A DNA stretch of 64,000 bases from a virus (IMGVR_UViG_3300007754_000007:1-64000), one strand, 5' to 3'; numbered from the stretch's first letter, positions 1 to 64,000 are shown. The notes: generated from the letters alone by a model not told the origin. Program-made: numbers and translations.

Positions 1-56
1 CCTTGCCAGGGGTTCCAGGTATGCTCGGTCCACTCGATTCCGGTTGTATCACCCAT
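1..56 (-). CDS. DUF5131 (phage Gp37/Gp68 family) protein, N-terminus only
   Basis: Only the first 18 codons are in the window; the gene continues beyond position 1. The start reads MGDTTGIEWTEHTWNPWQ, which matches the hallmark N-terminus of DUF5131 proteins (IEWT-TWNP followed by a Gly and a Cys cluster). The family is common in phages and is thought to be radical-SAM-like, but its function is not established. The ATG overlaps the last codons of the upstream gene (49-282) by 8 nt, so the two are probably translationally coupled. The call rests on this short motif; the downstream Cys cluster cannot be seen here. Confidence 0.75.
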   Translation of the reverse strand, partial: MGDTTGIEWTEHTWNPWQ

Positions 57-282
57 CTTCGTTGACCTCCAGACCCGAGGTTACCGGGCCTTCCAAGACC
101 TGGTTGAGTTCTTCCAGGACCTTGTCGAAGTACTCCTTGGGATCCATCCCTGCCTCCGCAGCATCCTTCTTGATCTTCTCCCACATCTCGGGAGTGATCT
201 CCATGGAGGATTCGACCCGGACATTGGCGGGAGTGAATCCCTGCTTCTCGATAGCAACCCAGCTGAGGACAGTACGGGACAT
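49..282 (-). CDS. Small acidic helical protein, function unknown
   Basis: A 77-residue product whose C-terminal half is predicted helical and acidic (repeated E, D, K). There is no recognisable domain. It is followed with an 8-nt overlap by the DUF5131 gene, so it probably belongs to the same transcript. It diverges from a possible plus-strand gene at 306. The ribosome-binding site upstream of the ATG is weak (GCGGAAACC). Reading-frame quality and the tight overlap make it likely real. Confidence 0.7.
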   Translation of the reverse strand: MSRTVLSWVAIEKQGFTPANVRVESSMEITPEMWEKIKKDAAEAGMDPKEYFDKVLEELNQVLEGPVTSGLEVNEDG

Positions 283-305
283 GGTTTCCGCGGTAGGGTG
301 GTGGT

Positions 306-536
306 ATGCTGTGGCGAACAGGTAGATTTACCTCGTACCCTGACGACGGACGCGCTTTCTTGGAAAAGGGTCTGGACGAGCTCTGGAGAGCCTACAGGAC
401 GGACGCAGAGGGCCGGTGCGTAGAAGGGTTCCCCCTCCTGATTGAGAGGGCCTGGGAGGACGTACAGGACGCCCAAAAGTGGGTCGAGTCTAACGTCCCT
501 CCGACGGAGCTTTCAGGACTCGCTCGGCCGCTTTGA
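306..536 (+). CDS. Possible small protein, function unknown
   Basis: A 76-codon plus-strand frame with high GC at third positions and a protein-like composition (alternating acidic and aromatic residues, several Trp). A GGTAGGGTGG stretch just before the ATG could serve as ribosome-binding site. It would be divergent from the gene ending at 282 and convergent with the HAD-like gene ending at 549. I see no family signature and the start is uncertain; the opposite strand has no better frame. Confidence 0.4.
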   Translation: MLWRTGRFTSYPDDGRAFLEKGLDELWRAYRTDAEGRCVEGFPLLIERAWEDVQDAQKWVESNVPPTELSGLARPL

Positions 537-548
537 GGCACTCGAACA

Positions 549-1070
549 TCAACGCCTTCCCAGGATCCGGAGAGCCTCCCGTGCGTGGTCGTAGGTCAAC
601 CCAACCCGAGTCTCAGTGCGGATGAACCGGCGAGACCCCTTAAAATGCCCCAGCCTGCTGCTGTCGTCCAGGATGACGTAGTTGTCGTGGCCGGGGTGGT
701 CATCCAGCCACTTCTGGATCGCGATCGCCCGACGGTCGTCGGTCTGGATGTCGCCCTTCCACTCGGACCACCCACCGGGGTCCAGGTAGTAGCCGTCCCT
801 CCGGGCCTGGCCTTTAGGGAAGCTGGTGATCTCGATGGCAGGGGCACACACCCCCGTCCTCACCAGGATCTCAGACATCCACTCACGGGTCGCTCCGTAG
901 GTCCATGTAGAGTGGACGACGACCATCGCACCTGATTCCCGAATCAGGTAGTTGAGGACGGCCACCTTCTCCGGGAGGAATGAGGTGTGGTCCATCCGTC
1001 CCGGAGCGCCGAAGTTCATCACCCCGTCGATGTCAAGGAAGATGATCGGTCTCACTTCTTGGATCCCCAT
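549..1070 (-). CDS. HAD-like protein (HAD_SAK_2-type fold)
   Basis: The product has the HAD motif I signature FLDIDGVMNF near its N-terminus (nucleophile Asp13 and Asp15), a central STW segment typical of motif II in this subgroup, and a late YVILDDSS segment that would supply the metal-binding acidic pair. This pattern matches the HAD domain found in many phages and in bacterial RNA-repair fusions. The substrate is unknown; a 5'- or 3'-phosphatase role on nucleic acid ends is plausible from the family. The ATG at 1070 is preceded by GGGAGCAGAG and overlaps the end of the upstream gene by 19 nt. A longer in-frame extension to 1133 lies inside that gene and was rejected. Confidence 0.8.
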   Translation of the reverse strand: MGIQEVRPIIFLDIDGVMNFGAPGRMDHTSFLPEKVAVLNYLIRESGAMVVVHSTWTYGATREWMSEILVRTGVCAPAIEITSFPKGQARRDGYYLDPGGWSEWKGDIQTDDRRAIAIQKWLDDHPGHDNYVILDDSSRLGHFKGSRRFIRTETRVGLTYDHAREALRILGRR

Positions 1071-1609
1071 CTCTGCTCCCAGTGAGGCCTGCACATCTGC
1101 CCGTATTCCTCCACGGAGGCGCCACAGAAGCATGTCGGCGGAAGGGTAGGGCCGTGGCCGATGGCGATGAGGTGCCGGAGACGGGCGTGCCGCTCGTTGG
1201 CGTAGGACTTGCGGGGGTCCTTCTTCAGGGTCTCGATGATTGAGTCGGCCTCGTTGGTCCCGCGGAGAATGAATCCTGCTCTCTTGAGGACGGCGTCTAT
1301 TTCCGCCTTGAGCTCTTCGACGTCAAGACCTTTTCGGAGTCCTGTCGCGAGCTCAGGGAGTCCTGAGGTGGGGTTGCTGATCTGCCAGCCCGCCCATTCC
1401 TTGCACGGGCTCCAGTGAACCTTGGCCACCACGTTGTGTCCAATCCGAGGCTCGGTTCCGTGGTGGCGCCGAGCGGATTGAAGATTGGTGAGCGGGGACC
1501 ATGGGCCCAGGAGCCGAAGGGGCCGGTAGTCTGGAGCCACAAAGTATTCGGAGAGTTCCTTCCCCTGTATGACCAAAGGCTCTACGGTCTGGTGTGCATC
1601 GTTGTTCAT
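1052..1609 (-). CDS. Hypothetical protein with C-terminal Cys motif
   Basis: 185 residues with no family I recognise. The C-terminus has a CFCGA...C pattern that may bind zinc. It starts directly next to a GGTAACATAGTC element shared with other transcription-unit starts in this genome and ends overlapping the HAD-like gene, so the two form an operon. It diverges from the plus-strand gene at 1675. Confidence 0.75.
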   Translation of the reverse strand: MNNDAHQTVEPLVIQGKELSEYFVAPDYRPLRLLGPWSPLTNLQSARRHHGTEPRIGHNVVAKVHWSPCKEWAGWQISNPTSGLPELATGLRKGLDVEELKAEIDAVLKRAGFILRGTNEADSIIETLKKDPRKSYANERHARLRHLIAIGHGPTLPPTCFCGASVEEYGQMCRPHWEQRWGSKK

Positions 1610-1616
1610 AGACTAT

Positions 1617-1651
1617 GTTACCGGGTTCTTCCCTGTGGGATCCGACGTAAC
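1617..1651. promoter_or_regulatory. Divergent intergenic region with paired GTAAC motifs
   Basis: Between the minus gene starting at 1609 and the plus gene starting at 1675 there is GTTACC at 1617-1622 (GGTAAC on the minus strand) and CGTAAC at 1646-1651 (plus strand). Each motif lies just upstream of the gene on its own strand. The same motif recurs at many other gene starts in this window; a promoter or operator role is inferred. Confidence 0.45.
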
Positions 1652-1674
1652 TCTCCCACTACCTCGGAGCATAG

Positions 1675-1917
1675 ATGCCTCCTGCAAGCGTTGTCGATAC
1701 ATGGACCAGACTGATCAACGTGCGTGTCGGATCTCCCATCACAGACGCCACCTCCCAGGAGGTCCTCGAGGCGTTCCAGGAGGTCCGGAGGCACAAGGGC
1801 TCGGACTACATCGAGTTCTTCTTCAAGAAGAACGGCCAGTGGCGGGAGTGCCTGGACTCCTCCGACTTCAACAATCTGGCCAACTGGATCTTCTTCAACC
1901 GCTCTCGGTCCGGGTAA
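1675..1917 (+). CDS. Small hypothetical protein
   Basis: An 80-residue product with a protein-like central segment (RRHKGSDYIEFFFKKNGQW) suggesting a small alpha/beta fold. It is preceded by CTCGGAGC as ribosome-binding site and by the CGTAAC motif 24 nt upstream. The next plus-strand gene starts 7 nt after the stop codon, so the two are likely cotranscribed. Function unknown. Confidence 0.75.
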   Translation: MPPASVVDTWTRLINVRVGSPITDATSQEVLEAFQEVRRHKGSDYIEFFFKKNGQWRECLDSSDFNNLANWIFFNRSRSG

Positions 1918-1924
1918 CTCGGGC

Positions 1925-2233
1925 ATGTCCACCCACCGACACCGATTCGTGACAGGTGGGGCCTGTGCTATCCCTCTCTGTAGGGAGCGCTGCCCCCACC
2001 CAGTCTTCTCCCCGGACCCCTATGGGCGGCTCATCTGTACAGACTGCGGGTGTCTGAAGCCGCTCTCCGGATCTCCGGACTTCTACGAGCTTCCGATGGG
2101 GCCGCCCATACCCTGTACCATCAAGAGCTTCAGCTACCAGGGAGTGAGTGCCGAGGGCCAACCTGCTCCCAGTCTTCCAGACTACAGAATCGAAGAGGCT
2201 GTCCGGGGGCTGATAGGTCTCGATACAGAATGA
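1925..2233 (+). CDS. Small zinc-ribbon-like protein
   Basis: 102 residues with clustered Cys and His in the first half (HRHRF, CAIPLC, CPHP, CTDCGCLKP), consistent with a zinc ribbon or knuckle. Many phages carry such small Cys proteins of unknown role. The last 104 nt overlap the 3' end of the minus-strand gene ending at 2130; both frames look protein-like there, so this is probably a true convergent overlap. Function unknown. Confidence 0.65.
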   Translation: MSTHRHRFVTGGACAIPLCRERCPHPVFSPDPYGRLICTDCGCLKPLSGSPDFYELPMGPPIPCTIKSFSYQGVSAEGQPAPSLPDYRIEEAVRGLIGLDTE

Positions 2234-2738
2234 ACATCCCCTCGCGTTCGTACACCGCGACGTAGTCGAGAATCCAGCGCTCCTGCCCGTTCTTGCTTCC
2301 CCAATATCCACGGATGGGGAACCCTGCCACTGACTTCACCTCAGGATAGTCGAGGGTCTGTAGGTCGGCGTCCTTGGGGACCAAACACCCCATCGAGAGC
2401 CAGTACATCAGGCTGGACTCGGTATCCAGGACACACTCAGGCTCGTCGGTGTAGCGTTCGTCTCCGAAGCCGAAGTCCGAGTCGGCCATGATGACCTTCT
2501 TGTTCTTGAAGGTGTCCACCCAGGCTTCCAGGCATTCCTCGCAGATGACGATTTCCAAGGTACACAGATCAGCGGGGAAGCGGCTTCCAAATCCTCCGCT
2601 CAGCTGGATGACGTGGAACCCTGGGAGGAAACCAGGGACCTCGGGGACCTCCTCTGCCTTCCCACACTTGTCACACTCCATCTCGCGAATGGAGTGGATC
2701 AGGGAGGCAACTGCGCGGGTTCTCATTTTGGCAGGCAT
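2130..2738 (-). CDS. Hypothetical zinc-binding protein
   Basis: 202 residues with two CxxC pairs in the N-terminal half (CDKCGK and CEECLEAW), which would form a zinc ribbon, followed by a C-terminal region rich in aromatic and acidic residues. The start has GAGGACC upstream and GGTAAC further upstream. It is convergent with, and overlaps the end of, the plus-strand gene at 1925. I do not recognise the family. Confidence 0.75.
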   Translation of the reverse strand: MPAKMRTRAVASLIHSIREMECDKCGKAEEVPEVPGFLPGFHVIQLSGGFGSRFPADLCTLEIVICEECLEAWVDTFKNKKVIMADSDFGFGDERYTDEPECVLDTESSLMYWLSMGCLVPKDADLQTLDYPEVKSVAGFPIRGYWGSKNGQERWILDYVAVYEREGMFILYRDLSAPGQPLRFCSLEDWEQVGPRHSLPGS

Positions 2739-2750
2739 ATGGTCCTCGAA

Positions 2751-2770
2751 GGTAACTCCAGTCTGTTACC
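2751..2770. promoter_or_regulatory. Palindromic GGTAAC-N8-GTTACC in a divergent promoter region
   Basis: GGTAAC (2751-2756) and GTTACC (2765-2770) form a perfect inverted repeat with an 8-nt centre, between divergent genes starting at 2738 and 2783. Each half also fits the recurrent sense-strand GGTAAC motif upstream of starts. It could be back-to-back promoters or a dimeric operator. Confidence 0.45.
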
Positions 2771-2782
2771 GGAGGTGATGAC

Positions 2783-3136
2783 ATGGAAGACAAGAAGCTG
2801 GGAAGGCCCTGTGCCGAAGATGTCCTCCGCGTCCTTCGCCTCTACCCGGATACGCTCTGGGAGGTCGCGCAGAAGATCAACCGCAAGCTGGTGACTCCTT
2901 GGAAGAGGCAGGTATCCTGGGCGAGTGATGAGCTGGTGTTCTGGCGAAGGACAACCCCAGACGGCGGCCTGTTCATGGCAACCATCGAGAGGGTTGAGAG
3001 GGACGGGAAGGTTCGATGGAACTGGTCCTGTCAGGACCACACCTCACACAGCCCCACGCTCCAACAGGCCAAGGACCGTTGCGATCGTCTCCTTCAGAAG
3101 AACGGCTTCTACCTGCCAAGTGACGAAGTCGCGTGA
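2783..3136 (+). CDS. Hypothetical protein
   Basis: 117 residues preceded by a near-perfect Shine-Dalgarno (GGAGGTGAT) six nt from the start, implying strong expression. Basic N-terminal half, no recognisable motif. Its stop overlaps the GTG start of the next gene (GTGA), so translation of the two is coupled. Confidence 0.8.
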   Translation: MEDKKLGRPCAEDVLRVLRLYPDTLWEVAQKINRKLVTPWKRQVSWASDELVFWRRTTPDGGLFMATIERVERDGKVRWNWSCQDHTSHSPTLQQAKDRCDRLLQKNGFYLPSDEVA

Positions 3137-3348
3137 GACTCTACTTGGTCACGATCGAGGAGGTCCCTGGAGGCGTGAGGACACTCCTACAACGCGGGGA
3201 AAACCGTCAATGGTACACCCTACAGGGCCGGGTTGTGCCGACGTATCTACAGGACTACCTGGGGCCTACAAGGACGCGTCGATTGGAGTCTCTCCTGGAT
3301 CAGCACTTCAGGGAACACCACATTCGGTTCCCTCAGATGCTCGGCTGA
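3133..3348 (+). CDS. Small hypothetical protein
   Basis: 71 residues starting at a GTG that overlaps the stop of the preceding gene. Composition suggests a small beta-rich N-terminus and a helical C-terminus. It is the second gene of a two-gene plus-strand unit and ends convergently 4 nt from the gene ending at 3353. Function unknown. Confidence 0.7.
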   Translation: MRLYLVTIEEVPGGVRTLLQRGENRQWYTLQGRVVPTYLQDYLGPTRTRRLESLLDQHFREHHIRFPQMLG

Positions 3349-3352
3349 CCAG

Positions 3353-3748
3353 CTAATCAAGGAGGTCGGCGAGCCAAGACTCCCGGTTCGCTTCGATGTC
3401 CTCGGCGTTCTTCTCGGTCCTCTGGCGAATGCGCTCGAGGTCGGCGTCGGTGAGTAGCCAGGTCTCTCGGATGGCTCCCTCCCGGACGTTGACGCCATAG
3501 TAGGAAAAGGCCTCCCGGTGGTGGCGCTCTCCCGCGTTCTTGACGATTGTGAAGCCCCCGCGTCGTCTCTTGGGAGCGTCCTCTGGATTCTCCTGCCCTC
3601 GGAGGGCGAGCTTCCATCTCTCCTCCTCCGTGACCAGCCAGTACTCCTCGGTCCCTACATCGGACTGGACCTTGACGAACCAGTACCAGGGATCCGCTCC
3701 GAACTTCCGCTCTGCGTTCCCCACCTTCTTGAGCATCCCGAGGGCCAT
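3353..3748 (-). CDS. Hypothetical protein
   Basis: 131 residues with a charged, helical C-terminus (repeated E/R/N) after an alpha/beta N-terminal part rich in Trp and Tyr. GGAGGTGGTCT precedes the ATG, a strong ribosome-binding site. No family recognised. Confidence 0.8.
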   Translation of the reverse strand: MALGMLKKVGNAERKFGADPWYWFVKVQSDVGTEEYWLVTEEERWKLALRGQENPEDAPKRRRGGFTIVKNAGERHHREAFSYYGVNVREGAIRETWLLTDADLERIRQRTEKNAEDIEANRESWLADLLD

Positions 3749-3774
3749 AGACCACCTCCAAGACCTACTCTACC

Positions 3775-4455
3775 TCACACGAGCCCTATCAGGAACGATA
3801 TGAAGGGCGCGTTCAGCCGAGGATCCTCGGGACTGGGTTGTGTCTCGGACCAACCTACCATGGCGCTGTGGTCCAGGAAGTAGAGGCTCTCCAGCTTCGT
3901 GTCGTGGGTATGGACCTCCCCAGTCTTCCCCTGAGGACACGGATTCCCTACGAGCTCCCAGAAGGGGTTCATCAGGTAAGGGAGTCTGAAGTGGCTCTTG
4001 TTGCTACACCCGTCGTCCTTGTACTCCCGGAGCGCCCACTGTAGGTGGGAGTTCAGACCCCACCTCATGGTGTCGAACGCCTCCGGGGTCCAGACCCCCA
4101 TCTCGAGCATCCGGGCTCGTGCCCATAGCCAGGCATCCAACTCCGTCTCCAAGTGAGGCTTCAATCCCATCTGGAAGTTGCCGAAGAAGTGGCCCAGCTC
4201 ATGGAAAGCCACTGCTGCGGTAGGGATGCTGGTGACCCGGGGGATCCACGCTATCCGACAGGGATAGCAAGTCCGGGGTCTTGGGGTGAAGTAGAGACCC
4301 AGATCAATGGCCTCGGCCCACCGGACGATTTCCCTCTCGAGGTGCTCTGCCCACGGATGGGGATCAAGCCAGGTCCCGCTTTCGGAGTTGCGCGGGCGGA
4401 TAGCTCGTACGGAGACCGCGTACTTCCAACATGCGCAGCGCTTCCTTTCTCCCAC
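3775..4455 (-). CDS. HExxH metalloprotease-like protein
   Basis: 226 residues with a zinc-protease core motif FHELGHFFGN (His85, Glu86, His89) and a downstream acidic segment ETELDAW (Glu103/Glu105) suitable as third zinc ligand, an arrangement like IrrE/ImmA-type gluzincins. Substrate unknown; no signal peptide is evident, so it would act in the cytoplasm. It starts at a GTG one nt after the stop of the preceding gene, indicating coupling. A CYPC pair at about residue 63 could add a structural metal site. Confidence 0.7.
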   Translation of the reverse strand: MGERKRCACWKYAVSVRAIRPRNSESGTWLDPHPWAEHLEREIVRWAEAIDLGLYFTPRPRTCYPCRIAWIPRVTSIPTAAVAFHELGHFFGNFQMGLKPHLETELDAWLWARARMLEMGVWTPEAFDTMRWGLNSHLQWALREYKDDGCSNKSHFRLPYLMNPFWELVGNPCPQGKTGEVHTHDTKLESLYFLDHSAMVGWSETQPSPEDPRLNAPFISFLIGLV

Positions 4456-4456
4456 T

Positions 4457-4879
4457 TCACGTTCGGGAAGCGAGCCGGCGCATCATCTGGTCCTTGGTCT
4501 CGATGCCCATGTGGAAGGCGTCGCACATGGACTCGTAGAACAGGCTCCACCAGGCTCGGATCATGTTGTCCGGGTGAAGATAGCCGACGATCTCTGCACA
4601 GTGGATGAAGTGCATCATCCAGTGGTGGGAATAGGAGTCGTGATCCTTGAGGAACGCGCGGAGGGCTTCATCGCTGGGGATTCCGGTCCAGTCCCCCATG
4701 AACGAGCCGGCGTGCTCCTTGGCGTGGGCGTTGTTCATCACCGTCCACCGGTATGCCTGGACCAGTTCCTTGGCCGGGCAGTACTTGGGAGCGCCGTCGG
4801 GGCCTCGGATTCCAGTGACCAGGGTTCCTTGGATGGCCAGGGGCTGTTCGATGACCCAGTCACGGAGAACGCACGGCAT
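4457..4879 (-). CDS. Conserved-type phage protein, His-rich, function unknown
   Basis: 140 residues with a striking segment SYSHHWMMHFIHCAEI followed by a YLHPD stretch. I recall similar His/Trp-rich proteins from other large phages, always without assigned function. The His cluster could bind metal, but nothing proves it. GAGAGG lies upstream of the ATG and a GGTAAC motif further upstream overlaps the stop of the ADP-ribosylglycohydrolase gene. Confidence 0.75.
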   Translation of the reverse strand: MPCVLRDWVIEQPLAIQGTLVTGIRGPDGAPKYCPAKELVQAYRWTVMNNAHAKEHAGSFMGDWTGIPSDEALRAFLKDHDSYSHHWMMHFIHCAEIVGYLHPDNMIRAWWSLFYESMCDAFHMGIETKDQMMRRLASRT

Positions 4880-4903
4880 GAAGACCTCTCTGTTGGAGGT
4901 CTG

Positions 4904-5881
4904 TTACCGGGACAGCAGTCCTTGGATCCTCTGCTCGAGCCTCTCCGGCTTGCAGAGTCCCTGGACCAATCGGCGGGGGAGGAGAGACAATCCCGCCGCT
5001 GCTCCCAAGAGGGCTCCGGCGACTGCGGCGTTGGTATCCGTGTCTCCTCCGGCCATAATCACCCTTGTGAGGACCTCCTCGAACTTCTCGGCAGTGGTTG
5101 CCCCACGCAAGGGATGCTCGTGGAAGCGTCGGAGGGCCCAGAACCCGGCACCCATACACTTCCATGTGTATCCGATGGGCGCGCGTCGGTTCAGCCTGCC
5201 GGGGGTTAGTCCCTCATCCAGATGGAGGTCCTTGAGGCTGGCCAAGGTCCACTGACCACAGTCCCCATGGAACTGGTTCCCAGCCCTGCCCGCGTGGGCA
5301 ATCGCGAATGGGATTGTCTCTCCTCTCACCAGGAGGGCTGTCGCGACGGCAACGGCAACCGAGCCTGCGACGCAACGGGGGTCGAAGTGAGTGACCTTGC
5401 AGGTGTCCCATGCCTTCCTGATGGTCCACTCCGCATCTCCTGGACGGAGGAGGCCAACTGCGGCAGCACGCATGACCCCACCGTTGGGGGCGGAGTTTCT
5501 CCCGGAGTTCTCCCAAGCCTGTTCTGAGACTGCGAAGGGATCCAAGAGGAACACGCTGTCGGAGAGGACGTTCCAGGTGTGAGTGCCCATCCCCCGGCCG
5601 TCCCTTGTGGCCCAATCCAGGAACTTCTGAGCGACCGTCACTGGCTTGGCGTGTCCGTCCTCCAGGTATGCGTCGAGGATCGCGAGAGCCATCTCGGTGT
5701 CGTCGGACCAGTCCCCGGCCTCCCACTTGGTTTCTCCTCGATCCACCTTCCGGTACTCGAGAGGGCAGTTGCCGACACGTTCGCGGATGGCGCTGCGAGG
5801 CATGAACTCCAGCGGGAGTCCGAGGGCGTCTCCGATGGCCTTGCCGTAGAGAGCCCCTCTGAGTCTGTCTTCTTGGGTCAC
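4904..5881 (-). CDS. ADP-ribosylglycohydrolase (DraG-like)
   Basis: Taking the GTG at 5881 gives a 325-residue protein of normal family length. It carries the family motifs in order: an N-terminal helix with GDALG (17-21), the metal-binding DDT (60-62, in WSDDTEM), NGGVMRAA (133-140), and the C-terminal GGDTDTN (278-284) with both Asp ligands of the dinuclear Mg site. All catalytic ligands are present, so it should be active. It would remove ADP-ribose from proteins, nucleic acids or small molecules. The GTG overlaps the stop of the upstream gene (GTGA), with CGAGGA as ribosome-binding site. In a phage it may reverse host defensive ADP-ribosylation; that is inference. Confidence 0.92.
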   Translation of the reverse strand: MTQEDRLRGALYGKAIGDALGLPLEFMPRSAIRERVGNCPLEYRKVDRGETKWEAGDWSDDTEMALAILDAYLEDGHAKPVTVAQKFLDWATRDGRGMGTHTWNVLSDSVFLLDPFAVSEQAWENSGRNSAPNGGVMRAAAVGLLRPGDAEWTIRKAWDTCKVTHFDPRCVAGSVAVAVATALLVRGETIPFAIAHAGRAGNQFHGDCGQWTLASLKDLHLDEGLTPGRLNRRAPIGYTWKCMGAGFWALRRFHEHPLRGATTAEKFEEVLTRVIMAGGDTDTNAAVAGALLGAAAGLSLLPRRLVQGLCKPERLEQRIQGLLSR

Positions 5882-6768
5882 CGTGTGTTCCTCGACTTCA
5901 GTTCTGCGATCCATTCGTTGCTCCAGGGCTTGTCCCGAGGACCCAACGGGGGGTGGGTGCCGTCCTTGTTGAACTTGGGGAGCACAAATACCCAGCCAGA
6001 ACCGTTGGTCTGATCGAGGCTCCCCCGAGCCATATCGTTGTGGGGTATGCGCCACTCAACAAGGGTTTCTTCGACGAGCTTCTCATCCCAAATCTCAGCC
6101 AGTTTCTCCCGCATGGTCTTGTACCATGCGATGTTCCCATCGATGTCGTCGTAGGGGTCCTGGAGTCCGTTGTCTCGGTTCCATTCCTCTCGAAGGATGG
6201 TCTGCTCCTGGCCAAGGACTTCCCGGAATACGGCTTGGGTGCAGAACTCCTGGAAACTTGCCCCGTTGATGGAGCCGGGGACTTGTCCGTCCTGTTGGGA
6301 AGAAGCGAGTTGGGCGAGCCACATGTCCCGCTGGCGCTGGACATTTTGCGCTACGATCAGAGACTGCGGATCAATTGGGTTGTCCGTGTCCAGCCACATG
6401 TCCTCCGGGAAATCGAACTCTGACCGCTTGTCCGAGACCCCGTTCCAAGGGCAGAGCTCAAGAGGAATGAGCTTGTGGTGAGGCCACCGTTTCCGGACGT
6501 CCTCCACATCCTTCTCCTTGGGTGTGAGACCGGCCATACGGATGCTGATGCCTTGGATGTTCTGGCCGCTCACCAGATAGAAGTCTTGATTCCCCGAGTA
6601 GAACTCCCACGCCTGCCGCTGGGCAGGCGTCATGTCTTCCAGGGATACGCCGTCCCCACTATGGTGTTGGAGTGTCCTGTCCGCGAGGACACAGGCGTAG
6701 AGGGCCTCGTGCTCCGGGGCCCTCTGGGCGAACTCTTCCTCGGGAACTCGGACCCACTCCCCAGCCAA
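5878..6768 (-). CDS. Hypothetical protein, start uncertain
   Basis: 296 residues from the first usable start (TTG at 6768). It is hydrophilic and Trp-rich, with no recognised domain. The same frame stays open and reads like coding sequence for about 30 more codons upstream (for example LPDHSTQEARYQLYQPGF), but there is no ATG, GTG or TTG there until the upstream gene. Either a rare start (ATT or CTG) is used or the 5' end has a frameshift; an ATG at about 6866 lies in the wrong frame. It is coupled to the downstream glycohydrolase. Confidence 0.75.
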   Translation of the reverse strand: MAGEWVRVPEEEFAQRAPEHEALYACVLADRTLQHHSGDGVSLEDMTPAQRQAWEFYSGNQDFYLVSGQNIQGISIRMAGLTPKEKDVEDVRKRWPHHKLIPLELCPWNGVSDKRSEFDFPEDMWLDTDNPIDPQSLIVAQNVQRQRDMWLAQLASSQQDGQVPGSINGASFQEFCTQAVFREVLGQEQTILREEWNRDNGLQDPYDDIDGNIAWYKTMREKLAEIWDEKLVEETLVEWRIPHNDMARGSLDQTNGSGWVFVLPKFNKDGTHPPLGPRDKPWSNEWIAELKSRNTR

Positions 6769-6865
6769 CCAACAACCGTTGGAGTTGTTGAACCCCGGCT
6801 GATACAGCTGATACCGGGCTTCTTGTGTCGAGTGATCCGGGAGAATCCGTTCGAGGGAATAGGCA

Positions 6866-7432
6866 TCAGCGCACCAATTTGAACTTGGGCTCTGGGAACA
6901 CCAAGGAAGTGTCCGGGGTCAGAACCGGGGAGGGCCGCTTCCGGAAAGAGAAGGGCTCAAATCCCTCGGGGTCGAACCCGCCGAAGATGGCTGCGACCAT
7001 GTCGATGCGCCAGCCCTGGAAGAACTGGCGTTCGATGTGATGCTCCGTCTCTACTTCCTTGTGGAAGTGGACATCCGAGGCCGTCGGGGGGTTGTAGTAG
7101 ATGACCTGCATGGCCTTGTAGTGGGCCAGCATGTGCTTGTAGAACTGAAGGAGGCGCTCCCGTTCCCAAACCTTGAGGATCTGGGTCGTGTCCTGCTCTC
7201 TCCAGGTGTCTCCCTCCTGCGCCAGGAACGGAGACCGGGAGGGGTCGTCCCAGATCTGGACCAAGGGGAACTCGGTCCTGCCGTCGGGGCCGGGAGGGAT
7301 CTGAAGGAGGTCTCGAAGAACTGGCCCCTGGCCAGTGAACTCGACTGCTTCGGCCTGGGCACATCCCTCAGGGATCTTGACCCGAATCAGGTCCTGGTCC
7401 TGGGGGAGGATCCACCTGTGTATGACGGACAT
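6866..7432 (-). CDS. Hypothetical protein
   Basis: 188 residues, mixed alpha/beta, with a helical middle rich in charged and aromatic residues. GCAGGAGGCTC before the ATG is a good ribosome-binding site, and GGTAAATCCATAGTC lies about 34 nt upstream, matching the recurrent start motif. First gene of a minus-strand operon that continues into the glycohydrolase. Family not recognised. Confidence 0.8.
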   Translation of the reverse strand: MSVIHRWILPQDQDLIRVKIPEGCAQAEAVEFTGQGPVLRDLLQIPPGPDGRTEFPLVQIWDDPSRSPFLAQEGDTWREQDTTQILKVWERERLLQFYKHMLAHYKAMQVIYYNPPTASDVHFHKEVETEHHIERQFFQGWRIDMVAAIFGGFDPEGFEPFSFRKRPSPVLTPDTSLVFPEPKFKLVR

Positions 7433-7484
7433 GAGCCTCCTGCGGTAGCGAGACTATGGATTTACCCTGGGAACTGGAGTGAAC

Positions 7485-7694
7485 ATGTCCCTGCGCGATA
7501 TCCTGTCCTCTGAGGGTCTGACCAAGAAAGAGGCACGTATTGATCACGGCCGGGCTCTCCGTCTCATCGGCGAAGCAGACTCCAAGACCCGCGCTGCCCT
7601 CGCGTCCGTGATGTACCAGGGTCCCGCTGCGACGCATCTTCAGGATGCCGCCGAGAGCCTGAAGGAAGCGGCGAGGCAGGTGATGTCTCTGTAG
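7485..7694 (+). CDS. Small protein with LRxIL-type N-terminal leader
   Basis: 69 residues beginning MSLRDILSSEGL, one of five proteins in this window sharing an LRxILxxEG leader. The rest is Ala-rich and helical. A GTG-like or ATG start two codons upstream (7479) is possible. CTGGAGTG lies before the start. The leader resembles T4 capsid-targeting peptides with an L/I-x-E cleavage site, so the product may be packaged in the capsid (inference). Confidence 0.7.
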   Translation: MSLRDILSSEGLTKKEARIDHGRALRLIGEADSKTRAALASVMYQGPAATHLQDAAESLKEAARQVMSL

Positions 7695-7699
7695 AGAAA

Positions 7700-7775
7700 T
7701 GGACGCTCCGGCGGGATCCGAACCCGCGACCTGCTGAATATGAGTCAGCCGCTCTACCAACTGAGCTACGGAGCG
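7700..7775 (-). tRNA. tRNA-Met (CAT)
   Basis: A full cloverleaf with a 7-bp acceptor stem (CGCTCCG/CGGAGCG), GCTGA/TCAGC anticodon stem, loop CTCATAT and T arm CGGGTTCGGATCCCG. The CCA end is encoded. It could be elongator Met or lysidine-modified Ile2, which cannot be told apart from sequence here; it lacks initiator features. Confidence 0.9.
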
Positions 7776-7792
7776 ATGTGTGTCGCTTCACC

Positions 7793-8122
7793 TTAGTCCG
7801 TCAACACTACCCGGTGCTGGTCGAAGAACTCCACCTCCTCCCGGACCCTCTTGACGACGGCGTCCACTGAGGTGTCCCAAGGGAAGGAGAACTCCCGAGG
7901 GTCTCCCAGGAAGCCCGAAAGGAGGACCCAGATACGGGGTCCCCGCAGGGGGTTCGAATTGAGTTCCATCCGGATTCGAGTCCGATTGATTCCCGCGAGC
8001 TCTCCGGTAGGGCCTGTGGAATATCCCGTGTAGCCCTTGCGGAGATCCCCTACCAAGCCCAGGACACGGGCTGCGTCCTTGCAGGTACGACGTGCTATCC
8101 TCTTGGGACTCTTCTTGCCCAT
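7793..8122 (-). CDS. Basic hypothetical protein
   Basis: 109 residues with a strongly basic N-terminus (KKSPKRIARRTCK) and a C-terminal acidic helix. GGAGGCCACC precedes the ATG. It lies between two tRNA genes on the same strand and may share their transcript. Function unknown. Confidence 0.7.
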   Translation of the reverse strand: MGKKSPKRIARRTCKDAARVLGLVGDLRKGYTGYSTGPTGELAGINRTRIRMELNSNPLRGPRIWVLLSGFLGDPREFSFPWDTSVDAVVKRVREEVEFFDQHRVVLTD

Positions 8123-8147
8123 GGTGGCCTCCGGCTTCCATTACGTC

Positions 8148-8300
8148 CTACGGGGAGAAAGGGAAGCCGTGGTACAGAAGGAGTCCTCCCCAGATGGCGC
8201 CGGACAACACCAACACGGTTGTCTCCCACACCCTTGGGGAGAGTTCCGTCATCAGGAAGTCGTCGAGGCGACGGAGCCAACGAGGAAGTGGTCTGTTCAT
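8148..8300 (-). CDS. Small single-pass membrane protein
   Basis: A 50-residue frame with a basic N-terminus (PLPRWLRRLDDF) and one hydrophobic segment (TTVLVLSGAIWGGLLLY) of about 18 residues, typical of a small phage membrane protein. It fills the gap between a tRNA and the gene at 8122. No good ribosome-binding site is visible, so the start may be the internal ATG at MTELSP. Confidence 0.55.
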   Translation of the reverse strand: MNRPLPRWLRRLDDFLMTELSPRVWETTVLVLSGAIWGGLLLYHGFPFSP

Positions 8301-8307
8301 GGGGAGA

Positions 8308-8381
8308 TGGGCCCGGGGAGATTCGAACTCCCGACCCTCCGCTTATGAGACGGGTGCTCTACACTACTGAGCTACAGGCCC
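8308..8381 (-). tRNA. tRNA with CAT anticodon (Met or Ile2)
   Basis: Complete cloverleaf with acceptor GGGCCTG/CGGGCCC, loop CTCATAA, T arm GGGAGTTCGAATCTCCC. CCA is not encoded. The anticodon stem has one imperfect pair. Its overall sequence is close to bacterial Met/Ile2 tRNAs; which amino acid it carries is undecided. Confidence 0.88.
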
Positions 8382-8394
8382 GTGGATTCCCTAC

Positions 8395-10335
8395 CTATTT
8401 GACCTCGCGGACCGTGGAGCGGGTCTGGGTCCTGGTCTCCTGCTGGAAGCCGTTGTCCGGGAGCATCGCTGTCATGGTCATGGCCTTTGCGGCCTCTACG
8501 ACGTCCCCCACGTAGGGTGTGAGGGCCTCCCGTAGCTCGTCACCGACCTCGATGAGCTCGCCGGTCAGCGCGTACTCGGAGCCCTGCTCCAGATATCCCC
8601 GAGAGACGCGGTCCTCGGAGAGAAAGCCCGCACCGAAGTGCATGGCGATGGGCCCAAGAGTCCGTGCCAACTTCTGGGCCGGTTCGGAGTCGATGACCTC
8701 GTCGCTGAACCCGAAGACCTTGAGGATCCGGGAACCTGCGGCGGTCGTCGCGCGGTTGATGGTCTTGGCCGCGGAGATCTTTCCCGCCAGCGCGCCCGCC
8801 CGCTTGACCATGTTGACGGTTCGATGGCCGGTGTCTCCCTCTTCGGAGGTTCCGGGGTTGTCAGTTTCGTCGTGGGTGCTCATGGGCGTCTCCGTTCGTT
8901 GGGGATGGGGGGCGTGGGTTAGCTCGGGTGGGATGCCGGGCTTCTCGAGATTCGTGCCTCGAGGCCACGTGAGGCACTCTCGGCGGCGCTTTCGGATCGC
9001 CGCCATCCTGGTGGGATAATCTCGATCCACCACGATGAGCATCCCATGGAGGTCCGGGTACGTGATTCCCATGTGCTCCTGAGCGATCAGGAGCCACTCC
9101 AGGTACGCGATTGACTCCCACACCGGGGGAGCGCCTTTTATGCGTAGCATAAGGGCCAGAAGGACCTCTTTCGGGGAGCGACTCACCGCGCGCCAGATAT
9201 CCTCTTCGCTCCCTACGTTCTCTCCAAGCGCGTAGAAGTGTCCTTCCAGAGGATCAAACCCGGCTCGGTAACCCCTACAGAGTAGAGTGGTGCCCTGGAG
9301 GACCCACCGGGGTTTTGCGGCTTCCTCGATCTCCGGGTCCTGAAGCTCCGCCGCGAGCCCCTCCAGCTCCGTCAAGAGCTTCTCCCTGAGGGGCTTCGGA
9401 ATGCTCGGCACTGGGAAGCCCAGACGACTGGTGGCGTCCTTGATCAGCCCCCGTTCGTGCGGGAACACGTTGGTCTCCCCGTCAGGGACGTGGCTGGCCC
9501 AGGTGTCGTTGGTGTCCGGGGACAGCACTCCCCCTACGATCATTGCCGGTTGGCCTCCAGATTTGGCGAGCTCGATCCCTCCCTCGCTCCGGCGACGCCA
9601 GCGCCAAGGGGTTTGCCGCCGCGCCTCTACCTTCTTGATTAGATTCTGGAAGGTGTTCTCTTCGAGGGGGACTTCAGGGCGGACACCCACGGCCTTGGCG
9701 AGACGCACACATACCCTTCGGATCTCCGCGATGGTATGTGACTCCACACGAATGAGCGGGAGAGCCTCCCAACTTCCTTCCCCTTCTACGGGGGCCGCGA
9801 AAAAGGCTGCCTCGAAGGTGTCGGATACGTCGTCGAACTCAATCTTCGCGAGGTGTTGGGAAGGGGCGTCTGGGAAAGTCGCCCACAGATAGAGGAGCGG
9901 GAGTTTGCAGACCCCCACGCCCCAGTGGCAACTCGACTCAGAGGCCCCAACGACAGCGTCCTTCTTGTTCACAGTCAGGTCTCCAGCCACTTCGAGGTTC
10001 TCAGGGTCCGCATCCGGACCTCTCCCTGCCTTCATGCTCTCATACACACGAAGATGTATCATCACCTGGTCGAGGATCTTCTGGCGCTTTCCGCATTCAA
10101 AGAGAGCCCACCTTTTGGTCCTCTCCAGGAAATCGTACCACTCATGGGTGACGATCACCTCCACACCCTCGTCGGGGAGATGATCCAGGAAGTCGCTCAG
10201 ATCTCTCCGGTAGCCTTTGGTGGTCACCCAACGGTCGGTGTCCTGGGTGTTGGAGACCACGGATGCGCAGACGGACAGGCAGTCCACAGTCAGGAGCGGG
10301 GGCTCCCCTGGAAAGGTCTTGACAGAGATGGCCAT
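8395..10335 (-). CDS. Large hypothetical protein, possible nested C-terminal product
   Basis: A 646-residue uninterrupted frame with no domain I recognise. Residues 1-480 are mixed alpha/beta; a Pro-rich linker leads to a C-terminal 163-residue helical segment. That segment begins with an ATG at 8883 preceded by ACGGAGACGCCC, so an independently translated C-terminal product is possible. The main start is 15 nt from a GGTAAA motif. The C-terminus ends just upstream of tRNA(CAT). Confidence 0.75.
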   Translation of the reverse strand: MAISVKTFPGEPPLLTVDCLSVCASVVSNTQDTDRWVTTKGYRRDLSDFLDHLPDEGVEVIVTHEWYDFLERTKRWALFECGKRQKILDQVMIHLRVYESMKAGRGPDADPENLEVAGDLTVNKKDAVVGASESSCHWGVGVCKLPLLYLWATFPDAPSQHLAKIEFDDVSDTFEAAFFAAPVEGEGSWEALPLIRVESHTIAEIRRVCVRLAKAVGVRPEVPLEENTFQNLIKKVEARRQTPWRWRRRSEGGIELAKSGGQPAMIVGGVLSPDTNDTWASHVPDGETNVFPHERGLIKDATSRLGFPVPSIPKPLREKLLTELEGLAAELQDPEIEEAAKPRWVLQGTTLLCRGYRAGFDPLEGHFYALGENVGSEEDIWRAVSRSPKEVLLALMLRIKGAPPVWESIAYLEWLLIAQEHMGITYPDLHGMLIVVDRDYPTRMAAIRKRRRECLTWPRGTNLEKPGIPPELTHAPHPQRTETPMSTHDETDNPGTSEEGDTGHRTVNMVKRAGALAGKISAAKTINRATTAAGSRILKVFGFSDEVIDSEPAQKLARTLGPIAMHFGAGFLSEDRVSRGYLEQGSEYALTGELIEVGDELREALTPYVGDVVEAAKAMTMTAMLPDNGFQQETRTQTRSTVREVK

Positions 10336-10418
10336 AGGAATGAGTTTACCGCCTGCTGGAACCGACGGAACTTCAGGGAGATCCGGGAACCAACCTATCG
10401 ATCAGCGCCGGGGCCTTG

Positions 10419-10730
10419 TCACTCATCGTCGTAACCTCCAGCTACCTCCCCGTGCCTCAGCCAGTACCGAAGCTCGGAACGGGTCGTGACCCAGCAAACC
10501 TCCTTGGAGGCAGGGATCGCGTTGGCCACCCCCTTGTCATCGACCATGAACAGGACCCCGGGGTCTGCCTTGATCTCCTGGAGAACCGTGTTCCCCTCTG
10601 CATCCTTGGAGTAGACCTTGAGGACGTCGACGAGAGTGTACTCGTTGGCCCCCCTCACCTTGGTGACCTTCCTCTCAAGAGGAACAAGGCCGGCGGGAAG
10701 GATCAGCTTGAAGGATTGCTTGAAAGGCAT
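10419..10730 (-). CDS. Hypothetical protein
   Basis: 103 residues with a beta-rich N-terminal half and a C-terminal acidic tail. The ATG at 10730 (MPFKQSF) has GGTGGAACC upstream and overlaps the 3' end of the preceding gene by 28 nt, so the longer upstream in-frame extension was rejected. Function unknown. Confidence 0.75.
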   Translation of the reverse strand: MPFKQSFKLILPAGLVPLERKVTKVRGANEYTLVDVLKVYSKDAEGNTVLQEIKADPGVLFMVDDKGVANAIPASKEVCWVTTRSELRYWLRHGEVAGGYDDE

Positions 10731-11140
10731 GGTTCCACCAGTTGTCCGCGGAGTTCCCAGTTGAGAGGGGCTTGGGTCAGGTCTCCCAGTCTTACCTTCC
10801 TCCCCAAACGTCTCTCGAAGCAGAGCAGGCAGGCGTGGCCATCCTCTGGGTAGACGTGCTCCCAAAGCCAGTCATGAACCATGAATCCCCGGAAGTCATG
10901 GTCCCCGCAGTCCTGACACAGGAACGCCAGGGTGAAGAACGTGAGCCCGCTTTGGGTCTTGAGGTTCTTCTCGAACCGACCAGGGATCCCTGGGATCCAA
11001 GGAGCCTCTGCCAGCTGGTCCTGGACTCCTGGGAACGTCTCGTTGAACTCATCGGCCTCGTCCCGCATCCTGTAGTAGGTGTGAACTGCGGCTCCTCGGA
11101 CGTAGACACACCAACCGATCTTGGAATCTGGGGAGTCCAT
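10703..11140 (-). CDS. Zinc-binding phage protein of unknown function
   Basis: 145 residues with a CxxC pair (CQDCGD), a HDWLWEHV segment, a second pair (CLLCFERRLGR) and a terminal segment LTQAPLNWEL. The combination HDWLW...CLxCxxRRLGR...DxxxAPxN is a pattern I know from small phage proteins that are annotated only as hypothetical. A zinc site formed by the four Cys is likely. It is transcribed with the gene at 10419 and lies directly upstream of it. Confidence 0.8.
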   Translation of the reverse strand: MDSPDSKIGWCVYVRGAAVHTYYRMRDEADEFNETFPGVQDQLAEAPWIPGIPGRFEKNLKTQSGLTFFTLAFLCQDCGDHDFRGFMVHDWLWEHVYPEDGHACLLCFERRLGRKVRLGDLTQAPLNWELRGQLVEPCLSSNPSS

Positions 11141-11159
11141 ACAAGACCCTTGTAGGTAG

Positions 11160-11233
11160 CGCCCCCACCAGGACTCGAACCTGGAACCTCGGGATTAGGA
11201 ATCCCGCGCGCTATCCGGTTGCGCTATGGGGGC
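11160..11233 (-). tRNA. tRNA-Arg (CCT)
   Basis: Complete cloverleaf with perfect acceptor stem GCCCCCA/TGGGGGC, anticodon arm CGGGA-TTCCTAA-TCCCG and T arm CCAGGTTCGAGTCCTGG. CCA not encoded. Confidence 0.93.
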
Positions 11234-11241
11234 AGAAGTTG

Positions 11242-11550
11242 TCAGACCCACTGGCGGCCGGAACGGGATCTCCGATTCCGACGCAGGGAGGGATAGACCT
11301 TGTGGGGGTATCCAATGTTGGGCCCGTATCCTCGGGTGAGTTCTCCAATAGAGACCCAAGGCTCGGGGATCGACATGCAGTAGTGGGTCTTCTTCTTGGA
11401 GATCCAGTGACGCCGGGTTGTGGGCCCCTCCGCGAAGACGACTCCATCCTCGAGGGAGAGCTTCTCCGCGACTCCGGAGTGATGCCATCGAACCCAGCCG
11501 TTCCGCCGGGCGACCTCAACCAGTTCTGCGTGGCCTGTGTTGTGGGGCAT
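11242..11550 (-). CDS. Basic hypothetical protein
   Basis: 102 residues, basic at both ends (C-terminus RRNRRSRSGRQW), with several His and Trp. GAGAGGTAGAG precedes the ATG. It lies between tRNA-Gln and tRNA-Arg with short spacers, suggesting cotranscription. The basic tail suggests nucleic-acid binding; no family recognised. Confidence 0.7.
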   Translation of the reverse strand: MPHNTGHAELVEVARRNGWVRWHHSGVAEKLSLEDGVVFAEGPTTRRHWISKKKTHYCMSIPEPWVSIGELTRGYGPNIGYPHKVYPSLRRNRRSRSGRQWV

Positions 11551-11573
11551 CTCTACCTCTCGAAAGGAAGGTG

Positions 11574-11648
11574 TGGAAGGGGTGACAGGGCTCGAACCTG
11601 TAAATCCGGTTCCAAAGACCGGTGTTTTGCCGATTAGACTACACCCCC
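11574..11648 (-). tRNA. tRNA-Gln (TTG)
   Basis: Cloverleaf with anticodon arm CCGGT-CTTTGGA-ACCGG and T arm ACAGGTTCGAGCCCTGT. The first acceptor pair is a weak G-U, in line with the weak 1-72 pair typical of Gln tRNAs. CCA is encoded. Confidence 0.92.
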
Positions 11649-11655
11649 ATGTTAT

Positions 11656-12099
11656 TCAGGAAGCCGCCTTCTTCTCGGAGGCCTCCCAGTAGCCGAGGGC
11701 CACGAGCCGCTCGTGGATCATGCCCATCCGGTGCCTCTGGCGACGGCCCCTCCCGAGGGCATCCCCGCTGTGGCACTCCTTGGCCTTCTCCGGGTCGAGC
11801 TTGCGCAGGACGACGTAGGCCAGGTCTCCGAAGTCGACGTACTCGCGCCAGGGGGTGGACATGGACGCCACGGTCCCTCCAAGCTCCTGGGCGCTGCTGT
11901 AGTGGCCCTCATCGATGTAGAGACGGCCGAGGGGCTTCTCGTCCTCAACCTTCCCCACGTAGAGGGTGGTGGTCGTACGCTCGGCCAGGACGACCAGGTA
12001 GTCGCCGTCGCGTCGCGCGCCGCAGCCGAGGGAGAACAGGACCGCACGGGCCTGATCGTAGGAGACGACCTGTCCGCCGGGGGAGAGCTTGTGTTCCAT
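11656..12099 (-). CDS. Hypothetical protein
   Basis: 147 residues. The start MEHKLSPGG has CGGAGG upstream and a CGTAACA motif 20 nt further up. The C-terminus is basic and helical (GRGRRQRHRMG...). No family recognised. Longer in-frame starts overlap the neighbouring gene's regulatory region and were rejected. Confidence 0.75.
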   Translation of the reverse strand: MEHKLSPGGQVVSYDQARAVLFSLGCGARRDGDYLVVLAERTTTTLYVGKVEDEKPLGRLYIDEGHYSSAQELGGTVASMSTPWREYVDFGDLAYVVLRKLDPEKAKECHSGDALGRGRRQRHRMGMIHERLVALGYWEASEKKAAS

Positions 12100-12146
12100 T
12101 TTGAGTACCTCCGAGCGTGTTACGCCCTGGAGATCTCTTGGGAAAC

Positions 12147-12695
12147 TCAGCCGGGGGCCCAAATGTAGCGGGCCTTGGGGTCCTCGATGATCACGCCCTT
12201 GTCGCCGATGTCCACTGTGAAGCCTCTGCTCTCGAGGATCTTGAGAGCCGCGTCCACTTCAGGGGTCTCGGGAAGGTCGTCGAAGGCAATGACCATCCCG
12301 GTGATGTTCTCACCCTTCTGGTTCTGATGGCTGATCGGGGTCGTGTACCCTCGGAACCGGGGAGCGCCAGCTCCTGCCAAGGCACGTCCCAGTTCCTTTT
12401 CGAGGCTGTCCCTCACTCGTTGCTCGAACCGGAAGACCGAATCTCCGGAGAGGGTAGGGACCCCGTTCCCGTTGATTGACTTCCCGTCCTCGAAGTCGTG
12501 CTCGATGCAGATGTCGGGCTCCGCCCAAACGAGGATTCGGAACTCTCGACCCCCGAAGCGCGGAGGGAGGTCCAGGATGATGCCGGGGCGCCAGAGGATG
12601 GTGTTGTCAAGGAATCCGTTCGGGAATCGACGACGACAGCGAGCCAGGATTCGGTTCCCAGGTTGGGCCCAGGCTTCTATGAAACGGGGGCTCAT
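12147..12695 (-). CDS. Hypothetical protein
   Basis: 182 residues from an ATG that overlaps the stop of the upstream gene (ATGA). Mixed alpha/beta with an early Arg-rich helix (ARCRRRF) and a beta-rich middle. It is the last of a run of three overlapping genes (13077 to 12147). Function unknown. Confidence 0.75.
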   Translation of the reverse strand: MSPRFIEAWAQPGNRILARCRRRFPNGFLDNTILWRPGIILDLPPRFGGREFRILVWAEPDICIEHDFEDGKSINGNGVPTLSGDSVFRFEQRVRDSLEKELGRALAGAGAPRFRGYTTPISHQNQKGENITGMVIAFDDLPETPEVDAALKILESRGFTVDIGDKGVIIEDPKARYIWAPG

Positions 12696-12883
12696 ACTTC
12701 CATCCAGCACTTGGTTCGACACCGAAGACAGCAGTTGCAGTGGGGAGAGCTATCTGCCCCGGGGAACACGTCAGCCAGGGGGCACCTCTGCATCCCTTCG
12801 CCGAGCTTGCCACATTTACAGAGGAGCTTGGGAGGCACGTGCTCGATGAGCTTGGATCTCTTGAGGTGCTTCTTTCCTGCCAT
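12692..12883 (-). CDS. Small Cys-rich zinc-finger-like protein
   Basis: 63 residues with a basic N-terminus (MAGKKHLKRSK) and eight Cys plus His in CKCGK, RCPL, HCNCCLRCRTKC. This is consistent with a small zinc-binding protein. Coupled to both neighbours: TGATG overlap at its start and ATGA at its end. Confidence 0.75.
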   Translation of the reverse strand: MAGKKHLKRSKLIEHVPPKLLCKCGKLGEGMQRCPLADVFPGADSSPHCNCCLRCRTKCWMEV

Positions 12884-13077
12884 CAGCGACTCCTCTTCCG
12901 GAAACGAGACTCTCCAGTCAGATCCCGGAGAGCGCTGTCGAGATCCTTGTGTCGCCTCCCGGTCTGGGGGTCGCGGACCCCATTGCGGGTGAGGCGCAGC
13001 TGCCGAGTCTTCCCGGAGCGTCGGAGGGTCCAACCGTTCCGGCGCTTGGTGACTTGGTTCTTCGGCGCGCGGTCCAT
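12883..13077 (-). CDS. Small, highly basic protein
   Basis: 64 residues with about a third Arg/Lys, spread over the whole length, suggesting binding to nucleic acid. GGGAGAGTCT precedes the ATG. First of three overlapping genes. No family recognised. Confidence 0.7.
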   Translation of the reverse strand: MDRAPKNQVTKRRNGWTLRRSGKTRQLRLTRNGVRDPQTGRRHKDLDSALRDLTGESRFRKRSR

Positions 13078-13110
13078 AGACTCTCCCGGGAGTTCCCCCC
13101 TCGGAACCTT

Positions 13111-13257
13111 CTACCAGGATCCTATCGGCAAAGGGGGCCTGCCGCAGACCACTATATTGCGTCCATCATGGAACCCTTGGGGTGCGGCCCACACAACATG
13201 GCTTGGGATGGCTGCGTGTCTGCCGCAGACATAGGGATACAACAGGCCGCACTCCAC
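13111..13257 (-). CDS. Possible small Cys/His protein
   Basis: A 48-codon frame from a GTG with protein-like content (ECGLLYPYVCGRH and later VVCGRPPLP). Three Cys and two His hint at a metal site. It fills an otherwise empty 190-nt gap between minus-strand genes, but the ribosome-binding site is poor. Confidence 0.4.
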   Translation of the reverse strand: MECGLLYPYVCGRHAAIPSHVVWAAPQGFHDGRNIVVCGRPPLPIGSW

Positions 13258-13266
13258 ACTACCGTG

Positions 13267-13533
13267 TCAGACGTCAGTGTGCTTCCGCCACTTCATCCAC
13301 ATCCGCTCTTTCTCGCGAACATCCTGCGGGGACTTCCGAATCCCGGATACGCTCATGACCCGCCACACCTCAGGGAAGATCTCCTTGGTATGGGGGCTCT
13401 TCAAGGAGAGTTGAGTCCCGACTCGGATCTCAACCCCCTTGTGGGACTCGGGAAGCCAGCTGGCTGTGAACGCTCTGCCTGTATCGGTCTCCCGCTCCAG
13501 GTGGCAGAACCTGTAGAAAACGTCCTTGGCCAT
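13267..13533 (-). CDS. Small basic hypothetical protein
   Basis: 88 residues starting MAKDVFYRF with a strong GAGGAGTAGG ribosome-binding site placed across the stop of the upstream gene. Beta-rich N-terminus, helical charged C-terminus. The longer frame to 13599 is Arg-only and lies inside the neighbouring gene. Function unknown. Confidence 0.75.
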   Translation of the reverse strand: MAKDVFYRFCHLERETDTGRAFTASWLPESHKGVEIRVGTQLSLKSPHTKEIFPEVWRVMSVSGIRKSPQDVREKERMWMKWRKHTDV

Positions 13534-13534
13534 C

Positions 13535-13783
13535 CTACTCCTCGGGGGTCGCCGCGACCTCTTCCGATTCTTCGAGGTCCTGGGCTTCCTGCCACGCAAG
13601 ATACCGGGAGTGCACCCTCGGGGGGCAGTGACCTGCTTGGACTGCTTCCTCTATGGTCTCAATGGGCAGCAAGGAGGGCCTTCCTGCGAGCTCTGTCTCG
13701 TAGACTTCCATGGGGGGCTGGACCCACCCATCGGGGACAGCCCCTACCTCACCAAGATGGAGATCCACTCCGTAGGCCAGCAC
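13535..13783 (-). CDS. Small acidic hypothetical protein
   Basis: 82 residues from a GTG; the coding-like frame continues about a dozen codons upstream (TFGSFSAVL) to a stop near 13826, so a CTG or other start is possible. The C-terminus is very acidic. Its stop codon is part of the ribosome-binding site of the next gene. Confidence 0.6.
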   Translation of the reverse strand: MLAYGVDLHLGEVGAVPDGWVQPPMEVYETELAGRPSLLPIETIEEAVQAGHCPPRVHSRYLAWQEAQDLEESEEVAATPEE

Positions 13784-13859
13784 AGCCGAGAAGCTGCCGA
13801 AAGTTCTCTGAACCAGCCATCAGGGCCTCCGGGTGCGAGAACCCTGAGGGATAGCCTGT

Positions 13860-14465
13860 CTACGCGGCGCGGCTCCGTGCCTTGTGTCGCGCTCGAGCGT
13901 TCCGGTTGGAACATCCCCGGCTGCAGTACTTGCTGGAGGCCCTGGGAGGGTCCCCACAGTCCTTCCACGCGCAGGTCGGGGTAGCGGCTACCCACTCCGC
14001 GAAGTCGTTCCCAAGGGCCTCCAGAGTTCTCCCCAAGGCCCTTTCCTGCTCTCCTCTCCAGTAGGAGTAGTTGTAGGAGATCTCCTCCAGGATTTTCCCG
14101 AAGATACGGGCCTGGGCCTCCCATCGCGCTCTCTTCATCTGCCAGGCAGAGAACCCCGTGCAGAACTTGCGGATGCTATGTCCTGCTGTGGAGAGAGCTT
14201 TCCGCCTCCACTCTGAGAATCCTGCGCAGAGTGCTTCGATGGCACTCCCTGCTGCCTCCTTCTCCGCCTCCTCTCGGTGGTTGGAGTCCTGGAGCTTCTG
14301 TCGCAGCACCGCTTCCTTGATCTTGTCCTCTCCGTGCAGCTGCCAGCCACATCCCGAACAGGACAGGAACATGTAGCCCCACCGGAGGTCCTTGTCGGCG
14401 ACCACTCGGGTTGAGCCACACTTCTCACATCTGAACTTGAACACTATCCAAGGGCCTCCATACAT
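13860..14465 (-). CDS. Protein with two zinc-binding ends
   Basis: 201 residues. The N-terminus has a zinc ribbon (CEKCGS...CSGCGW), the middle is a long helix rich in W, K, R and E, and the C-terminus has a second Cys cluster (CAWKDCGD...YCSRGC) followed by a basic tail. A C-terminal CxxxC...YCSxxC cluster is seen in several nucleic-acid-binding proteins. A GTG at 14444 with GGAGG ten nt upstream is an alternative start. Function unknown. Confidence 0.7.
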   Translation of the reverse strand: MYGGPWIVFKFRCEKCGSTRVVADKDLRWGYMFLSCSGCGWQLHGEDKIKEAVLRQKLQDSNHREEAEKEAAGSAIEALCAGFSEWRRKALSTAGHSIRKFCTGFSAWQMKRARWEAQARIFGKILEEISYNYSYWRGEQERALGRTLEALGNDFAEWVAATPTCAWKDCGDPPRASSKYCSRGCSNRNARARHKARSRAA

Positions 14466-14550
14466 GGCCCCTTGCAGGAACTCAAGTCTCGTTGAGAATC
14501 TCCAGCCTCAGGACCGAACACCCGTATTACCGCGTCCTGCCCCCCTTCCG

Positions 14551-14854
14551 CTACTTGTATGCAGAGGCGCGAAGTCTTCTCTCCCACTCCTCTGCCCACT
14601 CTTCGCCGTAGATGTCGGTGACCGCTCTCCGGAGCTTGATGAAGGTTCGGTCTGGCTTCCAGCCCTGTTTCATGGCTGAAGACCAGAAATCAAGCCAGTC
14701 TACTACTCCTCCTCGGTCGTTGATGATGGAGATCAGGACTTCGATAGGAACTCCCCGTTCGTCTATGAACCGGAAGCATCCGCCGATTACATCCCGACCG
14801 TCTTCGGTCTCACCTGTTTTCCGAAGCCGTAGCCCCGGACCTCCGCTTGCCCAT
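14551..14854 (-). pseudogene. Hypothetical protein gene with an apparent 1-nt frameshift
   Basis: An ATG at 14854 with CAGGAGAATACC upstream opens a frame (MGKRRSGATASE) that stops after 14 codons. Removing one base from the A4 run (T4 on the plus strand at 14817-14820) joins it to an 85-codon coding-like frame ending at 14551 with FRFIDERGVPIEV and a basic/acidic C-terminal helix. The downstream frame has no credible start of its own. This may be a real inactivating indel, a sequence error, or frameshifting during expression. Family not recognised. Confidence 0.55.
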
Positions 14855-14901
14855 GGTATTCTCCTGGGTATGATGGTTGACGTAACTGGGGGATCCAAAC
14901 A

Positions 14902-15234
14902 ATGTCGGATCTGGAAAAGGTTGGAGAGTTCGTCGCTATCGCCCCTCTGGGGAGTTGCGTGCTCTCGGATGCGTTCGCCTCGATCAAGGCTCGGGGCGAA
15001 CAGGTCGAGTCGGTGAGTCTACACCCAGTGGACTACGCTGATCTCCTGAGCATGGGGGGTCCTGTGTTTCTGAGCCACGCTCTCACTGTCGATGAGCAGT
15101 CGGAGATGCTCGAAACCGGGGTCTGGACCAAGCCGATCTGGGGTGCCAAGGTCGAAGAGAGCCTGGAGGAAACACCGGGCGTCGTCGTGGTCGAAGGGAT
15201 CACGACGTTCGCGGAGATCCACGTCACCCGTTAG
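14902..15234 (+). CDS. Hypothetical protein
   Basis: 110 residues, mixed alpha/beta, acidic. CGTAAC lies 16 nt upstream of the ATG, but the ribosome-binding site is weak (GGGGGATCC). It is divergent from the frameshifted gene at 14854 and overlaps the end of the next minus-strand gene by 4 nt. No family recognised. Confidence 0.75.
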   Translation: MSDLEKVGEFVAIAPLGSCVLSDAFASIKARGEQVESVSLHPVDYADLLSMGGPVFLSHALTVDEQSEMLETGVWTKPIWGAKVEESLEETPGVVVVEGITTFAEIHVTR

Positions 15235-15669
15235 ACCAGGGAGACCTTCAGGTCCTCCTCCTGCGTTTTCCGGGCAACCTCGATAGCCGCTTCCTCGACA
15301 GAGAATCCGGCCCTGAGCAGACCAGGGATCGGAATGGTAGTCACCCCCCGGAACCCGATGTACTTCTGGTCGCGCAGGATCTTCGCTGCTACTGCGCAGA
15401 CGAGGTTCTCGTAGTCCTGGTATCGTTGAGCTTCCGAGGTCACGAACGGTCTCCCAGGGATCTCTGAAGGGCCTGCTTCCAGGATCGAGGGAGATCCTGG
15501 AACGAGGGAGATCCTGGAACGAGAACGGAAAGCTCTGGGGGCAGCTAACACACCAGAACCCGTCGGGGATGACCCCAGCCTGCCAGACGTAGTCGTAGGT
15601 TCGGTACTCCCCTGTCGTGTTGCAGTGAGGGCAGGTTGCCGGAAGGCGTCCAGCGAGTAATCGTGGCAT
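15231..15669 (-). pseudogene. Zinc-ribbon protein gene split by a 17-bp tandem repeat
   Basis: From the ATG at 15669 the first frame encodes a zinc ribbon (CPHCNTTGEYRTYDY then WCVSCPQSFPFS). After a tandem 17-bp repeat (15487-15520) the coding-like signal moves to another frame, which ends at 15231 with QDYENLVCAVAAKILRDQK and similar. With two repeat copies the frames do not match; with three copies, or none, they would be in frame. So the gene is disrupted, or it switches by repeat-number change. A GGTAAA motif lies 13 nt upstream of the start. Confidence 0.6.
15487..15520. repeat. Two exact tandem copies of a 17-bp unit inside a gene
   Basis: The unit GAGGGAGATCCTGGAAC occurs twice in direct succession, followed by GAG, the start of a third copy. 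As 17 is not a multiple of 3, each gain or loss of a copy changes the reading frame of the gene at 15231-15669. Confidence 0.85.
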
Positions 15670-15689
15670 GCGCGACTTTACCGGGTCCT

Positions 15690-15941
15690 CTACACTGGGG
15701 AAGACAGCAGGATCGCGCAGACCATCGTGATGATGGTGATCATGAAGCGAGGCCCCGCCCAGTAGGCCAGGAGACCCTTGGGGGTGTCCCAGTATCGGTT
15801 GGGCGGGTAGCCGATGACCGCGTTGAGATACGCGAGCAGGAAGTGGCTCCCGAAGTAGGTCGCCAGCCCGATGCCAATCAGGTTGGCGGTTGTGAGGGGG
15901 GAACTTGCCGCCAAGAGGACGGGATTGAGGATGGGGTCCAT
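15690..15941 (-). CDS. Small two-pass membrane protein
   Basis: 83 residues starting MDPILNPVLL with two hydrophobic segments (about residues 12-36 and 60-82), separated by a polar loop. AGAGGCCCTCT precedes the ATG and a CGTAACAAGTCC motif lies about 30 nt upstream. The size and topology fit a holin-like or other small membrane protein, but no lysis gene is nearby, so I leave the function open. Confidence 0.65.
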   Translation of the reverse strand: MDPILNPVLLAASSPLTTANLIGIGLATYFGSHFLLAYLNAVIGYPPNRYWDTPKGLLAYWAGPRFMITIITMVCAILLSSPV

Positions 15942-15970
15942 AGAGGGCCTCTGGTTGGGGTCCGGACTTG

Positions 15971-16219
15971 TTACGCCCCACCCCCTCCGGCAGAAACCTT
16001 CTTGGCGTGCCGGGCCCAGGAGTTCCACGTCCGAATCGTCCCCTGGGCCTGGGGTTGGCTCCCGCTCTTCCAGACGACCCAGTTCCGTCCAGGGTCCGAC
16101 TCAAGAACCGTCCGGGTCTCGGAGACTCCCCAAGGCCAGCTCCTCTCGTAGACATCCCCTGCCTGAGGGGCCTTGTCCATGAAAGTCTTGGCGGGCCCTC
16201 CATCTCGTATCTTTCTCAT
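15971..16219 (-). CDS. Small hypothetical protein
   Basis: 82 residues, Trp-rich and basic, ending in GGGGA. The ATG overlaps the stop of the upstream gene (ATGA). Function unknown. Confidence 0.7.
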   Translation of the reverse strand: MRKIRDGGPAKTFMDKAPQAGDVYERSWPWGVSETRTVLESDPGRNWVVWKSGSQPQAQGTIRTWNSWARHAKKVSAGGGGA

Positions 16220-16518
16220 TGGATCGCCCTGGTGACGACCTCGGCCCAGAAGTCGTCAAGCTTGTGTGCTCCCCAGCCCGCGCACTCGGAACGCATCCGG
16301 AGGAAGTTGCGGACCTGCATTCCCTCTCGTAGATGGACCATGTGGGGAATGGTTGATCCTTCCTTCTTGAAGACGGGATCCACCCTTCCGTAGACCTGGA
16401 GGTATTCGCGGAAGACCTCCAGACCAGGGGCCCCGAGCCAGTCCCGGGTCGCTTGGACCAAGGAGTCTGGGATTTCCGGGACCTGAGGCAATCCCAGGGA
16501 AGGGAATCGGTTGGCCAT
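16216..16518 (-). CDS. Hypothetical protein
   Basis: 100 residues, predicted largely helical. The start MANRFPSLG has AGGACATATC upstream and lies 15 nt after the CCA end of tRNA-Pro, so the tRNA and this gene are probably cotranscribed. A longer in-frame start would run through the tRNA and was rejected. Function unknown. Confidence 0.75.
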   Translation of the reverse strand: MANRFPSLGLPQVPEIPDSLVQATRDWLGAPGLEVFREYLQVYGRVDPVFKKEGSTIPHMVHLREGMQVRNFLRMRSECAGWGAHKLDDFWAEVVTRAIQ

Positions 16519-16533
16519 GATATGTCCTGTAGA

Positions 16534-16611
16534 TGGTCGGGGAGACAGGATTTGAACCTGCGAACCTCCTGGTCCCAAACCAGGCGCCCTACCAGACTGG
16601 GCCACACCCCG
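16534..16611 (-). tRNA. tRNA-Pro (TGG)
   Basis: Cloverleaf with anticodon arm CCTGG-TTTGGGA-CCAGG, T arm GCAGGTTCAAATCCTGT and encoded CCA. One mismatch in the acceptor stem (pair 6). The anticodon reads most Pro codons. Confidence 0.92.
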
Positions 16612-16717
16612 AAAGATCAAGAATAGATACCGTCTGTGTGGGGGGAGACCCTCCACGTTGACGCAGTACCGGTTCTGGGTTTATCTCCTCGAATCTTATC
16701 AAGGAGGGTCCTCGCAG

Positions 16718-17392
16718 ATGCCAGCTGAAGCCCCCACACCTCCTGAGAAAGTTCTCCTCGTAGAAGACCGCCAGTCGTTCGCCGATGAGATCTCCGCGAT
16801 GCTGGAGGGCTCCGGTATCGAGATGACTCACGTAACCGATCTTGAGGCGGAGTCATGCCAAGTTCTGCTTCGCCAGAACTGGATGTGCGTCCTCCTCGGC
16901 CTAAACGTGCCTCCCCATGAAGGGGCCTCTGCGGTAGCCAAGGCTCGAGAGCTTACCACCAATAGTGTCATAGTCCTCACGGGCCTCAACGGGGCCGACT
17001 ACGGGGTGGTCTCCGTACAAGCGGGCGCCGACGACTACCTTCTCAAGCACAGCGTCACCAAAGAGTCCCTGATTGGAACCATCCGAGTAGCCTCCGCGCG
17101 GCATATCCGGAGGCTCAACGAGAATCAAGAGGCGGCACACCTACAGGCTCAGATGAAGGTTCTCCTGGAGTTGGCGGGACTCATGACCAGCATCCGGGAC
17201 ATGATGAAGCCCAAGCCGGTCTTCCGGGGCTTCTTCACCAGGGTGGCAACAGCGGAAGGACGCAAAGAGATCGAGGAACAGATCCGGGGAGCCGGCTGGT
17301 TCGTCGGGAAAATCCTCTTCGAGGTGGCTGCCGTTTTCGCAGCTATCTGGGCCGCTATCCAGGGATCAGGCTTGGAGATTTCAGTTCAATGA
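16718..17392 (+). CDS. Pseudo-receiver (CheY-like) protein with C-terminal membrane segment
   Basis: 225 residues from an ATG with AAGGAGGG nine nt upstream. Residues 10-125 have the receiver fold pattern: KVLLVED (acidic pair Glu16/Asp17), VIVLTG with the conserved Thr88, and DDYLLK with the conserved Lys110. The phospho-acceptor Asp is replaced by Gly61 (CVLLGLNVPP where DLNLP is expected), so it cannot be phosphorylated in the usual way. The C-terminal part is helical with a hydrophobic stretch near residues 197-218 that may anchor it in the membrane. It is coupled to the next gene by an ATGA overlap. The target is unknown. Confidence 0.85.
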   Translation: MPAEAPTPPEKVLLVEDRQSFADEISAMLEGSGIEMTHVTDLEAESCQVLLRQNWMCVLLGLNVPPHEGASAVAKARELTTNSVIVLTGLNGADYGVVSVQAGADDYLLKHSVTKESLIGTIRVASARHIRRLNENQEAAHLQAQMKVLLELAGLMTSIRDMMKPKPVFRGFFTRVATAEGRKEIEEQIRGAGWFVGKILFEVAAVFAAIWAAIQGSGLEISVQ

Positions 17393-17571
17393 CTCGTAAA
17401 GCCCTTGACACTTCCGGCTTCCTCATCGCTGTCATTGAGCTCGCGAAGCTCGAGCGCCAGCGCGCCCCTGAAGCGACTGAGAAAGTCATCGACTTCTGCC
17501 AGAAGAAGCTGGACGAGGAGGCGAAGCGGGAAGACCCTCCGAAAAAGAAGAAGGTCTACTACGCTCTCTGA
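17389..17571 (+). CDS. Small basic partner of the pseudo-receiver
   Basis: 60 residues with a hydrophobic N-terminal helix (SGFLIAVIELAKLE) and a Lys/Glu-rich C-terminus (DPPKKKKVYYAL). Its ATG overlaps the receiver gene stop, so the two are coupled and may work together. No family recognised. Confidence 0.75.
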   Translation: MTRKALDTSGFLIAVIELAKLERQRAPEATEKVIDFCQKKLDEEAKREDPPKKKKVYYAL

Positions 17572-17590
17572 GCTGGACTGTCGTAGGGAG

Positions 17591-17664
17591 TGGGGCTGGA
17601 GAGACTTGAACTCTCGACCTCCCGCTTATCAGACGGACGCTCTACGCAACTGAGCTACAACCCC
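17591..17664 (-). tRNA. tRNA-Ile (GAT)
   Basis: Complete cloverleaf with loop CTGATAA, T arm GAGAGTTCAAGTCTCTC and acceptor GGGGTTG/CAGCCCC. CCA not encoded. Confidence 0.92.
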
Positions 17665-17674
17665 ATGAGATGTT

Positions 17675-17923
17675 CTACCGGGACAGGATCTTGCCGTCCT
17701 GGGTTGGGTCCACGACCAGGAAGCCGTTGTGGACGTAGTCGTTCCGCTCGTTCTCCCGCCCCGGGAGCCGGAGGTCCGTCCGGTAGAAGGGACCATGCAG
17801 GGCCTCAACCATCTTGATCTTCCTGCCGTGGTGCTCCTGTAGAAGCGCGCTGTCGTGATTCCCAAACTGGTCGGGGCGGATGTTCAAGCGGATGAACTTG
17901 TTGAGGTACTGGTCTCCAGCCAT
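17675..17923 (-). CDS. Small hypothetical protein
   Basis: 82 residues, polar and His/Asn-rich, mixed alpha/beta. AAGGAGG lies five nt before the ATG, directly after a GTAACATAGTC motif, the clearest example of the recurrent start element. tRNA-Ile follows 10 nt downstream. Function unknown. Confidence 0.75.
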   Translation of the reverse strand: MAGDQYLNKFIRLNIRPDQFGNHDSALLQEHHGRKIKMVEALHGPFYRTDLRLPGRENERNDYVHNGFLVVDPTQDGKILSR

Positions 17924-17932
17924 GGAAGCCTC

Positions 17933-17947
17933 CTTGACTATGTTACG
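17933..17947 (-). promoter_or_regulatory. GTAACATAGTC start element
   Basis: On the minus strand CGTAACATAGTC lies just before AAGGAGG of the gene starting at 17923. The same GTAACATAGTC is found at 1609-1622. TAACAT could act as a -10 box; no clear -35 box is seen. Confidence 0.45.
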
Positions 17948-17979
17948 TCCTGGAGGTTCCTGGGGAACCCAGAGGTATT

Positions 17980-18009
17980 TGGTAGGCCCTAGGGACTCGA
18001 ACCCAGGAT
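17980..18009 (-). pseudogene. tRNA 3' remnant (T arm plus CCA end)
   Basis: The minus strand reads CCTGGGTTCGAGTCCC followed by TAGGGCCTACCA, that is a T-arm-like hairpin and an acceptor 3' strand with encoded CCA, but without the 5' two thirds of a tRNA. It lies 6 nt after the 3' end of tRNA-Lys(TTT). Confidence 0.6.
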
Positions 18010-18014
18010 GGAGA

Positions 18015-18359
18015 TGGGTCTTCTGGGGATTGAACCCAGGACCGGCGGATTACGTCCCAGCACACGGTTTCTCGTGCCACCTCGAAGGGGCTTGCTGGGC
18101 TGGACTATCTCATCACCCGTTCTGGGTGTCGCACGTATAGTCTCTGAGGGCTCTCCCAATCCCAGGATCCGTCTTCCCTCTCGGGATCCCGTCTGTAGGG
18201 GTTGCCTGCTGATTGCCCAATCCCCGACACTGTCACGCGAAGGGGCGTGGTCGGGGCTCTCAGGGTGTTCCAGCATACAGTGCGATGTTCACCTCAGTAT
18301 TCCTACTGAGGGCTTCCATTTTCGAAAGTCCGCTGCTCTCCCAACTGAGCTAAAGACCC
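18015..18359 (-). tRNA. tRNA-Lys (TTT), interrupted by a group I intron
   Basis: The 5' exon is 18325-18359 (35 nt) and the 3' exon is 18015-18052 (38 nt). Joined, they give a complete cloverleaf: acceptor GGGTCTT/AAGACCC, anticodon arm GCGGA-CTTTTAA-TCCGC, T arm CTGGGTTCAATCCCCAG. The intron lies between anticodon positions 35 and 36. The joined tRNA resembles bacterial tRNA-Lys(UUU). CCA is not encoded. The 5' exon is also read through by the endonuclease gene at 18303-18956. Confidence 0.93.
18053..18324 (-). ncRNA. Group I intron (self-splicing type)
   Basis: 272 nt in the anticodon loop of tRNA-Lys. The conserved core is visible: Q (AATCAGCAGGC), R (CTCAGAGACTATACG) and S (GATGAGATAGTCCAG), where GACTAT of R can pair with ATAGTC of S to form P7. 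The 5' exon ends in U, which pairs with G of the internal guide (CTTTC with GGAAG) as the usual U-G at the splice site, and the intron ends in G. It contains no ORF of its own; only the last codons of the upstream endonuclease gene reach into it. Confidence 0.93.
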
Positions 18360-18956
18360 AAGAAGTTCTGTAACAAAAGTGGTGCGTTCCTCCCCCTGGA
18401 GCTTCTGGAACTCCGACCATCGAACCCGGACAACCCGCCACCCACAGGCTTTGAGTTTTTCTGTCCTCCTCTGGTCGTGCCCTACAAGCCGAGGATCGAG
18501 ATAGTGCTGCTCTCCATCTATCTCGAGATCTACTCGTACATCGGGAAACGCGAAATCGAGACGATACGTGCCGAGGGGGAACTGTTCTTCAAACACAAGA
18601 CCTGCATTCTCTAAACACGTCTTCCAGTAGATCTCAGGATAGCTGGGTCCTTTGCTGTAGTGATTCACCGCGTACCCTGCACGCGAGGGGTTGTCCTGGA
18701 TGAACTTCCGCAGGGAGAGGCTTATCTTCTCGCGGGTCTCGGGGCTGTGTCTTCTTCGCTTCCCGGCGGCAGAAAACTTCTGTCTGATTTCTTCAGGCCA
18801 GGTTTCCCAGGTCCCTTTTGTGAACTGGTTCTGTCCTTTCTTCCCCAACATCCCCCGAGGATGCTCGGCTCGGTCCGGATTTTCCCGACATAGCCGCTCG
18901 TGCTGTGCTTTGGAGTTCCTGTTCTTCCGGGGAGATCCGCAGTATTGACATTCCAT
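18303..18956 (-). CDS. Vsr-like (DUF559-type) homing endonuclease
   Basis: 217 residues. The N-terminus has a zinc finger (CQYCGS...HERLC), then a helical segment resembling NUMOD-type DNA-binding repeats (SPETREKISLSLRK), then a Vsr/DUF559 nuclease core: YRLDFAFP, VDLEIDGEQHY, HDQRRTEKLKACGWRVVRVRW. This fits the EDxHD homing endonucleases related to I-Bth0305I. The C-terminus runs through the tRNA-Lys 5' exon and stops inside the intron, so endonuclease and intron are physically joined. It probably cleaves intronless tRNA-Lys alleles, helping intron spread; that target is inferred. tRNA-Lys(CTT) lies just upstream. Confidence 0.82.
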   Translation of the reverse strand: MECQYCGSPRKNRNSKAQHERLCRENPDRAEHPRGMLGKKGQNQFTKGTWETWPEEIRQKFSAAGKRRRHSPETREKISLSLRKFIQDNPSRAGYAVNHYSKGPSYPEIYWKTCLENAGLVFEEQFPLGTYRLDFAFPDVRVDLEIDGEQHYLDPRLVGHDQRRTEKLKACGWRVVRVRWSEFQKLQGEERTTFVTELLGSLAQLGEQRTFENGSPQ

Positions 18957-19001
18957 GGCACGTGGGAGATATAGTTTCGCTAAAGCAGCTAACCAAAGCA
19001 G

Positions 19002-19074
19002 TGAGTCGCCCGGGGTTCGAACCCGGCATTTCCGGTTTAAGAGACCGGTGCCTCTCCACAGATGCGTGCGACCC
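19002..19074 (-). tRNA. tRNA-Lys (CTT)
   Basis: Cloverleaf with acceptor GGGTCGC/GCGACTC (one G-U), anticodon arm CCGGT-CTCTTAA-ACCGG and T arm CCGGGTTCGAACCCCGG. The D stem is imperfect. CCA not encoded. Confidence 0.85.
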
Positions 19075-19154
19075 AAATGGAGCAGAGGGATAACAAGTCT
19101 GGCCTGGACCTGCTGGGTTGAGCTCGAGCCTCCCTCTGCGGGGACTCGGGCAAA

Positions 19155-19437
19155 TCAGTGAGTGCCGACGCCCAGCACGGCTCCGGTGTTCTCATCTATG
19201 GAGACGTCGTACTGGGCCTTCCGGCCGTCAGCCAGGAAGGTCACCCGGAGCAGGACGGTCCCTGGAGGACGCCCCCACTCGCCGTCCTTGACTGGGGTTC
19301 CGGGTGACTCTGGCGAAGGGGAATCTTTGGGAGAATCTCTGGAAGGCGGCGGCGTAGGCGTCGTCCTTCATCTTCCGGGACACTTTGCCTGATTTCAGGA
19401 GACCTTCAGCAGCCAGGATATCGCGCAGCTTGCTCAT
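19155..19437 (-). pseudogene. LRxIL-leader protein with PepSY-like C-terminus, frameshifted
   Basis: The start MSKLRDILAAEGLL has the shared leader. The frame then continues with AYAAAFQRF, but the C-terminal coding signal lies in the +1 frame: a Pro/Ser/Thr-rich linker (TTPTPPPSRDSP...) and then VLLRVTFLADGRKAQYDVSI and DENTGAVLGVGTH, ending at 19155. This tail looks like a small PepSY-type beta domain. A one-base change around 19330-19400 would fuse them. Unshifted, the first frame ends at 19228 with a poor Arg-rich tail. Frame repair or programmed +1 shift cannot be decided here. Confidence 0.5.
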
Positions 19438-19487
19438 GAGGAACCTCCGGTCTTCTGCTGGGAGATAGGGTCTCCACCGAGAAGCGC

Positions 19488-19718
19488 TCAGGGGGCCTGG
19501 GGAGCCACTGCTCCGAACTCCAGGTAGAGGTCGATCAGAGCGGATTGGAACCTGTCGACCTCCGGGCCTTCGAAGTTCCATTGGGCAATCCGACGCGCGA
19601 GATCCTGGGAGTCCGATTTCGAGAGGAACATGATTCTTCCCGCAGGGTAGCGCGGGCGCAGAGTCTCCAGCATCTGCCGGATATCTGCAATCGCTTCCTC
19701 GATCGTTGGGGCGCTCAT
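19488..19718 (-). CDS. Small helical protein
   Basis: 76 residues, mostly helical, starting MSAPTIEEAI with an excellent CAGGAGGAGAC ribosome-binding site and a GGTAACC motif 20 nt upstream. It diverges from the gene at 19767. Function unknown. Confidence 0.75.
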   Translation of the reverse strand: MSAPTIEEAIADIRQMLETLRPRYPAGRIMFLSKSDSQDLARRIAQWNFEGPEVDRFQSALIDLYLEFGAVAPQAP

Positions 19719-19737
19719 GTCTCCTCCTGTGAGGAGG

Positions 19738-19760
19738 GTTACCGCTTGGAGCAGGTAACC
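19738..19760. promoter_or_regulatory. Inverted GGTTACC...GGTAACC pair between divergent genes
   Basis: GGTTACC (about 19737-19743) and GGTAACC (19754-19760) face each other across 10 nt, between genes starting at 19718 (minus) and 19767 (plus). It is the same arrangement as at 2751-2770, supporting a divergent promoter or operator. Confidence 0.45.
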
Positions 19761-19766
19761 TACGGC

Positions 19767-20006
19767 ATGCTCTGCCATATCTCAGCTACGGACTACGACT
19801 GTGAACGCGATGACGACCCTGTTGTGTTGGTCATGCGCTGCGGGATGATCCTCCAACTGGCCGGCCCCACCTGGGAAGTACGGCCCACAGGCCACGACTT
19901 CATAGACCTGGACGGGAACCGCAACTTGGTCACTTGTCCTGAGTGCCGGTTCCCGGACAGGGATACCGGGGAACAAGACCGGAAGATCTACCTCGTCCTG
20001 GGTTGA
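19767..20006 (+). CDS. Small hypothetical protein with CxxC
   Basis: 79 residues, acidic N-terminus (TDYDCERDDD), one CPEC pair near the C-terminus. GGTAACC lies 7 nt before the ATG, leaving little room for a ribosome-binding site, so translation may be leaderless. Function unknown. Confidence 0.6.
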   Translation: MLCHISATDYDCERDDDPVVLVMRCGMILQLAGPTWEVRPTGHDFIDLDGNRNLVTCPECRFPDRDTGEQDRKIYLVLG

Positions 20007-20012
20007 AATGGT

Positions 20013-20063
20013 GGGAGCGCCTTGGTGTCCTGGAGATTCGCATGCAATCCCAGGGACTCTCCC
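20013..20063. terminator. Large hairpin between convergent genes
   Basis: GGGAGCG at 20013 can pair with TCTCCC at 20058, and inside it CCTGGAGATT pairs with AATCCCAGG around a GCATGC centre. It sits between the ends of a plus gene (20006) and the GIY-YIG gene (20071). AAAAATCC follows on the plus strand. It may act as a terminator in both directions. Confidence 0.4.
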
Positions 20064-20070
20064 AAAAATC

Positions 20071-20955
20071 CTATAGGCCCCGTCGGTATTTCCTTCCCTT
20101 CTGCCAACCTTCTACAAGCCATTTGGGGAGCTCGTGTTCCCGAACTCTCTTGGCCTGTCCAGAAGGGCCACACACCCAAACCCGAGGGGCCATTCCTTTT
20201 CTCCATCCCAAGGCTGTAACCCTCTGGGCCTCCTCCGGAGAGACTTTCCTCTCTTCTTGACCCAAATGGACCCAACAGAATCCCTTGGTCAGAGAAGGCT
20301 TGCCTTGTAGGTGTCTCTTGGCTGCTTTGGATATCTTTAGGCGGCCTTCAGGGGAGATTTTACAAGCGCGTCCGAGTACCCACCCCCGTCTCTGCATTTC
20401 TTCCAGGTCTCCCGGAAGAATGAGAGATTCCCCCTGTTCTGTGTGATTGACATAGATCCTTCCAACAGGATCGGGACGGATTCTTGACAGAAGGGGTGTC
20501 ATTTTCTCTCTGAACCGAGGCCCCCGCCCCCGCTTCCAACCCAGAACCATCCACTCCCCGACCACTTCCTTCCGGACCTTCCGAGGTTTCTCGCCTTCCA
20601 TCCAGACCCAGACCTTTCCGTACTGAGAGTTCTTTGGGCCCTTCTGGGCGTCGTACCAGCCGGGGCTCTCCACACCTCCTTCCATCAAGTTGTAGGTATC
20701 GGCGCGCTTGGCGAAGGCTGCTGTTACGAGCTCCTTCTCCTTCGCATAGGCTTCGGATCGGGTCTCGAAAATGAACAGGACTTCCTTGGTGAACTGGTCT
20801 CGCCCGTGCTTCAAGATGGCGGACTGGAGTACGGAACCGGATCCGAGGTAGGCGTCGTTGGGGTCCCGGGTCTTGTGGACTCCGATGTAAATCTTTCCGT
20901 TGGCGAGACAGGTCGTTCTGTAGACGGTGAAAACGACAGGAGGTAGGGAAGACAT
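20071..20955 (-). CDS. GIY-YIG homing endonuclease, copy 1
   Basis: 294 residues. The N-terminal GIY-YIG domain (about 1-95) has [20 protein letters not shown], a catalytic Glu in AYAKEKELV and the terminal YNLMEGG. The C-terminal half has repeated segments of the type [15 protein letters not shown] and GWxxGRGP, typical of sequence-specific DNA binding in phage homing endonucleases. It lies directly after a truncated tRNA-Asp(GTC); the upstream DNA (CCATTTTAGATTGGCTATCG) is nearly the same as upstream of copies 2 and 4. Its expected target is tRNA T-loop DNA. Confidence 0.92.
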   Translation of the reverse strand: MSSLPPVVFTVYRTTCLANGKIYIGVHKTRDPNDAYLGSGSVLQSAILKHGRDQFTKEVLFIFETRSEAYAKEKELVTAAFAKRADTYNLMEGGVESPGWYDAQKGPKNSQYGKVWVWMEGEKPRKVRKEVVGEWMVLGWKRGRGPRFREKMTPLLSRIRPDPVGRIYVNHTEQGESLILPGDLEEMQRRGWVLGRACKISPEGRLKISKAAKRHLQGKPSLTKGFCWVHLGQEERKVSPEEAQRVTALGWRKGMAPRVWVCGPSGQAKRVREHELPKWLVEGWQKGRKYRRGL

Positions 20956-20988
20956 ACCCTCCCCCGATCGATAGCCAATCTAAAATGG

Positions 20989-21047
20989 CGAACCCCCGGC
21001 CTCCGGAGTGACAGTCCGGTGCTACCTGCCAGCTGAGCTACATCCCC
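20989..21047 (-). pseudogene. tRNA-Asp (GTC) 5' fragment, cut in the T loop
   Basis: The minus strand has acceptor GGGGATG, a D arm and anticodon arm CGGAC-TGTCAC-TCCGG as in tRNA-Asp, then GGGGGTTCG, and at that point switches to the endonuclease leader (CCATTTTAG). The 3' T stem and acceptor are missing; I found no matching CATCCCC 3' end nearby. Confidence 0.75.
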
Positions 21048-21070
21048 TGACGCCTCCGAGGAGGCAAGGG

Positions 21071-21280
21071 TCAACTCTCCAAGTCGGCGATGTGGATTTC
21101 TCCCCCGCTGATCTTGGTGTGTACCCCTTTGGAATTGATGACCACGTCATCGTATCCCACGGAACCTTCGATCGAAACCCACGCACTGCCGCAGCAGCCG
21201 CAGCCTGAGATCTCAGCTCCGTACTTCTTCATGACCTTGGCAATCTCCTCAGAGAACGCCAACCACCTTGCCTTATCCAT
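21071..21280 (-). CDS. Small protein with GCGCCG motif
   Basis: 69 residues, N-terminal helix, then SGCGCCGSAW (three Cys close together) and a beta-rich C-terminus. AGGAGGTTCTC precedes the ATG. The Cys cluster may bind metal. Function unknown. Confidence 0.75.
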   Translation of the reverse strand: MDKARWLAFSEEIAKVMKKYGAEISGCGCCGSAWVSIEGSVGYDDVVINSKGVHTKISGGEIHIADLES

Positions 21281-21342
21281 GAGAACCTCCTGGTGTCTAC
21301 CGACGACTTCCAGAGGGCTTCGGGGTTCGGCTATGTGAGAAG

Positions 21343-21416
21343 TAGGTGAGACAGGACTCGAACCTGCGACCCCCGACGTGTAAAGACGGTGCTCTCCGCT
21401 ACTGAGCTACTCACCT
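21343..21416 (-). tRNA. tRNA-Val (TAC)
   Basis: Perfect acceptor stem AGGTGAG/CTCACCT, anticodon loop TTTACAC, T arm GCAGGTTCGAGTCCTGT. One mismatch in the anticodon stem. CCA not encoded. Confidence 0.9.
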
Positions 21417-21494
21417 ATAAGATGGAGGCCACTTCGGAACTCGAATCCGATCCACCCCCATACCACAGGGGCGAGCATCCCATGACTCAGCGGC

Positions 21495-21908
21495 CTAAAT
21501 GTCTTCCGAGTCCGCCCAGGAGGTTGCCTCGGGAAGCTCTGTCTGGAACTCGGGAACGGAGGGAGCGTCCTCAGGGATCTGAGTCTTCATGTTCTTCGCC
21601 ATCGCTGCGGCGAACTCGATGCCCTCGGGATGTTCCTCGAAGTAGATGTCCCTCTCGGCATCGGTGGTCTGGCGCCACGTACCGTCGGGGTCTTGTGTGT
21701 AGTAGTAGGAGTCCGGCTTCCCGGTCCAGAAGCCCAGGCCCGTAGCGAAGAGCATCAGGGTCTCGGGATCTCCCTCTGGGACTTCGGGCTCGAAGACGAA
21801 CTCGCAGAGGAGGTGGGTGATCGGCGGGAACCGCACGTCCCTGATCGTCTTCCCGACCAAGAGCTCTCGGAGGGCCTCTTGGGATTTGCTCGTGGTGTAC
21901 AGGCCCAT
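21495..21908 (-). CDS. Hypothetical protein
   Basis: 137 residues starting MGLYTTSKS with CCGGAGGCACT upstream. Mixed alpha/beta with an acidic C-terminus. No family recognised. Longer frame upstream is non-coding in character. Confidence 0.75.
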   Translation of the reverse strand: MGLYTTSKSQEALRELLVGKTIRDVRFPPITHLLCEFVFEPEVPEGDPETLMLFATGLGFWTGKPDSYYYTQDPDGTWRQTTDAERDIYFEEHPEGIEFAAAMAKNMKTQIPEDAPSVPEFQTELPEATSWADSEDI

Positions 21909-22077
21909 AGTGCCTCCGGGGGCATCCAGGAGTCCCCCAGGCAGCACTACCTGAGGGCTTTGGCTCCTTCTGGCGGCCCAGAATCCAACCCCGGGCGGAC
22001 AGGGAACCGTGTATCCTGGCCTACGGAGCGAGTTACCGCTCGTCAGACTATCTGACCTGTCCATACAGGAGCATCTC

Positions 22078-22479
22078 ATGAAGCCTGATCCCCGCCGTGT
22101 CGCTGCTGCTTTCCTTCGGTCTCAAGCTCTCAAGAAGAAAGCGGGAGAGGAAGTGACCAAGACGTTCGAGGTGACAGCCCATCCGGATACCATGGAGGTG
22201 TTCGAGAGCTTCCTCGCCTTCCTCCACTACAACGGAGGACACTCGGCGATCTTCGGGATGGCCTTCGACGGCGACGGCCATGATTTCTTGAGGGTCGATC
22301 CAGCCCCGGACAAGAAGTACTCCCAGGCAGCCCAAAACATCGGCGGAGCCGGCCCGGAGCTCGAACTCGCCAAGGGGCGCGACGGCTACGAGGCGCTCAA
22401 CATCGACCGGGACAAGCGTTCCTGGCACATGGGACTCGAGGACAAGGAACCCTCCCAGTATGAGGACCAGGAAGAGTAG
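22078..22479 (+). CDS. Hypothetical protein with MKPxxxRVA leader
   Basis: 133 residues beginning MKPDPRRVAAAFL, similar to the start of the gene at 38598 (MKPSAARVAKKW). A central globular part with FGMAFDGDGHDF is followed by an acidic C-terminus. CAGGAGCATCTC precedes the ATG. The basic helical leader shared by two otherwise unrelated proteins suggests a targeting role (inference). tRNA-Ala on the other strand begins 4 nt downstream. Confidence 0.75.
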   Translation: MKPDPRRVAAAFLRSQALKKKAGEEVTKTFEVTAHPDTMEVFESFLAFLHYNGGHSAIFGMAFDGDGHDFLRVDPAPDKKYSQAAQNIGGAGPELELAKGRDGYEALNIDRDKRSWHMGLEDKEPSQYEDQEE

Positions 22480-22483
22480 GTGA

Positions 22484-22557
22484 TGGAGCCGGTGAGATTT
22501 GAACTCACAGCCTGCTGCGTGCGAAACAGCTGCTCTGCCAATTGGAGCTACGACCCC
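22484..22557 (-). tRNA. tRNA-Ala (CGC)
   Basis: Cloverleaf with acceptor GGGGTCG/CGGCTCC (two wobble pairs), anticodon arm GCTGT-TTCGCAC-GCAGC and T arm GTGAGTTCAAATCTCAC. The loop gives CGC; no G3-U70 identity pair other than G3-T is needed, and a G-T pair is indeed at position 3-70. CCA not encoded. Confidence 0.87.
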
Positions 22558-22571
22558 ATAGAAGTGTGAGA

Positions 22572-22647
22572 TGGAAGGGGTGGCCGGATTCGAACCAGTC
22601 TCCTCGAGGGCCAGAACCTCGTGTGCTGCCAGTTACACCACACCCCT
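22572..22647 (-). tRNA. tRNA-Gln (CTG)
   Basis: Perfect acceptor AGGGGTG/CACCCCT, anticodon arm CGAGG-TTCTGGC-CCTCG, T-loop TTCGAAT, encoded CCA. With tRNA-Gln(TTG) it covers both Gln codons. Confidence 0.92.
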
Positions 22648-22661
22648 GAAATCTACAAGTT

Positions 22662-22822
22662 CTAAGATCTTCTCCCCGGAACCCACCCGGCAGCAATAAG
22701 CTCAGCTGCCTCCTCGGGGGAGCAGCGGCGAGTTTCCCCGAGGGGGGCATACCCACTTTTTCCCAGAAGCGCCCGGAGCCCTATGTCCCGTCGTGAGGAT
22801 TTCCGCAATTCTCGCATCCCAT
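22662..22822 (-). pseudogene. Remnant of homing endonuclease coding sequence
   Basis: MGCENCGNPHDGT, then a stop, then GSGRFW in the same frame corresponds to the zinc finger CxxCGxxHxGxYGSGRFC at the start of the endonuclease at 27687-28418, with Tyr changed to stop and Cys to Trp. Further on, another frame ends CSPEEAAELIAAGWVPGRRS, resembling the C-terminal repeats of the GIY-YIG proteins. It therefore looks like decayed endonuclease DNA between two tRNAs. Confidence 0.55.
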
Positions 22823-22847
22823 AATCCGCCCAGGTCTTGAACCTGGG
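22823..22847 (-). pseudogene. tRNA T-arm remnant
   Basis: CCCAGG-TTCAAGA-CCTGGG is a perfect T-arm-like hairpin followed by GCGGATTA as acceptor 3' strand, without a matching 5' part. It adjoins the endonuclease remnant. Confidence 0.5.
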
Positions 22848-22873
22848 AAGGCTTGGTTATAGGGCGGCTATTA

Positions 22874-22958
22874 TGGCGGGCCAGGCTGGACTCGAACCAG
22901 CATAGAGCTTTCACTCACGGGTTAACAGCCCGTTGTTCAACCTTTGAACCACTGACCC
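22874..22958 (-). tRNA. tRNA-Asn (GTT) with a long variable region
   Basis: Acceptor GGGTCAG/CTGGCCC, anticodon arm CGGG-CTGTTAA-CCCG, T arm GCTGGTTCGAGTCCAGC and encoded CCA. Between anticodon and T stems there are about 16 nt (TGAGTGAAAGCTCTAT) that can form GAG/CTC pairs, unlike the 5-nt variable loop of usual tRNA-Asn. The GTT anticodon supports Asn. Confidence 0.85.
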
Positions 22959-23013
22959 AGAAATACGGACAGGGTATTGACCCTATCGGAAAAGGTGGTT
23001 GTAGGAGCCCCCC

Positions 23014-23526
23014 ATGACCTATCGGAATCTCCGAACCCTGCTCGCCGAAGAAGGGATTCTCACCACCGCCTCTCCGCGAGGAGGTATGAAGCGGTTCAAG
23101 GTCCAATCTCGAGGAGGGAAGGGAACTGTCCTCCTGACCCCCGCCCAGGCCAAGCTTCTCAAGCTGGTTCCGGGAGGTCGGGGACGGCGCTGGGAGGTCG
23201 CGTTCTTCCGAGGCTACGTTCGGGGTGTCGTGTGGGAGAGGGAGGCTCGGAACCCGTCGGAGACTCCCCACAAGAAGCTTCGACAGGCGGAATCCATGGG
23301 CCTCTCCAAGCTGCCCAGGGAAGGGAGCAAGAGAAGGTTCCGGGATACCGAGGGGAACATCATCTCGTTCGACTTCTTCGAAGGCCTCATCCACGGAAGC
23401 CGCTACTCGATTGATCTCCGGTTCTACATGCCGATGGAGCTGGAAGAAGACCAGGCGCGGGACAACCGCGAAAGGGAACGGAGGAACCCCACGCCCCCTA
23501 TTCCTCAGCCTTCGAACACCTGGTAG
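23014..23526 (+). CDS. LRxLL-leader protein, function unknown
   Basis: 170 residues starting MTYRNLRTLLAEEGIL, a member of the shared-leader group. The body is basic, with a beta-rich middle and a long charged Pro-ending tail (NPTPPIPQPSNTW). GTAGGAGCCCCCC precedes the ATG. If the leader is cleaved after AEE, a basic DNA-binding-like internal protein would remain (inference). Confidence 0.75.
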   Translation: MTYRNLRTLLAEEGILTTASPRGGMKRFKVQSRGGKGTVLLTPAQAKLLKLVPGGRGRRWEVAFFRGYVRGVVWEREARNPSETPHKKLRQAESMGLSKLPREGSKRRFRDTEGNIISFDFFEGLIHGSRYSIDLRFYMPMELEEDQARDNRERERRNPTPPIPQPSNTW

Positions 23527-23532
23527 AGATGA

Positions 23533-23606
<74 letters not shown>

Positions 23607-23721
23607 ACATGAGTGGAGACGACGGAGGGAACTGACCCCTCGTCCATAGGTTTTGCAGACCCAGGTCCACCTTGGTCGCCGTCGATAGTTTATCGTGCTC
23701 TCCTGTTCCAAGGAGGATTTC

Positions 23722-24069
23722 ATGTCGATCCAAGAGGACACCCAAGCGGTTCGCCAAGCAATGAAGGACCTGGGCATCCAGAAGGAGGCCTCTTGGGCTG
23801 CCCTCTGGGAGCGAGTCAAAGAGGCTCTGAGCGGAATCCCCGGTCTCAAGGTGGCAGCGCGCCATACCGACAAGGTCGACCCGAACTCCATGACGAACAT
23901 CTACTTCGGCCAGGGAGACCACAGCGCCTTCTACCTGATCACTCGCCACGCAGCGTGCCGGAAGAAGAACCAGATCGACAGGGCCCTCCGGGATGCTCTT
24001 CAGACGGACGAAGAGCGGTGGCTTGAGTCCGAGTGCTACCGGATGGTCCCCACTCGAGGGATCCTGTAG
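23722..24069 (+). CDS. Hypothetical protein
   Basis: 115 residues starting MSIQEDTQAV with GGAGGATTTC upstream. N-terminal helices, then a beta-rich half. It ends convergently 2 nt from the gene ending at 24072. No family recognised. Confidence 0.75.
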   Translation: MSIQEDTQAVRQAMKDLGIQKEASWAALWERVKEALSGIPGLKVAARHTDKVDPNSMTNIYFGQGDHSAFYLITRHAACRKKNQIDRALRDALQTDEERWLESECYRMVPTRGIL

Positions 24070-24071
24070 GG

Positions 24072-24389
24072 CTACCCGTCGGCAACGGGCGTCGTCAGGA
24101 GATGGGCTGCGGCAAGTCTCTCCAGAACCCGCTCGGTCTCCTGAACCAGCCAGTCCAAGCCATCTTGCGAGTAGACGTCAATGGAGTTGGAGACCCTGAG
24201 GTCTCCGGCGTCGTGGTCTGCGGTGACCAGAACGAGGGCAACCCCGTGGACTCGGTTCCCCTTTGGGATCTCTGCAACTGCCTTGGCCAGAGTCTTGGAC
24301 AGGATCCGAGGATCGTATAGCTCCTCCGCTGAGAGGGCTCCCAGGTCGTCCAAGGCTTCCTGTAGAGTCTCAGGCAAAGGAGCAATCAT
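24072..24389 (-). CDS. Hypothetical protein
   Basis: 105 residues starting MIAPLPETL, with AAGGACG upstream. Acidic helices and a hydrophobic strand (VHGVALVLVTADHD). It starts 18 nt after tRNA-Pro(GGG), so they are likely cotranscribed. Function unknown. Confidence 0.75.
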   Translation of the reverse strand: MIAPLPETLQEALDDLGALSAEELYDPRILSKTLAKAVAEIPKGNRVHGVALVLVTADHDAGDLRVSNSIDVYSQDGLDWLVQETERVLERLAAAHLLTTPVADG

Positions 24390-24406
24390 AGGTGTCGTCC
24401 TTGAAG

Positions 24407-24483
24407 TGGTCGGGGCGGCCGGATTCGAACCTGCGACCGCTCGGCCCCCAGCCGAGTGCGCTGCCAGACTGCGCCACTCTCCG
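24407..24483 (-). tRNA. tRNA-Pro (GGG), chimeric
   Basis: Anticodon arm CTCGG-CTGGGGG-CCGAG and T loop TTCGAAT are good, and CCA is encoded. But the acceptor stem (CGGAGAG with CGCCCCG) has two mismatches and the T stem one. Its 3' strand pairs perfectly with the 5' acceptor of the tRNA-Pro fragment at 25425-25482 on the other side of the GIY-YIG gene. It thus seems made of a foreign 5' part and the original 3' part. Confidence 0.8.
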
Positions 24484-24486
24484 AAT

Positions 24487-25392
24487 TTAGCGTCTCTTCT
24501 TCGAGCCCATTCCACGGACCCAACCCTCTTGGGAGTACCTCGTAAATTGGGTGGCTGGGATTTTACGTCGGGACCCAGAATTGTTGTGTATCCAGACACA
24601 CCCCCATTGAGAGTGTGTTTCCCCAGGCCTTCCACACTCTGGTCTTTTAGACCCTTTGTCGGGACTTTCCCTACCTCCCCGTGCCCATCCTTGACCTAAA
24701 TATGCCTTGACCTCGTTGTCTGAGACATACTTGTAAACCCCATCTCGGTTCATGAGGGTTTTGCCTTTTGAGAAAGGCTCAACACCCTTCCGCGCTTGGG
24801 AGATAGTTTTCCGGAACTTTGGGCTCCCTCCTGTCTCCCATCCCTTCTCCAGATAGGTTTGGAGATCTTGGGGAGGCACATATTTCATGTTTTCCCCGAG
24901 ATGGATACAAACCCGGCCCTTTTCCAAGGGGGGTGGGACAGGACGCTTGAAGTTGGGCCCTCTACCGCGAGACCATCCTTCCGCCAGAAACTGTCCCAGA
25001 TCTTCTTTTTTGACCTTGCGAGGCTTCTCGCCCTCCGCCCATATCCAGACAGTTCCGTGAGAGGGGTTTTTGGATCCCCGACGATCCCTGTACCAACCAG
25101 GGCCCTCCACTCCTCCTGCCATCACGTTGTAGGTGTCTGCCCGCTTGGCGAACGCTGCGGTGACGAGTTCCTTTTCCTTGGCGTATGCCTCAGCACGGGT
25201 CTCGTAGATGAACAGGATCTCCTTGGTGAAATGGTCTCGACCATACTTCTTCACGGCAGCGGAGATCAGCTTCCCTGAGCCCAGGTACGTGTCATGGGGG
25301 TTCCGCGTCTTGTGAACCCCGATGTAGATCTTCCCGTTGACCAGACAGGTTGTTTTGTAGACGGTGAAGACGGCAGGAGGCTTGGTAGGCAT
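24487..25392 (-). CDS. GIY-YIG homing endonuclease, copy 2
   Basis: 301 residues. GIY-YIG domain with [20 protein letters not shown], catalytic Glu in AKEKELV and YNVMAGG, then several C-terminal repeats with [29 protein letters not shown] and similar. It lies precisely between a tRNA-Pro(GGG) 5' fragment and a chimeric tRNA-Pro(GGG), with the stop codon 3 nt before the latter. The leader CCGTTTTGGATTGACTATCG is shared with copies 1 and 4. Confidence 0.93.
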
Positions 25393-25424
25393 ACCCTACA
25401 AGGGCGATAGTCAATCCAAAACGG

Positions 25425-25482
25425 CGAACCGACGATCTCCTGTCCCCCAGACAGGCGCGCTACCAGACTGCGCTACACCCCG
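25425..25482 (-). pseudogene. tRNA-Pro (GGG) 5' fragment, cut in the T loop
   Basis: Acceptor CGGGGTG, D arm, anticodon arm CCTGT-CTGGGGG-ACAGG, then GTCGGTTCG, where it switches to the endonuclease leader. Its acceptor 5' strand and T stem 5' strand pair fully with the 3' part found at 24407-24425. Confidence 0.8.
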
Positions 25483-25525
25483 TAGTTGGACCGCCTATTC
25501 CCGTGTACGTAGGTGGAGGCGTCGC

Positions 25526-25867
25526 ATGAAAAATCTGAGACGGATACTGGCTGAGGAGGGGATTTCGGATCCTATTCCGGTTCTCCGAGAACAGCACCGA
25601 GAACTCGAAAGCCAGATCCTTCGGTTCGAAGGATCTCCCGGCCCTGGAGGGGCTCGTAGGCTTCTTCAGTTCATCCTTCAACACCTACCTGAACACTTCC
25701 GACTGGAGGAGTCCAATGGGGTTTCTGGATGTCAATGCGATGAGCACCCAGGTATCCTCAATTCCGCTCGGGAGGCCCTTCAGATGAGCAATCCCTTACA
25801 GGCCACTCAGAGCTTGGTTCAGCGAATCCGAGAACATAAGTCTCGTGAAGAGGAAGCCTGGGTATGA
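25526..25867 (+). CDS. LRRIL-leader protein with hemerythrin-like (HHE) domain
   Basis: 113 residues. MKNLRRILAEEGI is the shared leader. The rest has the spacing of an HHE cation-binding four-helix bundle: EQHREL in helix 1, HLPEHFRLEE in helix 2, CDEHPGIL before helix 3 and IREHKSREEE in helix 4. Such domains bind di-iron or other metals. The match is by pattern only. AGGTGGAGGC precedes the ATG, and the next gene overlaps by ATGA. Confidence 0.65.
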   Translation: MKNLRRILAEEGISDPIPVLREQHRELESQILRFEGSPGPGGARRLLQFILQHLPEHFRLEESNGVSGCQCDEHPGILNSAREALQMSNPLQATQSLVQRIREHKSREEEAWV

Positions 25868-26184
25868 GTACTGTCTCCCTCACTGATCCCAGGATAGCCG
25901 GAAGGATCCAGGCCTCTGAGATTGAGGGTCATACCTGCCAGGTCCTGTTCTTCGAGTGCCCTCTCTGCCCCCAACACCTGCACGCTATCCATTTCGGAAC
26001 GTGCGTGGGAACGGGGGTGATGCATTGGGACCACATTGGAGGGTCCTCTGTAGAGGACCTGACGATATCCCCGAGCTACCTTGCTCGAAGTCCCCGAGGA
26101 GGCCGGAGTCCTCGGAAGTGTCGGCTACACATCTACATTCGGTCGGGGATCATGGAGATCCTGCCTGACTCGAAGTTTGGGTAG
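25864..26184 (+). CDS. DUF6527-like zinc protein
   Basis: 106 residues. CPLCPQHLHAIHF, then W and DLTISPSY, then CRLHIYIRSGIMEIL follow the order seen in DUF6527-type phage proteins (Cys/His pair, W, LTLSPS, CHxxIxxG). Function of that family is unknown; a zinc site is likely. It overlaps the preceding gene (ATGA) and its last 60 nt overlap the opposite-strand gene ending at 26125. Confidence 0.6.
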   Translation: MSTVSLTDPRIAGRIQASEIEGHTCQVLFFECPLCPQHLHAIHFGTCVGTGVMHWDHIGGSSVEDLTISPSYLARSPRGGRSPRKCRLHIYIRSGIMEILPDSKFG

Positions 26185-26385
26185 CAGGGCGGGAACCCAA
26201 GGGGCGTTGAGCCAGCCTTGTTGTTCCTCTGGCGAGAGATCCCGCCACCAGAGCCCTCCTTGCCGACAGAGTAGGTGGTGGGCCAGGTCGATGAGGTCGT
26301 CGATGACCCCGTTCTTGTATCCGGGAACCCGCCGTCTTCGTACCTTCATGTAGAAGTAGTCGAGGAACTGGTCTCGGACGTTCAC
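26125..26385 (-). CDS. Hypothetical protein
   Basis: 86 residues, basic N-terminus (KVRRRRVPGYKNG) and Trp-rich middle. GTG start overlapping the stop of the upstream gene (GTGA). Its 3' end overlaps the plus gene ending at 26184. Function unknown. Confidence 0.65.
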   Translation of the reverse strand: MNVRDQFLDYFYMKVRRRRVPGYKNGVIDDLIDLAHHLLCRQGGLWWRDLSPEEQQGWLNAPWVPALLPKLRVRQDLHDPRPNVDV

Positions 26386-26651
26386 GCAGCCTCGTCCTCC
26401 TTGGAGGTCTGGTTGATCAACCGACCCGAACGGATCTGCTTGGAACTCAACCCAATCAACCCTTGTTCCGAGGAGCCGGCGACCTCGCAGGCCCAGTCGC
26501 TGAAGAAGGCTTCGCGGAGGATCCTGTAGTGGATCCCGCCGGGGAGCTCCCAGACCTGGCCTGGGGAGATCTCCGTCTTCGGGGTCTTGAACCCCTTGAA
26601 GTAGACAAGCGTCGATAGGACGCCGAGGAAGAATCCGAGGGCGAAATCCAT
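26382..26651 (-). CDS. Small protein with N-terminal membrane anchor
   Basis: 89 residues starting MDFALGFFLGVLSTLVYF, a single hydrophobic helix, then a soluble part. GGAGAACCTC precedes the ATG and a CGTAACATTCCC motif 19 nt further up overlaps the stop of the GIY-YIG gene. Function unknown. Confidence 0.7.
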   Translation of the reverse strand: MDFALGFFLGVLSTLVYFKGFKTPKTEISPGQVWELPGGIHYRILREAFFSDWACEVAGSSEQGLIGLSSKQIRSGRLINQTSKEDEAA

Positions 26652-26674
26652 GAGGTTCTCCGTGTACGGGAATG

Positions 26675-27490
26675 TTACGTCCCTTGGCTGGTCGGAGAAA
26701 CCTTTGGTCGGGGAGTCCCGAGAGGCCAGCAAGATACGCAATGGTCCCGACCGCCTACGTTCCGCCACTTCCCATCTACCTCAACCCAGGTAGGGAAACG
26801 GGTCTCGCAGGAACCGCACTCATGGGAAGATTTTGGTTTCGGAGTCCTCGGTGGCTTGATCTTCCGCCCCCGGACCCAGCCTTGAGCCTTCCATTCAGGG
26901 AGTTCTGCTTTGGGGATCTTGCGGGACTTCTCCCCCAACTTGCATATCCAGGCTGTGCCGTGTTGAGAGTTCTTTTCTCCTCTATGAGTCCCTCGGTCAG
27001 CCATAGTGGTCTTCATCTTGGCTTTGGTCTCCTCGGAGTGCTTCCGACCCTTCCAAACATTTTGGAGATGTTTGGTGTTTTGGGCTCTGCGTTGTGCGGC
27101 CCATTCAGGGTCTTCCCAAAGCCTTTTTCGCGCTTCCGCCGCACGGAGAGAGATTCTTTTCCATTCCTCAGCGGTCCGGTTTTGAGCCACATAGCCCCAA
27201 CCACCATCCCCTCCAGGGCGGAGGTTGTAGGTGTCTGTTCTCTTGGCGAAGGCAGCGGTGACGAGACCCTTTTCCTTGGCATATGCCTCGACTCGGGTCT
27301 CGAAGATGAACAGGACTTCCTTCCGGAACTGATCCCGTCCGTATTTCTTGACAGCCAGGGAAATCAGATTCCCAGACCCAATGTATGCGTCGTTGGGATC
27401 CCGAGTCTTGTGGACTCCGATGTAGATCTTGCCGTTGACCAGGCACGTTGTTCGGTAGACTGTGAAGACGGGCTCGGGCAGGGTAGGCAT
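26675..27490 (-). CDS. GIY-YIG homing endonuclease, copy 3
   Basis: 271 residues. GIY-YIG domain ([34 protein letters not shown]), then a NUMOD3-like helical repeat (KHSEETKAKMKTTM), a GTAWICKLGEKSRK segment and a C-terminal Cys cluster (CGSCETRF...CVSCW). Its C-terminal half differs from copies 1, 2 and 4. Upstream it follows a tRNA-like 3' end but not the T-loop junction of the others. Confidence 0.92.
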   Translation of the reverse strand: MPTLPEPVFTVYRTTCLVNGKIYIGVHKTRDPNDAYIGSGNLISLAVKKYGRDQFRKEVLFIFETRVEAYAKEKGLVTAAFAKRTDTYNLRPGGDGGWGYVAQNRTAEEWKRISLRAAEARKRLWEDPEWAAQRRAQNTKHLQNVWKGRKHSEETKAKMKTTMADRGTHRGEKNSQHGTAWICKLGEKSRKIPKAELPEWKAQGWVRGRKIKPPRTPKPKSSHECGSCETRFPTWVEVDGKWRNVGGRDHCVSCWPLGTPRPKVSPTSQGT

Positions 27491-27524
27491 GCCCTACCAA
27501 GAGCAATAGTCTGGATAAAAAAGG

Positions 27525-27600
27525 AGGCGTGGGGAGTCGAACCCCAAGGCTTGTAGACTGTTCGCGGAGGCTTGGGTTGAAAACCCAAGCGAGTGCGGCA
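27525..27600 (-). pseudogene. tRNA-like sequence with unusual variable region
   Basis: A good T arm (TGGGG-TTCGACT-CCCCA) and acceptor 3' strand CGCCTCC are preceded by about 20 nt and a perfect hairpin TTGGG-TTTTCAA-CCCAA (anticodon would be TTC). No D arm or matching 5' acceptor (GGAGGCG) is found. Probably a decayed or rearranged tRNA. Confidence 0.5.
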
Positions 27601-27605
27601 GTGAG

Positions 27606-27663
27606 AGAAGACGTTAGTCTCCGGATCCAAATTCCGGCGCTGATCCAAACAGCTTTCACCCCC
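27606..27663 (-). pseudogene. tRNA-Gln (TTG)-like 5' fragment
   Basis: GGGGGTG, a D arm (AGCTGTTTGGATCAGC) and anticodon arm CCGGA-ATTTGGA-TCCGG look like tRNA-Gln, but no T arm or acceptor 3' strand follows. Confidence 0.5.
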
Positions 27664-27667
27664 AAGA

Positions 27668-27730
27668 TGGCGCCTCTGGTAGGACTCTAACCTACGACCT
27701 CTCGATTCGCGGTCTGGTCCCGAAGAGGCT
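27668..27730 (-). pseudogene. tRNA 3' part with encoded CCA, D arm lost
   Basis: T arm GTAGG-TTAGAGT-CCTAC and acceptor GCCTCT/AGAGGC with GCCA end are intact, but the part between acceptor and T arm is too short for D and anticodon arms. The endonuclease gene above it reads into this element and stops inside it. Confidence 0.55.
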
Positions 27731-28418
27731 GAGATGGTATCGAGTAGTAGAGACTCCGGTGATCCTCTATGGTAAACCATAGAGGTGTCGCGCCAAGAAC
27801 GCGCGCACGTTTTTCTAAAAGGACTCTCTTCTTCCCTTGTGATTCGTTGTAGCCCCTCCAGAATGCATTCTGCCGGGGATGGGCCCACATTTTACACTCT
27901 ACAAGAAAGGGTCCCTCCTCAGTCTCTATGTAGAAATCCGGGAGGTACCTGCGAGACACCCCAGTTTCATCCGTATAAGTGATGACTTCAGGGCACCTCT
28001 GTATTGAAGAAACCGTATGGTTCTTCTCGAACCATACCAAGCAAACGTATTCCAGTTTGCTGTCGCAACGGATAGGAGTTCCTTGGAAATCGTAGGTGCA
28101 CCGGATAGCTTGGGAGGATTCCTCCCCTGCTTGCAAGGAGGCTATTCTGCGTTTGGAAATAGCTTCCCTCCAAGCAGGATCCTTAGCCCGGTCTTTCATG
28201 CTGCAGGACCTTGAGCAGAATCGGTTGGTTTTCCTACTCCGAGGTCGGAACGGGGTTCCGCAAAAAGCGCAAGGGATCTTTGGCCTCTGCTTTTTCTGCT
28301 TCAACGTCTTGCTGACGCGAGCGTTGATATACCTTCGTGAGCAAGCCTTGGTGCAGAACCGCCCAGACCCATAATCCCCAGTGTGAGGTTTTCCACATTG
28401 TTCGCAGCTTTTCGTCAT
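27687..28418 (-). CDS. Zinc-finger homing endonuclease (Vsr/DUF559-like)
   Basis: 243 residues from MTKSCEQCGK. Two treble-clef-like zinc fingers (CEQCGKPH...YGSGRFCTKAC and CAFCGTPF...RFCSRSC), a helical part, then a nuclease-like core: IRCDSKLEYVCLVWFEKN, YLPDFYI, FLVECKMW. The D-(x)-E-(x)-K spacing (PDFYIETEEGPFLVECK) is that of PD-(D/E)xK nucleases. The C-terminus ends inside a truncated tRNA. A role in homing is inferred from this position. Confidence 0.75.
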   Translation of the reverse strand: MTKSCEQCGKPHTGDYGSGRFCTKACSRRYINARVSKTLKQKKQRPKIPCAFCGTPFRPRSRKTNRFCSRSCSMKDRAKDPAWREAISKRRIASLQAGEESSQAIRCTYDFQGTPIRCDSKLEYVCLVWFEKNHTVSSIQRCPEVITYTDETGVSRRYLPDFYIETEEGPFLVECKMWAHPRQNAFWRGYNESQGKKRVLLEKRARVLGATPLWFTIEDHRSLYYSIPSQPLRDQTANREVVG

Positions 28419-28450
28419 CCCAACAGGTCTGAGTATAAACAAGTGAGTAG

Positions 28451-28524
28451 TGCGCCCAGGAGGACTCGAACCCCCAATCCCGGGATCCGTAGTCCCGTGC
28501 CTTATCCAGTTGGGCCATGAGCGC
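28451..28524 (-). tRNA. tRNA-Arg (ACG)
   Basis: Complete cloverleaf with acceptor GCGCTCA/TGGGCGC, anticodon loop CTACGGA and T arm GGGGGTTCGAGTCCTCC. The ACG anticodon needs A34 deamination to read all CGN codons. CCA not encoded. Confidence 0.93.
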
Positions 28525-28548
28525 AGAATGGGCATAGTCGGTTGACGC

Positions 28549-28566
28549 AAAACCCCCAGAAGGGGG
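28549..28566 (-). terminator. Hairpin terminator candidate
   Basis: On the minus strand CCCCC-TTCT-GGGGG is followed by TTTT. It would end transcription coming from the tRNA-Arg(CCG) side, upstream of tRNA-Arg(ACG). Confidence 0.6.
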
Positions 28567-28642
28567 GCGGGGGACTCGGGACCACTGCCCAACTCTGCCG
28601 TGTCCTGACCTGATTACATGCGCCCAAAGGGTTGGTTTGTCT

Positions 28643-28918
28643 TCACAGGCTTCGTGGGACAGAGGTGGCGTCGCGAGCGTTTAATCTCCCGTAGGAGAAC
28701 CACTTGTCATTTCCACCGGGCAACTTGATGATTCCCACTCTCCCGCCTCGCGGCGGATGTCTCGCGTAAACCGAGGAATCCGTAGTACCTGGAATCTCCC
28801 CTGCTTGACCGCTGAGCCACCAGCAAGCCAAGCCGAAGTTGTTTCGGAGTGTCGCCCCCTTTACCGCAACCCGAATGGGCTGGCAGGTGACAACTTCTCC
28901 CGGGGCAGACGCTCCCAC
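28643..28918 (-). CDS. Possible small protein
   Basis: A GTG-started frame of 91 codons; its second half reads like a protein (VGIIKLPGGNDKWFSYGRLN). No family or good ribosome-binding site. It is the only feature I see in the 540 nt between two tRNA-Arg genes besides the terminator, so the region may instead hold a decayed element. Confidence 0.35.
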   Translation of the reverse strand: MGASAPGEVVTCQPIRVAVKGATLRNNFGLACWWLSGQAGEIPGTTDSSVYARHPPRGGRVGIIKLPGGNDKWFSYGRLNARDATSVPRSL

Positions 28919-29066
28919 TCCCTGGTGAGGAGAGGCTTCGTTAGGGATCGGTCACGGTCGGTTCCCTCCCCCCTCAGGGGTTGGTGAGCCGCCGTCCGAC
29001 GTCTGACCCGTTGACAATCCATATTCGCGATTTCAAAGAAGTCCTGGTCTGTACCAGGAAAGCGAG

Positions 29067-29140
29067 CGCGCCCAGGAGGACTTGAACCCCCAACCTCGAG
29101 TTCCGGAAACTCGCGCTCTGTCCAGTTGAGCTATGGGCGC
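29067..29140 (-). tRNA. tRNA-Arg (CCG)
   Basis: Complete cloverleaf: acceptor GCGCCCA/TGGGCGC, anticodon arm CGAGT-TTCCGGA-ACTCG, T arm GGGGGTTCAAGTCCTCC. CCA not encoded. Confidence 0.93.
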
Positions 29141-29151
29141 TAAACGCGAGA

Positions 29152-29179
29152 ACCCCGGCTTCCCTTTCGGGGCCGGGGT
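29152..29179. terminator. GC-rich hairpin, terminator candidate
   Basis: ACCCCGGC and GCCGGGGT form a perfect 8-bp stem around a 12-nt loop, followed by CCTTTCGGTTT on the plus strand. It marks the upstream border of the minus-strand tRNA cluster. Confidence 0.5.
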
Positions 29180-29238
29180 CCTTTCGGTTTCAGCGTTGGT
29201 TTGCTGCTACCTCAGGGACCCCTCCCCGGCCTTCGCGG

Positions 29239-29478
29239 TTGCATCCTGATTCCGATGATCTTCTGGACGCACCACGACTGGCCGAATCTCCGTACCAGGG
29301 CGTCGACAGACACCCGTGGCTCCGGTCCCGATTTGGGCAGCAGCGTTGGTGGAAGAGAAGAACACGTTTTGGTCTCGGGTATGCGACCGGGGCCGCCGTT
29401 CTACATTCGGTATACCGCCTGATCGGGACTGCGAAAACCCCCTGCCCTAAAAACTTCCTCGGAGTCCATCCCGAATAG
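29239..29478 (+). CDS. Possible small protein
   Basis: 79 codons from a TTG; the middle (QQRWWKRRTRFGLGYATG) and a hydrophobic stretch look protein-like, but there is no ribosome-binding site and no ATG or GTG in frame. It is the only coding candidate in the 380 nt before the gene at 29523. Confidence 0.35.
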   Translation: MHPDSDDLLDAPRLAESPYQGVDRHPWLRSRFGQQRWWKRRTRFGLGYATGAAVLHSVYRLIGTAKTPCPKNFLGVHPE

Positions 29479-29522
29479 CTGAGCTATATGCATGGGCGGG
29501 TTGTACTGTCTACGGAGAGATC

Positions 29523-30098
29523 ATGTCCCTCAACAAAAAAGATTTGGCTCTGACTCAAAAGATCAATGCTCAACTAAACCCTACGACACATATGGCGGTT
29601 CAAAAGACCATGTCTCATCAAGATATCTCTCGCCTCCCTGCCGTCAAGGACCTCATGAACAGGGTCCGCCGGGACAAGAAGATCGAGAAGTATATCCAGG
29701 ACCAGTTCCGGGCCTACTTCGATCGGAACAAGAACCAGCCTGCTGTCTCCCCCGGGATGGGCCGTATCCTCGGTGATGAGTTCAACGCTTCCCTTCTCGA
29801 GCATGCGGACCGTGCGGTGCAGAAGGCGTTCATCATCCTGCAGGACCAGTCGGGCCTCGACGAGGATGACCTCCTGGACGCCCTGGACGCTGAGGTCATC
29901 AGCTGGCTCAACCGCGAGTACCCTGACCGCGTGCAGGATCAGATCCTCTCCGAGATGGCGGCGGACCACGTCGACCAGATGGACTACGAGCGGGATCCCT
30001 CCGGATACCACGGCGTCCGGAACCGGGACTTCCTCGCGGGCGGGCGGGAAGAAACCAAGAAGGCTGCGGCTCTCGAGCAGAAGCTCTTCGGGGCGTAG
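29523..30098 (+). CDS. Helical hypothetical protein
   Basis: 191 residues, almost wholly helical and charged, with an Ala/Lys-rich C-terminus. ACGGAGAGATC precedes the ATG. First gene of a plus-strand unit that runs to 30793. The size and helical content would fit a virion or scaffold-like protein, but nothing proves it. Confidence 0.8.
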   Translation: MSLNKKDLALTQKINAQLNPTTHMAVQKTMSHQDISRLPAVKDLMNRVRRDKKIEKYIQDQFRAYFDRNKNQPAVSPGMGRILGDEFNASLLEHADRAVQKAFIILQDQSGLDEDDLLDALDAEVISWLNREYPDRVQDQILSEMAADHVDQMDYERDPSGYHGVRNRDFLAGGREETKKAAALEQKLFGA

Positions 30099-30144
30099 TT
30101 CCTCAGAACCCTCTGCGGTGCGCCATCCGGATCCCATCCCCCTC

Positions 30145-30276
30145 ATGATCGTGGGGTTGGGAGAGGAACTCCCTCTCGAAGTGCTCTACGCTGAAGAGCA
30201 TGCTCAGGACCTCTTCCGAAGGTGGGATCCCTCGGAACTGAGAGCAGATGCTATGGCCCAGAGAGAGGTCGTGTAG
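30145..30276 (+). CDS. Possible small acidic protein
   Basis: 43 codons (MIVGLGEELPLEVLYAEE...). No ribosome-binding site. The opposite strand also shows a protein-like frame here (30103 to about 30320) that lacks a start codon, so the region is ambiguous. Confidence 0.3.
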   Translation: MIVGLGEELPLEVLYAEEHAQDLFRRWDPSELRADAMAQREVV

Positions 30277-30313
30277 GACGCCGAGACGGTTGCACTCTGG
30301 GTTCCAACGGGAC

Positions 30314-30793
30314 GTGATTCGGTACGTGTGGCCGGTGAAGTTCCCGATCGCCAAAGAGAACCTGGTCCTTGCCAAGGATGTCTCTGCGGGAGACAAGCCT
30401 GCGGTGGGGGACAAGGTCACTGTGGAGATCTTCGGGAAGGACCGCGAAGGAACCGTCAAGAAGATCCACTCCTCCGGCGACATGGCTGACGTGGACTTCG
30501 GGAAGGGCGATGTCTATGGGATCACCTTCTCCCGGATGAAGAGCGCCTCCCAGGATGTCTCCGCTGCCATGGACATGACCGACTGGAAGCCCCACGAGCG
30601 TTGGGACGGTCTTGTTGGGCTCCGCGCGGGTACGGAGATCTACATCGACGGGAAGGTGATCGGGATCGCCGTCGCTGACGGCCTCGCGAAGAAGAGAGGC
30701 CGTCAAATCCAGCTTCGGGTCCAGGACGTCGGAGGCGGCACCAACGAGGTATTCCTGGGTCCCGAAGACATCCGCGCCCTGGCCCGGATGTAG
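30314..30793 (+). CDS. Hypothetical protein with KOW/SH3-like segment
   Basis: About 160 residues; start uncertain (GTG at 30314 or 30326, TTG at 30290). The middle part VGDKVTVEIFGKDREGTVKK resembles a KOW/SH3-like beta barrel. It ends convergently 2 nt from the gene ending at 30796. Function unknown. Confidence 0.7.
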   Translation: MIRYVWPVKFPIAKENLVLAKDVSAGDKPAVGDKVTVEIFGKDREGTVKKIHSSGDMADVDFGKGDVYGITFSRMKSASQDVSAAMDMTDWKPHERWDGLVGLRAGTEIYIDGKVIGIAVADGLAKKRGRQIQLRVQDVGGGTNEVFLGPEDIRALARM

Positions 30794-30795
30794 GC

Positions 30796-31086
30796 TCAGC
30801 GAGCCTCGCGGAGAATCTGAAGAGGGCGAGCGTCCGCGCCGACCCCGACGCTCATGGTGCCGTTGTGCATGAACGCGGCCCAGCCGGATTCCTCTCCCTG
30901 GAACAGCATCAGAGGCCCCTGGTTGGTCAGCCTCCACCCCTTGAAGGTGGCTCGCTGATCCTCTCTTCCGTCGTAGATCCAGTACGACTTCCCCGCCTTC
31001 ACATCCTCGGGGCCCATCCCTCGGGCCTCAACAGGCTTCGGTACGGGAAGAAGATTCTCTTCAGCCAGGATTCTACGTAGGGACAT
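30796..31086 (-). CDS. LRRIL-leader protein, function unknown
   Basis: 96 residues starting MSLRRILAEENLL, the shared leader, followed by a Pro-rich spacer and a beta-rich domain with several Trp. AGGAGTACCCC precedes the ATG. The likely cleavage point after LAE, by analogy with T4, is inferred. Confidence 0.78.
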   Translation of the reverse strand: MSLRRILAEENLLPVPKPVEARGMGPEDVKAGKSYWIYDGREDQRATFKGWRLTNQGPLMLFQGEESGWAAFMHNGTMSVGVGADARPLQILREAR

Positions 31087-31140
31087 GGGGTACTCCTACT
31101 CGGGAAGGAGGGATACCTCCACTACCGTTCCTGGAGGGCA

Positions 31141-31446
31141 CTATCTCCTACGTTGGGCCTCTCGACGACGCGTCCTGTAGACCTTGGTCTTCCGGGCAGG
31201 ATCCTGCTTGGCAATCCACTGCACGGCCTTGGCATACTCAGGATTGGCTAACAGCCCCTCTACGCTGGCGAGACTGGATCCCTCGGCGGCCAACTCACGG
31301 TTCGAGAAGAACCGGTGAATCGTGGAATGACACATCGCACAGATGTCCACAGTGAGGTTCGGATCCACCTTCCTTGTTCGTAGGTGGTGCTCCGAGATCC
31401 TCCGCTCCGGTACGTCTCTCTTACAGAGCGGACAGTTCTGGGTCAT
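31141..31446 (-). CDS. HNH nuclease-like protein
   Basis: 101 residues with CPLCKRDVPERRISEHHL, CAMCHSTIHRFF and a basic tail. The CxxC...HH...CxxCHxxIH order is the HNH/zinc fold of small bacterial and phage HNH proteins. It starts 16 nt after the GIY-YIG copy 4 stop, so the two nucleases may travel together. Confidence 0.85.
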   Translation of the reverse strand: MTQNCPLCKRDVPERRISEHHLRTRKVDPNLTVDICAMCHSTIHRFFSNRELAAEGSSLASVEGLLANPEYAKAVQWIAKQDPARKTKVYRTRRREAQRRR

Positions 31447-31461
31447 CGGATGTACCCGGGA

Positions 31462-32319
31462 TCAAGATTCTTTCCAGGTCTTTCCTCGGACAACGTGATG
31501 GATCGCCACATAGGAGACCTCAAACCGGGCGGCTAAAGACGCCTGTGTTGTCCCTCCCTCTCGATATATTCTCCGAATCTCACGTACCTTTTCCCAGGTG
31601 AGCTTGGCAAGAGGATGATTTTCCCCGGAAGAGGGCTGGCGGGTTTTAGGTGGTCTCCTCCCGAGACTCCATCCCTCTTGGAGCATAGCTTGGACTTCCG
31701 ATTCGAAGATCTTGCGGGCCATCCCTTTTGGAGGATGCATCCAAACCCGGTTCTGTCTCTGTTTACCCCTCCACCCTTGAGCTTCCCATTTCGGGACTTC
31801 TTCTGGAAGAACGTAGAGTGTCTCTGAGCCTTTGGACATCCGAACCTTCCCTTTGATCGGGGAAGGTCTCGGAGGCCCGCACCTTTTCCCACGCCCCCGC
31901 TTCCAACCCAGAACCATCCACTCCCCCACCACTTCCTTCCGGACCTTCCGGGGCTTCTCTCCCCCCATCCAAATCCATACTGTTCCGTGTTGGGAGTTCT
32001 TTTCTCCCTTCTGGCCGTCGTACCAGCCTCCGATTGCCCCACCTTCTCTCAGGTTGTAGGTATCGGCGCGCTTGGCGAAGGCAGCGGTGACGAGCTCCTT
32101 CTCCTTGGCGTATGCCTCGGCTCGAGACTCGAAAATGAACAGGACTTCCTTCTGGAACTGATCTCGCCCGTACTTCTTGACAGCCCGCGAGATCAGATTC
32201 CCTGAGCCCAGGTAACGGTCGTCGGGGTCTCGAGTCTTGTGAACGCCGATGTAAATCTTGCCGTTGGCAAGGCAGGTCGTTTGATAGACGGTGTAGACGG
32301 CAGGAGGTTTGGTAGGCAT
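31462..32319 (-). CDS. GIY-YIG homing endonuclease, copy 4
   Basis: 285 residues. GIY-YIG domain ([34 protein letters not shown]), C-terminal repeats like copies 1 and 2 (GTVWIWMGGEKPRKV, GWKRGRG, GWSLGRRP), then an HTH of the type HPLAKLTWEKVREIRRIY followed by TTQASLAARFEVSY, common at the end of homing endonucleases. It follows a tRNA-Leu(TAA) fragment cut in the T loop; the leader CCATTTTGGTTTGGCTATCG is shared with copies 1 and 2. Confidence 0.93.
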   Translation of the reverse strand: MPTKPPAVYTVYQTTCLANGKIYIGVHKTRDPDDRYLGSGNLISRAVKKYGRDQFQKEVLFIFESRAEAYAKEKELVTAAFAKRADTYNLREGGAIGGWYDGQKGEKNSQHGTVWIWMGGEKPRKVRKEVVGEWMVLGWKRGRGKRCGPPRPSPIKGKVRMSKGSETLYVLPEEVPKWEAQGWRGKQRQNRVWMHPPKGMARKIFESEVQAMLQEGWSLGRRPPKTRQPSSGENHPLAKLTWEKVREIRRIYREGGTTQASLAARFEVSYVAIHHVVRGKTWKES

Positions 32320-32351
32320 GCCCTAAACGGGCGATAGCCAAACCAAAATGG

Positions 32352-32419
32352 CGAACTGACAAACTCACAAGGAGCGACGCATTTTAAGTGCGATGTGTAG
32401 ACCCTTCCACCACGGGGGC
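32352..32419 (-). pseudogene. tRNA-Leu (TAA) 5' fragment, cut in the T loop
   Basis: Acceptor GCCCCCG, a Leu-type D arm, anticodon arm CGCA-CTTAAAA-TGCG and long variable arm, then CAGTTCG, where it switches to the endonuclease leader. No CGGGGGC 3' end is found downstream. It begins 8 nt after the DUF4419 gene. Confidence 0.78.
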
Positions 32420-32426
32420 ACAGTAG

Positions 32427-33494
32427 CTACAGAGCGGGCTGTGGCCTCGGGGCTTCCTCGGAGGTCTTGGTCTCCTTGGTCCCTGCGCGCTCCACGACCT
32501 CGCCGAAGTACGGGACCAAGAAGTCCTGCTCGTCCGCCACTGAGTAGAAGACCCCGTACATGAACTTGTAGGCACGGCGGGTCTCCAGCTGGACGACCTC
32601 TACGACGGAGATGCCCGTAGGGAAGTTGTCCAGGGTCGCCATCGTCTGCAGAGGGCGCTGGTCCAGGACGAAGTCACGGAGCCATCCGTTCCAGAGCTTC
32701 TGGGAACCCGAACCGCAGGTCTGGTTGTGGAACATGTCCTTCCACCAGTCGAGATCAGCCTCGCCGTCCTCCAGGGTGTTCCGGATCTTGGCGATGTGCG
32801 CCGCGACGATGTCCAGGTAGGGACGGGCCTTGTCCAAGTAGGCGGTCAGGCTGCTCAGGTAGAGCAGGAAGGTGTCCCAGTCCGTGACCGTTCCTGTGAT
32901 CCGGACCTTGGGGATCCCGCACAGATACATCATGTAGTTGTAGTACGGGGAGACGGCGTCCATGAACGCGGCCGTGGTGGCCTGTCGGGAGATCGGAGTC
33001 GACGTCGAGAACTCCGGGATGAACACGTCGGGACTCACCGGGCACTTCTCCCGGAGGAGGGGGAGGAAGTCCTCGATGGAGATATTCTCCACGGTGCCGG
33101 GAACCAGCAGGCTCTCCTTCCCCGGGGTGCGGGTGAACAGGTCCCGGTAGTGGTCGGCGTGGGCCTTGATGTGGGTCGCAAGCTCGGACAGGACCACGTA
33201 CCAGAGGGTCTCGGGTCCGATCACCACGCCGCGATGGAGCGCGTAGCAGCGCGCGACGTACTCGAAGAAGCTCTTGTGCTGGTGGTCGTTCGCCGTTCCG
33301 GTGCGCTCCCGAACCCGGTCCTTTGTCTTGAGACGTCGCTCCTGGTAGGTGCGGCCGTCCACGGTCACAGGCCGGGTCTCCCACTCCTTCCCCGTGAGGG
33401 AGTTGAGCCAGTTCTGCCGCGCCTCCTCGAAGGTCTTCTTGTAGGGTTCGCGGCGAGGAACGACCTCGAGACTGGGATCCAGGGTGATGAGCAT
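32427..33494 (-). CDS. DUF4419 family protein
   Basis: 355 residues. Family features in order: a segment HKSFFEYVARCYALH, PETLWYVVLSELATHI, a FIPEFSTSTP segment, YMMYLCGIPKVRITGTVTDW. This matches DUF4419, known from bacteria, fungi and some phages, without known activity. CCGGAGAACCTG precedes the ATG and GGTAACC lies about 26 nt upstream. A C-terminal Lys/Glu/Pro-rich tail is extra. Confidence 0.82.
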   Translation of the reverse strand: MLITLDPSLEVVPRREPYKKTFEEARQNWLNSLTGKEWETRPVTVDGRTYQERRLKTKDRVRERTGTANDHQHKSFFEYVARCYALHRGVVIGPETLWYVVLSELATHIKAHADHYRDLFTRTPGKESLLVPGTVENISIEDFLPLLREKCPVSPDVFIPEFSTSTPISRQATTAAFMDAVSPYYNYMMYLCGIPKVRITGTVTDWDTFLLYLSSLTAYLDKARPYLDIVAAHIAKIRNTLEDGEADLDWWKDMFHNQTCGSGSQKLWNGWLRDFVLDQRPLQTMATLDNFPTGISVVEVVQLETRRAYKFMYGVFYSVADEQDFLVPYFGEVVERAGTKETKTSEEAPRPQPAL

Positions 33495-33544
33495 CAGGTT
33501 CTCCGGAGTTGGTTCCCCAGGTTACCGCTGGCAGTGTTGAAAGA

Positions 33545-33629
33545 GAGGGGGCGGCAGGATTCGAACCTGCTCTGCCCGTTACGGACGCCGGGTTTACAGC
33601 CCAGCTGGCACACCAGTGCGCGACTACCC
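33545..33629 (-). tRNA. tRNA-Tyr (GTA)
   Basis: Class II tRNA with anticodon arm CTGGG-CTGTAAA-CCCGG, long variable arm (CGTCCGTAACGGGCAGA) and T arm GCAGGTTCGAATCCTGC. Two of seven acceptor pairs do not match. CCA not encoded. Confidence 0.85.
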
Positions 33630-33707
33630 CAGGTGAGGGCGCTTGCCTTCAATGCCTATGACGATGATCAAGTTGAACCAGGAGGCCCAAGAACCCTCAG
33701 AAGTGGA

Positions 33708-33790
33708 TGCGAGGAGGGGGACTCGAACCCCCAAGCCCCGAAGGGCACCGAATCCTCATTCCGGCGCGTATTCCGTTCCGCCACTCACGC
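33708..33790 (-). tRNA. tRNA-Leu (GAG), mismatched acceptor
   Basis: Class II tRNA with anticodon arm CCGGA-ATGAGGA-TTCGG, variable arm GTGCCCTTCGGGGCTT and T arm GGGGGTTCGAGTCCCCC. The 5' strand GCGTGAG pairs poorly with 3' TCCTCGC. A second 5' copy with the right strand GCGAGGA lies directly upstream (33805-33829). Confidence 0.8.
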
Positions 33791-33795
33791 GAGGT

Positions 33796-33829
33796 GCGAG
33801 GATGGCGTATTCCGTTCCGCCATCCTCGC
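33796..33829. repeat. 12-bp perfect palindrome made of a tRNA-Leu 5' copy
   Basis: GCGAGGATGGCG and its complement flank a 10-nt loop. The minus-strand arm plus loop (GGCGGAACGGAATACGC) repeats the D region of the adjacent tRNA-Leu(GAG), so this is a partial duplication of its 5' end. Confidence 0.75.
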
Positions 33830-33986
33830 AGATGAGCTTCCCTGCTCCCCTCTGGGGAGGGAACAGGAGGTGGTCGCCCGGGGAGGACTTGCTCAAGGAC
33901 CTCGCTCTCCCCTCGACAGAGGAAGGGAGGCGGAACCACCTACAAGAGCTTGCGATTTCAAAGATGCTTGGGGCGGTTCCCCAAAA
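33830..33986. other. Spacer, no gene seen
   Basis: Contains a small hairpin CTCCCCTCTGGGGAG near 33848 and no credible gene on either strand. Confidence 0.5.
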
Positions 33987-34029
33987 CCAGGAACCCCCGC
34001 CCGCCGGTTGGGCCGGCGGGGGGTCCTGG
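33987..34029 (-). terminator. Long GC-rich hairpin, terminator candidate
   Basis: CCAGG...CCCCCGCC-CGCCGG-TTGGG-CCGGCG-GGGGG...CCTGG forms a strong stem; on the minus strand GGTTTTGGGG follows. It separates the accessory operon to the right from the tRNA-Leu/Tyr group. Confidence 0.6.
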
Positions 34030-34182
34030 TCGGTGACCTCGTTGGTCTACTCGCGCACCCTCCCTGTGCCAAACAGGCTCGAAAGCCAGCTTGAATAGGA
34101 CAAGGTGCTGAAGGAGACGTTGGTCATAACGATTGAGGTATAACCGCGTTTGGGTCTGCGCCTACTCTTTTGGCGAAAAAAC

Positions 34183-34587
34183 CTATGCGGCGAATGTGTT
34201 CTCGGAGTCGGGCGGGGTGGACAGGACGCAGAGCCACCGGTCAAGCATGCGGACCAGCTGGGTGTCCTCCTCCTGGGTCAGCCAACAGGAGGTGACGGGA
34301 TCTCCCTCCTCCGTGTAGTACTGGAGGACCAGGAACCAGGGGTTCCCTGCCTCGAGAGCGTCGAAGAGGAATGAGGTCACGGCCTGCTCTGGATCGGAGA
34401 ACACCGTATCAACACCGTCACGGACGATGAACAGGCCGTGTTCATTGTTCATCCAGAGGGTGGAGAAGTCCGAGAGGGCCCACTTGCGACAGAGGCCTCG
34501 GGTGTTGGTCTGAAGGACCAAAGCGGGATGTCCTCCAGCCAGGGTGACAGTCCAGCCGATGTTGGGGGTGGTGTCGGGCTTGCTCAT
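34183..34587 (-). CDS. Hypothetical protein
   Basis: 134 residues starting MSKPDTTPNI with AGGGAGATACG upstream. Mixed alpha/beta, acidic. A T6 run directly follows the stop. No family recognised. Confidence 0.75.
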   Translation of the reverse strand: MSKPDTTPNIGWTVTLAGGHPALVLQTNTRGLCRKWALSDFSTLWMNNEHGLFIVRDGVDTVFSDPEQAVTSFLFDALEAGNPWFLVLQYYTEEGDPVTSCWLTQEEDTQLVRMLDRWLCVLSTPPDSENTFAA

Positions 34588-34638
34588 CGTATCTCCCTGG
34601 CTCACCTGCATTACCCCACAGGGATAGCCCAAGAAACT

Positions 34639-35046
34639 CTATGCTACCGGACACTCCTCGATTGCCTTCTCGTACAGGGGATCTCCCATGAGTCCCTGTA
34701 TGGTTGCGGCCTCCATGGTGTCCAGTCCGCAAGGGTACTCGTGGAAGGGGTTGGCCCACGGACAGGTTGGGCACTGGACACAGGGCCATACACGAGCGGC
34801 GCCGGCCTCTCCCATCAGAAGGGAGCGAATCCTCTCCTGCTCCTCGCTTGGCTTCCCCGGCCGGAAAAACTCTATCTGAGATCCTGCCCTGAGAGCTAAG
34901 CCTCTCAGGGCCTCTTCCTCTTCGGGGGTGATCATCAACGGTTGGACTGTGGTCGCCCCGTTGTGCGTGAAGAGAGGATTCCCTTCCAGGGAGATCTCGA
35001 ATGGCTCTCCCCCACGGATCTGGACAGTAAGGAGATCAGAGGGCAC
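34639..35046 (-). CDS. Hypothetical protein with Cys cluster
   Basis: 135 residues from a GTG (GGGAGACAC upstream) that overlaps the end of the preceding gene. A beta-rich N-terminus is followed by WPCVQCPTCPWANPFH, a CxxCxxC arrangement that could bind metal. Function unknown. Confidence 0.7.
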   Translation of the reverse strand: MPSDLLTVQIRGGEPFEISLEGNPLFTHNGATTVQPLMITPEEEEALRGLALRAGSQIEFFRPGKPSEEQERIRSLLMGEAGAARVWPCVQCPTCPWANPFHEYPCGLDTMEAATIQGLMGDPLYEKAIEECPVA

Positions 35047-35338
35047 GTGTCTCCCACTCCTGAAGACACCTCTGGGCCTCGGAGGGGAAGGACTGGCCCC
35101 CGTTGCACAGGAACAGGGTGTATCCTGAGAGGTCCCCCGGAGACTCCTTTGTGGACCGGACTCGTATCTCCCGGTCCCCGGCTGCCCAGAAGTTGGTGGT
35201 GAACACGGACTCTGGGAACTCCGAGGAGATGAGCGCGTGGGCACGGGTGACATCCCTTCCAGGGTGAACCACCACAACCAGGCTGTCGGTATCCCAGCGG
35301 CGGAGGAACCCGACCAGGTTGGATGCGAACGTGTCCAT
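35036..35338 (-). CDS. Hypothetical protein
   Basis: 100 residues, alpha/beta with strands DSLVVVVHPG and GYTLFLCNGG, which looks like a small Rossmann-like fold. AGGGAGACACC precedes the ATG. Coupled to the next gene. Function unknown. Confidence 0.75.
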   Translation of the reverse strand: MDTFASNLVGFLRRWDTDSLVVVVHPGRDVTRAHALISSEFPESVFTTNFWAAGDREIRVRSTKESPGDLSGYTLFLCNGGQSFPSEAQRCLQEWETRAL

Positions 35339-35347
35339 GGTGTCTCC

Positions 35348-36355
35348 CTACTTGGCTGGGGGTCCGTATTCCATCACCCACCCGAACTTTCGCGAGGGGA
35401 TGTCAGCCCAAGGGCTCACGGAGAAGACAGTCGAGGGATCTTCCCGGGAGGCCTGACGGAGGAGCCTCAGGAAAGCAGCGGCGGCCTGGGCCATGCTGTT
35501 TGAGTCTCCGAGGTCCTCCGCTCCGTGGGCTTCGGCCTGCCAGATGACGGCAGGGCTGATCTCGGAAGGCTTCCCCTCTGGGACTCCTGATCGGCGGGTG
35601 AGGTCCTGTTCGATGCAGAAAGCGGCAGACTTGCGTCCCTGGGTCGTTGACAGGACCTTGAAGGACAGGGCGCGCTTCTGGGTCTCTGGGAGAGCCGCGA
35701 TCGCCAGTGGATTGGGCTCCGCTATCCTGAGTGCTGTGGGGGCCTGCCCCGCCTCGTAGCCCGGAACTCCAGTAGGGACTGGAGGGAAGTTCTGGGAGGC
35801 GATCATCATGGCCGTGACCTGATCCACTCCATTGCGCGCTGCGGTCTCCCGAGCAAGCTCAATGAGCCGGCCACAGGTCTCCGTGTGCCCCGCCCGAGCC
35901 GCTACCAGCTTCCGAGAGATATGCTCCGAGGCGGTCTCGAGCATGGAGCCCAGGGTTGCAGGCTCCATTACATCGGCGATCACCGGGACGGCGGGACGTC
36001 CTTCCGGAGGGAGTTGCCCTGTTCTCATCTCGGGAACATCTCCGTCCAGGGAGGCCCGCTCCATGATGGCGGCCTCCACCAGAGGATTGAGCTGAGGCAA
36101 TCCCGTGAGCTTGACCGCTACGGGGCGGCCTCCCTTGAGCATTCCGGGGGAGATCTCGGAGAACCTCTTGGAGAGGGAGGTCAGGTCTGGAATCAATCCC
36201 GACCGGGCGGCGATGTCATGAAGAGCAACGGCTGCATTCTCCATGTCGATCTCACCCCTCTTCAGGCGATCGAAGATGTCTCGCCCCTCTGGAGTCGCGG
36301 CCAACTTCTCGTTGACGGCTCCGAGGAGGCTGAGGATGGTTGGTTGGGTCATCAC
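35348..36355 (-). CDS. Hypothetical protein
   Basis: 335 residues (start GTG-ATG pair; the ATG is one codon in). Mainly helical, with Ala/Leu-rich segments and no recognised domain. GGTAATC lies 16 nt upstream of the start. Function unknown. Confidence 0.75.
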   Translation of the reverse strand: MMTQPTILSLLGAVNEKLAATPEGRDIFDRLKRGEIDMENAAVALHDIAARSGLIPDLTSLSKRFSEISPGMLKGGRPVAVKLTGLPQLNPLVEAAIMERASLDGDVPEMRTGQLPPEGRPAVPVIADVMEPATLGSMLETASEHISRKLVAARAGHTETCGRLIELARETAARNGVDQVTAMMIASQNFPPVPTGVPGYEAGQAPTALRIAEPNPLAIAALPETQKRALSFKVLSTTQGRKSAAFCIEQDLTRRSGVPEGKPSEISPAVIWQAEAHGAEDLGDSNSMAQAAAAFLRLLRQASREDPSTVFSVSPWADIPSRKFGWVMEYGPPAK

Positions 36356-36363
36356 GGGGTTGA

Positions 36364-37257
36364 TTACCTGTTCTTGGGTCCGGAACTCTTCTTGAATCTG
36401 ATTCTCCCCCCAACGGATATCTTCCGCTCCCTCACCTTTGGCGTCGGTGTCGGGGCCCAGGGGTCCTCGGAGGGAGAGGGCTTGCCACCCCCTACCATGA
36501 TCCCCTGGGAGGGCTCAGAAGTGTTCTTTAGCCCCTGTCCCGGAGCCCATACGGGAGCCGCTGAGGCCGGTGGGGGGAGCCTTGGAGGCTCGACCTTCTT
36601 GGGAGCCTCCGGAACGGGGAGTCGACGTACCCTCTTCTGTATGTGTTGTATGTGCTTGCACGGATCTTCTCTCGAAGGACAGGTGCATCTCCATACATCC
36701 CCAGGGAACTGAGAAACCTCGTAGAAGGTTCCCTTCTTGGACCCTTGGACACGCCAGAGGCCCTCTGGCTCGGGAGGGGGTGGAAGTTGCTGGAGCTCCT
36801 GCATCCTCTCGAACTTGGAGACCTTGACTTCATCTACGAGGCGCTCTGGGGGCTTGACATCATCAGGCTCGGGGGTGCTACGAAATCCTGAAGGGGTCAG
36901 TCCAATCAAGGACGCAGCCTCCGTCCCAACTTCCTCTGGGGTGGGGATAGACCAGTCCCCCTTCCTCTCCGCGACCTCAATAGCCAGGGCCTTCTGTACG
37001 ATGTCTTGGAACTGGGCCTGTACCACGTTCCGATACGCTGGATCCTGGGGGTTCCCGAAGTTGGGGTTGTGGAGCAGACGATCTGCTTGGGTAGACATCC
37101 GCTTGTCCCAGAGAGTCAGACCCCTATCCTCTCCACGGGCGTTCCTGCATCCGAAGTTGATACACTTCCGACAGTATTCGTTCCGGAAGGCTTCAGGAGA
37201 GAGCAGGCTGCGAGCCTTCCCATCATAGCAGTTGTCCCATAGATCAGGAAGTGACAT
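36364..37257 (-). CDS. SWIM zinc-finger protein
   Basis: 297 residues. The C-terminal half has FYEVSQFPGDVWRCTCPSRE and then DPCKHIQHIQKR, i.e. CxC-x5-CxH (Cys192, Cys194, Cys200, His202), the SWIM zinc-finger pattern, which binds DNA or proteins. An N-terminal Cys group (YCRKCINFGCRNAR) followed by LTLWDKRMSTQADRLL suggests a second metal site; a similar N-terminus occurs in other phage proteins. The C-terminus is Pro-rich and basic. Role unknown. Confidence 0.78.
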   Translation of the reverse strand: MSLPDLWDNCYDGKARSLLSPEAFRNEYCRKCINFGCRNARGEDRGLTLWDKRMSTQADRLLHNPNFGNPQDPAYRNVVQAQFQDIVQKALAIEVAERKGDWSIPTPEEVGTEAASLIGLTPSGFRSTPEPDDVKPPERLVDEVKVSKFERMQELQQLPPPPEPEGLWRVQGSKKGTFYEVSQFPGDVWRCTCPSREDPCKHIQHIQKRVRRLPVPEAPKKVEPPRLPPPASAAPVWAPGQGLKNTSEPSQGIMVGGGKPSPSEDPWAPTPTPKVRERKISVGGRIRFKKSSGPKNR

Positions 37258-37266
37258 GAGACTACT

Positions 37267-37722
37267 CTACCGATAGTTGAAGCCAGGGCCCTCCACCACC
37301 ACAGTGTGGCGCCCCTCAGACCAAGCCAGGGCTACGCGGCGGAATAGGTGGGCAACCTCGGGGTCCGGGCTCTCCAGAGGGGCATCGTAGCAAGTCGGCG
37401 GGCCGGGGGATCCCTTGTGCTGGCCGCCAGGTCGACAGAGCTTGGGGTTCCAGGACATACAGGTAGAGCGAACCCCGCACAACCCTTCCTCCTCAGACAC
37501 CCTTCTCCCAGAGGCGCGGGGGTCTCTCCCCAACTCTCGGAGGAGAGGTATGAGATGTCCATGGAGGGCATGGGAATAGGACGCTCCGGAGACCACACAT
37601 ACCCCGCCTTCCCAGCTGGTTCCTCGGAAGACCTCGAAGTCTCCCCAGTCCTCGGCGGATCCAGGGGTCGCCAGCAATAGGATCTCTTCGGTGTGGTCCT
37701 TGAGGGAGAGTTCCCGGATCAC
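37267..37722 (-). CDS. Hypothetical protein
   Basis: 151 residues from a GTG overlapping the upstream stop (GTGA). It has four Cys in the middle (LCGVRSTCMSW...LCRPGG...TCYDAP) that may bind metal. Function unknown. Confidence 0.7.
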   Translation of the reverse strand: MIRELSLKDHTEEILLLATPGSAEDWGDFEVFRGTSWEGGVCVVSGASYSHALHGHLIPLLRELGRDPRASGRRVSEEEGLCGVRSTCMSWNPKLCRPGGQHKGSPGPPTCYDAPLESPDPEVAHLFRRVALAWSEGRHTVVVEGPGFNYR

Positions 37723-37928
37723 AAGATCCGCTTGATCTTGGGACGACCCATATCCGGATCGAATCCGATGTTGGAGCAACCCCCTACATGGGCTCTCTGA
37801 GCCTGCTCAGGACCGATGATCTTGGCAAGGCCCTGGCGCGCCAGGTCCACGTAGTTGAAGTCGTCAGTCCATACCTCGAAGCCGTAGGTATCGCTCTCGG
37901 TTTCCAGCTGGACATGATAGCAAGGCAT
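37719..37928 (-). CDS. Small hypothetical protein
   Basis: 69 residues starting MPCYHVQLE, beta-rich N-terminus, basic C-terminus. GGGGTAACACC lies 4 nt before the ATG, so the recurrent motif overlaps the ribosome-binding site here. Function unknown. Confidence 0.7.
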   Translation of the reverse strand: MPCYHVQLETESDTYGFEVWTDDFNYVDLARQGLAKIIGPEQAQRAHVGGCSNIGFDPDMGRPKIKRIL

Positions 37929-37947
37929 AGTTGGTGTTACCCCGACA

Positions 37948-38598
37948 TCAATATCCAAGGTTGGAAAACTCAGCGGATACTGTATCCCGGAAGCGTCTCG
38001 AGAAGTCCCGAGGGTCGTCGACATTGATGAGGAACGAACAGGTCTCCTCATCCAGGTCCAGGCGTCGGGTGATCACCCGCGCTCCGCTGCTCTCCAGGTC
38101 TGCCTGGTAGTGTTGGGCGTCTCCGGTGTGCTCGCACTCGTAGAAGACGATCCGAATCCTCTTCGCGACCTTGGTTCCTGCGAACCGGGGCCCAAGACGG
38201 TCCGCCTGCTCCAGGAGGTTGTCCCATGCATTCCTGGTGAAAGTCAGGAGCTTCGGGGCTTCTCCCTTCTCCGAATGGCGGGCACGGACCTTGTAGATGG
38301 CCCCCCGGACTTCCACCACCGTATATGTGATATCTCCATCCGAACCTGTGTATGTGACGGAGTCGTTGATGGTCGCGGACTCTTTCCTCCAAGACTTCCC
38401 CTCCATCCAGTCGGCCAGCCCCCCACAGAAGGCCCCCGGATCCCCGACCTTGCCGTCCATCTCCTTGATACACTTGGTCACTGGGTGCTTCGGAGCTCCC
38501 TTGGTCATCGTGTCCCAGAACTTCCGCACGGACTCGTCGGTCCAGCCCTTGGGGAGATTCTTCCACTTCTTGGCGACGCGTGCAGCAGAGGGCTTCAT
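37948..38598 (-). CDS. Hypothetical protein with MKPxxxRVA leader
   Basis: 216 residues. The leader MKPSAARVAKKW resembles that at 22078. The next part (KHPVTKCIKEM...DPGAFCGGLADWMEG) is a pattern I recall in other phage proteins, with two Cys. The C-terminal half is alpha/beta. Function unknown. Confidence 0.75.
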   Translation of the reverse strand: MKPSAARVAKKWKNLPKGWTDESVRKFWDTMTKGAPKHPVTKCIKEMDGKVGDPGAFCGGLADWMEGKSWRKESATINDSVTYTGSDGDITYTVVEVRGAIYKVRARHSEKGEAPKLLTFTRNAWDNLLEQADRLGPRFAGTKVAKRIRIVFYECEHTGDAQHYQADLESSGARVITRRLDLDEETCSFLINVDDPRDFSRRFRDTVSAEFSNLGY

Positions 38599-38644
38599 AT
38601 CCGATCTCCTTGAACGCGGGAGCCTGGATATTGGCTGTCGACCG

Positions 38645-39493
38645 TCAGAGAGCGGTGTTCTCCTCCTCGTCTTCGTCTACCATCAACGAGTCGTAACCGG
38701 CCAACACGCTGGTGTTCAAGGAGCCGGACTGTCCTGCGTCAGCTGTATCGTCAACCGGGATGGACGTGGGGTCATCAGAATCCGGAACACGGAACGTCGA
38801 GTCGAAGAAATACGCGATGCTGGCTGCCGTGAGACTCGGATTGTACTCGTCAGTTGAGAAGTTGGAGCCCAAGGAGAACCCAGTCGCTCCAATCATGTCC
38901 TGGACCTCCTGTTCCAGCTGTTCCCGTAGGTCCATCAACTTGATGATCCTTTCCTCGAGCCGGGTGCGCTTGGTCCGCATTGCTTGGGAGATCCAACGGC
39001 GACCCACCCCCACGTAAACGGAGATGTCCTTCTCCCGAATCGCGATCCCCTTGCCTCCCATCCGGGAGGGCCTGTACTTTTGGAGACTTGCGTCCCCGTC
39101 CTGGACTCCCTGATCATAGCTGTATCTGATGTTCTTCTGGTATAGCTGACCCCCTCCAGGCATCGTTGGGATGTATTCCCCGTCAATCTCGATAGCCCTC
39201 TCTGGTGTCAGGAACAGGGAGATGTCGAGAGGATTCCCGCCCAAGCTTGTGTACGCCAGGAGGAGCTTGCCCAGGGAGGAGTCCGCAGGCTCTACGACGA
39301 TCCCTTTCCGCTTCTCCGTGGTGTTCCCTGCCTCGTCCCTCTCGAAGAGGACCTGGATCTCTCCGATTCTCTGGAGCTCTGCGTCTATCACCTGGAAGCG
39401 TGCAGCCACGTCCCGGCGCTCCTCCAGCATGAACCTTCGGAACGCACGCCACTGTCCCTCACGAAATCGGGAGGACCAGGAGAACACCGCCAT
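38645..39493 (-). CDS. Virion-associated protein, last gene of the tail operon
   Basis: 282 residues: helical N-terminus, beta-rich middle, coiled-coil (EERIIKLMDLREQLEQEV) and an acidic C-terminus (DEDEEENTAL). Its ATG overlaps the stop of the 840-residue gene (TGATG). A virion role is inferred from operon position. Confidence 0.7.
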   Translation of the reverse strand: MAVFSWSSRFREGQWRAFRRFMLEERRDVAARFQVIDAELQRIGEIQVLFERDEAGNTTEKRKGIVVEPADSSLGKLLLAYTSLGGNPLDISLFLTPERAIEIDGEYIPTMPGGGQLYQKNIRYSYDQGVQDGDASLQKYRPSRMGGKGIAIREKDISVYVGVGRRWISQAMRTKRTRLEERIIKLMDLREQLEQEVQDMIGATGFSLGSNFSTDEYNPSLTAASIAYFFDSTFRVPDSDDPTSIPVDDTADAGQSGSLNTSVLAGYDSLMVDEDEEENTAL

Positions 39494-42015
39494 CAGTCCG
39501 ATCCTCCGTCGAAGATCTTCTTGAGGAGATCAAGCAGTAGTGTTGGGAGACCTCCCGCTACCAGGACCACTCCAGCGCCATACGCGGTGGCGCTATCCTC
39601 TGGTTTCTCCTCTGCGGCAACCAGAGCCTGGACGATTCCTGCGGTCCCCGACTCGGCCAGCACCAATCCAGACGCAGGGCCGAAGCGGAGCAGCTCAAGG
39701 GAGTTCAGGAGAGCGCGGATCTTCACCAACAGGGCCTGCAACTGGTAGATCCGCGCCTGGATAGCCTCGATGTAGGCAACGATTTTATCTGTGATCCCCT
39801 CCAGGCCATCCAGGACTGCCTGGAGGAAACGGTCCAGCCTCTCAAGGAGATCATCAAGAGGAGTGAGGGCTTGGGGAAGAAGGCGTATCGTCACCCACTG
39901 GGTATCCGCTACGGGACGGGAAACCCAGGCCCCCGCCAGCTGCAGGACTGCAACAGCAGCGTCCAGCAAGGAACCCCCATCGTACTGCGAGACAGCGTTC
40001 CGGATGAACTGAACCTCTCCCGTCGAGTCATTGAACAAAACAGGAGAGTCGTCGGCAGACCCCCCTCCTGAGACCCATACCACCGTCCCCGTGGTGTCCA
40101 AGACCTCTACCTTGGGGGACTCGGAGAAAGCAGGGGCTCGAGGGGGTCCCTGTCCCTCCTGGTACTGGCCACGCAGGTTCCGCTTGTTGATGGTCCGACA
40201 GAAAGGGTTCCCACCTACCCCGCTGTCCTCAGAGGAAGAGGTGGCTCCAAGGCCCAAGGACTCAAGGATGGTCTGCTCGGGGAAATCGTCGTGGGCGTCC
40301 TTCCAGACGAATCCCAAGAGGTCCTTGGCCCCGGAAACAATGGCGTCAGCGACTCCCTCTGGAGGAAGAGCTCGGTTGAGCAGGTCGGAAGAGACCCGCA
40401 GAAGAACAGCCTTCAACTTGCGGCGGAATGCTCCTGGACGACGTCCCTTGAACCATCGAGGCTGGAATCCGTATCGAGCCAGGATGTCTCGAGCCGCGTT
40501 CTCCAGGCCCTTGAGCCCCTGGCCCGGGAGGTAGGTGCTCTCTCGGAATCCGGAGTCCGGAGCCTCGGATAGATCCGCGCGACACAGGACAGCAAGAGCT
40601 ATGGCTGCCTGGACGGCCTGTGTGTACCTGACCTGGTTCTCGGAGGGGAACTCGGCGACTACAGGCCCTGATGCCTGGGTCATACAGGTGTATCCCACTT
40701 CCGAGCTGAACTTGGATGCTTGCTCGGGGAGGAGGATGCCTCCGGACGCCTGGACGATTGAGTTGGCGGTGAAGTAGTAGGGGGCTGCTCCCGAAGGATA
40801 CACGGGAGAGGGGTTCTGTAGGGTCCCGGATACCCCTGGGAGGAGCTCGTCTATGTAGTCCTTGGTGACCGCCCGGATCCGGATCCAGTAGGTCTGGGCC
40901 TCGAAGGGAGATCCATCCACCTCGGCGAAACCCTCGGATCCCGCGACAAATGTGGCATGGAGTGGGAGATCCGACTTCGAGATCGTAGCTGAGAACGTGG
41001 CGCCAGCCCCCAGCTTGGAGACGAACCCAGCCTTCGCGAAGAACGTCGTCGCCAGGAGCGGGGCTCCTTCATGGATCAGTGTGGCCGGCTGGATAAGGGG
41101 CGTGTTCGCGCCAGCTTGGAGGAACAGGAGAGGGGCTCGAGGATCCGGGAGAGCCAGGTCGGAGAAGTCCGGGACCGTCGTGTTGAGGTCAGTGATCCCC
41201 CCATACAACTTGAGAGGACCGTTGGTGAGGGGATCCACGGCGCCAGACAGGACCCGAGCCAGGTCCTCTACGTCACTGGAAGTCTCCGCCTTGGGTGTGG
41301 CGCTGATCACCTGTAGTCCATCAGGGATGGTGGAGACATGGATCAGGAACCCTTTGGGGGCCGGAGAGAACCCTTTGCCTCCCAGGGGAGCCGGCATGGA
41401 CCAGGACACAGTGAGTGCTGTGGGAGTCACCGACAGTGACCCTATCTGACGGAACGCTGCGACTCCTGCTCCGTCTGTCCCGTACTTGATGGTCGGTGTG
41501 TTCGGTGTTCCATAGGGCATGGAAGAGGATAGGAGGTCCTCTCTCCGGAAGAACTTGACGATGGCCCTGATGAGTCGGATGACCGTATCCAGGTCTCCAG
41601 AGGACACATACAGGAACAGGGCCACCACTGTAGAGGAGGAGGTGAAATCCGGCCGTCCGGGGTCCGTGTTGTCCAGCAACCGCCCAATCATCCGGCGCTC
41701 ATACGCCTGGTAGCCTCCGACCAAGTAGATGTAGCGGTCCTCGGACTTGATCAGATCCCAGTCCCCCGACATGTACAGGCCAAGCTGCCGGAGGTCGTGG
41801 ATGAGGTCCCGGATCTCCTGTATGATCTGCTCAACCAGGGAGCGGATGGGGTCCAGCAGGCCTACCAGGAACGCTTTCAGGACGTTGAGGATTTGCTGGG
41901 CGATGGAGAGGATGGTGATTAGGAAATCGAGGACCGCGGTGAGCGAATCGATAGGGGGCTGCACCTTCTCGAGGAGCGGCTCTGTCGAAACCTCTACGGA
42001 CTTCCATTCAGCCAT
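39493..42015 (-). CDS. Large virion/baseplate protein
   Basis: 840 residues. The N-terminal 80 residues are hydrophobic helices (SLTAVLDFLITILS...), then beta-rich parts with fibronectin-like strands (VTPTALTVSWSMPAPLGG), and another helical end with coiled-coil (DRFLQAVLDGLEGITDKIV). Size and place in the tail operon suggest a baseplate or tail-fibre-anchor protein. No family named. Confidence 0.7.
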   Translation of the reverse strand: MAEWKSVEVSTEPLLEKVQPPIDSLTAVLDFLITILSIAQQILNVLKAFLVGLLDPIRSLVEQIIQEIRDLIHDLRQLGLYMSGDWDLIKSEDRYIYLVGGYQAYERRMIGRLLDNTDPGRPDFTSSSTVVALFLYVSSGDLDTVIRLIRAIVKFFRREDLLSSSMPYGTPNTPTIKYGTDGAGVAAFRQIGSLSVTPTALTVSWSMPAPLGGKGFSPAPKGFLIHVSTIPDGLQVISATPKAETSSDVEDLARVLSGAVDPLTNGPLKLYGGITDLNTTVPDFSDLALPDPRAPLLFLQAGANTPLIQPATLIHEGAPLLATTFFAKAGFVSKLGAGATFSATISKSDLPLHATFVAGSEGFAEVDGSPFEAQTYWIRIRAVTKDYIDELLPGVSGTLQNPSPVYPSGAAPYYFTANSIVQASGGILLPEQASKFSSEVGYTCMTQASGPVVAEFPSENQVRYTQAVQAAIALAVLCRADLSEAPDSGFRESTYLPGQGLKGLENAARDILARYGFQPRWFKGRRPGAFRRKLKAVLLRVSSDLLNRALPPEGVADAIVSGAKDLLGFVWKDAHDDFPEQTILESLGLGATSSSEDSGVGGNPFCRTINKRNLRGQYQEGQGPPRAPAFSESPKVEVLDTTGTVVWVSGGGSADDSPVLFNDSTGEVQFIRNAVSQYDGGSLLDAAVAVLQLAGAWVSRPVADTQWVTIRLLPQALTPLDDLLERLDRFLQAVLDGLEGITDKIVAYIEAIQARIYQLQALLVKIRALLNSLELLRFGPASGLVLAESGTAGIVQALVAAEEKPEDSATAYGAGVVLVAGGLPTLLLDLLKKIFDGGSD

Positions 42016-42244
42016 TCTTGGCCGCCTTTCCCCCGCCTGCCTTCAGCTTCTGTAGGGCTGAGTGTAGCTCTGACACCTGCTTCTGGTCCTGCTCGATCTG
42101 CTTCTCAACCAACCCTTCCAGGGAGGTAAGGAGAGCTCGTTGTCTCCCCAAGAGGAGACCCTCAACCAACCCATCGGTGCTGGGAGACCACCCCTCGGGG
42201 ATCCCCGCCTCTCGGAGCCTTCTCCGGGCTTCCTCTGGAGTCAT
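42008..42244 (-). CDS. Small coiled-coil protein
   Basis: 78 residues with a long heptad-like helix (SLEGLVEKQIEQDQKQVSEL) and a Gly/Lys end. Overlaps the start of the next gene by 8 nt. Could be a tail assembly chaperone or small virion part; inferred from position only. Confidence 0.65.
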   Translation of the reverse strand: MTPEEARRRLREAGIPEGWSPSTDGLVEGLLLGRQRALLTSLEGLVEKQIEQDQKQVSELHSALQKLKAGGGKAAKNG

Positions 42245-42304
42245 GTGTTCTCCCGTAGGGTGTTGGGGATATAGTCAGTGTACTCCCGAACACCCGGAGG
42301 GAAC

Positions 42305-42685
42305 GTGCTGCCCGAGAACAGTCTCTTCAGAGTCGTGTCCCGTCGGGGACACCTATGCCTGGTTGCCAAGGTGTCCTTCTCTCCCGGGGAGGTGGTTCGC
42401 CTCCTGGATGGGGATGTGTACCTCCATCCTACCAGAGAGTCCATTCGCACTGCTCCGGATGTCCACATAGATGACGAGTTTGGGAGATACACGAATCACT
42501 CTGTGAACCCCACCTGCAAGGTAGAAGGGGGGTGTCTGGTGGCTCTCGTTCAGATCAACCCTGGAGGTGAGATCACCTTCAACTATATCGAGAACGAGGA
42601 GAAGATCCTGGCCTCTCCTTTCGTAGATCTGGAGACCGGAGAGCCCGTCGGGTTCCCCGTCTCTACGAGTCCAGACCCTTCTTGA
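42305..42685 (+). CDS. SET-domain protein (putative lysine methyltransferase)
   Basis: 126 residues from a GTG with CGGAGGGAAC directly upstream. It has the core SET motifs: GRYTNHSVNPTCKV (NHSxxPxC, residues 64-71) and GGEITFNYIEN (GEExTxxY, 88-94), which form the pseudoknot that binds S-adenosylmethionine and the target lysine. The N-terminal RGHLCLVAKVSFSPGEVV fits the start of a minimal SET domain. It is on the opposite strand inside the virion operon, and its end overlaps the giant gene by 23 nt, so it looks like a late insertion (moron). Target unknown: host or virion protein. Confidence 0.85.
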   Translation: MLPENSLFRVVSRRGHLCLVAKVSFSPGEVVRLLDGDVYLHPTRESIRTAPDVHIDDEFGRYTNHSVNPTCKVEGGCLVALVQINPGGEITFNYIENEEKILASPFVDLETGEPVGFPVSTSPDPS

Positions 42686-45600
42686 GGGCTACGAGCTCTC
42701 TCTGGCGTTGGAGCTTGTCCGGAAGTTCGTCCTCGGCACGTCGCGCTTCCATGATTGATCCGTCTACTCGATCGGCCCGGAAACGGATCCATGCGTAGCG
42801 GAGGTCCCGGAACCGGTCATCGAGGTTGAGGACGTCTTCGATGAGGTCAGGGATCACAGGCCGCTGTCCGAATCCATCATCCGCGAAGTCTGTCCAACCC
42901 CCCTCATCCAAGCGGCCGTCCAAGAGCCAGAAGCGCCGGCCCAGGATAGAGAGGCAGTCGGACGTATTGGTGTAGGGTGTCTCGTCTACCAGACCTTCCA
43001 GGGATTCCACCACCAGATTCGACACCACCCCGGCTCCGTCTGTGGGGTCAGTTGGTGACCCGATGTTGTTGATGTGGTCCTCCGCCTGGAAGACATGGTA
43101 GTCCCCCCCACGCCCTTCCTCGTAGATTCCCTTGATCTCATCCAACCAAGATAGGGTCCTCTCCCACAGGAAGAACACCAGGTCCAACGCATCCTGGGAG
43201 AAGATGGAGTTGGGTCGGATGATTCGGTACGGGAACGGCTGGATGCTGGAGACCGCGTCGTTCCCGGTTCGGTTCCCGAAGAGACCCCCCACGGCAGGCG
43301 CTGTCGGGCGGAGAGTGTTCTGCCCCTCCCTCCCGGATCCCAGGGTGCTGACGTGGATGGTGGGCAGAGCCACGTATTCAGCACCCGTGCCTCCAAGGAT
43401 GACGTCATCCCCCCCGCCCTCATCGCTTCCTCCAAACCGGGAGGTTCCATCAACCTCGAGGTCGCCGCCACTGATTCCGGTGATCTTGTAGGCTCCTCGG
43501 TTATCATCAAGGGCTGCTGCGGCTCCGGAGACGTAGGCTGAGCGCCCCACAGTTCCGGTATCCCCTACGGGGCGGACACCCTTCTCGGACGGGTCGTAGA
43601 GCTCCCCAGCCGGCTGTACAAGCACGTAGTCGCCCTCTACCACCCCTTCAGAGGTCCAGGAGGATACCAGGTTGTCCTGCATCGTGTTCCACGTAGATGC
43701 GGATCCTCCGTCGGTATCTCCTCCCGGATAGTCGACCACACGTCGAAGTACTTCAGAGTCCGTGACGCAATCCAGGAGCTGGGCGTTGGACTGCTCCTGG
43801 GGAACGATCGGCTGTTCCAGGTAGATCTCGAAAGTGGCCGCCGACACCAGACTGGCGGTTAGACCAGGCCGCCGGAGGATGAGGTCCCCAGCCCCCGACA
43901 CTCCTTGGATCTCGGCAGAGTCTATCAAGGCTCCGTTCACATCCAGGATACGGAGGACGTCTCCCGCGTTGATGTTGACGCGTCCCTCGTTGAAGTCCCC
44001 AATCGTGGTTGCAGGACTCGTTCCCGCGGAGAAGGTTCGGGTCGCAGCCACGTAGGAGCCGAAGGTCCCCCGCCTGATCTCGTACAGATACTTGAGGAGA
44101 CTCAGCGCATCAGAGATCTCCGTCTGAATCTCATGGAAGCGGCGGATTCTCCGGACCTTGAAGTGAACGGCCTCCGAATAGGTCCCTGGGACGAAGTCTG
44201 AGTAGTTGCGATGTCCAACTTGAGCAGGGAACCCCGCCAAGCTATGGGAGTCAGATACTACATGGGGCCGAGCGAGATTCAAATCAGTGGAGGGCCGGGC
44301 GAAAGTCGGCTCAAGGAACACGCCCCCAAGAGCAGTGAATCCAGGAGTGCCTCCTTCCTCGAGAGTGCTGCCGAGAATGAACCGGTCCCGAGGAAGGAGG
44401 CACTCGAGGACTTGACCGGGGAGCCCCGCCCCAGTGTCAAAATGTACGGCTGTCCAGTCAGCTGCCTGCATCCCCTCCAGGGAGACGTGGGTTGGGACGC
44501 CTTCGATCTTCTCAGCAATCGAGACTCCTGCGTAGCTCCGCGCATATCTCACTGAGGCGCGGTCCTCGAAGAAGACCGCCTCGCTGACAGGAGTCGGGAC
44601 TCTGACACCCAAGGAGCTGGAGGAAGGAGTGCTCGTGTCTCCCAACAGGTACTGGATATCGGAAGCAGTGCTCGTCTTGTCCCAAGCCATGGTGGTGACG
44701 GTTGTTGTTCCGTGGACGCTGGGGTTTCGGTTTCCCATCACAGCCAAGGTGAACCCCGCTGTAGCATCGTTCCCGGAGCCATCTTCGGAGCTCCCCACCA
44801 CGTTGTTCGAGGGAAGTCCATGCGAGGCTCGCGGGGTGAATGGGAAGTAGATCATCCCGGACACCTGGACTCCAGACTCGTTCGCCGCGTCCCGGAACTC
44901 TGCGTCGGTGAGAGCCCCCCCGTTGGCGTCGGTCGCTGTTCCCGTAGACAGAGTGAATGTGGCCTCCCCCGTGGCGCTGTCGTAGGAGACAGCGGAGTAG
45001 GCCATCCGGTACACGGAATCGGACTGAAGGGTGTAGGATCCCGCATCGTAGATGGCGTATCGGGAGTTCCTGATCAGGTACACGAACGTCGTGGCGCCGT
45101 CGCCGGTTGGGAATCCGCAATCCTCGGGGGAATGTGGAACTTCGGGGACCTCCTCAGCCACGAGAGTCAAGCTGATGGCTGACTTCACCGAAGGGAAGCG
45201 GAGGTCCAATCCGTTCTTTTGTCCCGCGTCCGAATAGATCTCCTGCTCCCAGAGATTTCCTGTGTTGGTGTCCACGGCGTGCCGGACCAGGTATGTTCCT
45301 GTCGCGACCGCCCCGCCGCCCCCTGTAGTCTGATCGATCAGGAGGATATCTCCTGGAACCACCTCGGAGAGACCCCCAGAGGTCGCCGAGACAGCGCTGA
45401 TCCAATGACGAAGTCCATCCACTGTCAGAGCTCCGTCGGCGGCATCCCAGAGGGTTCCATCCCCTTCCAGGATCACGGAGTCCTCATCCAGGTCTGAAGA
45501 GGGGATCACCGAGAATATCACCCCCTCCACGCTTCCGGTGGTGAACGGAGAGGTCGTGTTCCCATGGCCCTCCCAGGCCATGGCTCGGAGCTTCCCTTCC

Positions 45601-48600
45601 TCGGATCCCGCTGCTCCTGGGATAAAGGTTCCCACGTAGGGAACCCCTGAGAGAACAGTGCTGTCCTCGTCGGGCCCAACCCGCTCCAGGAACGTGAGAG
45701 CGGACCCTCCGTTCACCTCTGCGGAGGCGTTGACCGCAGTAGCTGTCCCTGCACCGATCGGAGACTCATGTGCCTCCAGAGAAACTCCAAGTTCCGTAGC
45801 GTCTCCGTTGGCAGGATTGGAGTTCCGAGGGAGGGTTGTCGCGAAGGAGACCTGCTCACCGAACGTGAGGCGATTCGCCTTGATCTCGCAGGTGGTTGAC
45901 CCCCCTGCCGAACCCACCGGGATGTTGTTCCCGGAAGAGACACGGGTTGTGTTGGTGATGTAGGTGTCGATCGTGACGGTGAAGTCATGATAGTTGCCAC
46001 CGGTGACTCCCGAGAGCGCAGAGAGCAATGAGGCAGAGGTCTCTACCGAGATGATCCCCGCAGCTGTCAACGAGACCCCTGTCCCTGCCAACGTGAGAGT
46101 AGTCACGGTCGCGAAGGGGTCGTTCACGTAGATGGAGCCTGCAGCTGCCAGGGTCGGGATGACAACCTCACCTATGAGGGACTGTCCGGAGGCAGTCGCA
46201 GGGTCTGGGTTGTAGAGGCGGATGACAATGGCGTTTCCGCCTGCGACCAGGGCAAGCAACCCTCCTGCGAGACCTCCTCCATTGGAGTCGAACACCAGCC
46301 CACCCACCGATGAGCAGTCGAGGAGGGTGATCCAGTTCCCAGGGTTCGTCTCGGAGGGGGTGAGGCCAGAGGTCGCAGGGAACGCGCCCCCCAGGTATCC
46401 AAACGCATTCTCCACTGTGTACTTGTGGGTGTCCGTCTTGGTAGTCGGGGTCACGAACCGTGGGGTCTCCACCTTCCCGGAGGATACGGCGCCAACGGAG
46501 AGGATCCCTGTCATTCCCGTCAGGAGCTCTCCGGCAGCTTCCTGGGGCTGATCCGCCTCCACCAGGATGAGGTCGTAGGCTCGGCCGTCACCGATTGCCG
46601 TTCCGTCTGTGTAGGAGCCTGCTGTGGCGACAGGGGTCAGGTCCTGACCTGTATAGAGAGTTGCGGGATCTCGGTCGGGACCCAGTGTGTAGGTCTCTAC
46701 CAGAACGCCATCGACAGCTACGATCTCATCCGGATATACAGCCTTCCAAGTCTGGTCTCCATAGGGCATTGCCACGGACGTGTCCGCACCGAGGAGGATT
46801 CGGAACTTGGCCGCTACGTCCCCGAGGATAGCGAGCTCTGTCTCGGTTCCCTGGAGGTAGGGGATCTGGATATCCCCTGAGTCGTCAGCGGACTCCCCCT
46901 TGAGGCAGGGGAGCTTGACGGGCCTTCGATCAGTGTTGTTGAACTCTACCAAACCTTCGATGCAGCTGAGGGGCTGAGGGGGCTTCTGCCCAAGCATGTC
47001 CTGGAGCGGGAGTGGGAAGATGTCCTCCCGACCCGGGAGGGAAGCGTCGATGAACTCCCCTGAGCCCCGAGCCACCTTGAGATCGAACTGGACTCGGTAG
47101 TCCGGAATCATGCGGGAGAGCTCCCGCATCTGCTTTGGCGTGATCTCGTCTTCGTCCTCTGGGATATCCTCGATATCCAGGAGGTCCTCCCCGCCGAAGA
47201 TAGTATCCCCGCGCCCGGTGTTCTCGGAGACCACATCCTCGAGAGGGTCTGTGCCGTCCACCAGGACTTCCGATCCGGAGAGGTCGGAGCCGTCCACACC
47301 AACGAGGGTCAGGATACAGCCTACCTGGACTTCCCCGACGAAGATCCCGTTGCCGTTTGGATCGCTGAGCTCAAACACCGACCCGTCGGGCTTCCCGAAT
47401 CGTAGCCGTTGGCCGGTCTCGAATCCCGGGGTGGAGAGATCGATATCCCCTGTGAACAGGGAGAACAGGGAAGCCCCTGCCGGGAGCGGGTTGAACATGA
47501 GCTGGGTTGCGTCAGGCCATCCCGTGTCTGGATCTACAGGGAACTCAGAGAGAAGCAGCGGCGTTGCTACCAGGGTTGCCTTCCCGACGGTGGAGACTGT
47601 TATCCCTGTAGCTGATGTGAGAGCGGAATCCATCTCCGCATCTCCCTCTGGGAAGAACCTCCAGATCCGAGCCCGAGGGTGTCTATCGGTGGCGAGGACC
47701 TCGATGATCCCCGTGATGTTCCCAAGAGCTTCATTGGAGATGTTCCCAATGGCAGTGCCTCGAGTTCGGACAACGGACTTGGTTGTCTCTCCAGGCTCCG
47801 GACCGGGGGTCTCAACCTTCCGGCCGGACGTGTAGTATCCGGGATCAGTGAAACCAGAGGCGCTCGGGACAGCATCGATCCCGGGAAGGAGCCGCGAGAA
47901 GTGCCGGGCTCTCTCGGGGAAGAGCCTCGAATAGACATGAGGCTCCCACATATCTCGGAACAGCCCAGGGACGTTGAGTCCTGGGAAGATGAGCGCGAGC
48001 CCTCGAGGACGGCCCATTCCAATGAGGAGCCGGTCGTCCATATCGTTCTTGACACGACCTCTCTGACGGACCGTGAAAGAGGCCAGAGTCTCGGGGTCCG
48101 GGGTATCCCCGTCCGTCTCACCAGGACGCCCTACAGGGTCCTTCTCGGTTGCTGTAGTTGGGTCGTAGACCGGGTCCACTTCCTCGTAGAATCCGACACC
48201 ACCGGACCACTCGTCCAGGACTTCCCTCCAGATGAGACGAACCGTCAGGTCTCCCGAGATTTCGTCCTCGTAGCCGGGCCCTGCGTACCTCTTGTCATGT
48301 CCGATGAAGAACCGGAACTTCCCATCCCGGTCCCCGATCACACGCCCATCGAAAGACTCCAAGACCTGCTCGAAGGCCAGGACCACCCCGTTGTAGAGCT
48401 CGATGAAGGCACGGGCGGCACGGTCCAGGTCCTTCTTGTCTCGCACATCCCCACGGAGCCCAAGGAGCCCCTGTTCAGAGTTGTCCGGGAGACCGGCGAA
48501 CGCGTCGGTGGGGCCTCCGCTGTCCGAGGCCACAGCCCCCAAAGCCTTCCCTGAGACCTCTCCCAGGAAATCCTCCATTGGAAGGACCTCGTAGAAGAAG

Positions 48601-51600
48601 CTGTCCGGATTCGAGAACGTGTACTGGGCAGTGAGGGTTGCTCCAAGGATCCGATTCTGGAGAGACGGAGTTGTGATGAAGAGGTACTGGGCCTTGAAGG
48701 CCGGAGCAAGGATGGCCGCCTCGTCTACCAGAGGACCCACCTCGGACACTGCCGTGTAGGTGGCGACCAGGGATTCCCCGGGCTGGAGAGCTCCCTGTGT
48801 GGGGAGGACGAACTCCACGGCGCCAGAGGAAGGATCCGCCTCGTAGTGGACGCCCTCCGTGAGCTCTTTCCCAGGGAGTTCAACCCCAGCCTCTGTCCGG
48901 CCGACCAGGAACAGGGAGAACTCCTCTGTATCTACGAATCCTGAAATCCCTGGGAACGTCCTTGGGAGAGGACCAAAGACGGGCCGGACCGAGAGACGAA
49001 TGGTGTCTGTGGATGTATGTCCCGTGGCTATGGGGTTGGAGAGGTCTACTCGGGTGAATCTCCCATCATCGGACAGAGCAGAGCCTGCAACCAGGTAGGG
49101 ATATCCAGCGATTTCCAGGAGATGACCTACACGGGCGTACTGGGTCAGGTCCCCGAGGAACACAACTTGCAGCTGCCCTCTGTCCGCTTCTACCAGAGGA
49201 ACCCCGGAGACAACTGGGAGGAATCCCTCTTGTCCACCCCCTGCTACGGGGTCGGAGGGGTCTACGGTGATGGCGATCCTCTGGGAAGAGAACGAGAACT
49301 CGGAGTCCCGAGCCGGAGCCCTGCTTCCAACCTCGGTGCTGGGCGGAGGCCACACAGTGAACGTGGTTTCGTCTTCCCCGGCGTCGTACGAGACCGACTT
49401 CACGTAGAAAAGGGTCTGGTCCAGGACCATCAGGGCGCCGACCTGCACGTCCGGAGTGCGATTCCCTCCCACGGTTGCTGTGTCCTGGCCCTCTTCCAGG
49501 AAGAACGGTTTCCTGTACACAGGAGGGGTGGACACCTGGTAGGCTTGTTCCCCACCGAAGGCTTCCAGGACCCCATAGGTGATCTTGACTGTCTCGGAGG
49601 GGTCAACAGCCTCGGCGAATGTGAGAGTACTCCCACTCACAGTGACCTGTACGAGACCAGCGAAGTTCTGGAGCTCCACACCTACCCAGATTGCCGCCTC
49701 GATCTCCTCCGATACAGTTCTCCCGGTTGGGTTGAACGTGTAGGTGAAGTCGTCTACGCGAGTGGCCTCCTCCAGCTGTACGATCAGAGGAAGGAACTCA
49801 GTGATCAACGTTCCGGTGAGGGGGTCTCCGTCCGTGTCCGCTTGGTAGTATGCGGCCTCTACTATCTGTCCGTCCCGCAGGGGCTTGGTGATATAGATGT
49901 CTCCGGAGAGGGGAGACATCACCACATCCAATCCTCGCTCAGTGATCAGCTCCTCGAGGAAGTAGGCTGTCTCCCCTGTATGGGCTGTAGTATCAGCGTC
50001 AGAGAGGCGAATGCTCCCATCAGTGGGATCGATCTCACAGAACCCAGAGGCCAAGAGGCTCCCATCCAGGAACAGCTGATCGTAGTAGACCGTTTCCCCC
50101 GCGAAGTTCGTGAGCACATCAGAAGCGAATCGGATCTCTCCCGCGACCCCGCCGCCGGGCTCCCCTACTTCGATCTCCCCCGTCGCGATCGTCGTGGAGA
50201 ACGACGAAACCAGCGTCATGTTGGTCCCGGCTGTGAACTCCTGAGACCCCACTCGGATCCTGAAATACGCGGTCGCCGGCGCTGTGGAGTTGAGGAAATG
50301 GGGATCGGTTACGTCGGGGACGGACAACCCGGTCTCTGCCAATGTCCCCAGGTCCGACCCCGTCTCGAGGAAAGAGACCGTAGCCGAAGGACTACTTGAC
50401 GCAAGACCGAACCGCAGAGCCACAGGCCGGTTGCTCCCCAAGGCATCCGATACGACGGCGGATAGAGACCCCCCGACCGTTCCCGTGGGGGACAGGAGTC
50501 GAATCCTGAACGGCTCGTTCAGGAAGTGGTTGAACGGGACCCTCTGGGCGTCTGCGAGGATCGTGGGGTCGAAGGTATCAGTGGTCTGGCCTTCCAGGAT
50601 CCTCCACGAGAGTCCTGTCTCATCAGCAGGTGTAGGGGAGACAGTGAACTCAGCGATCCCCCCGACCAGGTTGGCGCCAGTGACTGTGTAGAGACCGGCC
50701 CCGGATCCGTTGATGACATGGAGTCTGTCACCCACCGAAACGGCGCTCAGGAGATTCCCCTGGAGGATCGCGTTCTGGGTTGACTCGGGGCTCAGGACAG
50801 GGTTCGAGAAGACCCCCGATGAGAAGGTTCCGCCACCCCCGGAGTAAACGGAACCTCCTTCGGGGGAGATCAGAACAGCTTGCCCGGGGGCTCCCTCTCC
50901 AGGGAGGAGAAACTCGGAACCCTGTCCCAGTTCTGAATAGCTGATGAGACCAGGCCGCTTGAGGTACAGACCGAAGCCTGCCCGAGTGGGATCCATGGCT
51001 TCGCTGTCTACTGTTTCCTCGATGACCCCCGTGTGGTCCAGCTGAAGCGTATCCGTTGGGGACAGGACAGTTGTGGCGGGGGTCTCTCCGAACTCGGCCC
51101 AGATGACCCGGTTGTTCTCCAGATCGTACTTGAGGCCAACCCTTTGACGGAGACCATAGTTGGACAGACGGACCAGGTTCAGCCCAAGGCTCATCTGGAA
51201 GTGTACGTCCTCATCGAAGCCGGGGATGTCCACCAAGGGAGGGTTGTTGACATGAACGAACGGGCTGGCCTGGACGTTATCGGTGAACACCTTCCCAGTG
51301 TAGGAGCCTGTCGCTCGGATGTCTGCGGTCAGATTCTCCCGGCTCAGATTCTCAGGACTCCGGTACAGGCCGAGGCTTGATCCGTTGTCGGGCTGCCAAC
51401 GGAAGGTGTCCCCTGAGGCATCCACCCTCCAGCCGGGAAGGAATCCCAGGACGGTGTGTCCGGAGAGGTCATCGGCGTCGGTGTTCCAGCCGATCTCCAC
51501 ACGCCCCGAAGAAGGAGTTCCGGCCTCGATGAAGACGCGACCTCGGATGACCCCTGCCTGGCCCGTCCCGGTGATGACCGTGTTGAGTTCCGTTGCGATC

Positions 51601-53558
51601 TGAGCTGCGGTGAACTCTCCGCTTCCAGAGGCCGTCCATGTGTAGGGGGTGCCGTCTACGGCGAAGCGAAGCTCCTCTGTCCCCACGAGAGTGTAGGGCT
51701 CCGAGTTCCGAGAATAGAGCCGCGCCTCGTCCGAGTACGTGGCTGGAGTGACCTGGGCCTGCGCGAAGTAGAGACCCTCTCCCTTGATGCCTCTTCGCTT
51801 CATCTGGACTCGGGAGGTCGCAGCGAACCCTGGCGGCTGGGAGGGTGCGGGCTCCAGAGAGGTCACTGCCTCGGTCTTCTTGACTCGAATCTTGAGGGTG
51901 GGGATATCCTCCTCGTACTCGACAACCTCGAGGGTCTCCAGAGCACGAGAGCCTGCAAAGATGAAGGTATCTCCGACGCCCTCAAGCTGACGGACCAGTC
52001 CGCTGCCGTTGGGGCGAGCGTTCGCTGCGGTTGAGGAATCCGGGCTCTCTCCGGTCCTATCAGGAACATAGAGGACTCCGGAGGCTCCTGGAGGGGGCAT
52101 AGAGGCACTCCTCTGGATGAAGAGATCCCCAGACCCAGGAACACCAGAGCCTCCAGTATCCTCTCCGACCAGCTCATTCCCGTTCTCGTCCACCAGAGGA
52201 ACAGGGCTCTGGAGCGGAACAGGCTGGGTGGAGAGGGAAACCCCATCGTAGAAAGCGTGAGCTCCCAGATATGCGATATCGTATTCGGTCTCTCCCGGCT
52301 GGGTCTTCTTGATGTCCGTCTCGGAGAACACCACCTTCCCAGTTGCACGAGACCACCAGACCTCTCCTTCAGGGACGGAGGAGGGATCCCCAGGAAGGTC
52401 CGCGTCTGTATCGTAGGCCACAGGCGCCAGGTACCTGCGACTCCCAAGGCGAATGAAGGGTCGCTCGGTGGGTCCAGGGACTGGAGAGAGGACCGGATAT
52501 CCCAGAGTTGAGTCCGTGGGAAGGCCGGCGAGCTCCCCGAGATCCCCATCGTCCCCAGGGCGGAAGCTCTCGGGGTTGTACCAGAGGGTGAGGCCTACGT
52601 TGGCGGTGGTGTATGTGGTGTTGAGGAGAAGGACCCCGTTGGTGACTCCGACCACAGCGTCGTATCCCGAGCCCACTGCAGGATAGTCCCCTTCGGTATC
52701 GGGGTCGGCGACGACCAGGATATCCAGGGGTATCGCGGTCGAGTCGGGGAACAGACCCCCACGAACCAGGGAGAAGCTATCCGGAGAACCAGAGGCTCCG
52801 GGAAGGGTGTCTCCGACGGAGAAGCGGGACGGGGGTGGGGAGAGCTCATAAGAGTCCTTCGAACCCACCTCCCCGAGATCCTGGGGAGTGGTGCCTTGGA
52901 ACGGAACCCACCTCCCCTTGCTGCCATCCCACCCGAATCGTGTCGCCTGGGAATCGTTGCGAGACCACCAGAAGGTAGGGCCTGAGAGCCTGTACGAGAC
53001 GAGGAGGATTTGGTCCCCTCTGCCTACCGAGAACCCTCCCCCCATCGAAGAGAGAGTGGCGGCGTCAATGACCACCTTCCCGATGAGGGGATCCTGCCCC
53101 GGATCGAAAGCCGCGACCACCTGCCCCAAGGTGTCGCCCCGGAGGAGAGTCATCCCGGTCACGGAGGACAGGTCCCGTCCGTTTTCATCCCTCACGTAGA
53201 AGGTAGCGGTCCCGTCTGTGTAGGTCCCGACGGTCAGGGATCCTTCGGCCGGTTGGACGTAGGTGGGATCTCCCGAGATTCTGAACGCATCCGAGTCCAC
53301 TGTAGACAGGGATCCAGAGGTGGCTGCCCACACCAGGTATTCGTCCGTTCCGCCTCCTCTCAGGAGGACAGCTGCCCTGTACATGTCGGCATAGGGCTCT
53401 ACGTCGCGGGGAGCCGGGATCTCGTATCCCGCTGCCAACATCTCCGCGGGAGAGAGATGATCCCGGCTGACTCCTGAGGTCGCCTCCCCTGTGGAAGAAG
53501 CGTTCCCAGTCGCTACGCGCGCCGGGCGGAGCACGTACCCAGAGAGATTGAAGCCCAC
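42663..53558 (-). CDS. Giant virion protein, 3631 residues
   Basis: One uninterrupted frame of 10.9 kb, among the longest phage proteins. It is beta-rich throughout, full of G, T, S, D and V, with few Cys and Lys, as in tail-fibre or baseplate scaffolds. A central part (around residues 2250-2500) has repeat-like beta segments (for example GGNAIVIRLYNPDP, ATVTTLTLAGTG). The C-terminus ends in charged helices (ELPDKLQRQRELVAL). It lies between the repeat protein (53570) and the coiled-coil gene, in the baseplate block. A structural role is firm; the exact part is not. Confidence 0.8.
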   Translation of the reverse strand: MGFNLSGYVLRPARVATGNASSTGEATSGVSRDHLSPAEMLAAGYEIPAPRDVEPYADMYRAAVLLRGGGTDEYLVWAATSGSLSTVDSDAFRISGDPTYVQPAEGSLTVGTYTDGTATFYVRDENGRDLSSVTGMTLLRGDTLGQVVAAFDPGQDPLIGKVVIDAATLSSMGGGFSVGRGDQILLVSYRLSGPTFWWSRNDSQATRFGWDGSKGRWVPFQGTTPQDLGEVGSKDSYELSPPPSRFSVGDTLPGASGSPDSFSLVRGGLFPDSTAIPLDILVVADPDTEGDYPAVGSGYDAVVGVTNGVLLLNTTYTTANVGLTLWYNPESFRPGDDGDLGELAGLPTDSTLGYPVLSPVPGPTERPFIRLGSRRYLAPVAYDTDADLPGDPSSVPEGEVWWSRATGKVVFSETDIKKTQPGETEYDIAYLGAHAFYDGVSLSTQPVPLQSPVPLVDENGNELVGEDTGGSGVPGSGDLFIQRSASMPPPGASGVLYVPDRTGESPDSSTAANARPNGSGLVRQLEGVGDTFIFAGSRALETLEVVEYEEDIPTLKIRVKKTEAVTSLEPAPSQPPGFAATSRVQMKRRGIKGEGLYFAQAQVTPATYSDEARLYSRNSEPYTLVGTEELRFAVDGTPYTWTASGSGEFTAAQIATELNTVITGTGQAGVIRGRVFIEAGTPSSGRVEIGWNTDADDLSGHTVLGFLPGWRVDASGDTFRWQPDNGSSLGLYRSPENLSRENLTADIRATGSYTGKVFTDNVQASPFVHVNNPPLVDIPGFDEDVHFQMSLGLNLVRLSNYGLRQRVGLKYDLENNRVIWAEFGETPATTVLSPTDTLQLDHTGVIEETVDSEAMDPTRAGFGLYLKRPGLISYSELGQGSEFLLPGEGAPGQAVLISPEGGSVYSGGGGTFSSGVFSNPVLSPESTQNAILQGNLLSAVSVGDRLHVINGSGAGLYTVTGANLVGGIAEFTVSPTPADETGLSWRILEGQTTDTFDPTILADAQRVPFNHFLNEPFRIRLLSPTGTVGGSLSAVVSDALGSNRPVALRFGLASSSPSATVSFLETGSDLGTLAETGLSVPDVTDPHFLNSTAPATAYFRIRVGSQEFTAGTNMTLVSSFSTTIATGEIEVGEPGGGVAGEIRFASDVLTNFAGETVYYDQLFLDGSLLASGFCEIDPTDGSIRLSDADTTAHTGETAYFLEELITERGLDVVMSPLSGDIYITKPLRDGQIVEAAYYQADTDGDPLTGTLITEFLPLIVQLEEATRVDDFTYTFNPTGRTVSEEIEAAIWVGVELQNFAGLVQVTVSGSTLTFAEAVDPSETVKITYGVLEAFGGEQAYQVSTPPVYRKPFFLEEGQDTATVGGNRTPDVQVGALMVLDQTLFYVKSVSYDAGEDETTFTVWPPPSTEVGSRAPARDSEFSFSSQRIAITVDPSDPVAGGGQEGFLPVVSGVPLVEADRGQLQVVFLGDLTQYARVGHLLEIAGYPYLVAGSALSDDGRFTRVDLSNPIATGHTSTDTIRLSVRPVFGPLPRTFPGISGFVDTEEFSLFLVGRTEAGVELPGKELTEGVHYEADPSSGAVEFVLPTQGALQPGESLVATYTAVSEVGPLVDEAAILAPAFKAQYLFITTPSLQNRILGATLTAQYTFSNPDSFFYEVLPMEDFLGEVSGKALGAVASDSGGPTDAFAGLPDNSEQGLLGLRGDVRDKKDLDRAARAFIELYNGVVLAFEQVLESFDGRVIGDRDGKFRFFIGHDKRYAGPGYEDEISGDLTVRLIWREVLDEWSGGVGFYEEVDPVYDPTTATEKDPVGRPGETDGDTPDPETLASFTVRQRGRVKNDMDDRLLIGMGRPRGLALIFPGLNVPGLFRDMWEPHVYSRLFPERARHFSRLLPGIDAVPSASGFTDPGYYTSGRKVETPGPEPGETTKSVVRTRGTAIGNISNEALGNITGIIEVLATDRHPRARIWRFFPEGDAEMDSALTSATGITVSTVGKATLVATPLLLSEFPVDPDTGWPDATQLMFNPLPAGASLFSLFTGDIDLSTPGFETGQRLRFGKPDGSVFELSDPNGNGIFVGEVQVGCILTLVGVDGSDLSGSEVLVDGTDPLEDVVSENTGRGDTIFGGEDLLDIEDIPEDEDEITPKQMRELSRMIPDYRVQFDLKVARGSGEFIDASLPGREDIFPLPLQDMLGQKPPQPLSCIEGLVEFNNTDRRPVKLPCLKGESADDSGDIQIPYLQGTETELAILGDVAAKFRILLGADTSVAMPYGDQTWKAVYPDEIVAVDGVLVETYTLGPDRDPATLYTGQDLTPVATAGSYTDGTAIGDGRAYDLILVEADQPQEAAGELLTGMTGILSVGAVSSGKVETPRFVTPTTKTDTHKYTVENAFGYLGGAFPATSGLTPSETNPGNWITLLDCSSVGGLVFDSNGGGLAGGLLALVAGGNAIVIRLYNPDPATASGQSLIGEVVIPTLAAAGSIYVNDPFATVTTLTLAGTGVSLTAAGIISVETSASLLSALSGVTGGNYHDFTVTIDTYITNTTRVSSGNNIPVGSAGGSTTCEIKANRLTFGEQVSFATTLPRNSNPANGDATELGVSLEAHESPIGAGTATAVNASAEVNGGSALTFLERVGPDEDSTVLSGVPYVGTFIPGAAGSEEGKLRAMAWEGHGNTTSPFTTGSVEGVIFSVIPSSDLDEDSVILEGDGTLWDAADGALTVDGLRHWISAVSATSGGLSEVVPGDILLIDQTTGGGGAVATGTYLVRHAVDTNTGNLWEQEIYSDAGQKNGLDLRFPSVKSAISLTLVAEEVPEVPHSPEDCGFPTGDGATTFVYLIRNSRYAIYDAGSYTLQSDSVYRMAYSAVSYDSATGEATFTLSTGTATDANGGALTDAEFRDAANESGVQVSGMIYFPFTPRASHGLPSNNVVGSSEDGSGNDATAGFTLAVMGNRNPSVHGTTTVTTMAWDKTSTASDIQYLLGDTSTPSSSSLGVRVPTPVSEAVFFEDRASVRYARSYAGVSIAEKIEGVPTHVSLEGMQAADWTAVHFDTGAGLPGQVLECLLPRDRFILGSTLEEGGTPGFTALGGVFLEPTFARPSTDLNLARPHVVSDSHSLAGFPAQVGHRNYSDFVPGTYSEAVHFKVRRIRRFHEIQTEISDALSLLKYLYEIRRGTFGSYVAATRTFSAGTSPATTIGDFNEGRVNINAGDVLRILDVNGALIDSAEIQGVSGAGDLILRRPGLTASLVSAATFEIYLEQPIVPQEQSNAQLLDCVTDSEVLRRVVDYPGGDTDGGSASTWNTMQDNLVSSWTSEGVVEGDYVLVQPAGELYDPSEKGVRPVGDTGTVGRSAYVSGAAAALDDNRGAYKITGISGGDLEVDGTSRFGGSDEGGGDDVILGGTGAEYVALPTIHVSTLGSGREGQNTLRPTAPAVGGLFGNRTGNDAVSSIQPFPYRIIRPNSIFSQDALDLVFFLWERTLSWLDEIKGIYEEGRGGDYHVFQAEDHINNIGSPTDPTDGAGVVSNLVVESLEGLVDETPYTNTSDCLSILGRRFWLLDGRLDEGGWTDFADDGFGQRPVIPDLIEDVLNLDDRFRDLRYAWIRFRADRVDGSIMEARRAEDELPDKLQRQRELVALKKGLDS

Positions 53559-53569
53559 TCAGGATCCCT

Positions 53570-54136
53570 TCAGAACAGCGTGGATACTGAGGCCCCCATA
53601 CCCGGTAGAGGACCTCCTCCCCCTGTCGACACGCCGACACCGCTACCTGTCCTCACGATAGCGCTGATACCGTTGCTCAGAGCGGTCGCGTATCGGAGAG
53701 CAACAGGTCCTGTGATCCCCTGAGCTGCAAGAGAGGATATGAGGGAGGTGGCCAAGGAAGGCGCCAGGGCAGATACCACTCGAGATGCATCCGCTCCGAC
53801 GGCCCCTGTAGAGACCCCCTTGTAGGTCGCTGAAGCGTTCAAAGCGTTGGCGACTCCCAGCCCTACCGCAGAAGCCATCCGGAGGCCTGTAGGTCCGCTC
53901 AGGCCGGCTGCTACAAACGCTGCCACTACAGGGGTTGCGCTGGGGACTACAGTGAACTTCCCTTGGACTGTTCCAGCCCCCAGGAAGCCGGATACGGTGC
54001 CTTGGAGCTTGACTGATCGGATCCATGCCGCGACACCCGCGCCGGTCGCAGAGGCTATCTGCATCCATAGAGGGCCTGTCAAATCAGGCCCTGCGGTGAT
54101 GATGGCGACTGTGGTGGGGGGTGCTGTGAACGCCAT
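53570..54136 (-). CDS. Gly/Ala-rich repeat protein of the baseplate block
   Basis: 188 residues made of three related units of about 60 residues, each with GPxxLRxASA-like sequence (GPLWMQIASATGAG, GPTGLRMASAVGLG, GPVALRYATALSNG) followed by a beta part such as KGVSTG. Its ATG overlaps the stop of the 803-residue gene. Probably structural. Confidence 0.7.
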   Translation of the reverse strand: MAFTAPPTTVAIITAGPDLTGPLWMQIASATGAGVAAWIRSVKLQGTVSGFLGAGTVQGKFTVVPSATPVVAAFVAAGLSGPTGLRMASAVGLGVANALNASATYKGVSTGAVGADASRVVSALAPSLATSLISSLAAQGITGPVALRYATALSNGISAIVRTGSGVGVSTGGGGPLPGMGASVSTLF

Positions 54137-56547
54137 CAGTTGGAGACTCGGAAGGTAGCGACTCCCAGGCCTCCGGACAGCGCGTACGAACGTCCTGTAA
54201 TGGGGCTCAGGCAGCCGTCAGTGAGGACTCCTCCTGTGAAGGGAGTAGGTGTGTTCACCTTGACAAAGGACGCACGGATCGTTGCTGATATCCCACCCTG
54301 GACCACGGCGCTCACACTCCCCTTCAATGAGGCGGACCCCTTGGTCGCCTGTACCTTCACGGACCCCGCTCCGGCCACCAATGCTGCTCCGAGGACATCC
54401 AGGTCCAGCTTGTTCTTCAATCCCGGAAGTCCTGTGGAGAGATGGACTCCGGAACCCTGGCCTACCGTGATTGGGGCTGGCGCCATGGTGGTGACATTGA
54501 ACGACCCTGCGTTCATCACTGTATCCTGGCGTCCGACGCGGAACACCGACTTCCGGCCGCCGAACACGTAGTCGAAGCGATCTACGACCCCGCCGGTCCC
54601 TCCCGTCAGTGGGGTGGCTGTGAACGTGGTCGTCCGCGAGGGACCGTTGGTGGGCTTGGAGTCGAGAGGCCCTCCGTAGGTGAACTCTGCCTTCCCTGTG
54701 ATGGTCACGTTCAGCTTCTTGGAGGACACAGCAATCGTGTCTCCGGACAGGATCTCCATAGAGGTGTTCGCGCGGGCCCTGAGAGTATCGATCTCATCGA
54801 GCTCCACTCGTTGGCCCGAGATCTTGAGCGTCTCTACTGCCGAGAGCAACATAGACTTGGCGCTCTCGATCAGGACAGCGTATCTGTTGCCCGCCAGAGT
54901 CAGATTGGGGTCGGAAGTCGGAGAGGCTGCCCCTGAGGTCGTCGCGGCTCCTCCGAAGATAGAGACAGCGGACTCCTCTGCCCGCATCTCCACACCAATG
55001 TTGTCCACGGAGCGGCCCACGCCGATTCCTCGGACAGAGACACCTCCTGTTCCCTCGAGGACGTAGCTCTCTCCAGCAGCGCTTCTCCCGACGCGGATTC
55101 TCTTCCCCGTCTGGTAGAACTCCTGGTGGCTCTCGGACCCAGACCCCGGGAAGTAGGATCGATATGCTCCGCCCTTGGTGATCGCCATGAAGGCGGGAGG
55201 GGCCTTGGGGTCAGTGGGGTTGTGGACCCGAACCAGGAAGGCGGCGTGGTCCGAGACCGGGGTTGTAGGTCCCGCAGCGTGGAGACCTGGAGAGAATCTT
55301 CCGTTCTCGTCGAACAGGGCGGGGACCAACGGACGGCCGTAACTGGACCTCTCGTTGATCGGATCGTTCCCGATCGCCGTTCCCATGACGACCTCAACCA
55401 TAGGAGCGTTCGGGGATCGGTTCAGGGGGTTCACATCCCCACTCCCGTCCGTCCCCTCGGTGGGAGCGTTCGGTAGGAGCCGATCGATGTCGATCCCATC
55501 GGTCTGCTCAGTAACCGGGAGAGTTCCGTCTGCCGTATGGGAGACCTCCCAACGGACCTCGGTGAAGACCTCAGCATCCTCGCTCAACGCAGCGTTCGGG
55601 TAGCTCCCGTCAGCGTTGGGATCCATGGAGACCCGATAGAGGTTCTTTCCCCCATAGGTCGCCGAAGGACGCACCAATTCGTCGTACATCATCCCGTGTT
55701 CGTCGATGAACAGACCACGAACCAGTGCCTGGTTGGGATCTACGTTCCCCATCTGCAGGTTGGTTTCAAATACGGGGTGTGCGGTGAGTGCTCCGGGGTT
55801 GTCGGTCTCTGGGAGATCTCCAGGCGCCACGGCGGTTCCGTCGGATTCGATCTGCTTGCCCGCTGTCCAGTCGATGTCATCAGCAAACATCTGGGTCGGA
55901 AGGAGAGTGCTATCCCTTTGGACCATTCCCGAATAGGTGCGGACCCCGGCTCCCGCATGGAACCTCTGCAAGGACCGGGAGACGAGAGCTTGATCCTGAT
56001 CCCTGAGGAGGAGCTCGTTCCCTCTCCGGTTGGCCAGGAGGACCCCCTCGTCAAGGATGAGATCAGATCCCTGAGAGCTGGAGGCCCCTACGTTCCCGGC
56101 CTCCAAGTGTCGGAGCTTGTGGCGCCTCCGGCCGAATGTTCCCGTGAGGGCTTCTCGCATAGCTGGGGTGAGGGAGACCTCGTCCTCCTTGGTCGGAGAG
56201 GTCATCAACCAGTCGTACCCAGCCGAAGCTCCCGGGACCAACCATCCCACCACATAAGGGACAGCTGAGCTCCCTGACTCGGCAGGGGAGAATCCCACCA
56301 CACAGAGGTCATTCACCTCTGGGATGGCGCCGAGGAAGTGTCGAGCCCCTGCTCCGGGGAAGGACATCTGCATCTTGTCGTAGGTGTCTCCACTCCCTGT
56401 GAGGATGTACAGGGAAAACGTCCGCTGGATAGAGTCCACCTCGGTGACCTTGGCGATCCGAAGTGGGTACTCCCCGGGCTGGCCCCCTGCGCGGTCCTTT
56501 CGAAGCTGGCGGGGGCGGAGCTTTTCCTTGAGGGCTGCGGTGCTCAT
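54136..56547 (-). CDS. Baseplate spike-like protein
   Basis: 803 residues. The N-terminal 120 residues (YPLRIAKVTEVDSIQRTFSL, then GAIPEVNDLCVVGFSP) look like the OB fold of gpV/VgrG-type spikes; a long polar middle follows, and the C-terminus has repeated beta segments (SVKVQATKGSASLKGSVSAV) as in spike stalks. It directly follows the hub gene, as spike genes do. Start overlaps the hub gene stop. Assigned by fold pattern and order. Confidence 0.65.
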   Translation of the reverse strand: MSTAALKEKLRPRQLRKDRAGGQPGEYPLRIAKVTEVDSIQRTFSLYILTGSGDTYDKMQMSFPGAGARHFLGAIPEVNDLCVVGFSPAESGSSAVPYVVGWLVPGASAGYDWLMTSPTKEDEVSLTPAMREALTGTFGRRRHKLRHLEAGNVGASSSQGSDLILDEGVLLANRRGNELLLRDQDQALVSRSLQRFHAGAGVRTYSGMVQRDSTLLPTQMFADDIDWTAGKQIESDGTAVAPGDLPETDNPGALTAHPVFETNLQMGNVDPNQALVRGLFIDEHGMMYDELVRPSATYGGKNLYRVSMDPNADGSYPNAALSEDAEVFTEVRWEVSHTADGTLPVTEQTDGIDIDRLLPNAPTEGTDGSGDVNPLNRSPNAPMVEVVMGTAIGNDPINERSSYGRPLVPALFDENGRFSPGLHAAGPTTPVSDHAAFLVRVHNPTDPKAPPAFMAITKGGAYRSYFPGSGSESHQEFYQTGKRIRVGRSAAGESYVLEGTGGVSVRGIGVGRSVDNIGVEMRAEESAVSIFGGAATTSGAASPTSDPNLTLAGNRYAVLIESAKSMLLSAVETLKISGQRVELDEIDTLRARANTSMEILSGDTIAVSSKKLNVTITGKAEFTYGGPLDSKPTNGPSRTTTFTATPLTGGTGGVVDRFDYVFGGRKSVFRVGRQDTVMNAGSFNVTTMAPAPITVGQGSGVHLSTGLPGLKNKLDLDVLGAALVAGAGSVKVQATKGSASLKGSVSAVVQGGISATIRASFVKVNTPTPFTGGVLTDGCLSPITGRSYALSGGLGVATFRVSN

Positions 56548-59500
56548 GTGGTATCCCCATCCGTTGCGGAGGCCAACCCTCCGGTGAGGTTCCCTACGGA
56601 ATCTTGGATTGCGCGGGAGAAGTCGGCGAGAGGCTGCTCGTTGCTGCTGTCCACAATAGAGCCCGCCATTGCCTCTCGGGAGAACTGATGGCTCTCGCTG
56701 ACCCCAGCCGCCTGCTGCTCCAGGAAGCCCTGGACAGGATCATCGAAGAGGTCGATGAACTCCTCCGAGAAAGCTGAGAGGAGAGTCGCGGCGTCAGCCC
56801 CCTTACAGACGCAGGTGTCTCCCGTAACCGAGAGATCTGCGAGGTTGGCGGCAGCCACCTCTCCTGTCTGGGACATTCCCCGGAAGAAGCTGGTCACTGG
56901 AGTGTTCCGGATACGGGCTCTCTGGCTGGTGGAGTTGTGCTGGAGGCTCTCAACTGCCTCCCGTGTGATTGCCTCCTCCGTGGTATTGGATGCCGCCAGG
57001 ACAGCATCCCTCTCGGTGGCCGAGAGCTTCCCAAAGATCGTCTGGGGATCCTCTCCGGCCAGGAAAAGGATGATGAACTTCTCGATAGCTTGGAGGTCGG
57101 AGGCGTTTGAGCCTACCCCGCCGACCCATGTGGTGGAGGTCGTAGACGTGGTTGTAGCGTCTCCTGAATCGTCCCCTTGGGTAGTGCTATCCATCAGGGA
57201 CGCGAAGGCTTCTACCCCCACTCCCCGACCGTATGGGAGGTTCCCGTACACCTCATAGCCTCCCGCGTCGGAGACAGGGAAGATCGGGGTGTAGTCATTG
57301 ATCTCTTCATAGGAGTCTGGGCGGAATACCAAGACACCCGGCTCCCCTTCAGACACCTCTACAACGCCGTCTGTGTAGTTCCGGATGAAGCTCTCCCGAG
57401 CATCCATGAACTCGGACCAGTCCTCGGGTGAAAGTTTATTCGCTGCGCTGACAACTTGGCGGGTATAGGCCCACAGCCCTTGAGACAAGGAGGACGCCAA
57501 GGACCGAACGGCGTCCAGGTCCGACTTCCGGATGAACACCGCAGATACCAGGCTTCCGTCGGATCCTTCGGCAAGCTGCTTCGCATAGCTATCCAGACAC
57601 CGACCCACGGTTGACACCTTGGACTGGGCCGCACTAACCTGGGAAGCGGAATCCACACCCAGGTCCTGACTGAACTGAAGGATCTCTCCCAGGATTCGGA
57701 AGTACTCGTCCTCGAACCTCTCTCCGATAGTGAGGCCAGGATCAGGAACCGCTCGGGACTCCAGCAGGGCTGTGTAGGCATCCTTGGTCGAGGAGGGGGA
57801 CAGGCCGAAGTTGGTCCCCGCGCTCCAACCGGGCTTGGTCCGAGACACCGTGATCCGCTTCCTGACCGTCTGGGGGCCGAATGTGACGAACCGGATATCG
57901 GAGGTTGCCATGACCTCCGTCTGGAAACTGTAGTCTCCCGGGTCCTCCTTCTGGGAGAGCGCCGCTACCTTGATCCCTCTCTGGATAGGCCGGGGCTCTG
58001 TATCGAGAGCGATCCCCTTGCCGTTCCCTGCATTGGTCAGTGCGCGGATAGAGGTGGTGAAGCCCTCATCAGGAACTCCCCCTGCCACCGTAGAGTGCTC
58101 AGAGGTTTCGTGATCAACATAGAGGTTCCCTGGCGCCTGATGCTCTGCGTCCGGATGTGAGCACGAGAAGTATCGGTATCGGCCCTGGGCGCTGGTGCCT
58201 GGAGCAAAAGTGCCCTTCAAGGAAGTCTGCAGCGCCAGGTAGTTGTTCAGGTTCGAGGAATCTGAGACATCTATGGAAGTCCGGCGTTGGATTGCGGCCA
58301 GGACCAATCCCAGGTTGTTGCTGGGATCCGGTTGGTAGGTGCCTGCCTTGAGGGCTTCTTGGACATCCGTCCACTGCTGCTCGATCTCGGACAGCTGTAT
58401 CTCGATCTTCTCCTCATTGGAGGACCTGAGATAGAAGATCTGGTCGGTCTCCCCGCGCTCCAGGATCCCTGAGGTCAGGGCGATCTGGATGTACCCCTCC
58501 GCAGTGATGACCCCGCTCGCCAGATCCACAGTGGCCAGGTTGATCTTGTCTGGGTCCAATGCCAAGACAACGTTGGGGAATCCGTAGTTGCGCGGGGGTC
58601 CTGCATCCCCCGCGTCCTCCGACATATGTTGGTCGAATCCCATCATGGGCTGGGCAGGGAACTCCCCAGGAGCGTCCAGGCGAACGTGGGAGACATCCGG
58701 AAGAGAACCGTCTCCTGGGGTTTCCATCGGGGGAAGCCACTTGGCCCTCTTGGCCACTCCGTTGATCTGGGTGTTGCACTGCCCACCGGCCTGGTAGCTG
58801 TGGGAGAAGGACCTCACGTAGTAGAAGCAGTCCATGGAGCGGACGTAGACAGGGAAGCCTGGGCGGAGCTCGGGGCGGAGAGGGATGGTAATGGAGGCGC
58901 TCTTGACTCCTACGTTGGCCATGTCCAGTCGGTTGATCGCAGATACGAACAGAGCCTGGCGAGAGCTCAGGTAGTTCGACTCGAAGGTCTCCTCGCGGTA
59001 TCCGTACTGAGCGACCAGCTTGTAGTCGATGAAGACACCCCCGACCCCCAGCCATCCTTCGATCCCGTGTCCGGAGAGATTGGCAAAGTGGGAGCCTGTC
59101 CCCTTGACCATGGTGGCCTCGGGCTCTCCCTCAGAAGGGTTGATGGAGATCAGATCCCGGTCCTCGATCACGTAGACAGGGTCGTCTCGGGTGTCCATGT
59201 TGTACAGAGGGGGCTTGAAGACGAGGTCCCCATCAACGTCCTGGTAGAACTCGAAGCCTGTGATAGACTTGACCCGCTCGACGATCTCGAGCTTGGACAT
59301 GTACTCGGTTTCGAACATGTTGATGGACCCAAGACGCCCCACATCGAGAGTGAACGCCTGCATCCGTAGAACGTCCTCGGTCGCGAAGGACGTCCCGTTC
59401 CCTCCTGATGTATCGTACACAGCAGCCCGAGTAGCCAGGGGGTCGTATCCCAACTCCTGGGCCTTCTCCAAGAACTCCTGATGCCTCTGGGGATTGTAGT

Positions 59501-60413
59501 CCTGGCCCTCCGTCTGCAGGATCCTTTGCGCAGTCTGGAAGAGCACAGAGCTTCCAGAGGACTCTCCCCGGGTGTCGTACCAGGCCCCCAGGTACGCCTG
59601 CTCGAAGGCGTTGAAGATCCTCCCGTCAATCCCATACATGCGGAGGCTGCCTGAGTGCTCCGTCCAACGTTTCTCCCACCACTCAGCGGCGTGCTTGAAC
59701 TGGTACTTGCGGTTGTCCCCGTCCTTGGCCGAGATGCTGGTTTGCTTCCCCAGCATGAACTCGACGCCATAGGCAGCCCCGAACCCCACCCGAACCAGCG
59801 TGTAGATGATGGCGTAGGGGTTGGCGCTGGTGAACTTGTGTCCCCGAAGATCAGGCTGGACTTGGGAGTCCGCCGGCCTCTTCCCCATCACCGCACCGTT
59901 GGTGGACAGTTTGAGGTTCTGCCAGAAGTGTAGGAGGTTGGAGCACTGTAGAGTCGCCGTGTAGAAGCCCCCGCTGAATCCATGGGAGACGTTGGTCGTG
60001 ACTCCTCTGAACACCTGGTAGTAGGGATAGAGGGGGACTCCATCCGGGTCGAAGCCTTCGAGCTCCGAGGGGTCCTGCCCCAGGCTGGCGAAGCCCTTCA
60101 TGGGGAAGTATCCCTTCATGAAGACAATGACTTCCAATCCCGGCTTCAGGACATGGTTCCCATCGAAGGAGAAGAGACTCGCGTCATAGCGAGGGATGCT
60201 CAGGGAGATGTTCGCGGAGGCAACGGGATCGGTGGTCCCATCCACCGAGATGTTGGTGATGTAGCGGTTGAGATCCAGACCCTTGTTGCAGGTAGGACAG
60301 GTGGCCATCTCCTGGTGGCCGTTGATCAGGACGATGGCATCGGGCGAGTGCTTGACCGAAGTCTGGCCTCGCATCTGCCAGGTCCCGATGTAGGGGCGGT
60401 TGCTCAAGGACAT
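56544..60413 (-). CDS. Baseplate hub-like protein
   Basis: 1289 residues. Residues 30-200 have CPTCNKGLDL (a Cys pair), then the order typical of gpD/gp27-type hubs: NISVDGTTDPVASANISLS, LKPGLEVIVFMKG, VFRGVTTNVSHGFSGG, YTATLQCSNLLHFW. Further parts include SIDCF-like PVYVRSMDCFYYVRSFSH, and a long helical C-terminus that may bind other baseplate proteins. It follows the two adaptor-like genes and precedes the spike. Confidence 0.7.
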   Translation of the reverse strand: MSLSNRPYIGTWQMRGQTSVKHSPDAIVLINGHQEMATCPTCNKGLDLNRYITNISVDGTTDPVASANISLSIPRYDASLFSFDGNHVLKPGLEVIVFMKGYFPMKGFASLGQDPSELEGFDPDGVPLYPYYQVFRGVTTNVSHGFSGGFYTATLQCSNLLHFWQNLKLSTNGAVMGKRPADSQVQPDLRGHKFTSANPYAIIYTLVRVGFGAAYGVEFMLGKQTSISAKDGDNRKYQFKHAAEWWEKRWTEHSGSLRMYGIDGRIFNAFEQAYLGAWYDTRGESSGSSVLFQTAQRILQTEGQDYNPQRHQEFLEKAQELGYDPLATRAAVYDTSGGNGTSFATEDVLRMQAFTLDVGRLGSINMFETEYMSKLEIVERVKSITGFEFYQDVDGDLVFKPPLYNMDTRDDPVYVIEDRDLISINPSEGEPEATMVKGTGSHFANLSGHGIEGWLGVGGVFIDYKLVAQYGYREETFESNYLSSRQALFVSAINRLDMANVGVKSASITIPLRPELRPGFPVYVRSMDCFYYVRSFSHSYQAGGQCNTQINGVAKRAKWLPPMETPGDGSLPDVSHVRLDAPGEFPAQPMMGFDQHMSEDAGDAGPPRNYGFPNVVLALDPDKINLATVDLASGVITAEGYIQIALTSGILERGETDQIFYLRSSNEEKIEIQLSEIEQQWTDVQEALKAGTYQPDPSNNLGLVLAAIQRRTSIDVSDSSNLNNYLALQTSLKGTFAPGTSAQGRYRYFSCSHPDAEHQAPGNLYVDHETSEHSTVAGGVPDEGFTTSIRALTNAGNGKGIALDTEPRPIQRGIKVAALSQKEDPGDYSFQTEVMATSDIRFVTFGPQTVRKRITVSRTKPGWSAGTNFGLSPSSTKDAYTALLESRAVPDPGLTIGERFEDEYFRILGEILQFSQDLGVDSASQVSAAQSKVSTVGRCLDSYAKQLAEGSDGSLVSAVFIRKSDLDAVRSLASSLSQGLWAYTRQVVSAANKLSPEDWSEFMDARESFIRNYTDGVVEVSEGEPGVLVFRPDSYEEINDYTPIFPVSDAGGYEVYGNLPYGRGVGVEAFASLMDSTTQGDDSGDATTTSTTSTTWVGGVGSNASDLQAIEKFIILFLAGEDPQTIFGKLSATERDAVLAASNTTEEAITREAVESLQHNSTSQRARIRNTPVTSFFRGMSQTGEVAAANLADLSVTGDTCVCKGADAATLLSAFSEEFIDLFDDPVQGFLEQQAAGVSESHQFSREAMAGSIVDSSNEQPLADFSRAIQDSVGNLTGGLASATDGDTT

Positions 60414-61477
60414 CAGAACCCCAGGAGATCAATGGGCAGGTGGGCCAGGGATTCATCTACCGATGAGGCTCCGGAAGATAGACCAGCGCCAAGCCCAGGG
60501 TCTGCACTGTTGGTCTGGGTCTCCCCCAAGGCCCTCATCGGCTGCACCACTGTAGTCCTCTCCGCGTGATCGTACATAAAGCTAACGGTGAACTCCATGG
60601 ACCACTCGATCCGATGAGGAGACCCCTCCTGGTAGCTGTAGGAGAACCTCTCGATGTGGCCGAAGTAGGTGAACTGGTCGTAGTCAATGGCCAGGCCGCC
60701 TACCATGTGATGGGCTTCGGACCCCTCTATCGTATTGAAGATGTAGCCGTTGTTCCTGTAGAAGTGGTACAGAGAGGTGAAGTTCTGGAACGCGGCGCTG
60801 TCCCGCTTCGATGCGAACTGAGTTCCGCTGGCTGAGCCCGTTTCCGCTTGGCCTGGGATCGCTGTGGCAGGGTTCGCCCCCGCCATGAACGCGCCGGTGG
60901 ATCCAGAGAACGAGATCGCAGGCTGACCCTCTCCCCAGCGCTCGAACATGAATCCCCAGCGGGTTCGATTCGAGAACTGCTGGACCGTCGAGTAGCTGAC
61001 GGACATGTTCGCCGGGTTGACGAAGAGCGTCAGGGGCGGTGTGTTCAGGAGGATCTCTACCTGACGGGCTACATCGGCTGCGGTCAGAGCATCAGTGAAG
61101 ACAGCCCGCTCCGTGTTCGTGGCTCCCGATACAATTTGGCCTGCCGACACGATCCGCTCGAGTTGAGACAAGGCTCCTGTCCCTCCGGTGATCGTAGAGA
61201 TTCCGAAAGAGGAACGAACAGCGTTCGCGGCTGTGTTGAACTCGTCGGTAGACTGTCCTCCCCGGCCGATCAGGTTTACATCGATCCCTGTGTTTTCGGC
61301 GACCAGATCCGGGACTACAATCCGGATCGTGAATGGAGACAGGTCCCGGGTGAGAGGGTTCCCTGCGTCTACGGGGATCCCTGCCTGGGTCTCGAACGAA
61401 TACACCAGCCCTGGCCCCACAGGGAGGGTCGCGTACCGATCGGCAATCAGGTCCTCTCGGAGGCTTGCAATGGCCAT
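60413..61477 (-). CDS. Baseplate adaptor-like protein (larger paralogue)
   Basis: 354 residues with NPANMSVSY, then a WGFMFERWGEG, ISFSGSTGAFMAG, FHFYRNNG-type segment (LYHFYRNNGYIFN), YFGHIERFSYSYQEG and MEFTVSFMYDHAE. The same order appears in the next gene upstream, so the two are paralogues. Similar proteins lie between tape measure and hub in other myoviruses. Inferred to join tail tube and hub. Confidence 0.65.
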   Translation of the reverse strand: MAIASLREDLIADRYATLPVGPGLVYSFETQAGIPVDAGNPLTRDLSPFTIRIVVPDLVAENTGIDVNLIGRGGQSTDEFNTAANAVRSSFGISTITGGTGALSQLERIVSAGQIVSGATNTERAVFTDALTAADVARQVEILLNTPPLTLFVNPANMSVSYSTVQQFSNRTRWGFMFERWGEGQPAISFSGSTGAFMAGANPATAIPGQAETGSASGTQFASKRDSAAFQNFTSLYHFYRNNGYIFNTIEGSEAHHMVGGLAIDYDQFTYFGHIERFSYSYQEGSPHRIEWSMEFTVSFMYDHAERTTVVQPMRALGETQTNSADPGLGAGLSSGASSVDESLAHLPIDLLGF

Positions 61478-62082
61478 CAGGAGTCCCCCAACTGGATTGC
61501 GGTTCGCCAGACTTGGCTCTCATGGGAGATCGTCATAGCTGCCGTCAGGGTGAACTGGAACGGCTTGTTGGCGTCTTCCGTCACGTTGAATGTATCGAAC
61601 CAACCGAAATAGACACCGCCGTCAAATATCACCTTGATAATCCCCTGGAGAACCACCTGTCCTGCGGCGTCGTACACAGAGCCATTGTTGTGGAACAAAG
61701 CCAACAGGTCAAGGTAGCTGTCATAGGAGAGGGTCTCGCGACGGGTTCCTCCCGTCTGGTTCGGAGAAGTGGTGCTGGTGAGCCCTGTGTAAAGCCTCTT
61801 GAACCCGCCCGTAGCGACGTCGAAGTCGATGTTCTGCGCGTTGTCCCCGAAGTGCTGCTCTACGAACCCTGACTTGGTCTGGATCCGCACGACCGAGCGA
61901 GTCCACTTGATGGTCATCGAGTTTGGGTTGACATGGAGGACCAACCGGACCCCCTCGGGGAGGATTGAGGTCTCCCAGTCCGGGCCCAGAATATCAAACA
62001 CCACGGGGCGGACCCCTCGCCCGGAGAACTCATCCTCCTCCCCGGCAGGGAACGCTCCTGTGAAGATCGGCCGATCAGCCAT
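61477..62082 (-). CDS. Baseplate adaptor-like protein (smaller paralogue)
   Basis: 201 residues with NPNSMTIKWTRSVV, FVEQHFGDNAQNIDFDVATG, LLALFHNNGSVYD, VYFGWFDTFNVTED and FQFTLTAAMTISHE, parallel to the larger paralogue. It overlaps the tape-measure stop by 8 nt. Role as for its neighbour. Confidence 0.65.
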   Translation of the reverse strand: MADRPIFTGAFPAGEEDEFSGRGVRPVVFDILGPDWETSILPEGVRLVLHVNPNSMTIKWTRSVVRIQTKSGFVEQHFGDNAQNIDFDVATGGFKRLYTGLTSTTSPNQTGGTRRETLSYDSYLDLLALFHNNGSVYDAAGQVVLQGIIKVIFDGGVYFGWFDTFNVTEDANKPFQFTLTAAMTISHESQVWRTAIQLGDS

Positions 62083-64000
62083 AGGACTTCATGCTCGGGT
62101 AGCCGGTGTCCAGGAGCACTTTGGTGACCACCTCCTTCACCTTGTTGATGTCCCCTCCGTTGATGTTGATGGTGACGCTCTTGTTCCCCATCCCCTGGGA
62201 AATCGGACCTCCCGGCTTCGCACCGAAGAACTCGTCAGACTTGTTGATGGGCGTGATGTTTCCGGACCGACCGTCTCCCCGGTAGATGAAGTCGTTGGCC
62301 ATGGGATTGTACAGAAGGTCGGTGCTTGCCCCACCCAAGGCCAGGGCTTGGCTCTCTTCCATGGTGAGACCCCCCTTCCGGGCGTTGGCCACCACCGAGG
62401 TCCAGTCCCCGGTCTGGTGGGCCGTCTGGACTGCCTTGTAGCCGAACTGTGACCCAAGCTCGGCCAGGGCCTCCCGTTTCTGGGCGTTCTCTACACTCTC
62501 AACGACAGCATCGAACCCTTTCTTCTCCTCCTTGAGCTGCTTCTCTTGGAGCTTGAGCTGTTCCTCGTCGCGCAGCTTCTGCTCCTGTTCTGCGTCTGTG
62601 ATCCCGGAGGCCATCTCTGAGATCTTCTCTGGGGTCATCCGATCTTTGTCAAACTCAGGGGAAGACGTTGCATAGGTCTCCGTATGCATCTCTCCCATAC
62701 GCTTCGTGGTGCGAGTGGCGTAGGTGCTCTCTCCGTAGTCCACCATGGACTTCTGCTCATCGGAGAACGTAGCTTCCATCGCTTCTTGGGCTGTCATCCC
62801 CAAGGAAAGGTTCCTCTGGAACCGGGACTGGGCGTCCCCCTGGGCGGAGAGACCGGAACGCTGTCCCTGGAGGCGGGAGATTTCTTTCCCCAATGCAGCA
62901 ACCTCCTCCCCATCCGCAGAGGTGACCTGCTTCTGCTTGAGCTCGGAGAGCTTCTCGTCCAGCACAGCGATCTCGTCTCCGATCCTCTGGGACTCCCCGA
63001 CACTGGCGCGGCGGGCCTCGATCTTCTTCGAATGCTCATCGTCGCCCATGATCCCGACCAGCATCTCCATGCCGCTGGCAATCTGCTCAAGGAGCCCGGC
63101 GATGACGTTACTGAGCTCCTGGGAGAAGCTACGAGTCTCCTCCAGCTGCTCCTTGGCGATCCGTTCCATGGTAGAGAACTTCAGCTCCCCGAGGGCTTCA
63201 AGCTCTGCTCCTCCGCTGAGCTCCCCAGCGGCCAATGCATCGTAGAAGTCCCCCAGGACTTCCTTCCCACCCTTGGCCTCGTATTCGGCTCGGAGTCCCG
63301 TCTCCAGGAGGGCCAGCTGGTCGAAAGCTTCTCCAGTCAGTCCTGTGACCTCCTCCATCATCATCCGGTTCACGCCAGTGAGCTCAGCAAGCGGGGTCTC
63401 CCCTCCTCCTCGGAACGCGGCTCCCTGGGCCAGCTGGGCCGCGAGCTCTCCTGTCTTGGAAAGATGCCCGAGCGCTCCCGCAGCAGCCATGCCCCCACCG
63501 GTGGCTCCTTGGGCGAGTCCCCGGAGAGAGAACAACTGACGTGCGGCAGCAGGATCAGCTTTCTGGGCAGAAGCATAAGCGGCGCGGAACTCCTCGCCTG
63601 TCATCTTGGAGAGGGCCTCGATATCCATGGACCGACCGTCCGCGGAGAACAGCCCCTTGAAAGCGGGGTCTCCGGAGAGCTTCCCTGCAAACTTGTCCGC
63701 GAAGGCTTCTCCCTGGGACTCAGCATCCGCACGAACGATCCCGGAAGCCCGGCCCCGGCCCATCAGCATCTGGCTCTTGAACCGCTCCTGCATTCCCATC
63801 CCACGGAACGTTCCCTCGAGACCGATCTTCTCCTTGGCCAAGTCTTCGCCGAGGATCTTGACCAGGTCCGAGAACAGCCCCACCGTATCCCCGACACGGA
63901 AGTTGTACAGGGCCATGCCTGAGGTCGCGTTGTTGATGGCTGCGAAGAAGTCCTTGGTGTTCATCCCCGCCTTGCCGGCTTCCTCGGCGATCATGCCGAA
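62075..64000 (-). CDS. Tape measure protein, C-terminal part
   Basis: At least 641 residues; the frame is open to the window edge. Long Ala/Gly-rich helices (GATGGGMAAAGALGHLSK), coiled coils (LDEKLSELKQKQ, EQLKLQEKQLKEEKKG) and the typical end VTININGGDINKVKEVV followed by KVLLDTGYP. It sits upstream of the adaptor and hub genes, the usual place of tape measures. It would set tail length. Confidence 0.82.
   Translation of the reverse strand, partial: FGMIAEEAGKAGMNTKDFFAAINNATSGMALYNFRVGDTVGLFSDLVKILGEDLAKEKIGLEGTFRGMGMQERFKSQMLMGRGRASGIVRADAESQGEAFADKFAGKLSGDPAFKGLFSADGRSMDIEALSKMTGEEFRAAYASAQKADPAAARQLFSLRGLAQGATGGGMAAAGALGHLSKTGELAAQLAQGAAFRGGGETPLAELTGVNRMMMEEVTGLTGEAFDQLALLETGLRAEYEAKGGKEVLGDFYDALAAGELSGGAELEALGELKFSTMERIAKEQLEETRSFSQELSNVIAGLLEQIASGMEMLVGIMGDDEHSKKIEARRASVGESQRIGDEIAVLDEKLSELKQKQVTSADGEEVAALGKEISRLQGQRSGLSAQGDAQSRFQRNLSLGMTAQEAMEATFSDEQKSMVDYGESTYATRTTKRMGEMHTETYATSSPEFDKDRMTPEKISEMASGITDAEQEQKLRDEEQLKLQEKQLKEEKKGFDAVVESVENAQKREALAELGSQFGYKAVQTAHQTGDWTSVVANARKGGLTMEESQALALGGASTDLLYNPMANDFIYRGDGRSGNITPINKSDEFFGAKPGGPISQGMGNKSVTININGGDINKVKEVVTKVLLDTGYPSMKSYG

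What the first reader, a model, noticed from the sequence alone, without database searches (positions are those of the whole stretch)
20071..32419. GIY-YIG endonuclease genes inserted at the same point of the tRNA T loop
Copies 1, 2 and 4 each follow a tRNA (Asp-GTC, Pro-GGG, Leu-TAA) cut exactly after the T-loop sequence GTTCG, and from there all continue with nearly the same leader (CCATTTTGG-TTGGCTATCG-like) to the start codon. The T loop is the most conserved tRNA sequence, so an endonuclease cutting there could invade many tRNA genes. The identical junctions are seen in the sequence; the insertion mechanism is inferred. I know of free-standing homing endonucleases near phage tRNAs, but not of a family with this fixed T-loop junction.
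Basis: partly seen in the sequence, partly recalled or inferred. Interest (0 to 1): 0.87.

Follow-up and report, generated by a model that had tools for sequence, protein, structure and literature searches.

The report
Endonuclease genes that rebuild invaded tRNAs
In this bacterial virus, copies of a DNA-cutting selfish gene have landed at the same point inside three different tRNA genes, and in one case the gene brought a replacement for the part of the tRNA that it cut off, leaving a hybrid tRNA gene.

Summary
Three SegB-like GIY-YIG genes (c1, c2, c4) each follow the 5' part of a different tRNA (Asp-GTC, Pro-GGG, Leu-TAA). Each 5' part stops at the same base of the T loop (GTTCG|), and a shared leader follows. 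DNA similarity between the copies begins there, and matches to intact phage tRNAs end there. The "intact" tRNA-Pro there is a hybrid: its 3' part (AATCCGGCCGCCCCGACCA) is the missing half of the truncated tRNA-Pro upstream. Rejoined, the halves pair 12/12, form a perfect cloverleaf and match 78 intact phage tRNA-Pro stretches. As it stands, the downstream tRNA has two acceptor mismatches and one T-stem mismatch. So c2 is a true T-loop insertion, carrying a second tRNA-Pro 5' part that rebuilds a tRNA. c1 and c4 lack their 3' halves, so there insertion is inferred. T6 SegB was published in 2026 with cleavage motif RAWTSGAAC, the complement of the T loop, so T-loop cutting is not new. I found no report of the fixed junction or the tRNA hybrid. 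Related genes in other phages also abut tRNA 5' ends, some behind 5' remnants. Cleavage and function are untested.

The parts
20989..21047 (-). tRNA-Asp(GTC) 5' part, ends at T loop ...GGGGGTTCG (no 3' half found nearby)
20956..20988 (-). shared leader of c1 (CCATTTTAGATTGGCTATCG...)
20071..20955 (-). c1 GIY-YIG endonuclease ORF, 294 aa, SegB-like
25425..25482 (-). tRNA-Pro(GGG) 5' part X5', ends at T loop ...GTCGGTTCG
25393..25424 (-). shared leader of c2
24487..25392 (-). c2 GIY-YIG endonuclease ORF, 301 aa
24426..24483 (-). second tRNA-Pro(GGG) 5' part B5' (CGGAGAG...GGTTCG), brought in at the 3' end of the insert
   Evidence: 43/58 identical to X5' with a different but self-complementary anticodon stem
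24407..24425 (-). displaced 3' half X3' of the invaded tRNA-Pro (AATCCGGCCGCCCCGACCA)
   Evidence: pairs 12/12 with X5', 9/12 with B5'; X5'+X3' combination found intact in 78 viral stretches
32352..32419 (-). tRNA-Leu(TAA) 5' part, ends at T loop ...GTCAGTTCG (no 3' half found)
32320..32351 (-). shared leader of c4
31462..32319 (-). c4 GIY-YIG endonuclease ORF, 285 aa
26675..27490 (-). c3 GIY-YIG endonuclease ORF, 271 aa; same family, but not at a T-loop junction

Best explanation
c1-c4 are free-standing SegB-like homing endonuclease genes living in a phage tRNA array. The enzyme (inferred) cuts tRNA genes in the conserved T loop (GTTCG|AAT). Repair copies in a cassette that begins at a donor's T-loop junction. 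At c2 both ends were resolved at the T loop. The cassette [leader - endonuclease - second tRNA-Pro 5' part up to GGTTCG] sits exactly between GTTCG and AAT of the resident tRNA-Pro. The resident 5' part is left as an upstream remnant, and a hybrid tRNA-Pro (donor 5' part + resident 3' part) stands downstream. At c1 and c4 only the left end was resolved at the T loop; the right end joined elsewhere and the resident 3' half was lost. Shown: the junctions, the separated halves, the hybrid. Inferred: cutting, the repair route, order of events, and any function of the hybrid tRNA.
For: Same-base junction in three tRNAs and homology starting there. Matches to intact phage tRNA-Pro and tRNA-Asp end at that base. 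X3' pairs with X5' 12/12 (10 Watson-Crick, 2 G-U) but only 9/12 with the 5' part it is joined to; X5'+X3' folds as a perfect cloverleaf, B5'+X3' does not. X5'-type + X3'-type halves occur as one 73-nt stretch in 78 viral stretches, the closest 66/73 identical including the bases across the junction, whereas the B5'-type + X3'-type combination occurs only in this virus. The residues equivalent to SegB Y17 and G19 are conserved in all four copies. T6 SegB cleavage motif RAWTSGAAC = complement of the T loop, cuts within tRNA genes, and amplifies segB+tRNA by recombination (PMC13096335). In other phages, 29 related loci (28 after dropping one duplicate contig) have a tRNA starting within -45..+25 nt of the endonuclease stop, and upstream 5' remnants tend to pair with that tRNA's 3' acceptor strand (permutation p 0.0055).
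Against: c1 and c4 have no 3' half, so only c2 is proved to be an insertion. No close relative without the genes was found. In other phages the remnants end in the D arm or anticodon loop, and none at the T loop. The hybrid tRNA keeps an intact GTTCGAATC, so the insertion would not protect it from recutting. Cleavage by these particular proteins is untested.
Confidence: 0.72

Rival explanations
1. Two paralogous tRNA-Pro genes stood side by side; the upstream one lost its 3' half when the endonuclease gene arrived by ordinary recombination, and the downstream one is an independent tRNA that has drifted.
For: Both are Pro-GGG and 43/58 identical; phage tRNA arrays do contain duplicates.
Against: The 3' half matches the upstream 5' part fully and its own 5' part poorly. 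The upstream combination is common in phages while the downstream combination is unique to this virus. The junction falls exactly in the T loop, as in c1 and c4.
Confidence: 0.12
2. The endonuclease gene originally lay behind a complete tRNA ending in CCA; a short deletion joined the T loop (GTTCG) to the CCA tail (CCATTTTGG), and this unit then spread by recombination between tRNA genes without T-loop cutting.
For: The leader starts CCA in c1 and c4 (CCG in c2), as a tRNA tail would.
Against: Three different tRNAs share the same junction and c2 has its 3' half displaced downstream, which a deletion does not explain.
Confidence: 0.1
3. A self-splicing intron in the T loop that carries the endonuclease, so the tRNA would be restored by splicing.
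For: GIY-YIG endonucleases occur in group I introns, and this phage has a group I intron in another tRNA.
Against: No intron match at c1-c4, the ORF starts about 33 nt from the junction, c1 and c4 have no 3' exon, and c2 has a whole tRNA 5' part before the 3' half.
Confidence: 0.02

Closest known systems
SegB of phages T4 and T6 (free-standing GIY-YIG homing endonuclease in the tRNA array)
   Same: Same catalytic core, free-standing, in tRNA arrays; the T4 gene ends a few nt before a tRNA and follows another by about 40 nt. T6 SegB cuts tRNA genes with a T-loop motif and drives segB-tRNA amplification (PMC13096335).
   Different: T4 segB follows a complete tRNA, with no T-loop-truncated remnant. 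Window proteins are longer with repeated GWxxGR-type segments in the C-terminal part. Four copies lie in one 72-kb contig, three of them at the T loop.
Mitochondrial mobile ORFs that make gene hybrids (Allomyces atp6; Glomus atp6, atp9, cox2, nad3; PMC3630166)
   Same: An endonuclease ORF inserts in a gene together with a replacement for the cut-off part, and the resident part is left displaced.
   Different: There the target is protein-coding and the replaced part is the C-terminal end; here the target is a tRNA and the replaced part is the 5' end, in a phage. At c1 and c4 no hybrid was made.
tRNA-integrating elements with a tyrosine recombinase
   Same: They use tRNA genes as targets and restore the tRNA.
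   Different: They typically restore the 3' end and need an integrase (own knowledge); here there is a single nuclease gene and the 5' part is replaced.

Membership tests
SegB-like free-standing GIY-YIG homing endonuclease | GIY-YIG core with catalytic residues (SegB Y17 and G19 equivalents) | tested here: met
   Alignment A1: the KIYIG motif (Y23, G25) is invariant, as are E73 and N89; Pfam SegE_GIY-YIG/GIY-YIG hits lie near their cutoffs
SegB-like free-standing GIY-YIG homing endonuclease | Free-standing (not in an intron or intein) | tested here: met
   No intron match near c1-c4
SegB-like free-standing GIY-YIG homing endonuclease | Located in a tRNA array | tested here: met
   18 tRNAs called in the window; c1-c4 lie among them
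SegB-like free-standing GIY-YIG homing endonuclease | Cleaves tRNA T-loop DNA (RAWTSGAAC) | not testable with these tools
   Published for T6 SegB only
SegB-like free-standing GIY-YIG homing endonuclease | Promotes its own inheritance in mixed infection | not testable with these tools
   needs phage crosses
Endonuclease-borne gene hybrid (mitochondrial mORF type) | Both separated parts of the invaded gene still recognisable | tested here: met
   c2 only: X5' and X3' pair 12/12
Endonuclease-borne gene hybrid (mitochondrial mORF type) | Replacement part carried next to the endonuclease and diverged from the resident part | tested here: met
   B5' starts 3 nt after the c2 stop and is 43/58 identical to the resident part; its donor was not found
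Endonuclease-borne gene hybrid (mitochondrial mORF type) | Same arrangement at c1 and c4 | tested here: not met
   no 3' half found
Endonuclease-borne gene hybrid (mitochondrial mORF type) | Hybrid gene is expressed and functional | not testable with these tools
   needs RNA and charging assays
Group I intron | Ribozyme core around the ORF | tested here: not met
   Rfam finds one intron in the 20 kb searched, at 18335-18081, not at c1-c4

The most novel reading that the evidence does not exclude
These are T-loop-to-T-loop cassettes: phage homing elements that swap the 5' part of tRNA genes, anticodon arm included, and so rewrite tRNAs as they spread. Replacing the anticodon arm and variable loop, the parts that host tRNA-cutting defences attack, could favour the phage, so the element would remodel tRNAs rather than merely disrupt them.
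Probability: 0.25. Interest if true: 0.82.

Novelty: new variant of a known kind. Interest (0 to 1): 0.62.

Why it matters
It gives genomic footprints of what a T-loop-cutting homing endonuclease would leave: same-base junctions in unrelated tRNAs, and a tRNA rebuilt from two sources. It extends the gene-hybrid idea from mitochondrial protein genes to tRNA genes in phages, suggests why SegB-like genes sit against tRNA 5' ends, and offers a way for phage tRNA genes to be shuffled and truncated that tRNA-finding programs miss or call intact.

Tried and rejected
3' half for tRNA-Asp: the best 12/12 site (minus strand, 8912) lies in a coding region and has no T loop, so chance. Leu 3' half: nothing convincing. 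Rfam search of the region after c1: no tRNA. Leader motif in IMG/VR: 13 stretches, of which only the two from this same virus carry it behind GTTCG. Relatives through the gene upstream of c4: the same virus plus one distant hit. Genome collection: no tRNA-Pro with the exact B5' pattern, and three weak endonuclease relatives, not examined further. Other T-loop left junctions among 164 related loci: none convincing. Leader hairpin over the ribosome site: only c4 folds better than shuffles (z -2.1), so not claimed. PHROGs gave no hit for eight large ORFs, so the phage group is unknown. Integrase-type insertion: not pursued, since the element is a single nuclease gene.

Full report
What is in the sequence. 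The window is most of a 72,260-base virus record with 18 called tRNA genes, all on the minus strand. Four ORFs of 271-301 aa share a GIY-YIG core. Three of them (c1, c2, c4) are each preceded by a tRNA 5' part that ends at the same base, GTTCG, in the T loop, followed by a leader that is alike in all three. Appending a complementary 3' half makes ARAGORN accept each 5' part as tRNA-Asp(GTC), tRNA-Pro(GGG) and tRNA-Leu(TAA). blastn of the c2 and c1 regions against phage genomes gives hits to intact tRNA-Pro and tRNA-Asp that, among those listed, stop at that base; for c4 the longest tRNA-Leu hit stops one base short. DNA similarity between the copies starts in or just before the GTTCG and runs into the catalytic domain; the C-terminal parts differ. 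c3 is not at a T loop: its similarity begins about 20 nt before its start codon, behind a tRNA-like 3' end.

The hybrid tRNA. Three bases after the c2 stop codon begins a gene called tRNA-Pro(GGG), 24483-24407. Of the 18 called tRNAs it is one of only a few with acceptor mismatches (5 of 7 pairs). Its 3' part pairs 12/12 with the truncated tRNA-Pro in front of c2 and only 9/12 with the 5' part it is joined to. Rejoined across the insert, the resident halves fold into a perfect cloverleaf; the gene as it stands does not. A pattern made of the two resident halves finds 78 intact tRNA-Pro stretches of 73 nt in viral contigs; the closest is 66/73 identical and carries the same bases across the junction. 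The same pattern with the second 5' part finds this virus alone, and with that part's own expected 3' strand finds two other phages. Thus the insert is [leader, c2, second tRNA-Pro 5' part], lying exactly between GTTCG and AAT of a resident tRNA-Pro. The second 5' part is 43/58 identical to the resident one and has a different, self-complementary anticodon stem, so it looks like a separately evolved tRNA part and not a decayed duplicate.

c1 and c4. No 3' half for tRNA-Asp or tRNA-Leu(TAA) was found in the window. No intact tRNA-Asp or tRNA-Leu(TAA) was called in the window or in the rest of the record; the record may be incomplete. Here only the left junction is at the T loop; the phage appears to have lost these tRNAs.

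Mechanism. T6 SegB, a GIY-YIG homing endonuclease in a tRNA array, cuts within tRNA genes. Its enriched motif, RAWTSGAAC, is the complement of the T loop GTTCSAWTY, and it drives amplification of segB with its neighbouring tRNA through recombination that needs UvsX and UvsY (PMC13096335). The identification of that motif with the T loop is my reading; the passages I read speak of tRNA genes, not of the T loop. The window proteins belong to the same family and keep the residues whose loss kills SegB. The simplest account is T-loop cutting by such an enzyme and repair from a donor whose two ends both lie in T loops: the left end in a truncated tRNA before the gene, the right end in the tRNA after it. 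c2 is the complete outcome; c1 and c4 are one-sided outcomes. Cutting and repair are inferred.

Generality. Among 164 related loci from IMG/VR, 84 (72 unique) have a tRNA within 1 kb, and 29 loci have a tRNA starting between -45 and +25 nt of the endonuclease stop, often with the stop codon inside the tRNA. T4 segB has the same layout. Upstream 5' remnants pair with the 3' acceptor strand of the tRNA behind the gene more than permuted pairs do (28 of these loci plus the window; score 97.5 against 87.4, sd 4.0, p 0.0055), with clear cases in L060 and L176 (both Gly) and in this window. Those remnants end in the D arm or anticodon region, so the T-loop junction itself is so far special to this virus. 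The test rests on few loci that keep a readable remnant, it includes the window case that prompted it, and the choice of a D-loop pattern was mine.

Known and new. T-loop-motif cutting by SegB and SegB-tRNA neighbourhood are published. Endonuclease-borne gene hybrids are known for mitochondrial protein genes (PMC3630166). My literature searches found no account of a fixed T-loop insertion junction or of an endonuclease element that rebuilds a tRNA; the library lacks most subscription papers, and the original T4 SegB paper was not held. I class it as a new variant of a known kind.

Noticed in passing
window 18353-18016, minus strand: A tRNA (acceptor GGGTCTT/AAGACCC) is interrupted in the anticodon loop by a group I intron (Rfam 18335-18081, 57.9 bits). 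The DUF559/Vsr-like endonuclease ORF upstream (frame 18303-19076) ends inside the tRNA's 5' exon or the start of the intron.
   Followed up: partly
window 27687-28418, minus strand: A TnsA-like-N endonuclease ORF following tRNA-Arg(ACG) ends inside a tRNA-like gene (about 27670-27729) with poor D and anticodon arms: a second nuclease type with its 3' end fused to a tRNA.
   Followed up: partly
window 33708-33830, minus strand: tRNA-Leu(GAG) has mismatches in its acceptor stem; 39 nt upstream lies a 5' part (GCGAGGATGGCGGAACGGAATACGC) that pairs 7/7 with its 3' strand. A possible second hybrid, without an endonuclease gene between.
   Followed up: partly
window 33545-33631, minus strand: tRNA-Tyr has only 5 of 7 acceptor pairs; no 5' remnant found upstream.
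   Followed up: no
L018, L027, L030: Related endonuclease genes appear to sit inside a phage tmRNA gene: a GGGGATGGCCAGGTTTCGA-type 5' end upstream (L018; similar in L027) and a GGTTCAATTCCCGCC T arm just after the stop.
   Followed up: no
L130, L139, L142: 5' remnants of tRNA-Met-like genes end at the anticodon loop (CT|ATGA) before the late-promoter-like TATAAATA leader, with a full tRNA-Met after the endonuclease: perhaps a subfamily with an anticodon-loop junction.
   Followed up: partly
window 31141-31446, minus strand: A small ORF with a weak HNH-like match begins right after c4.
   Followed up: no
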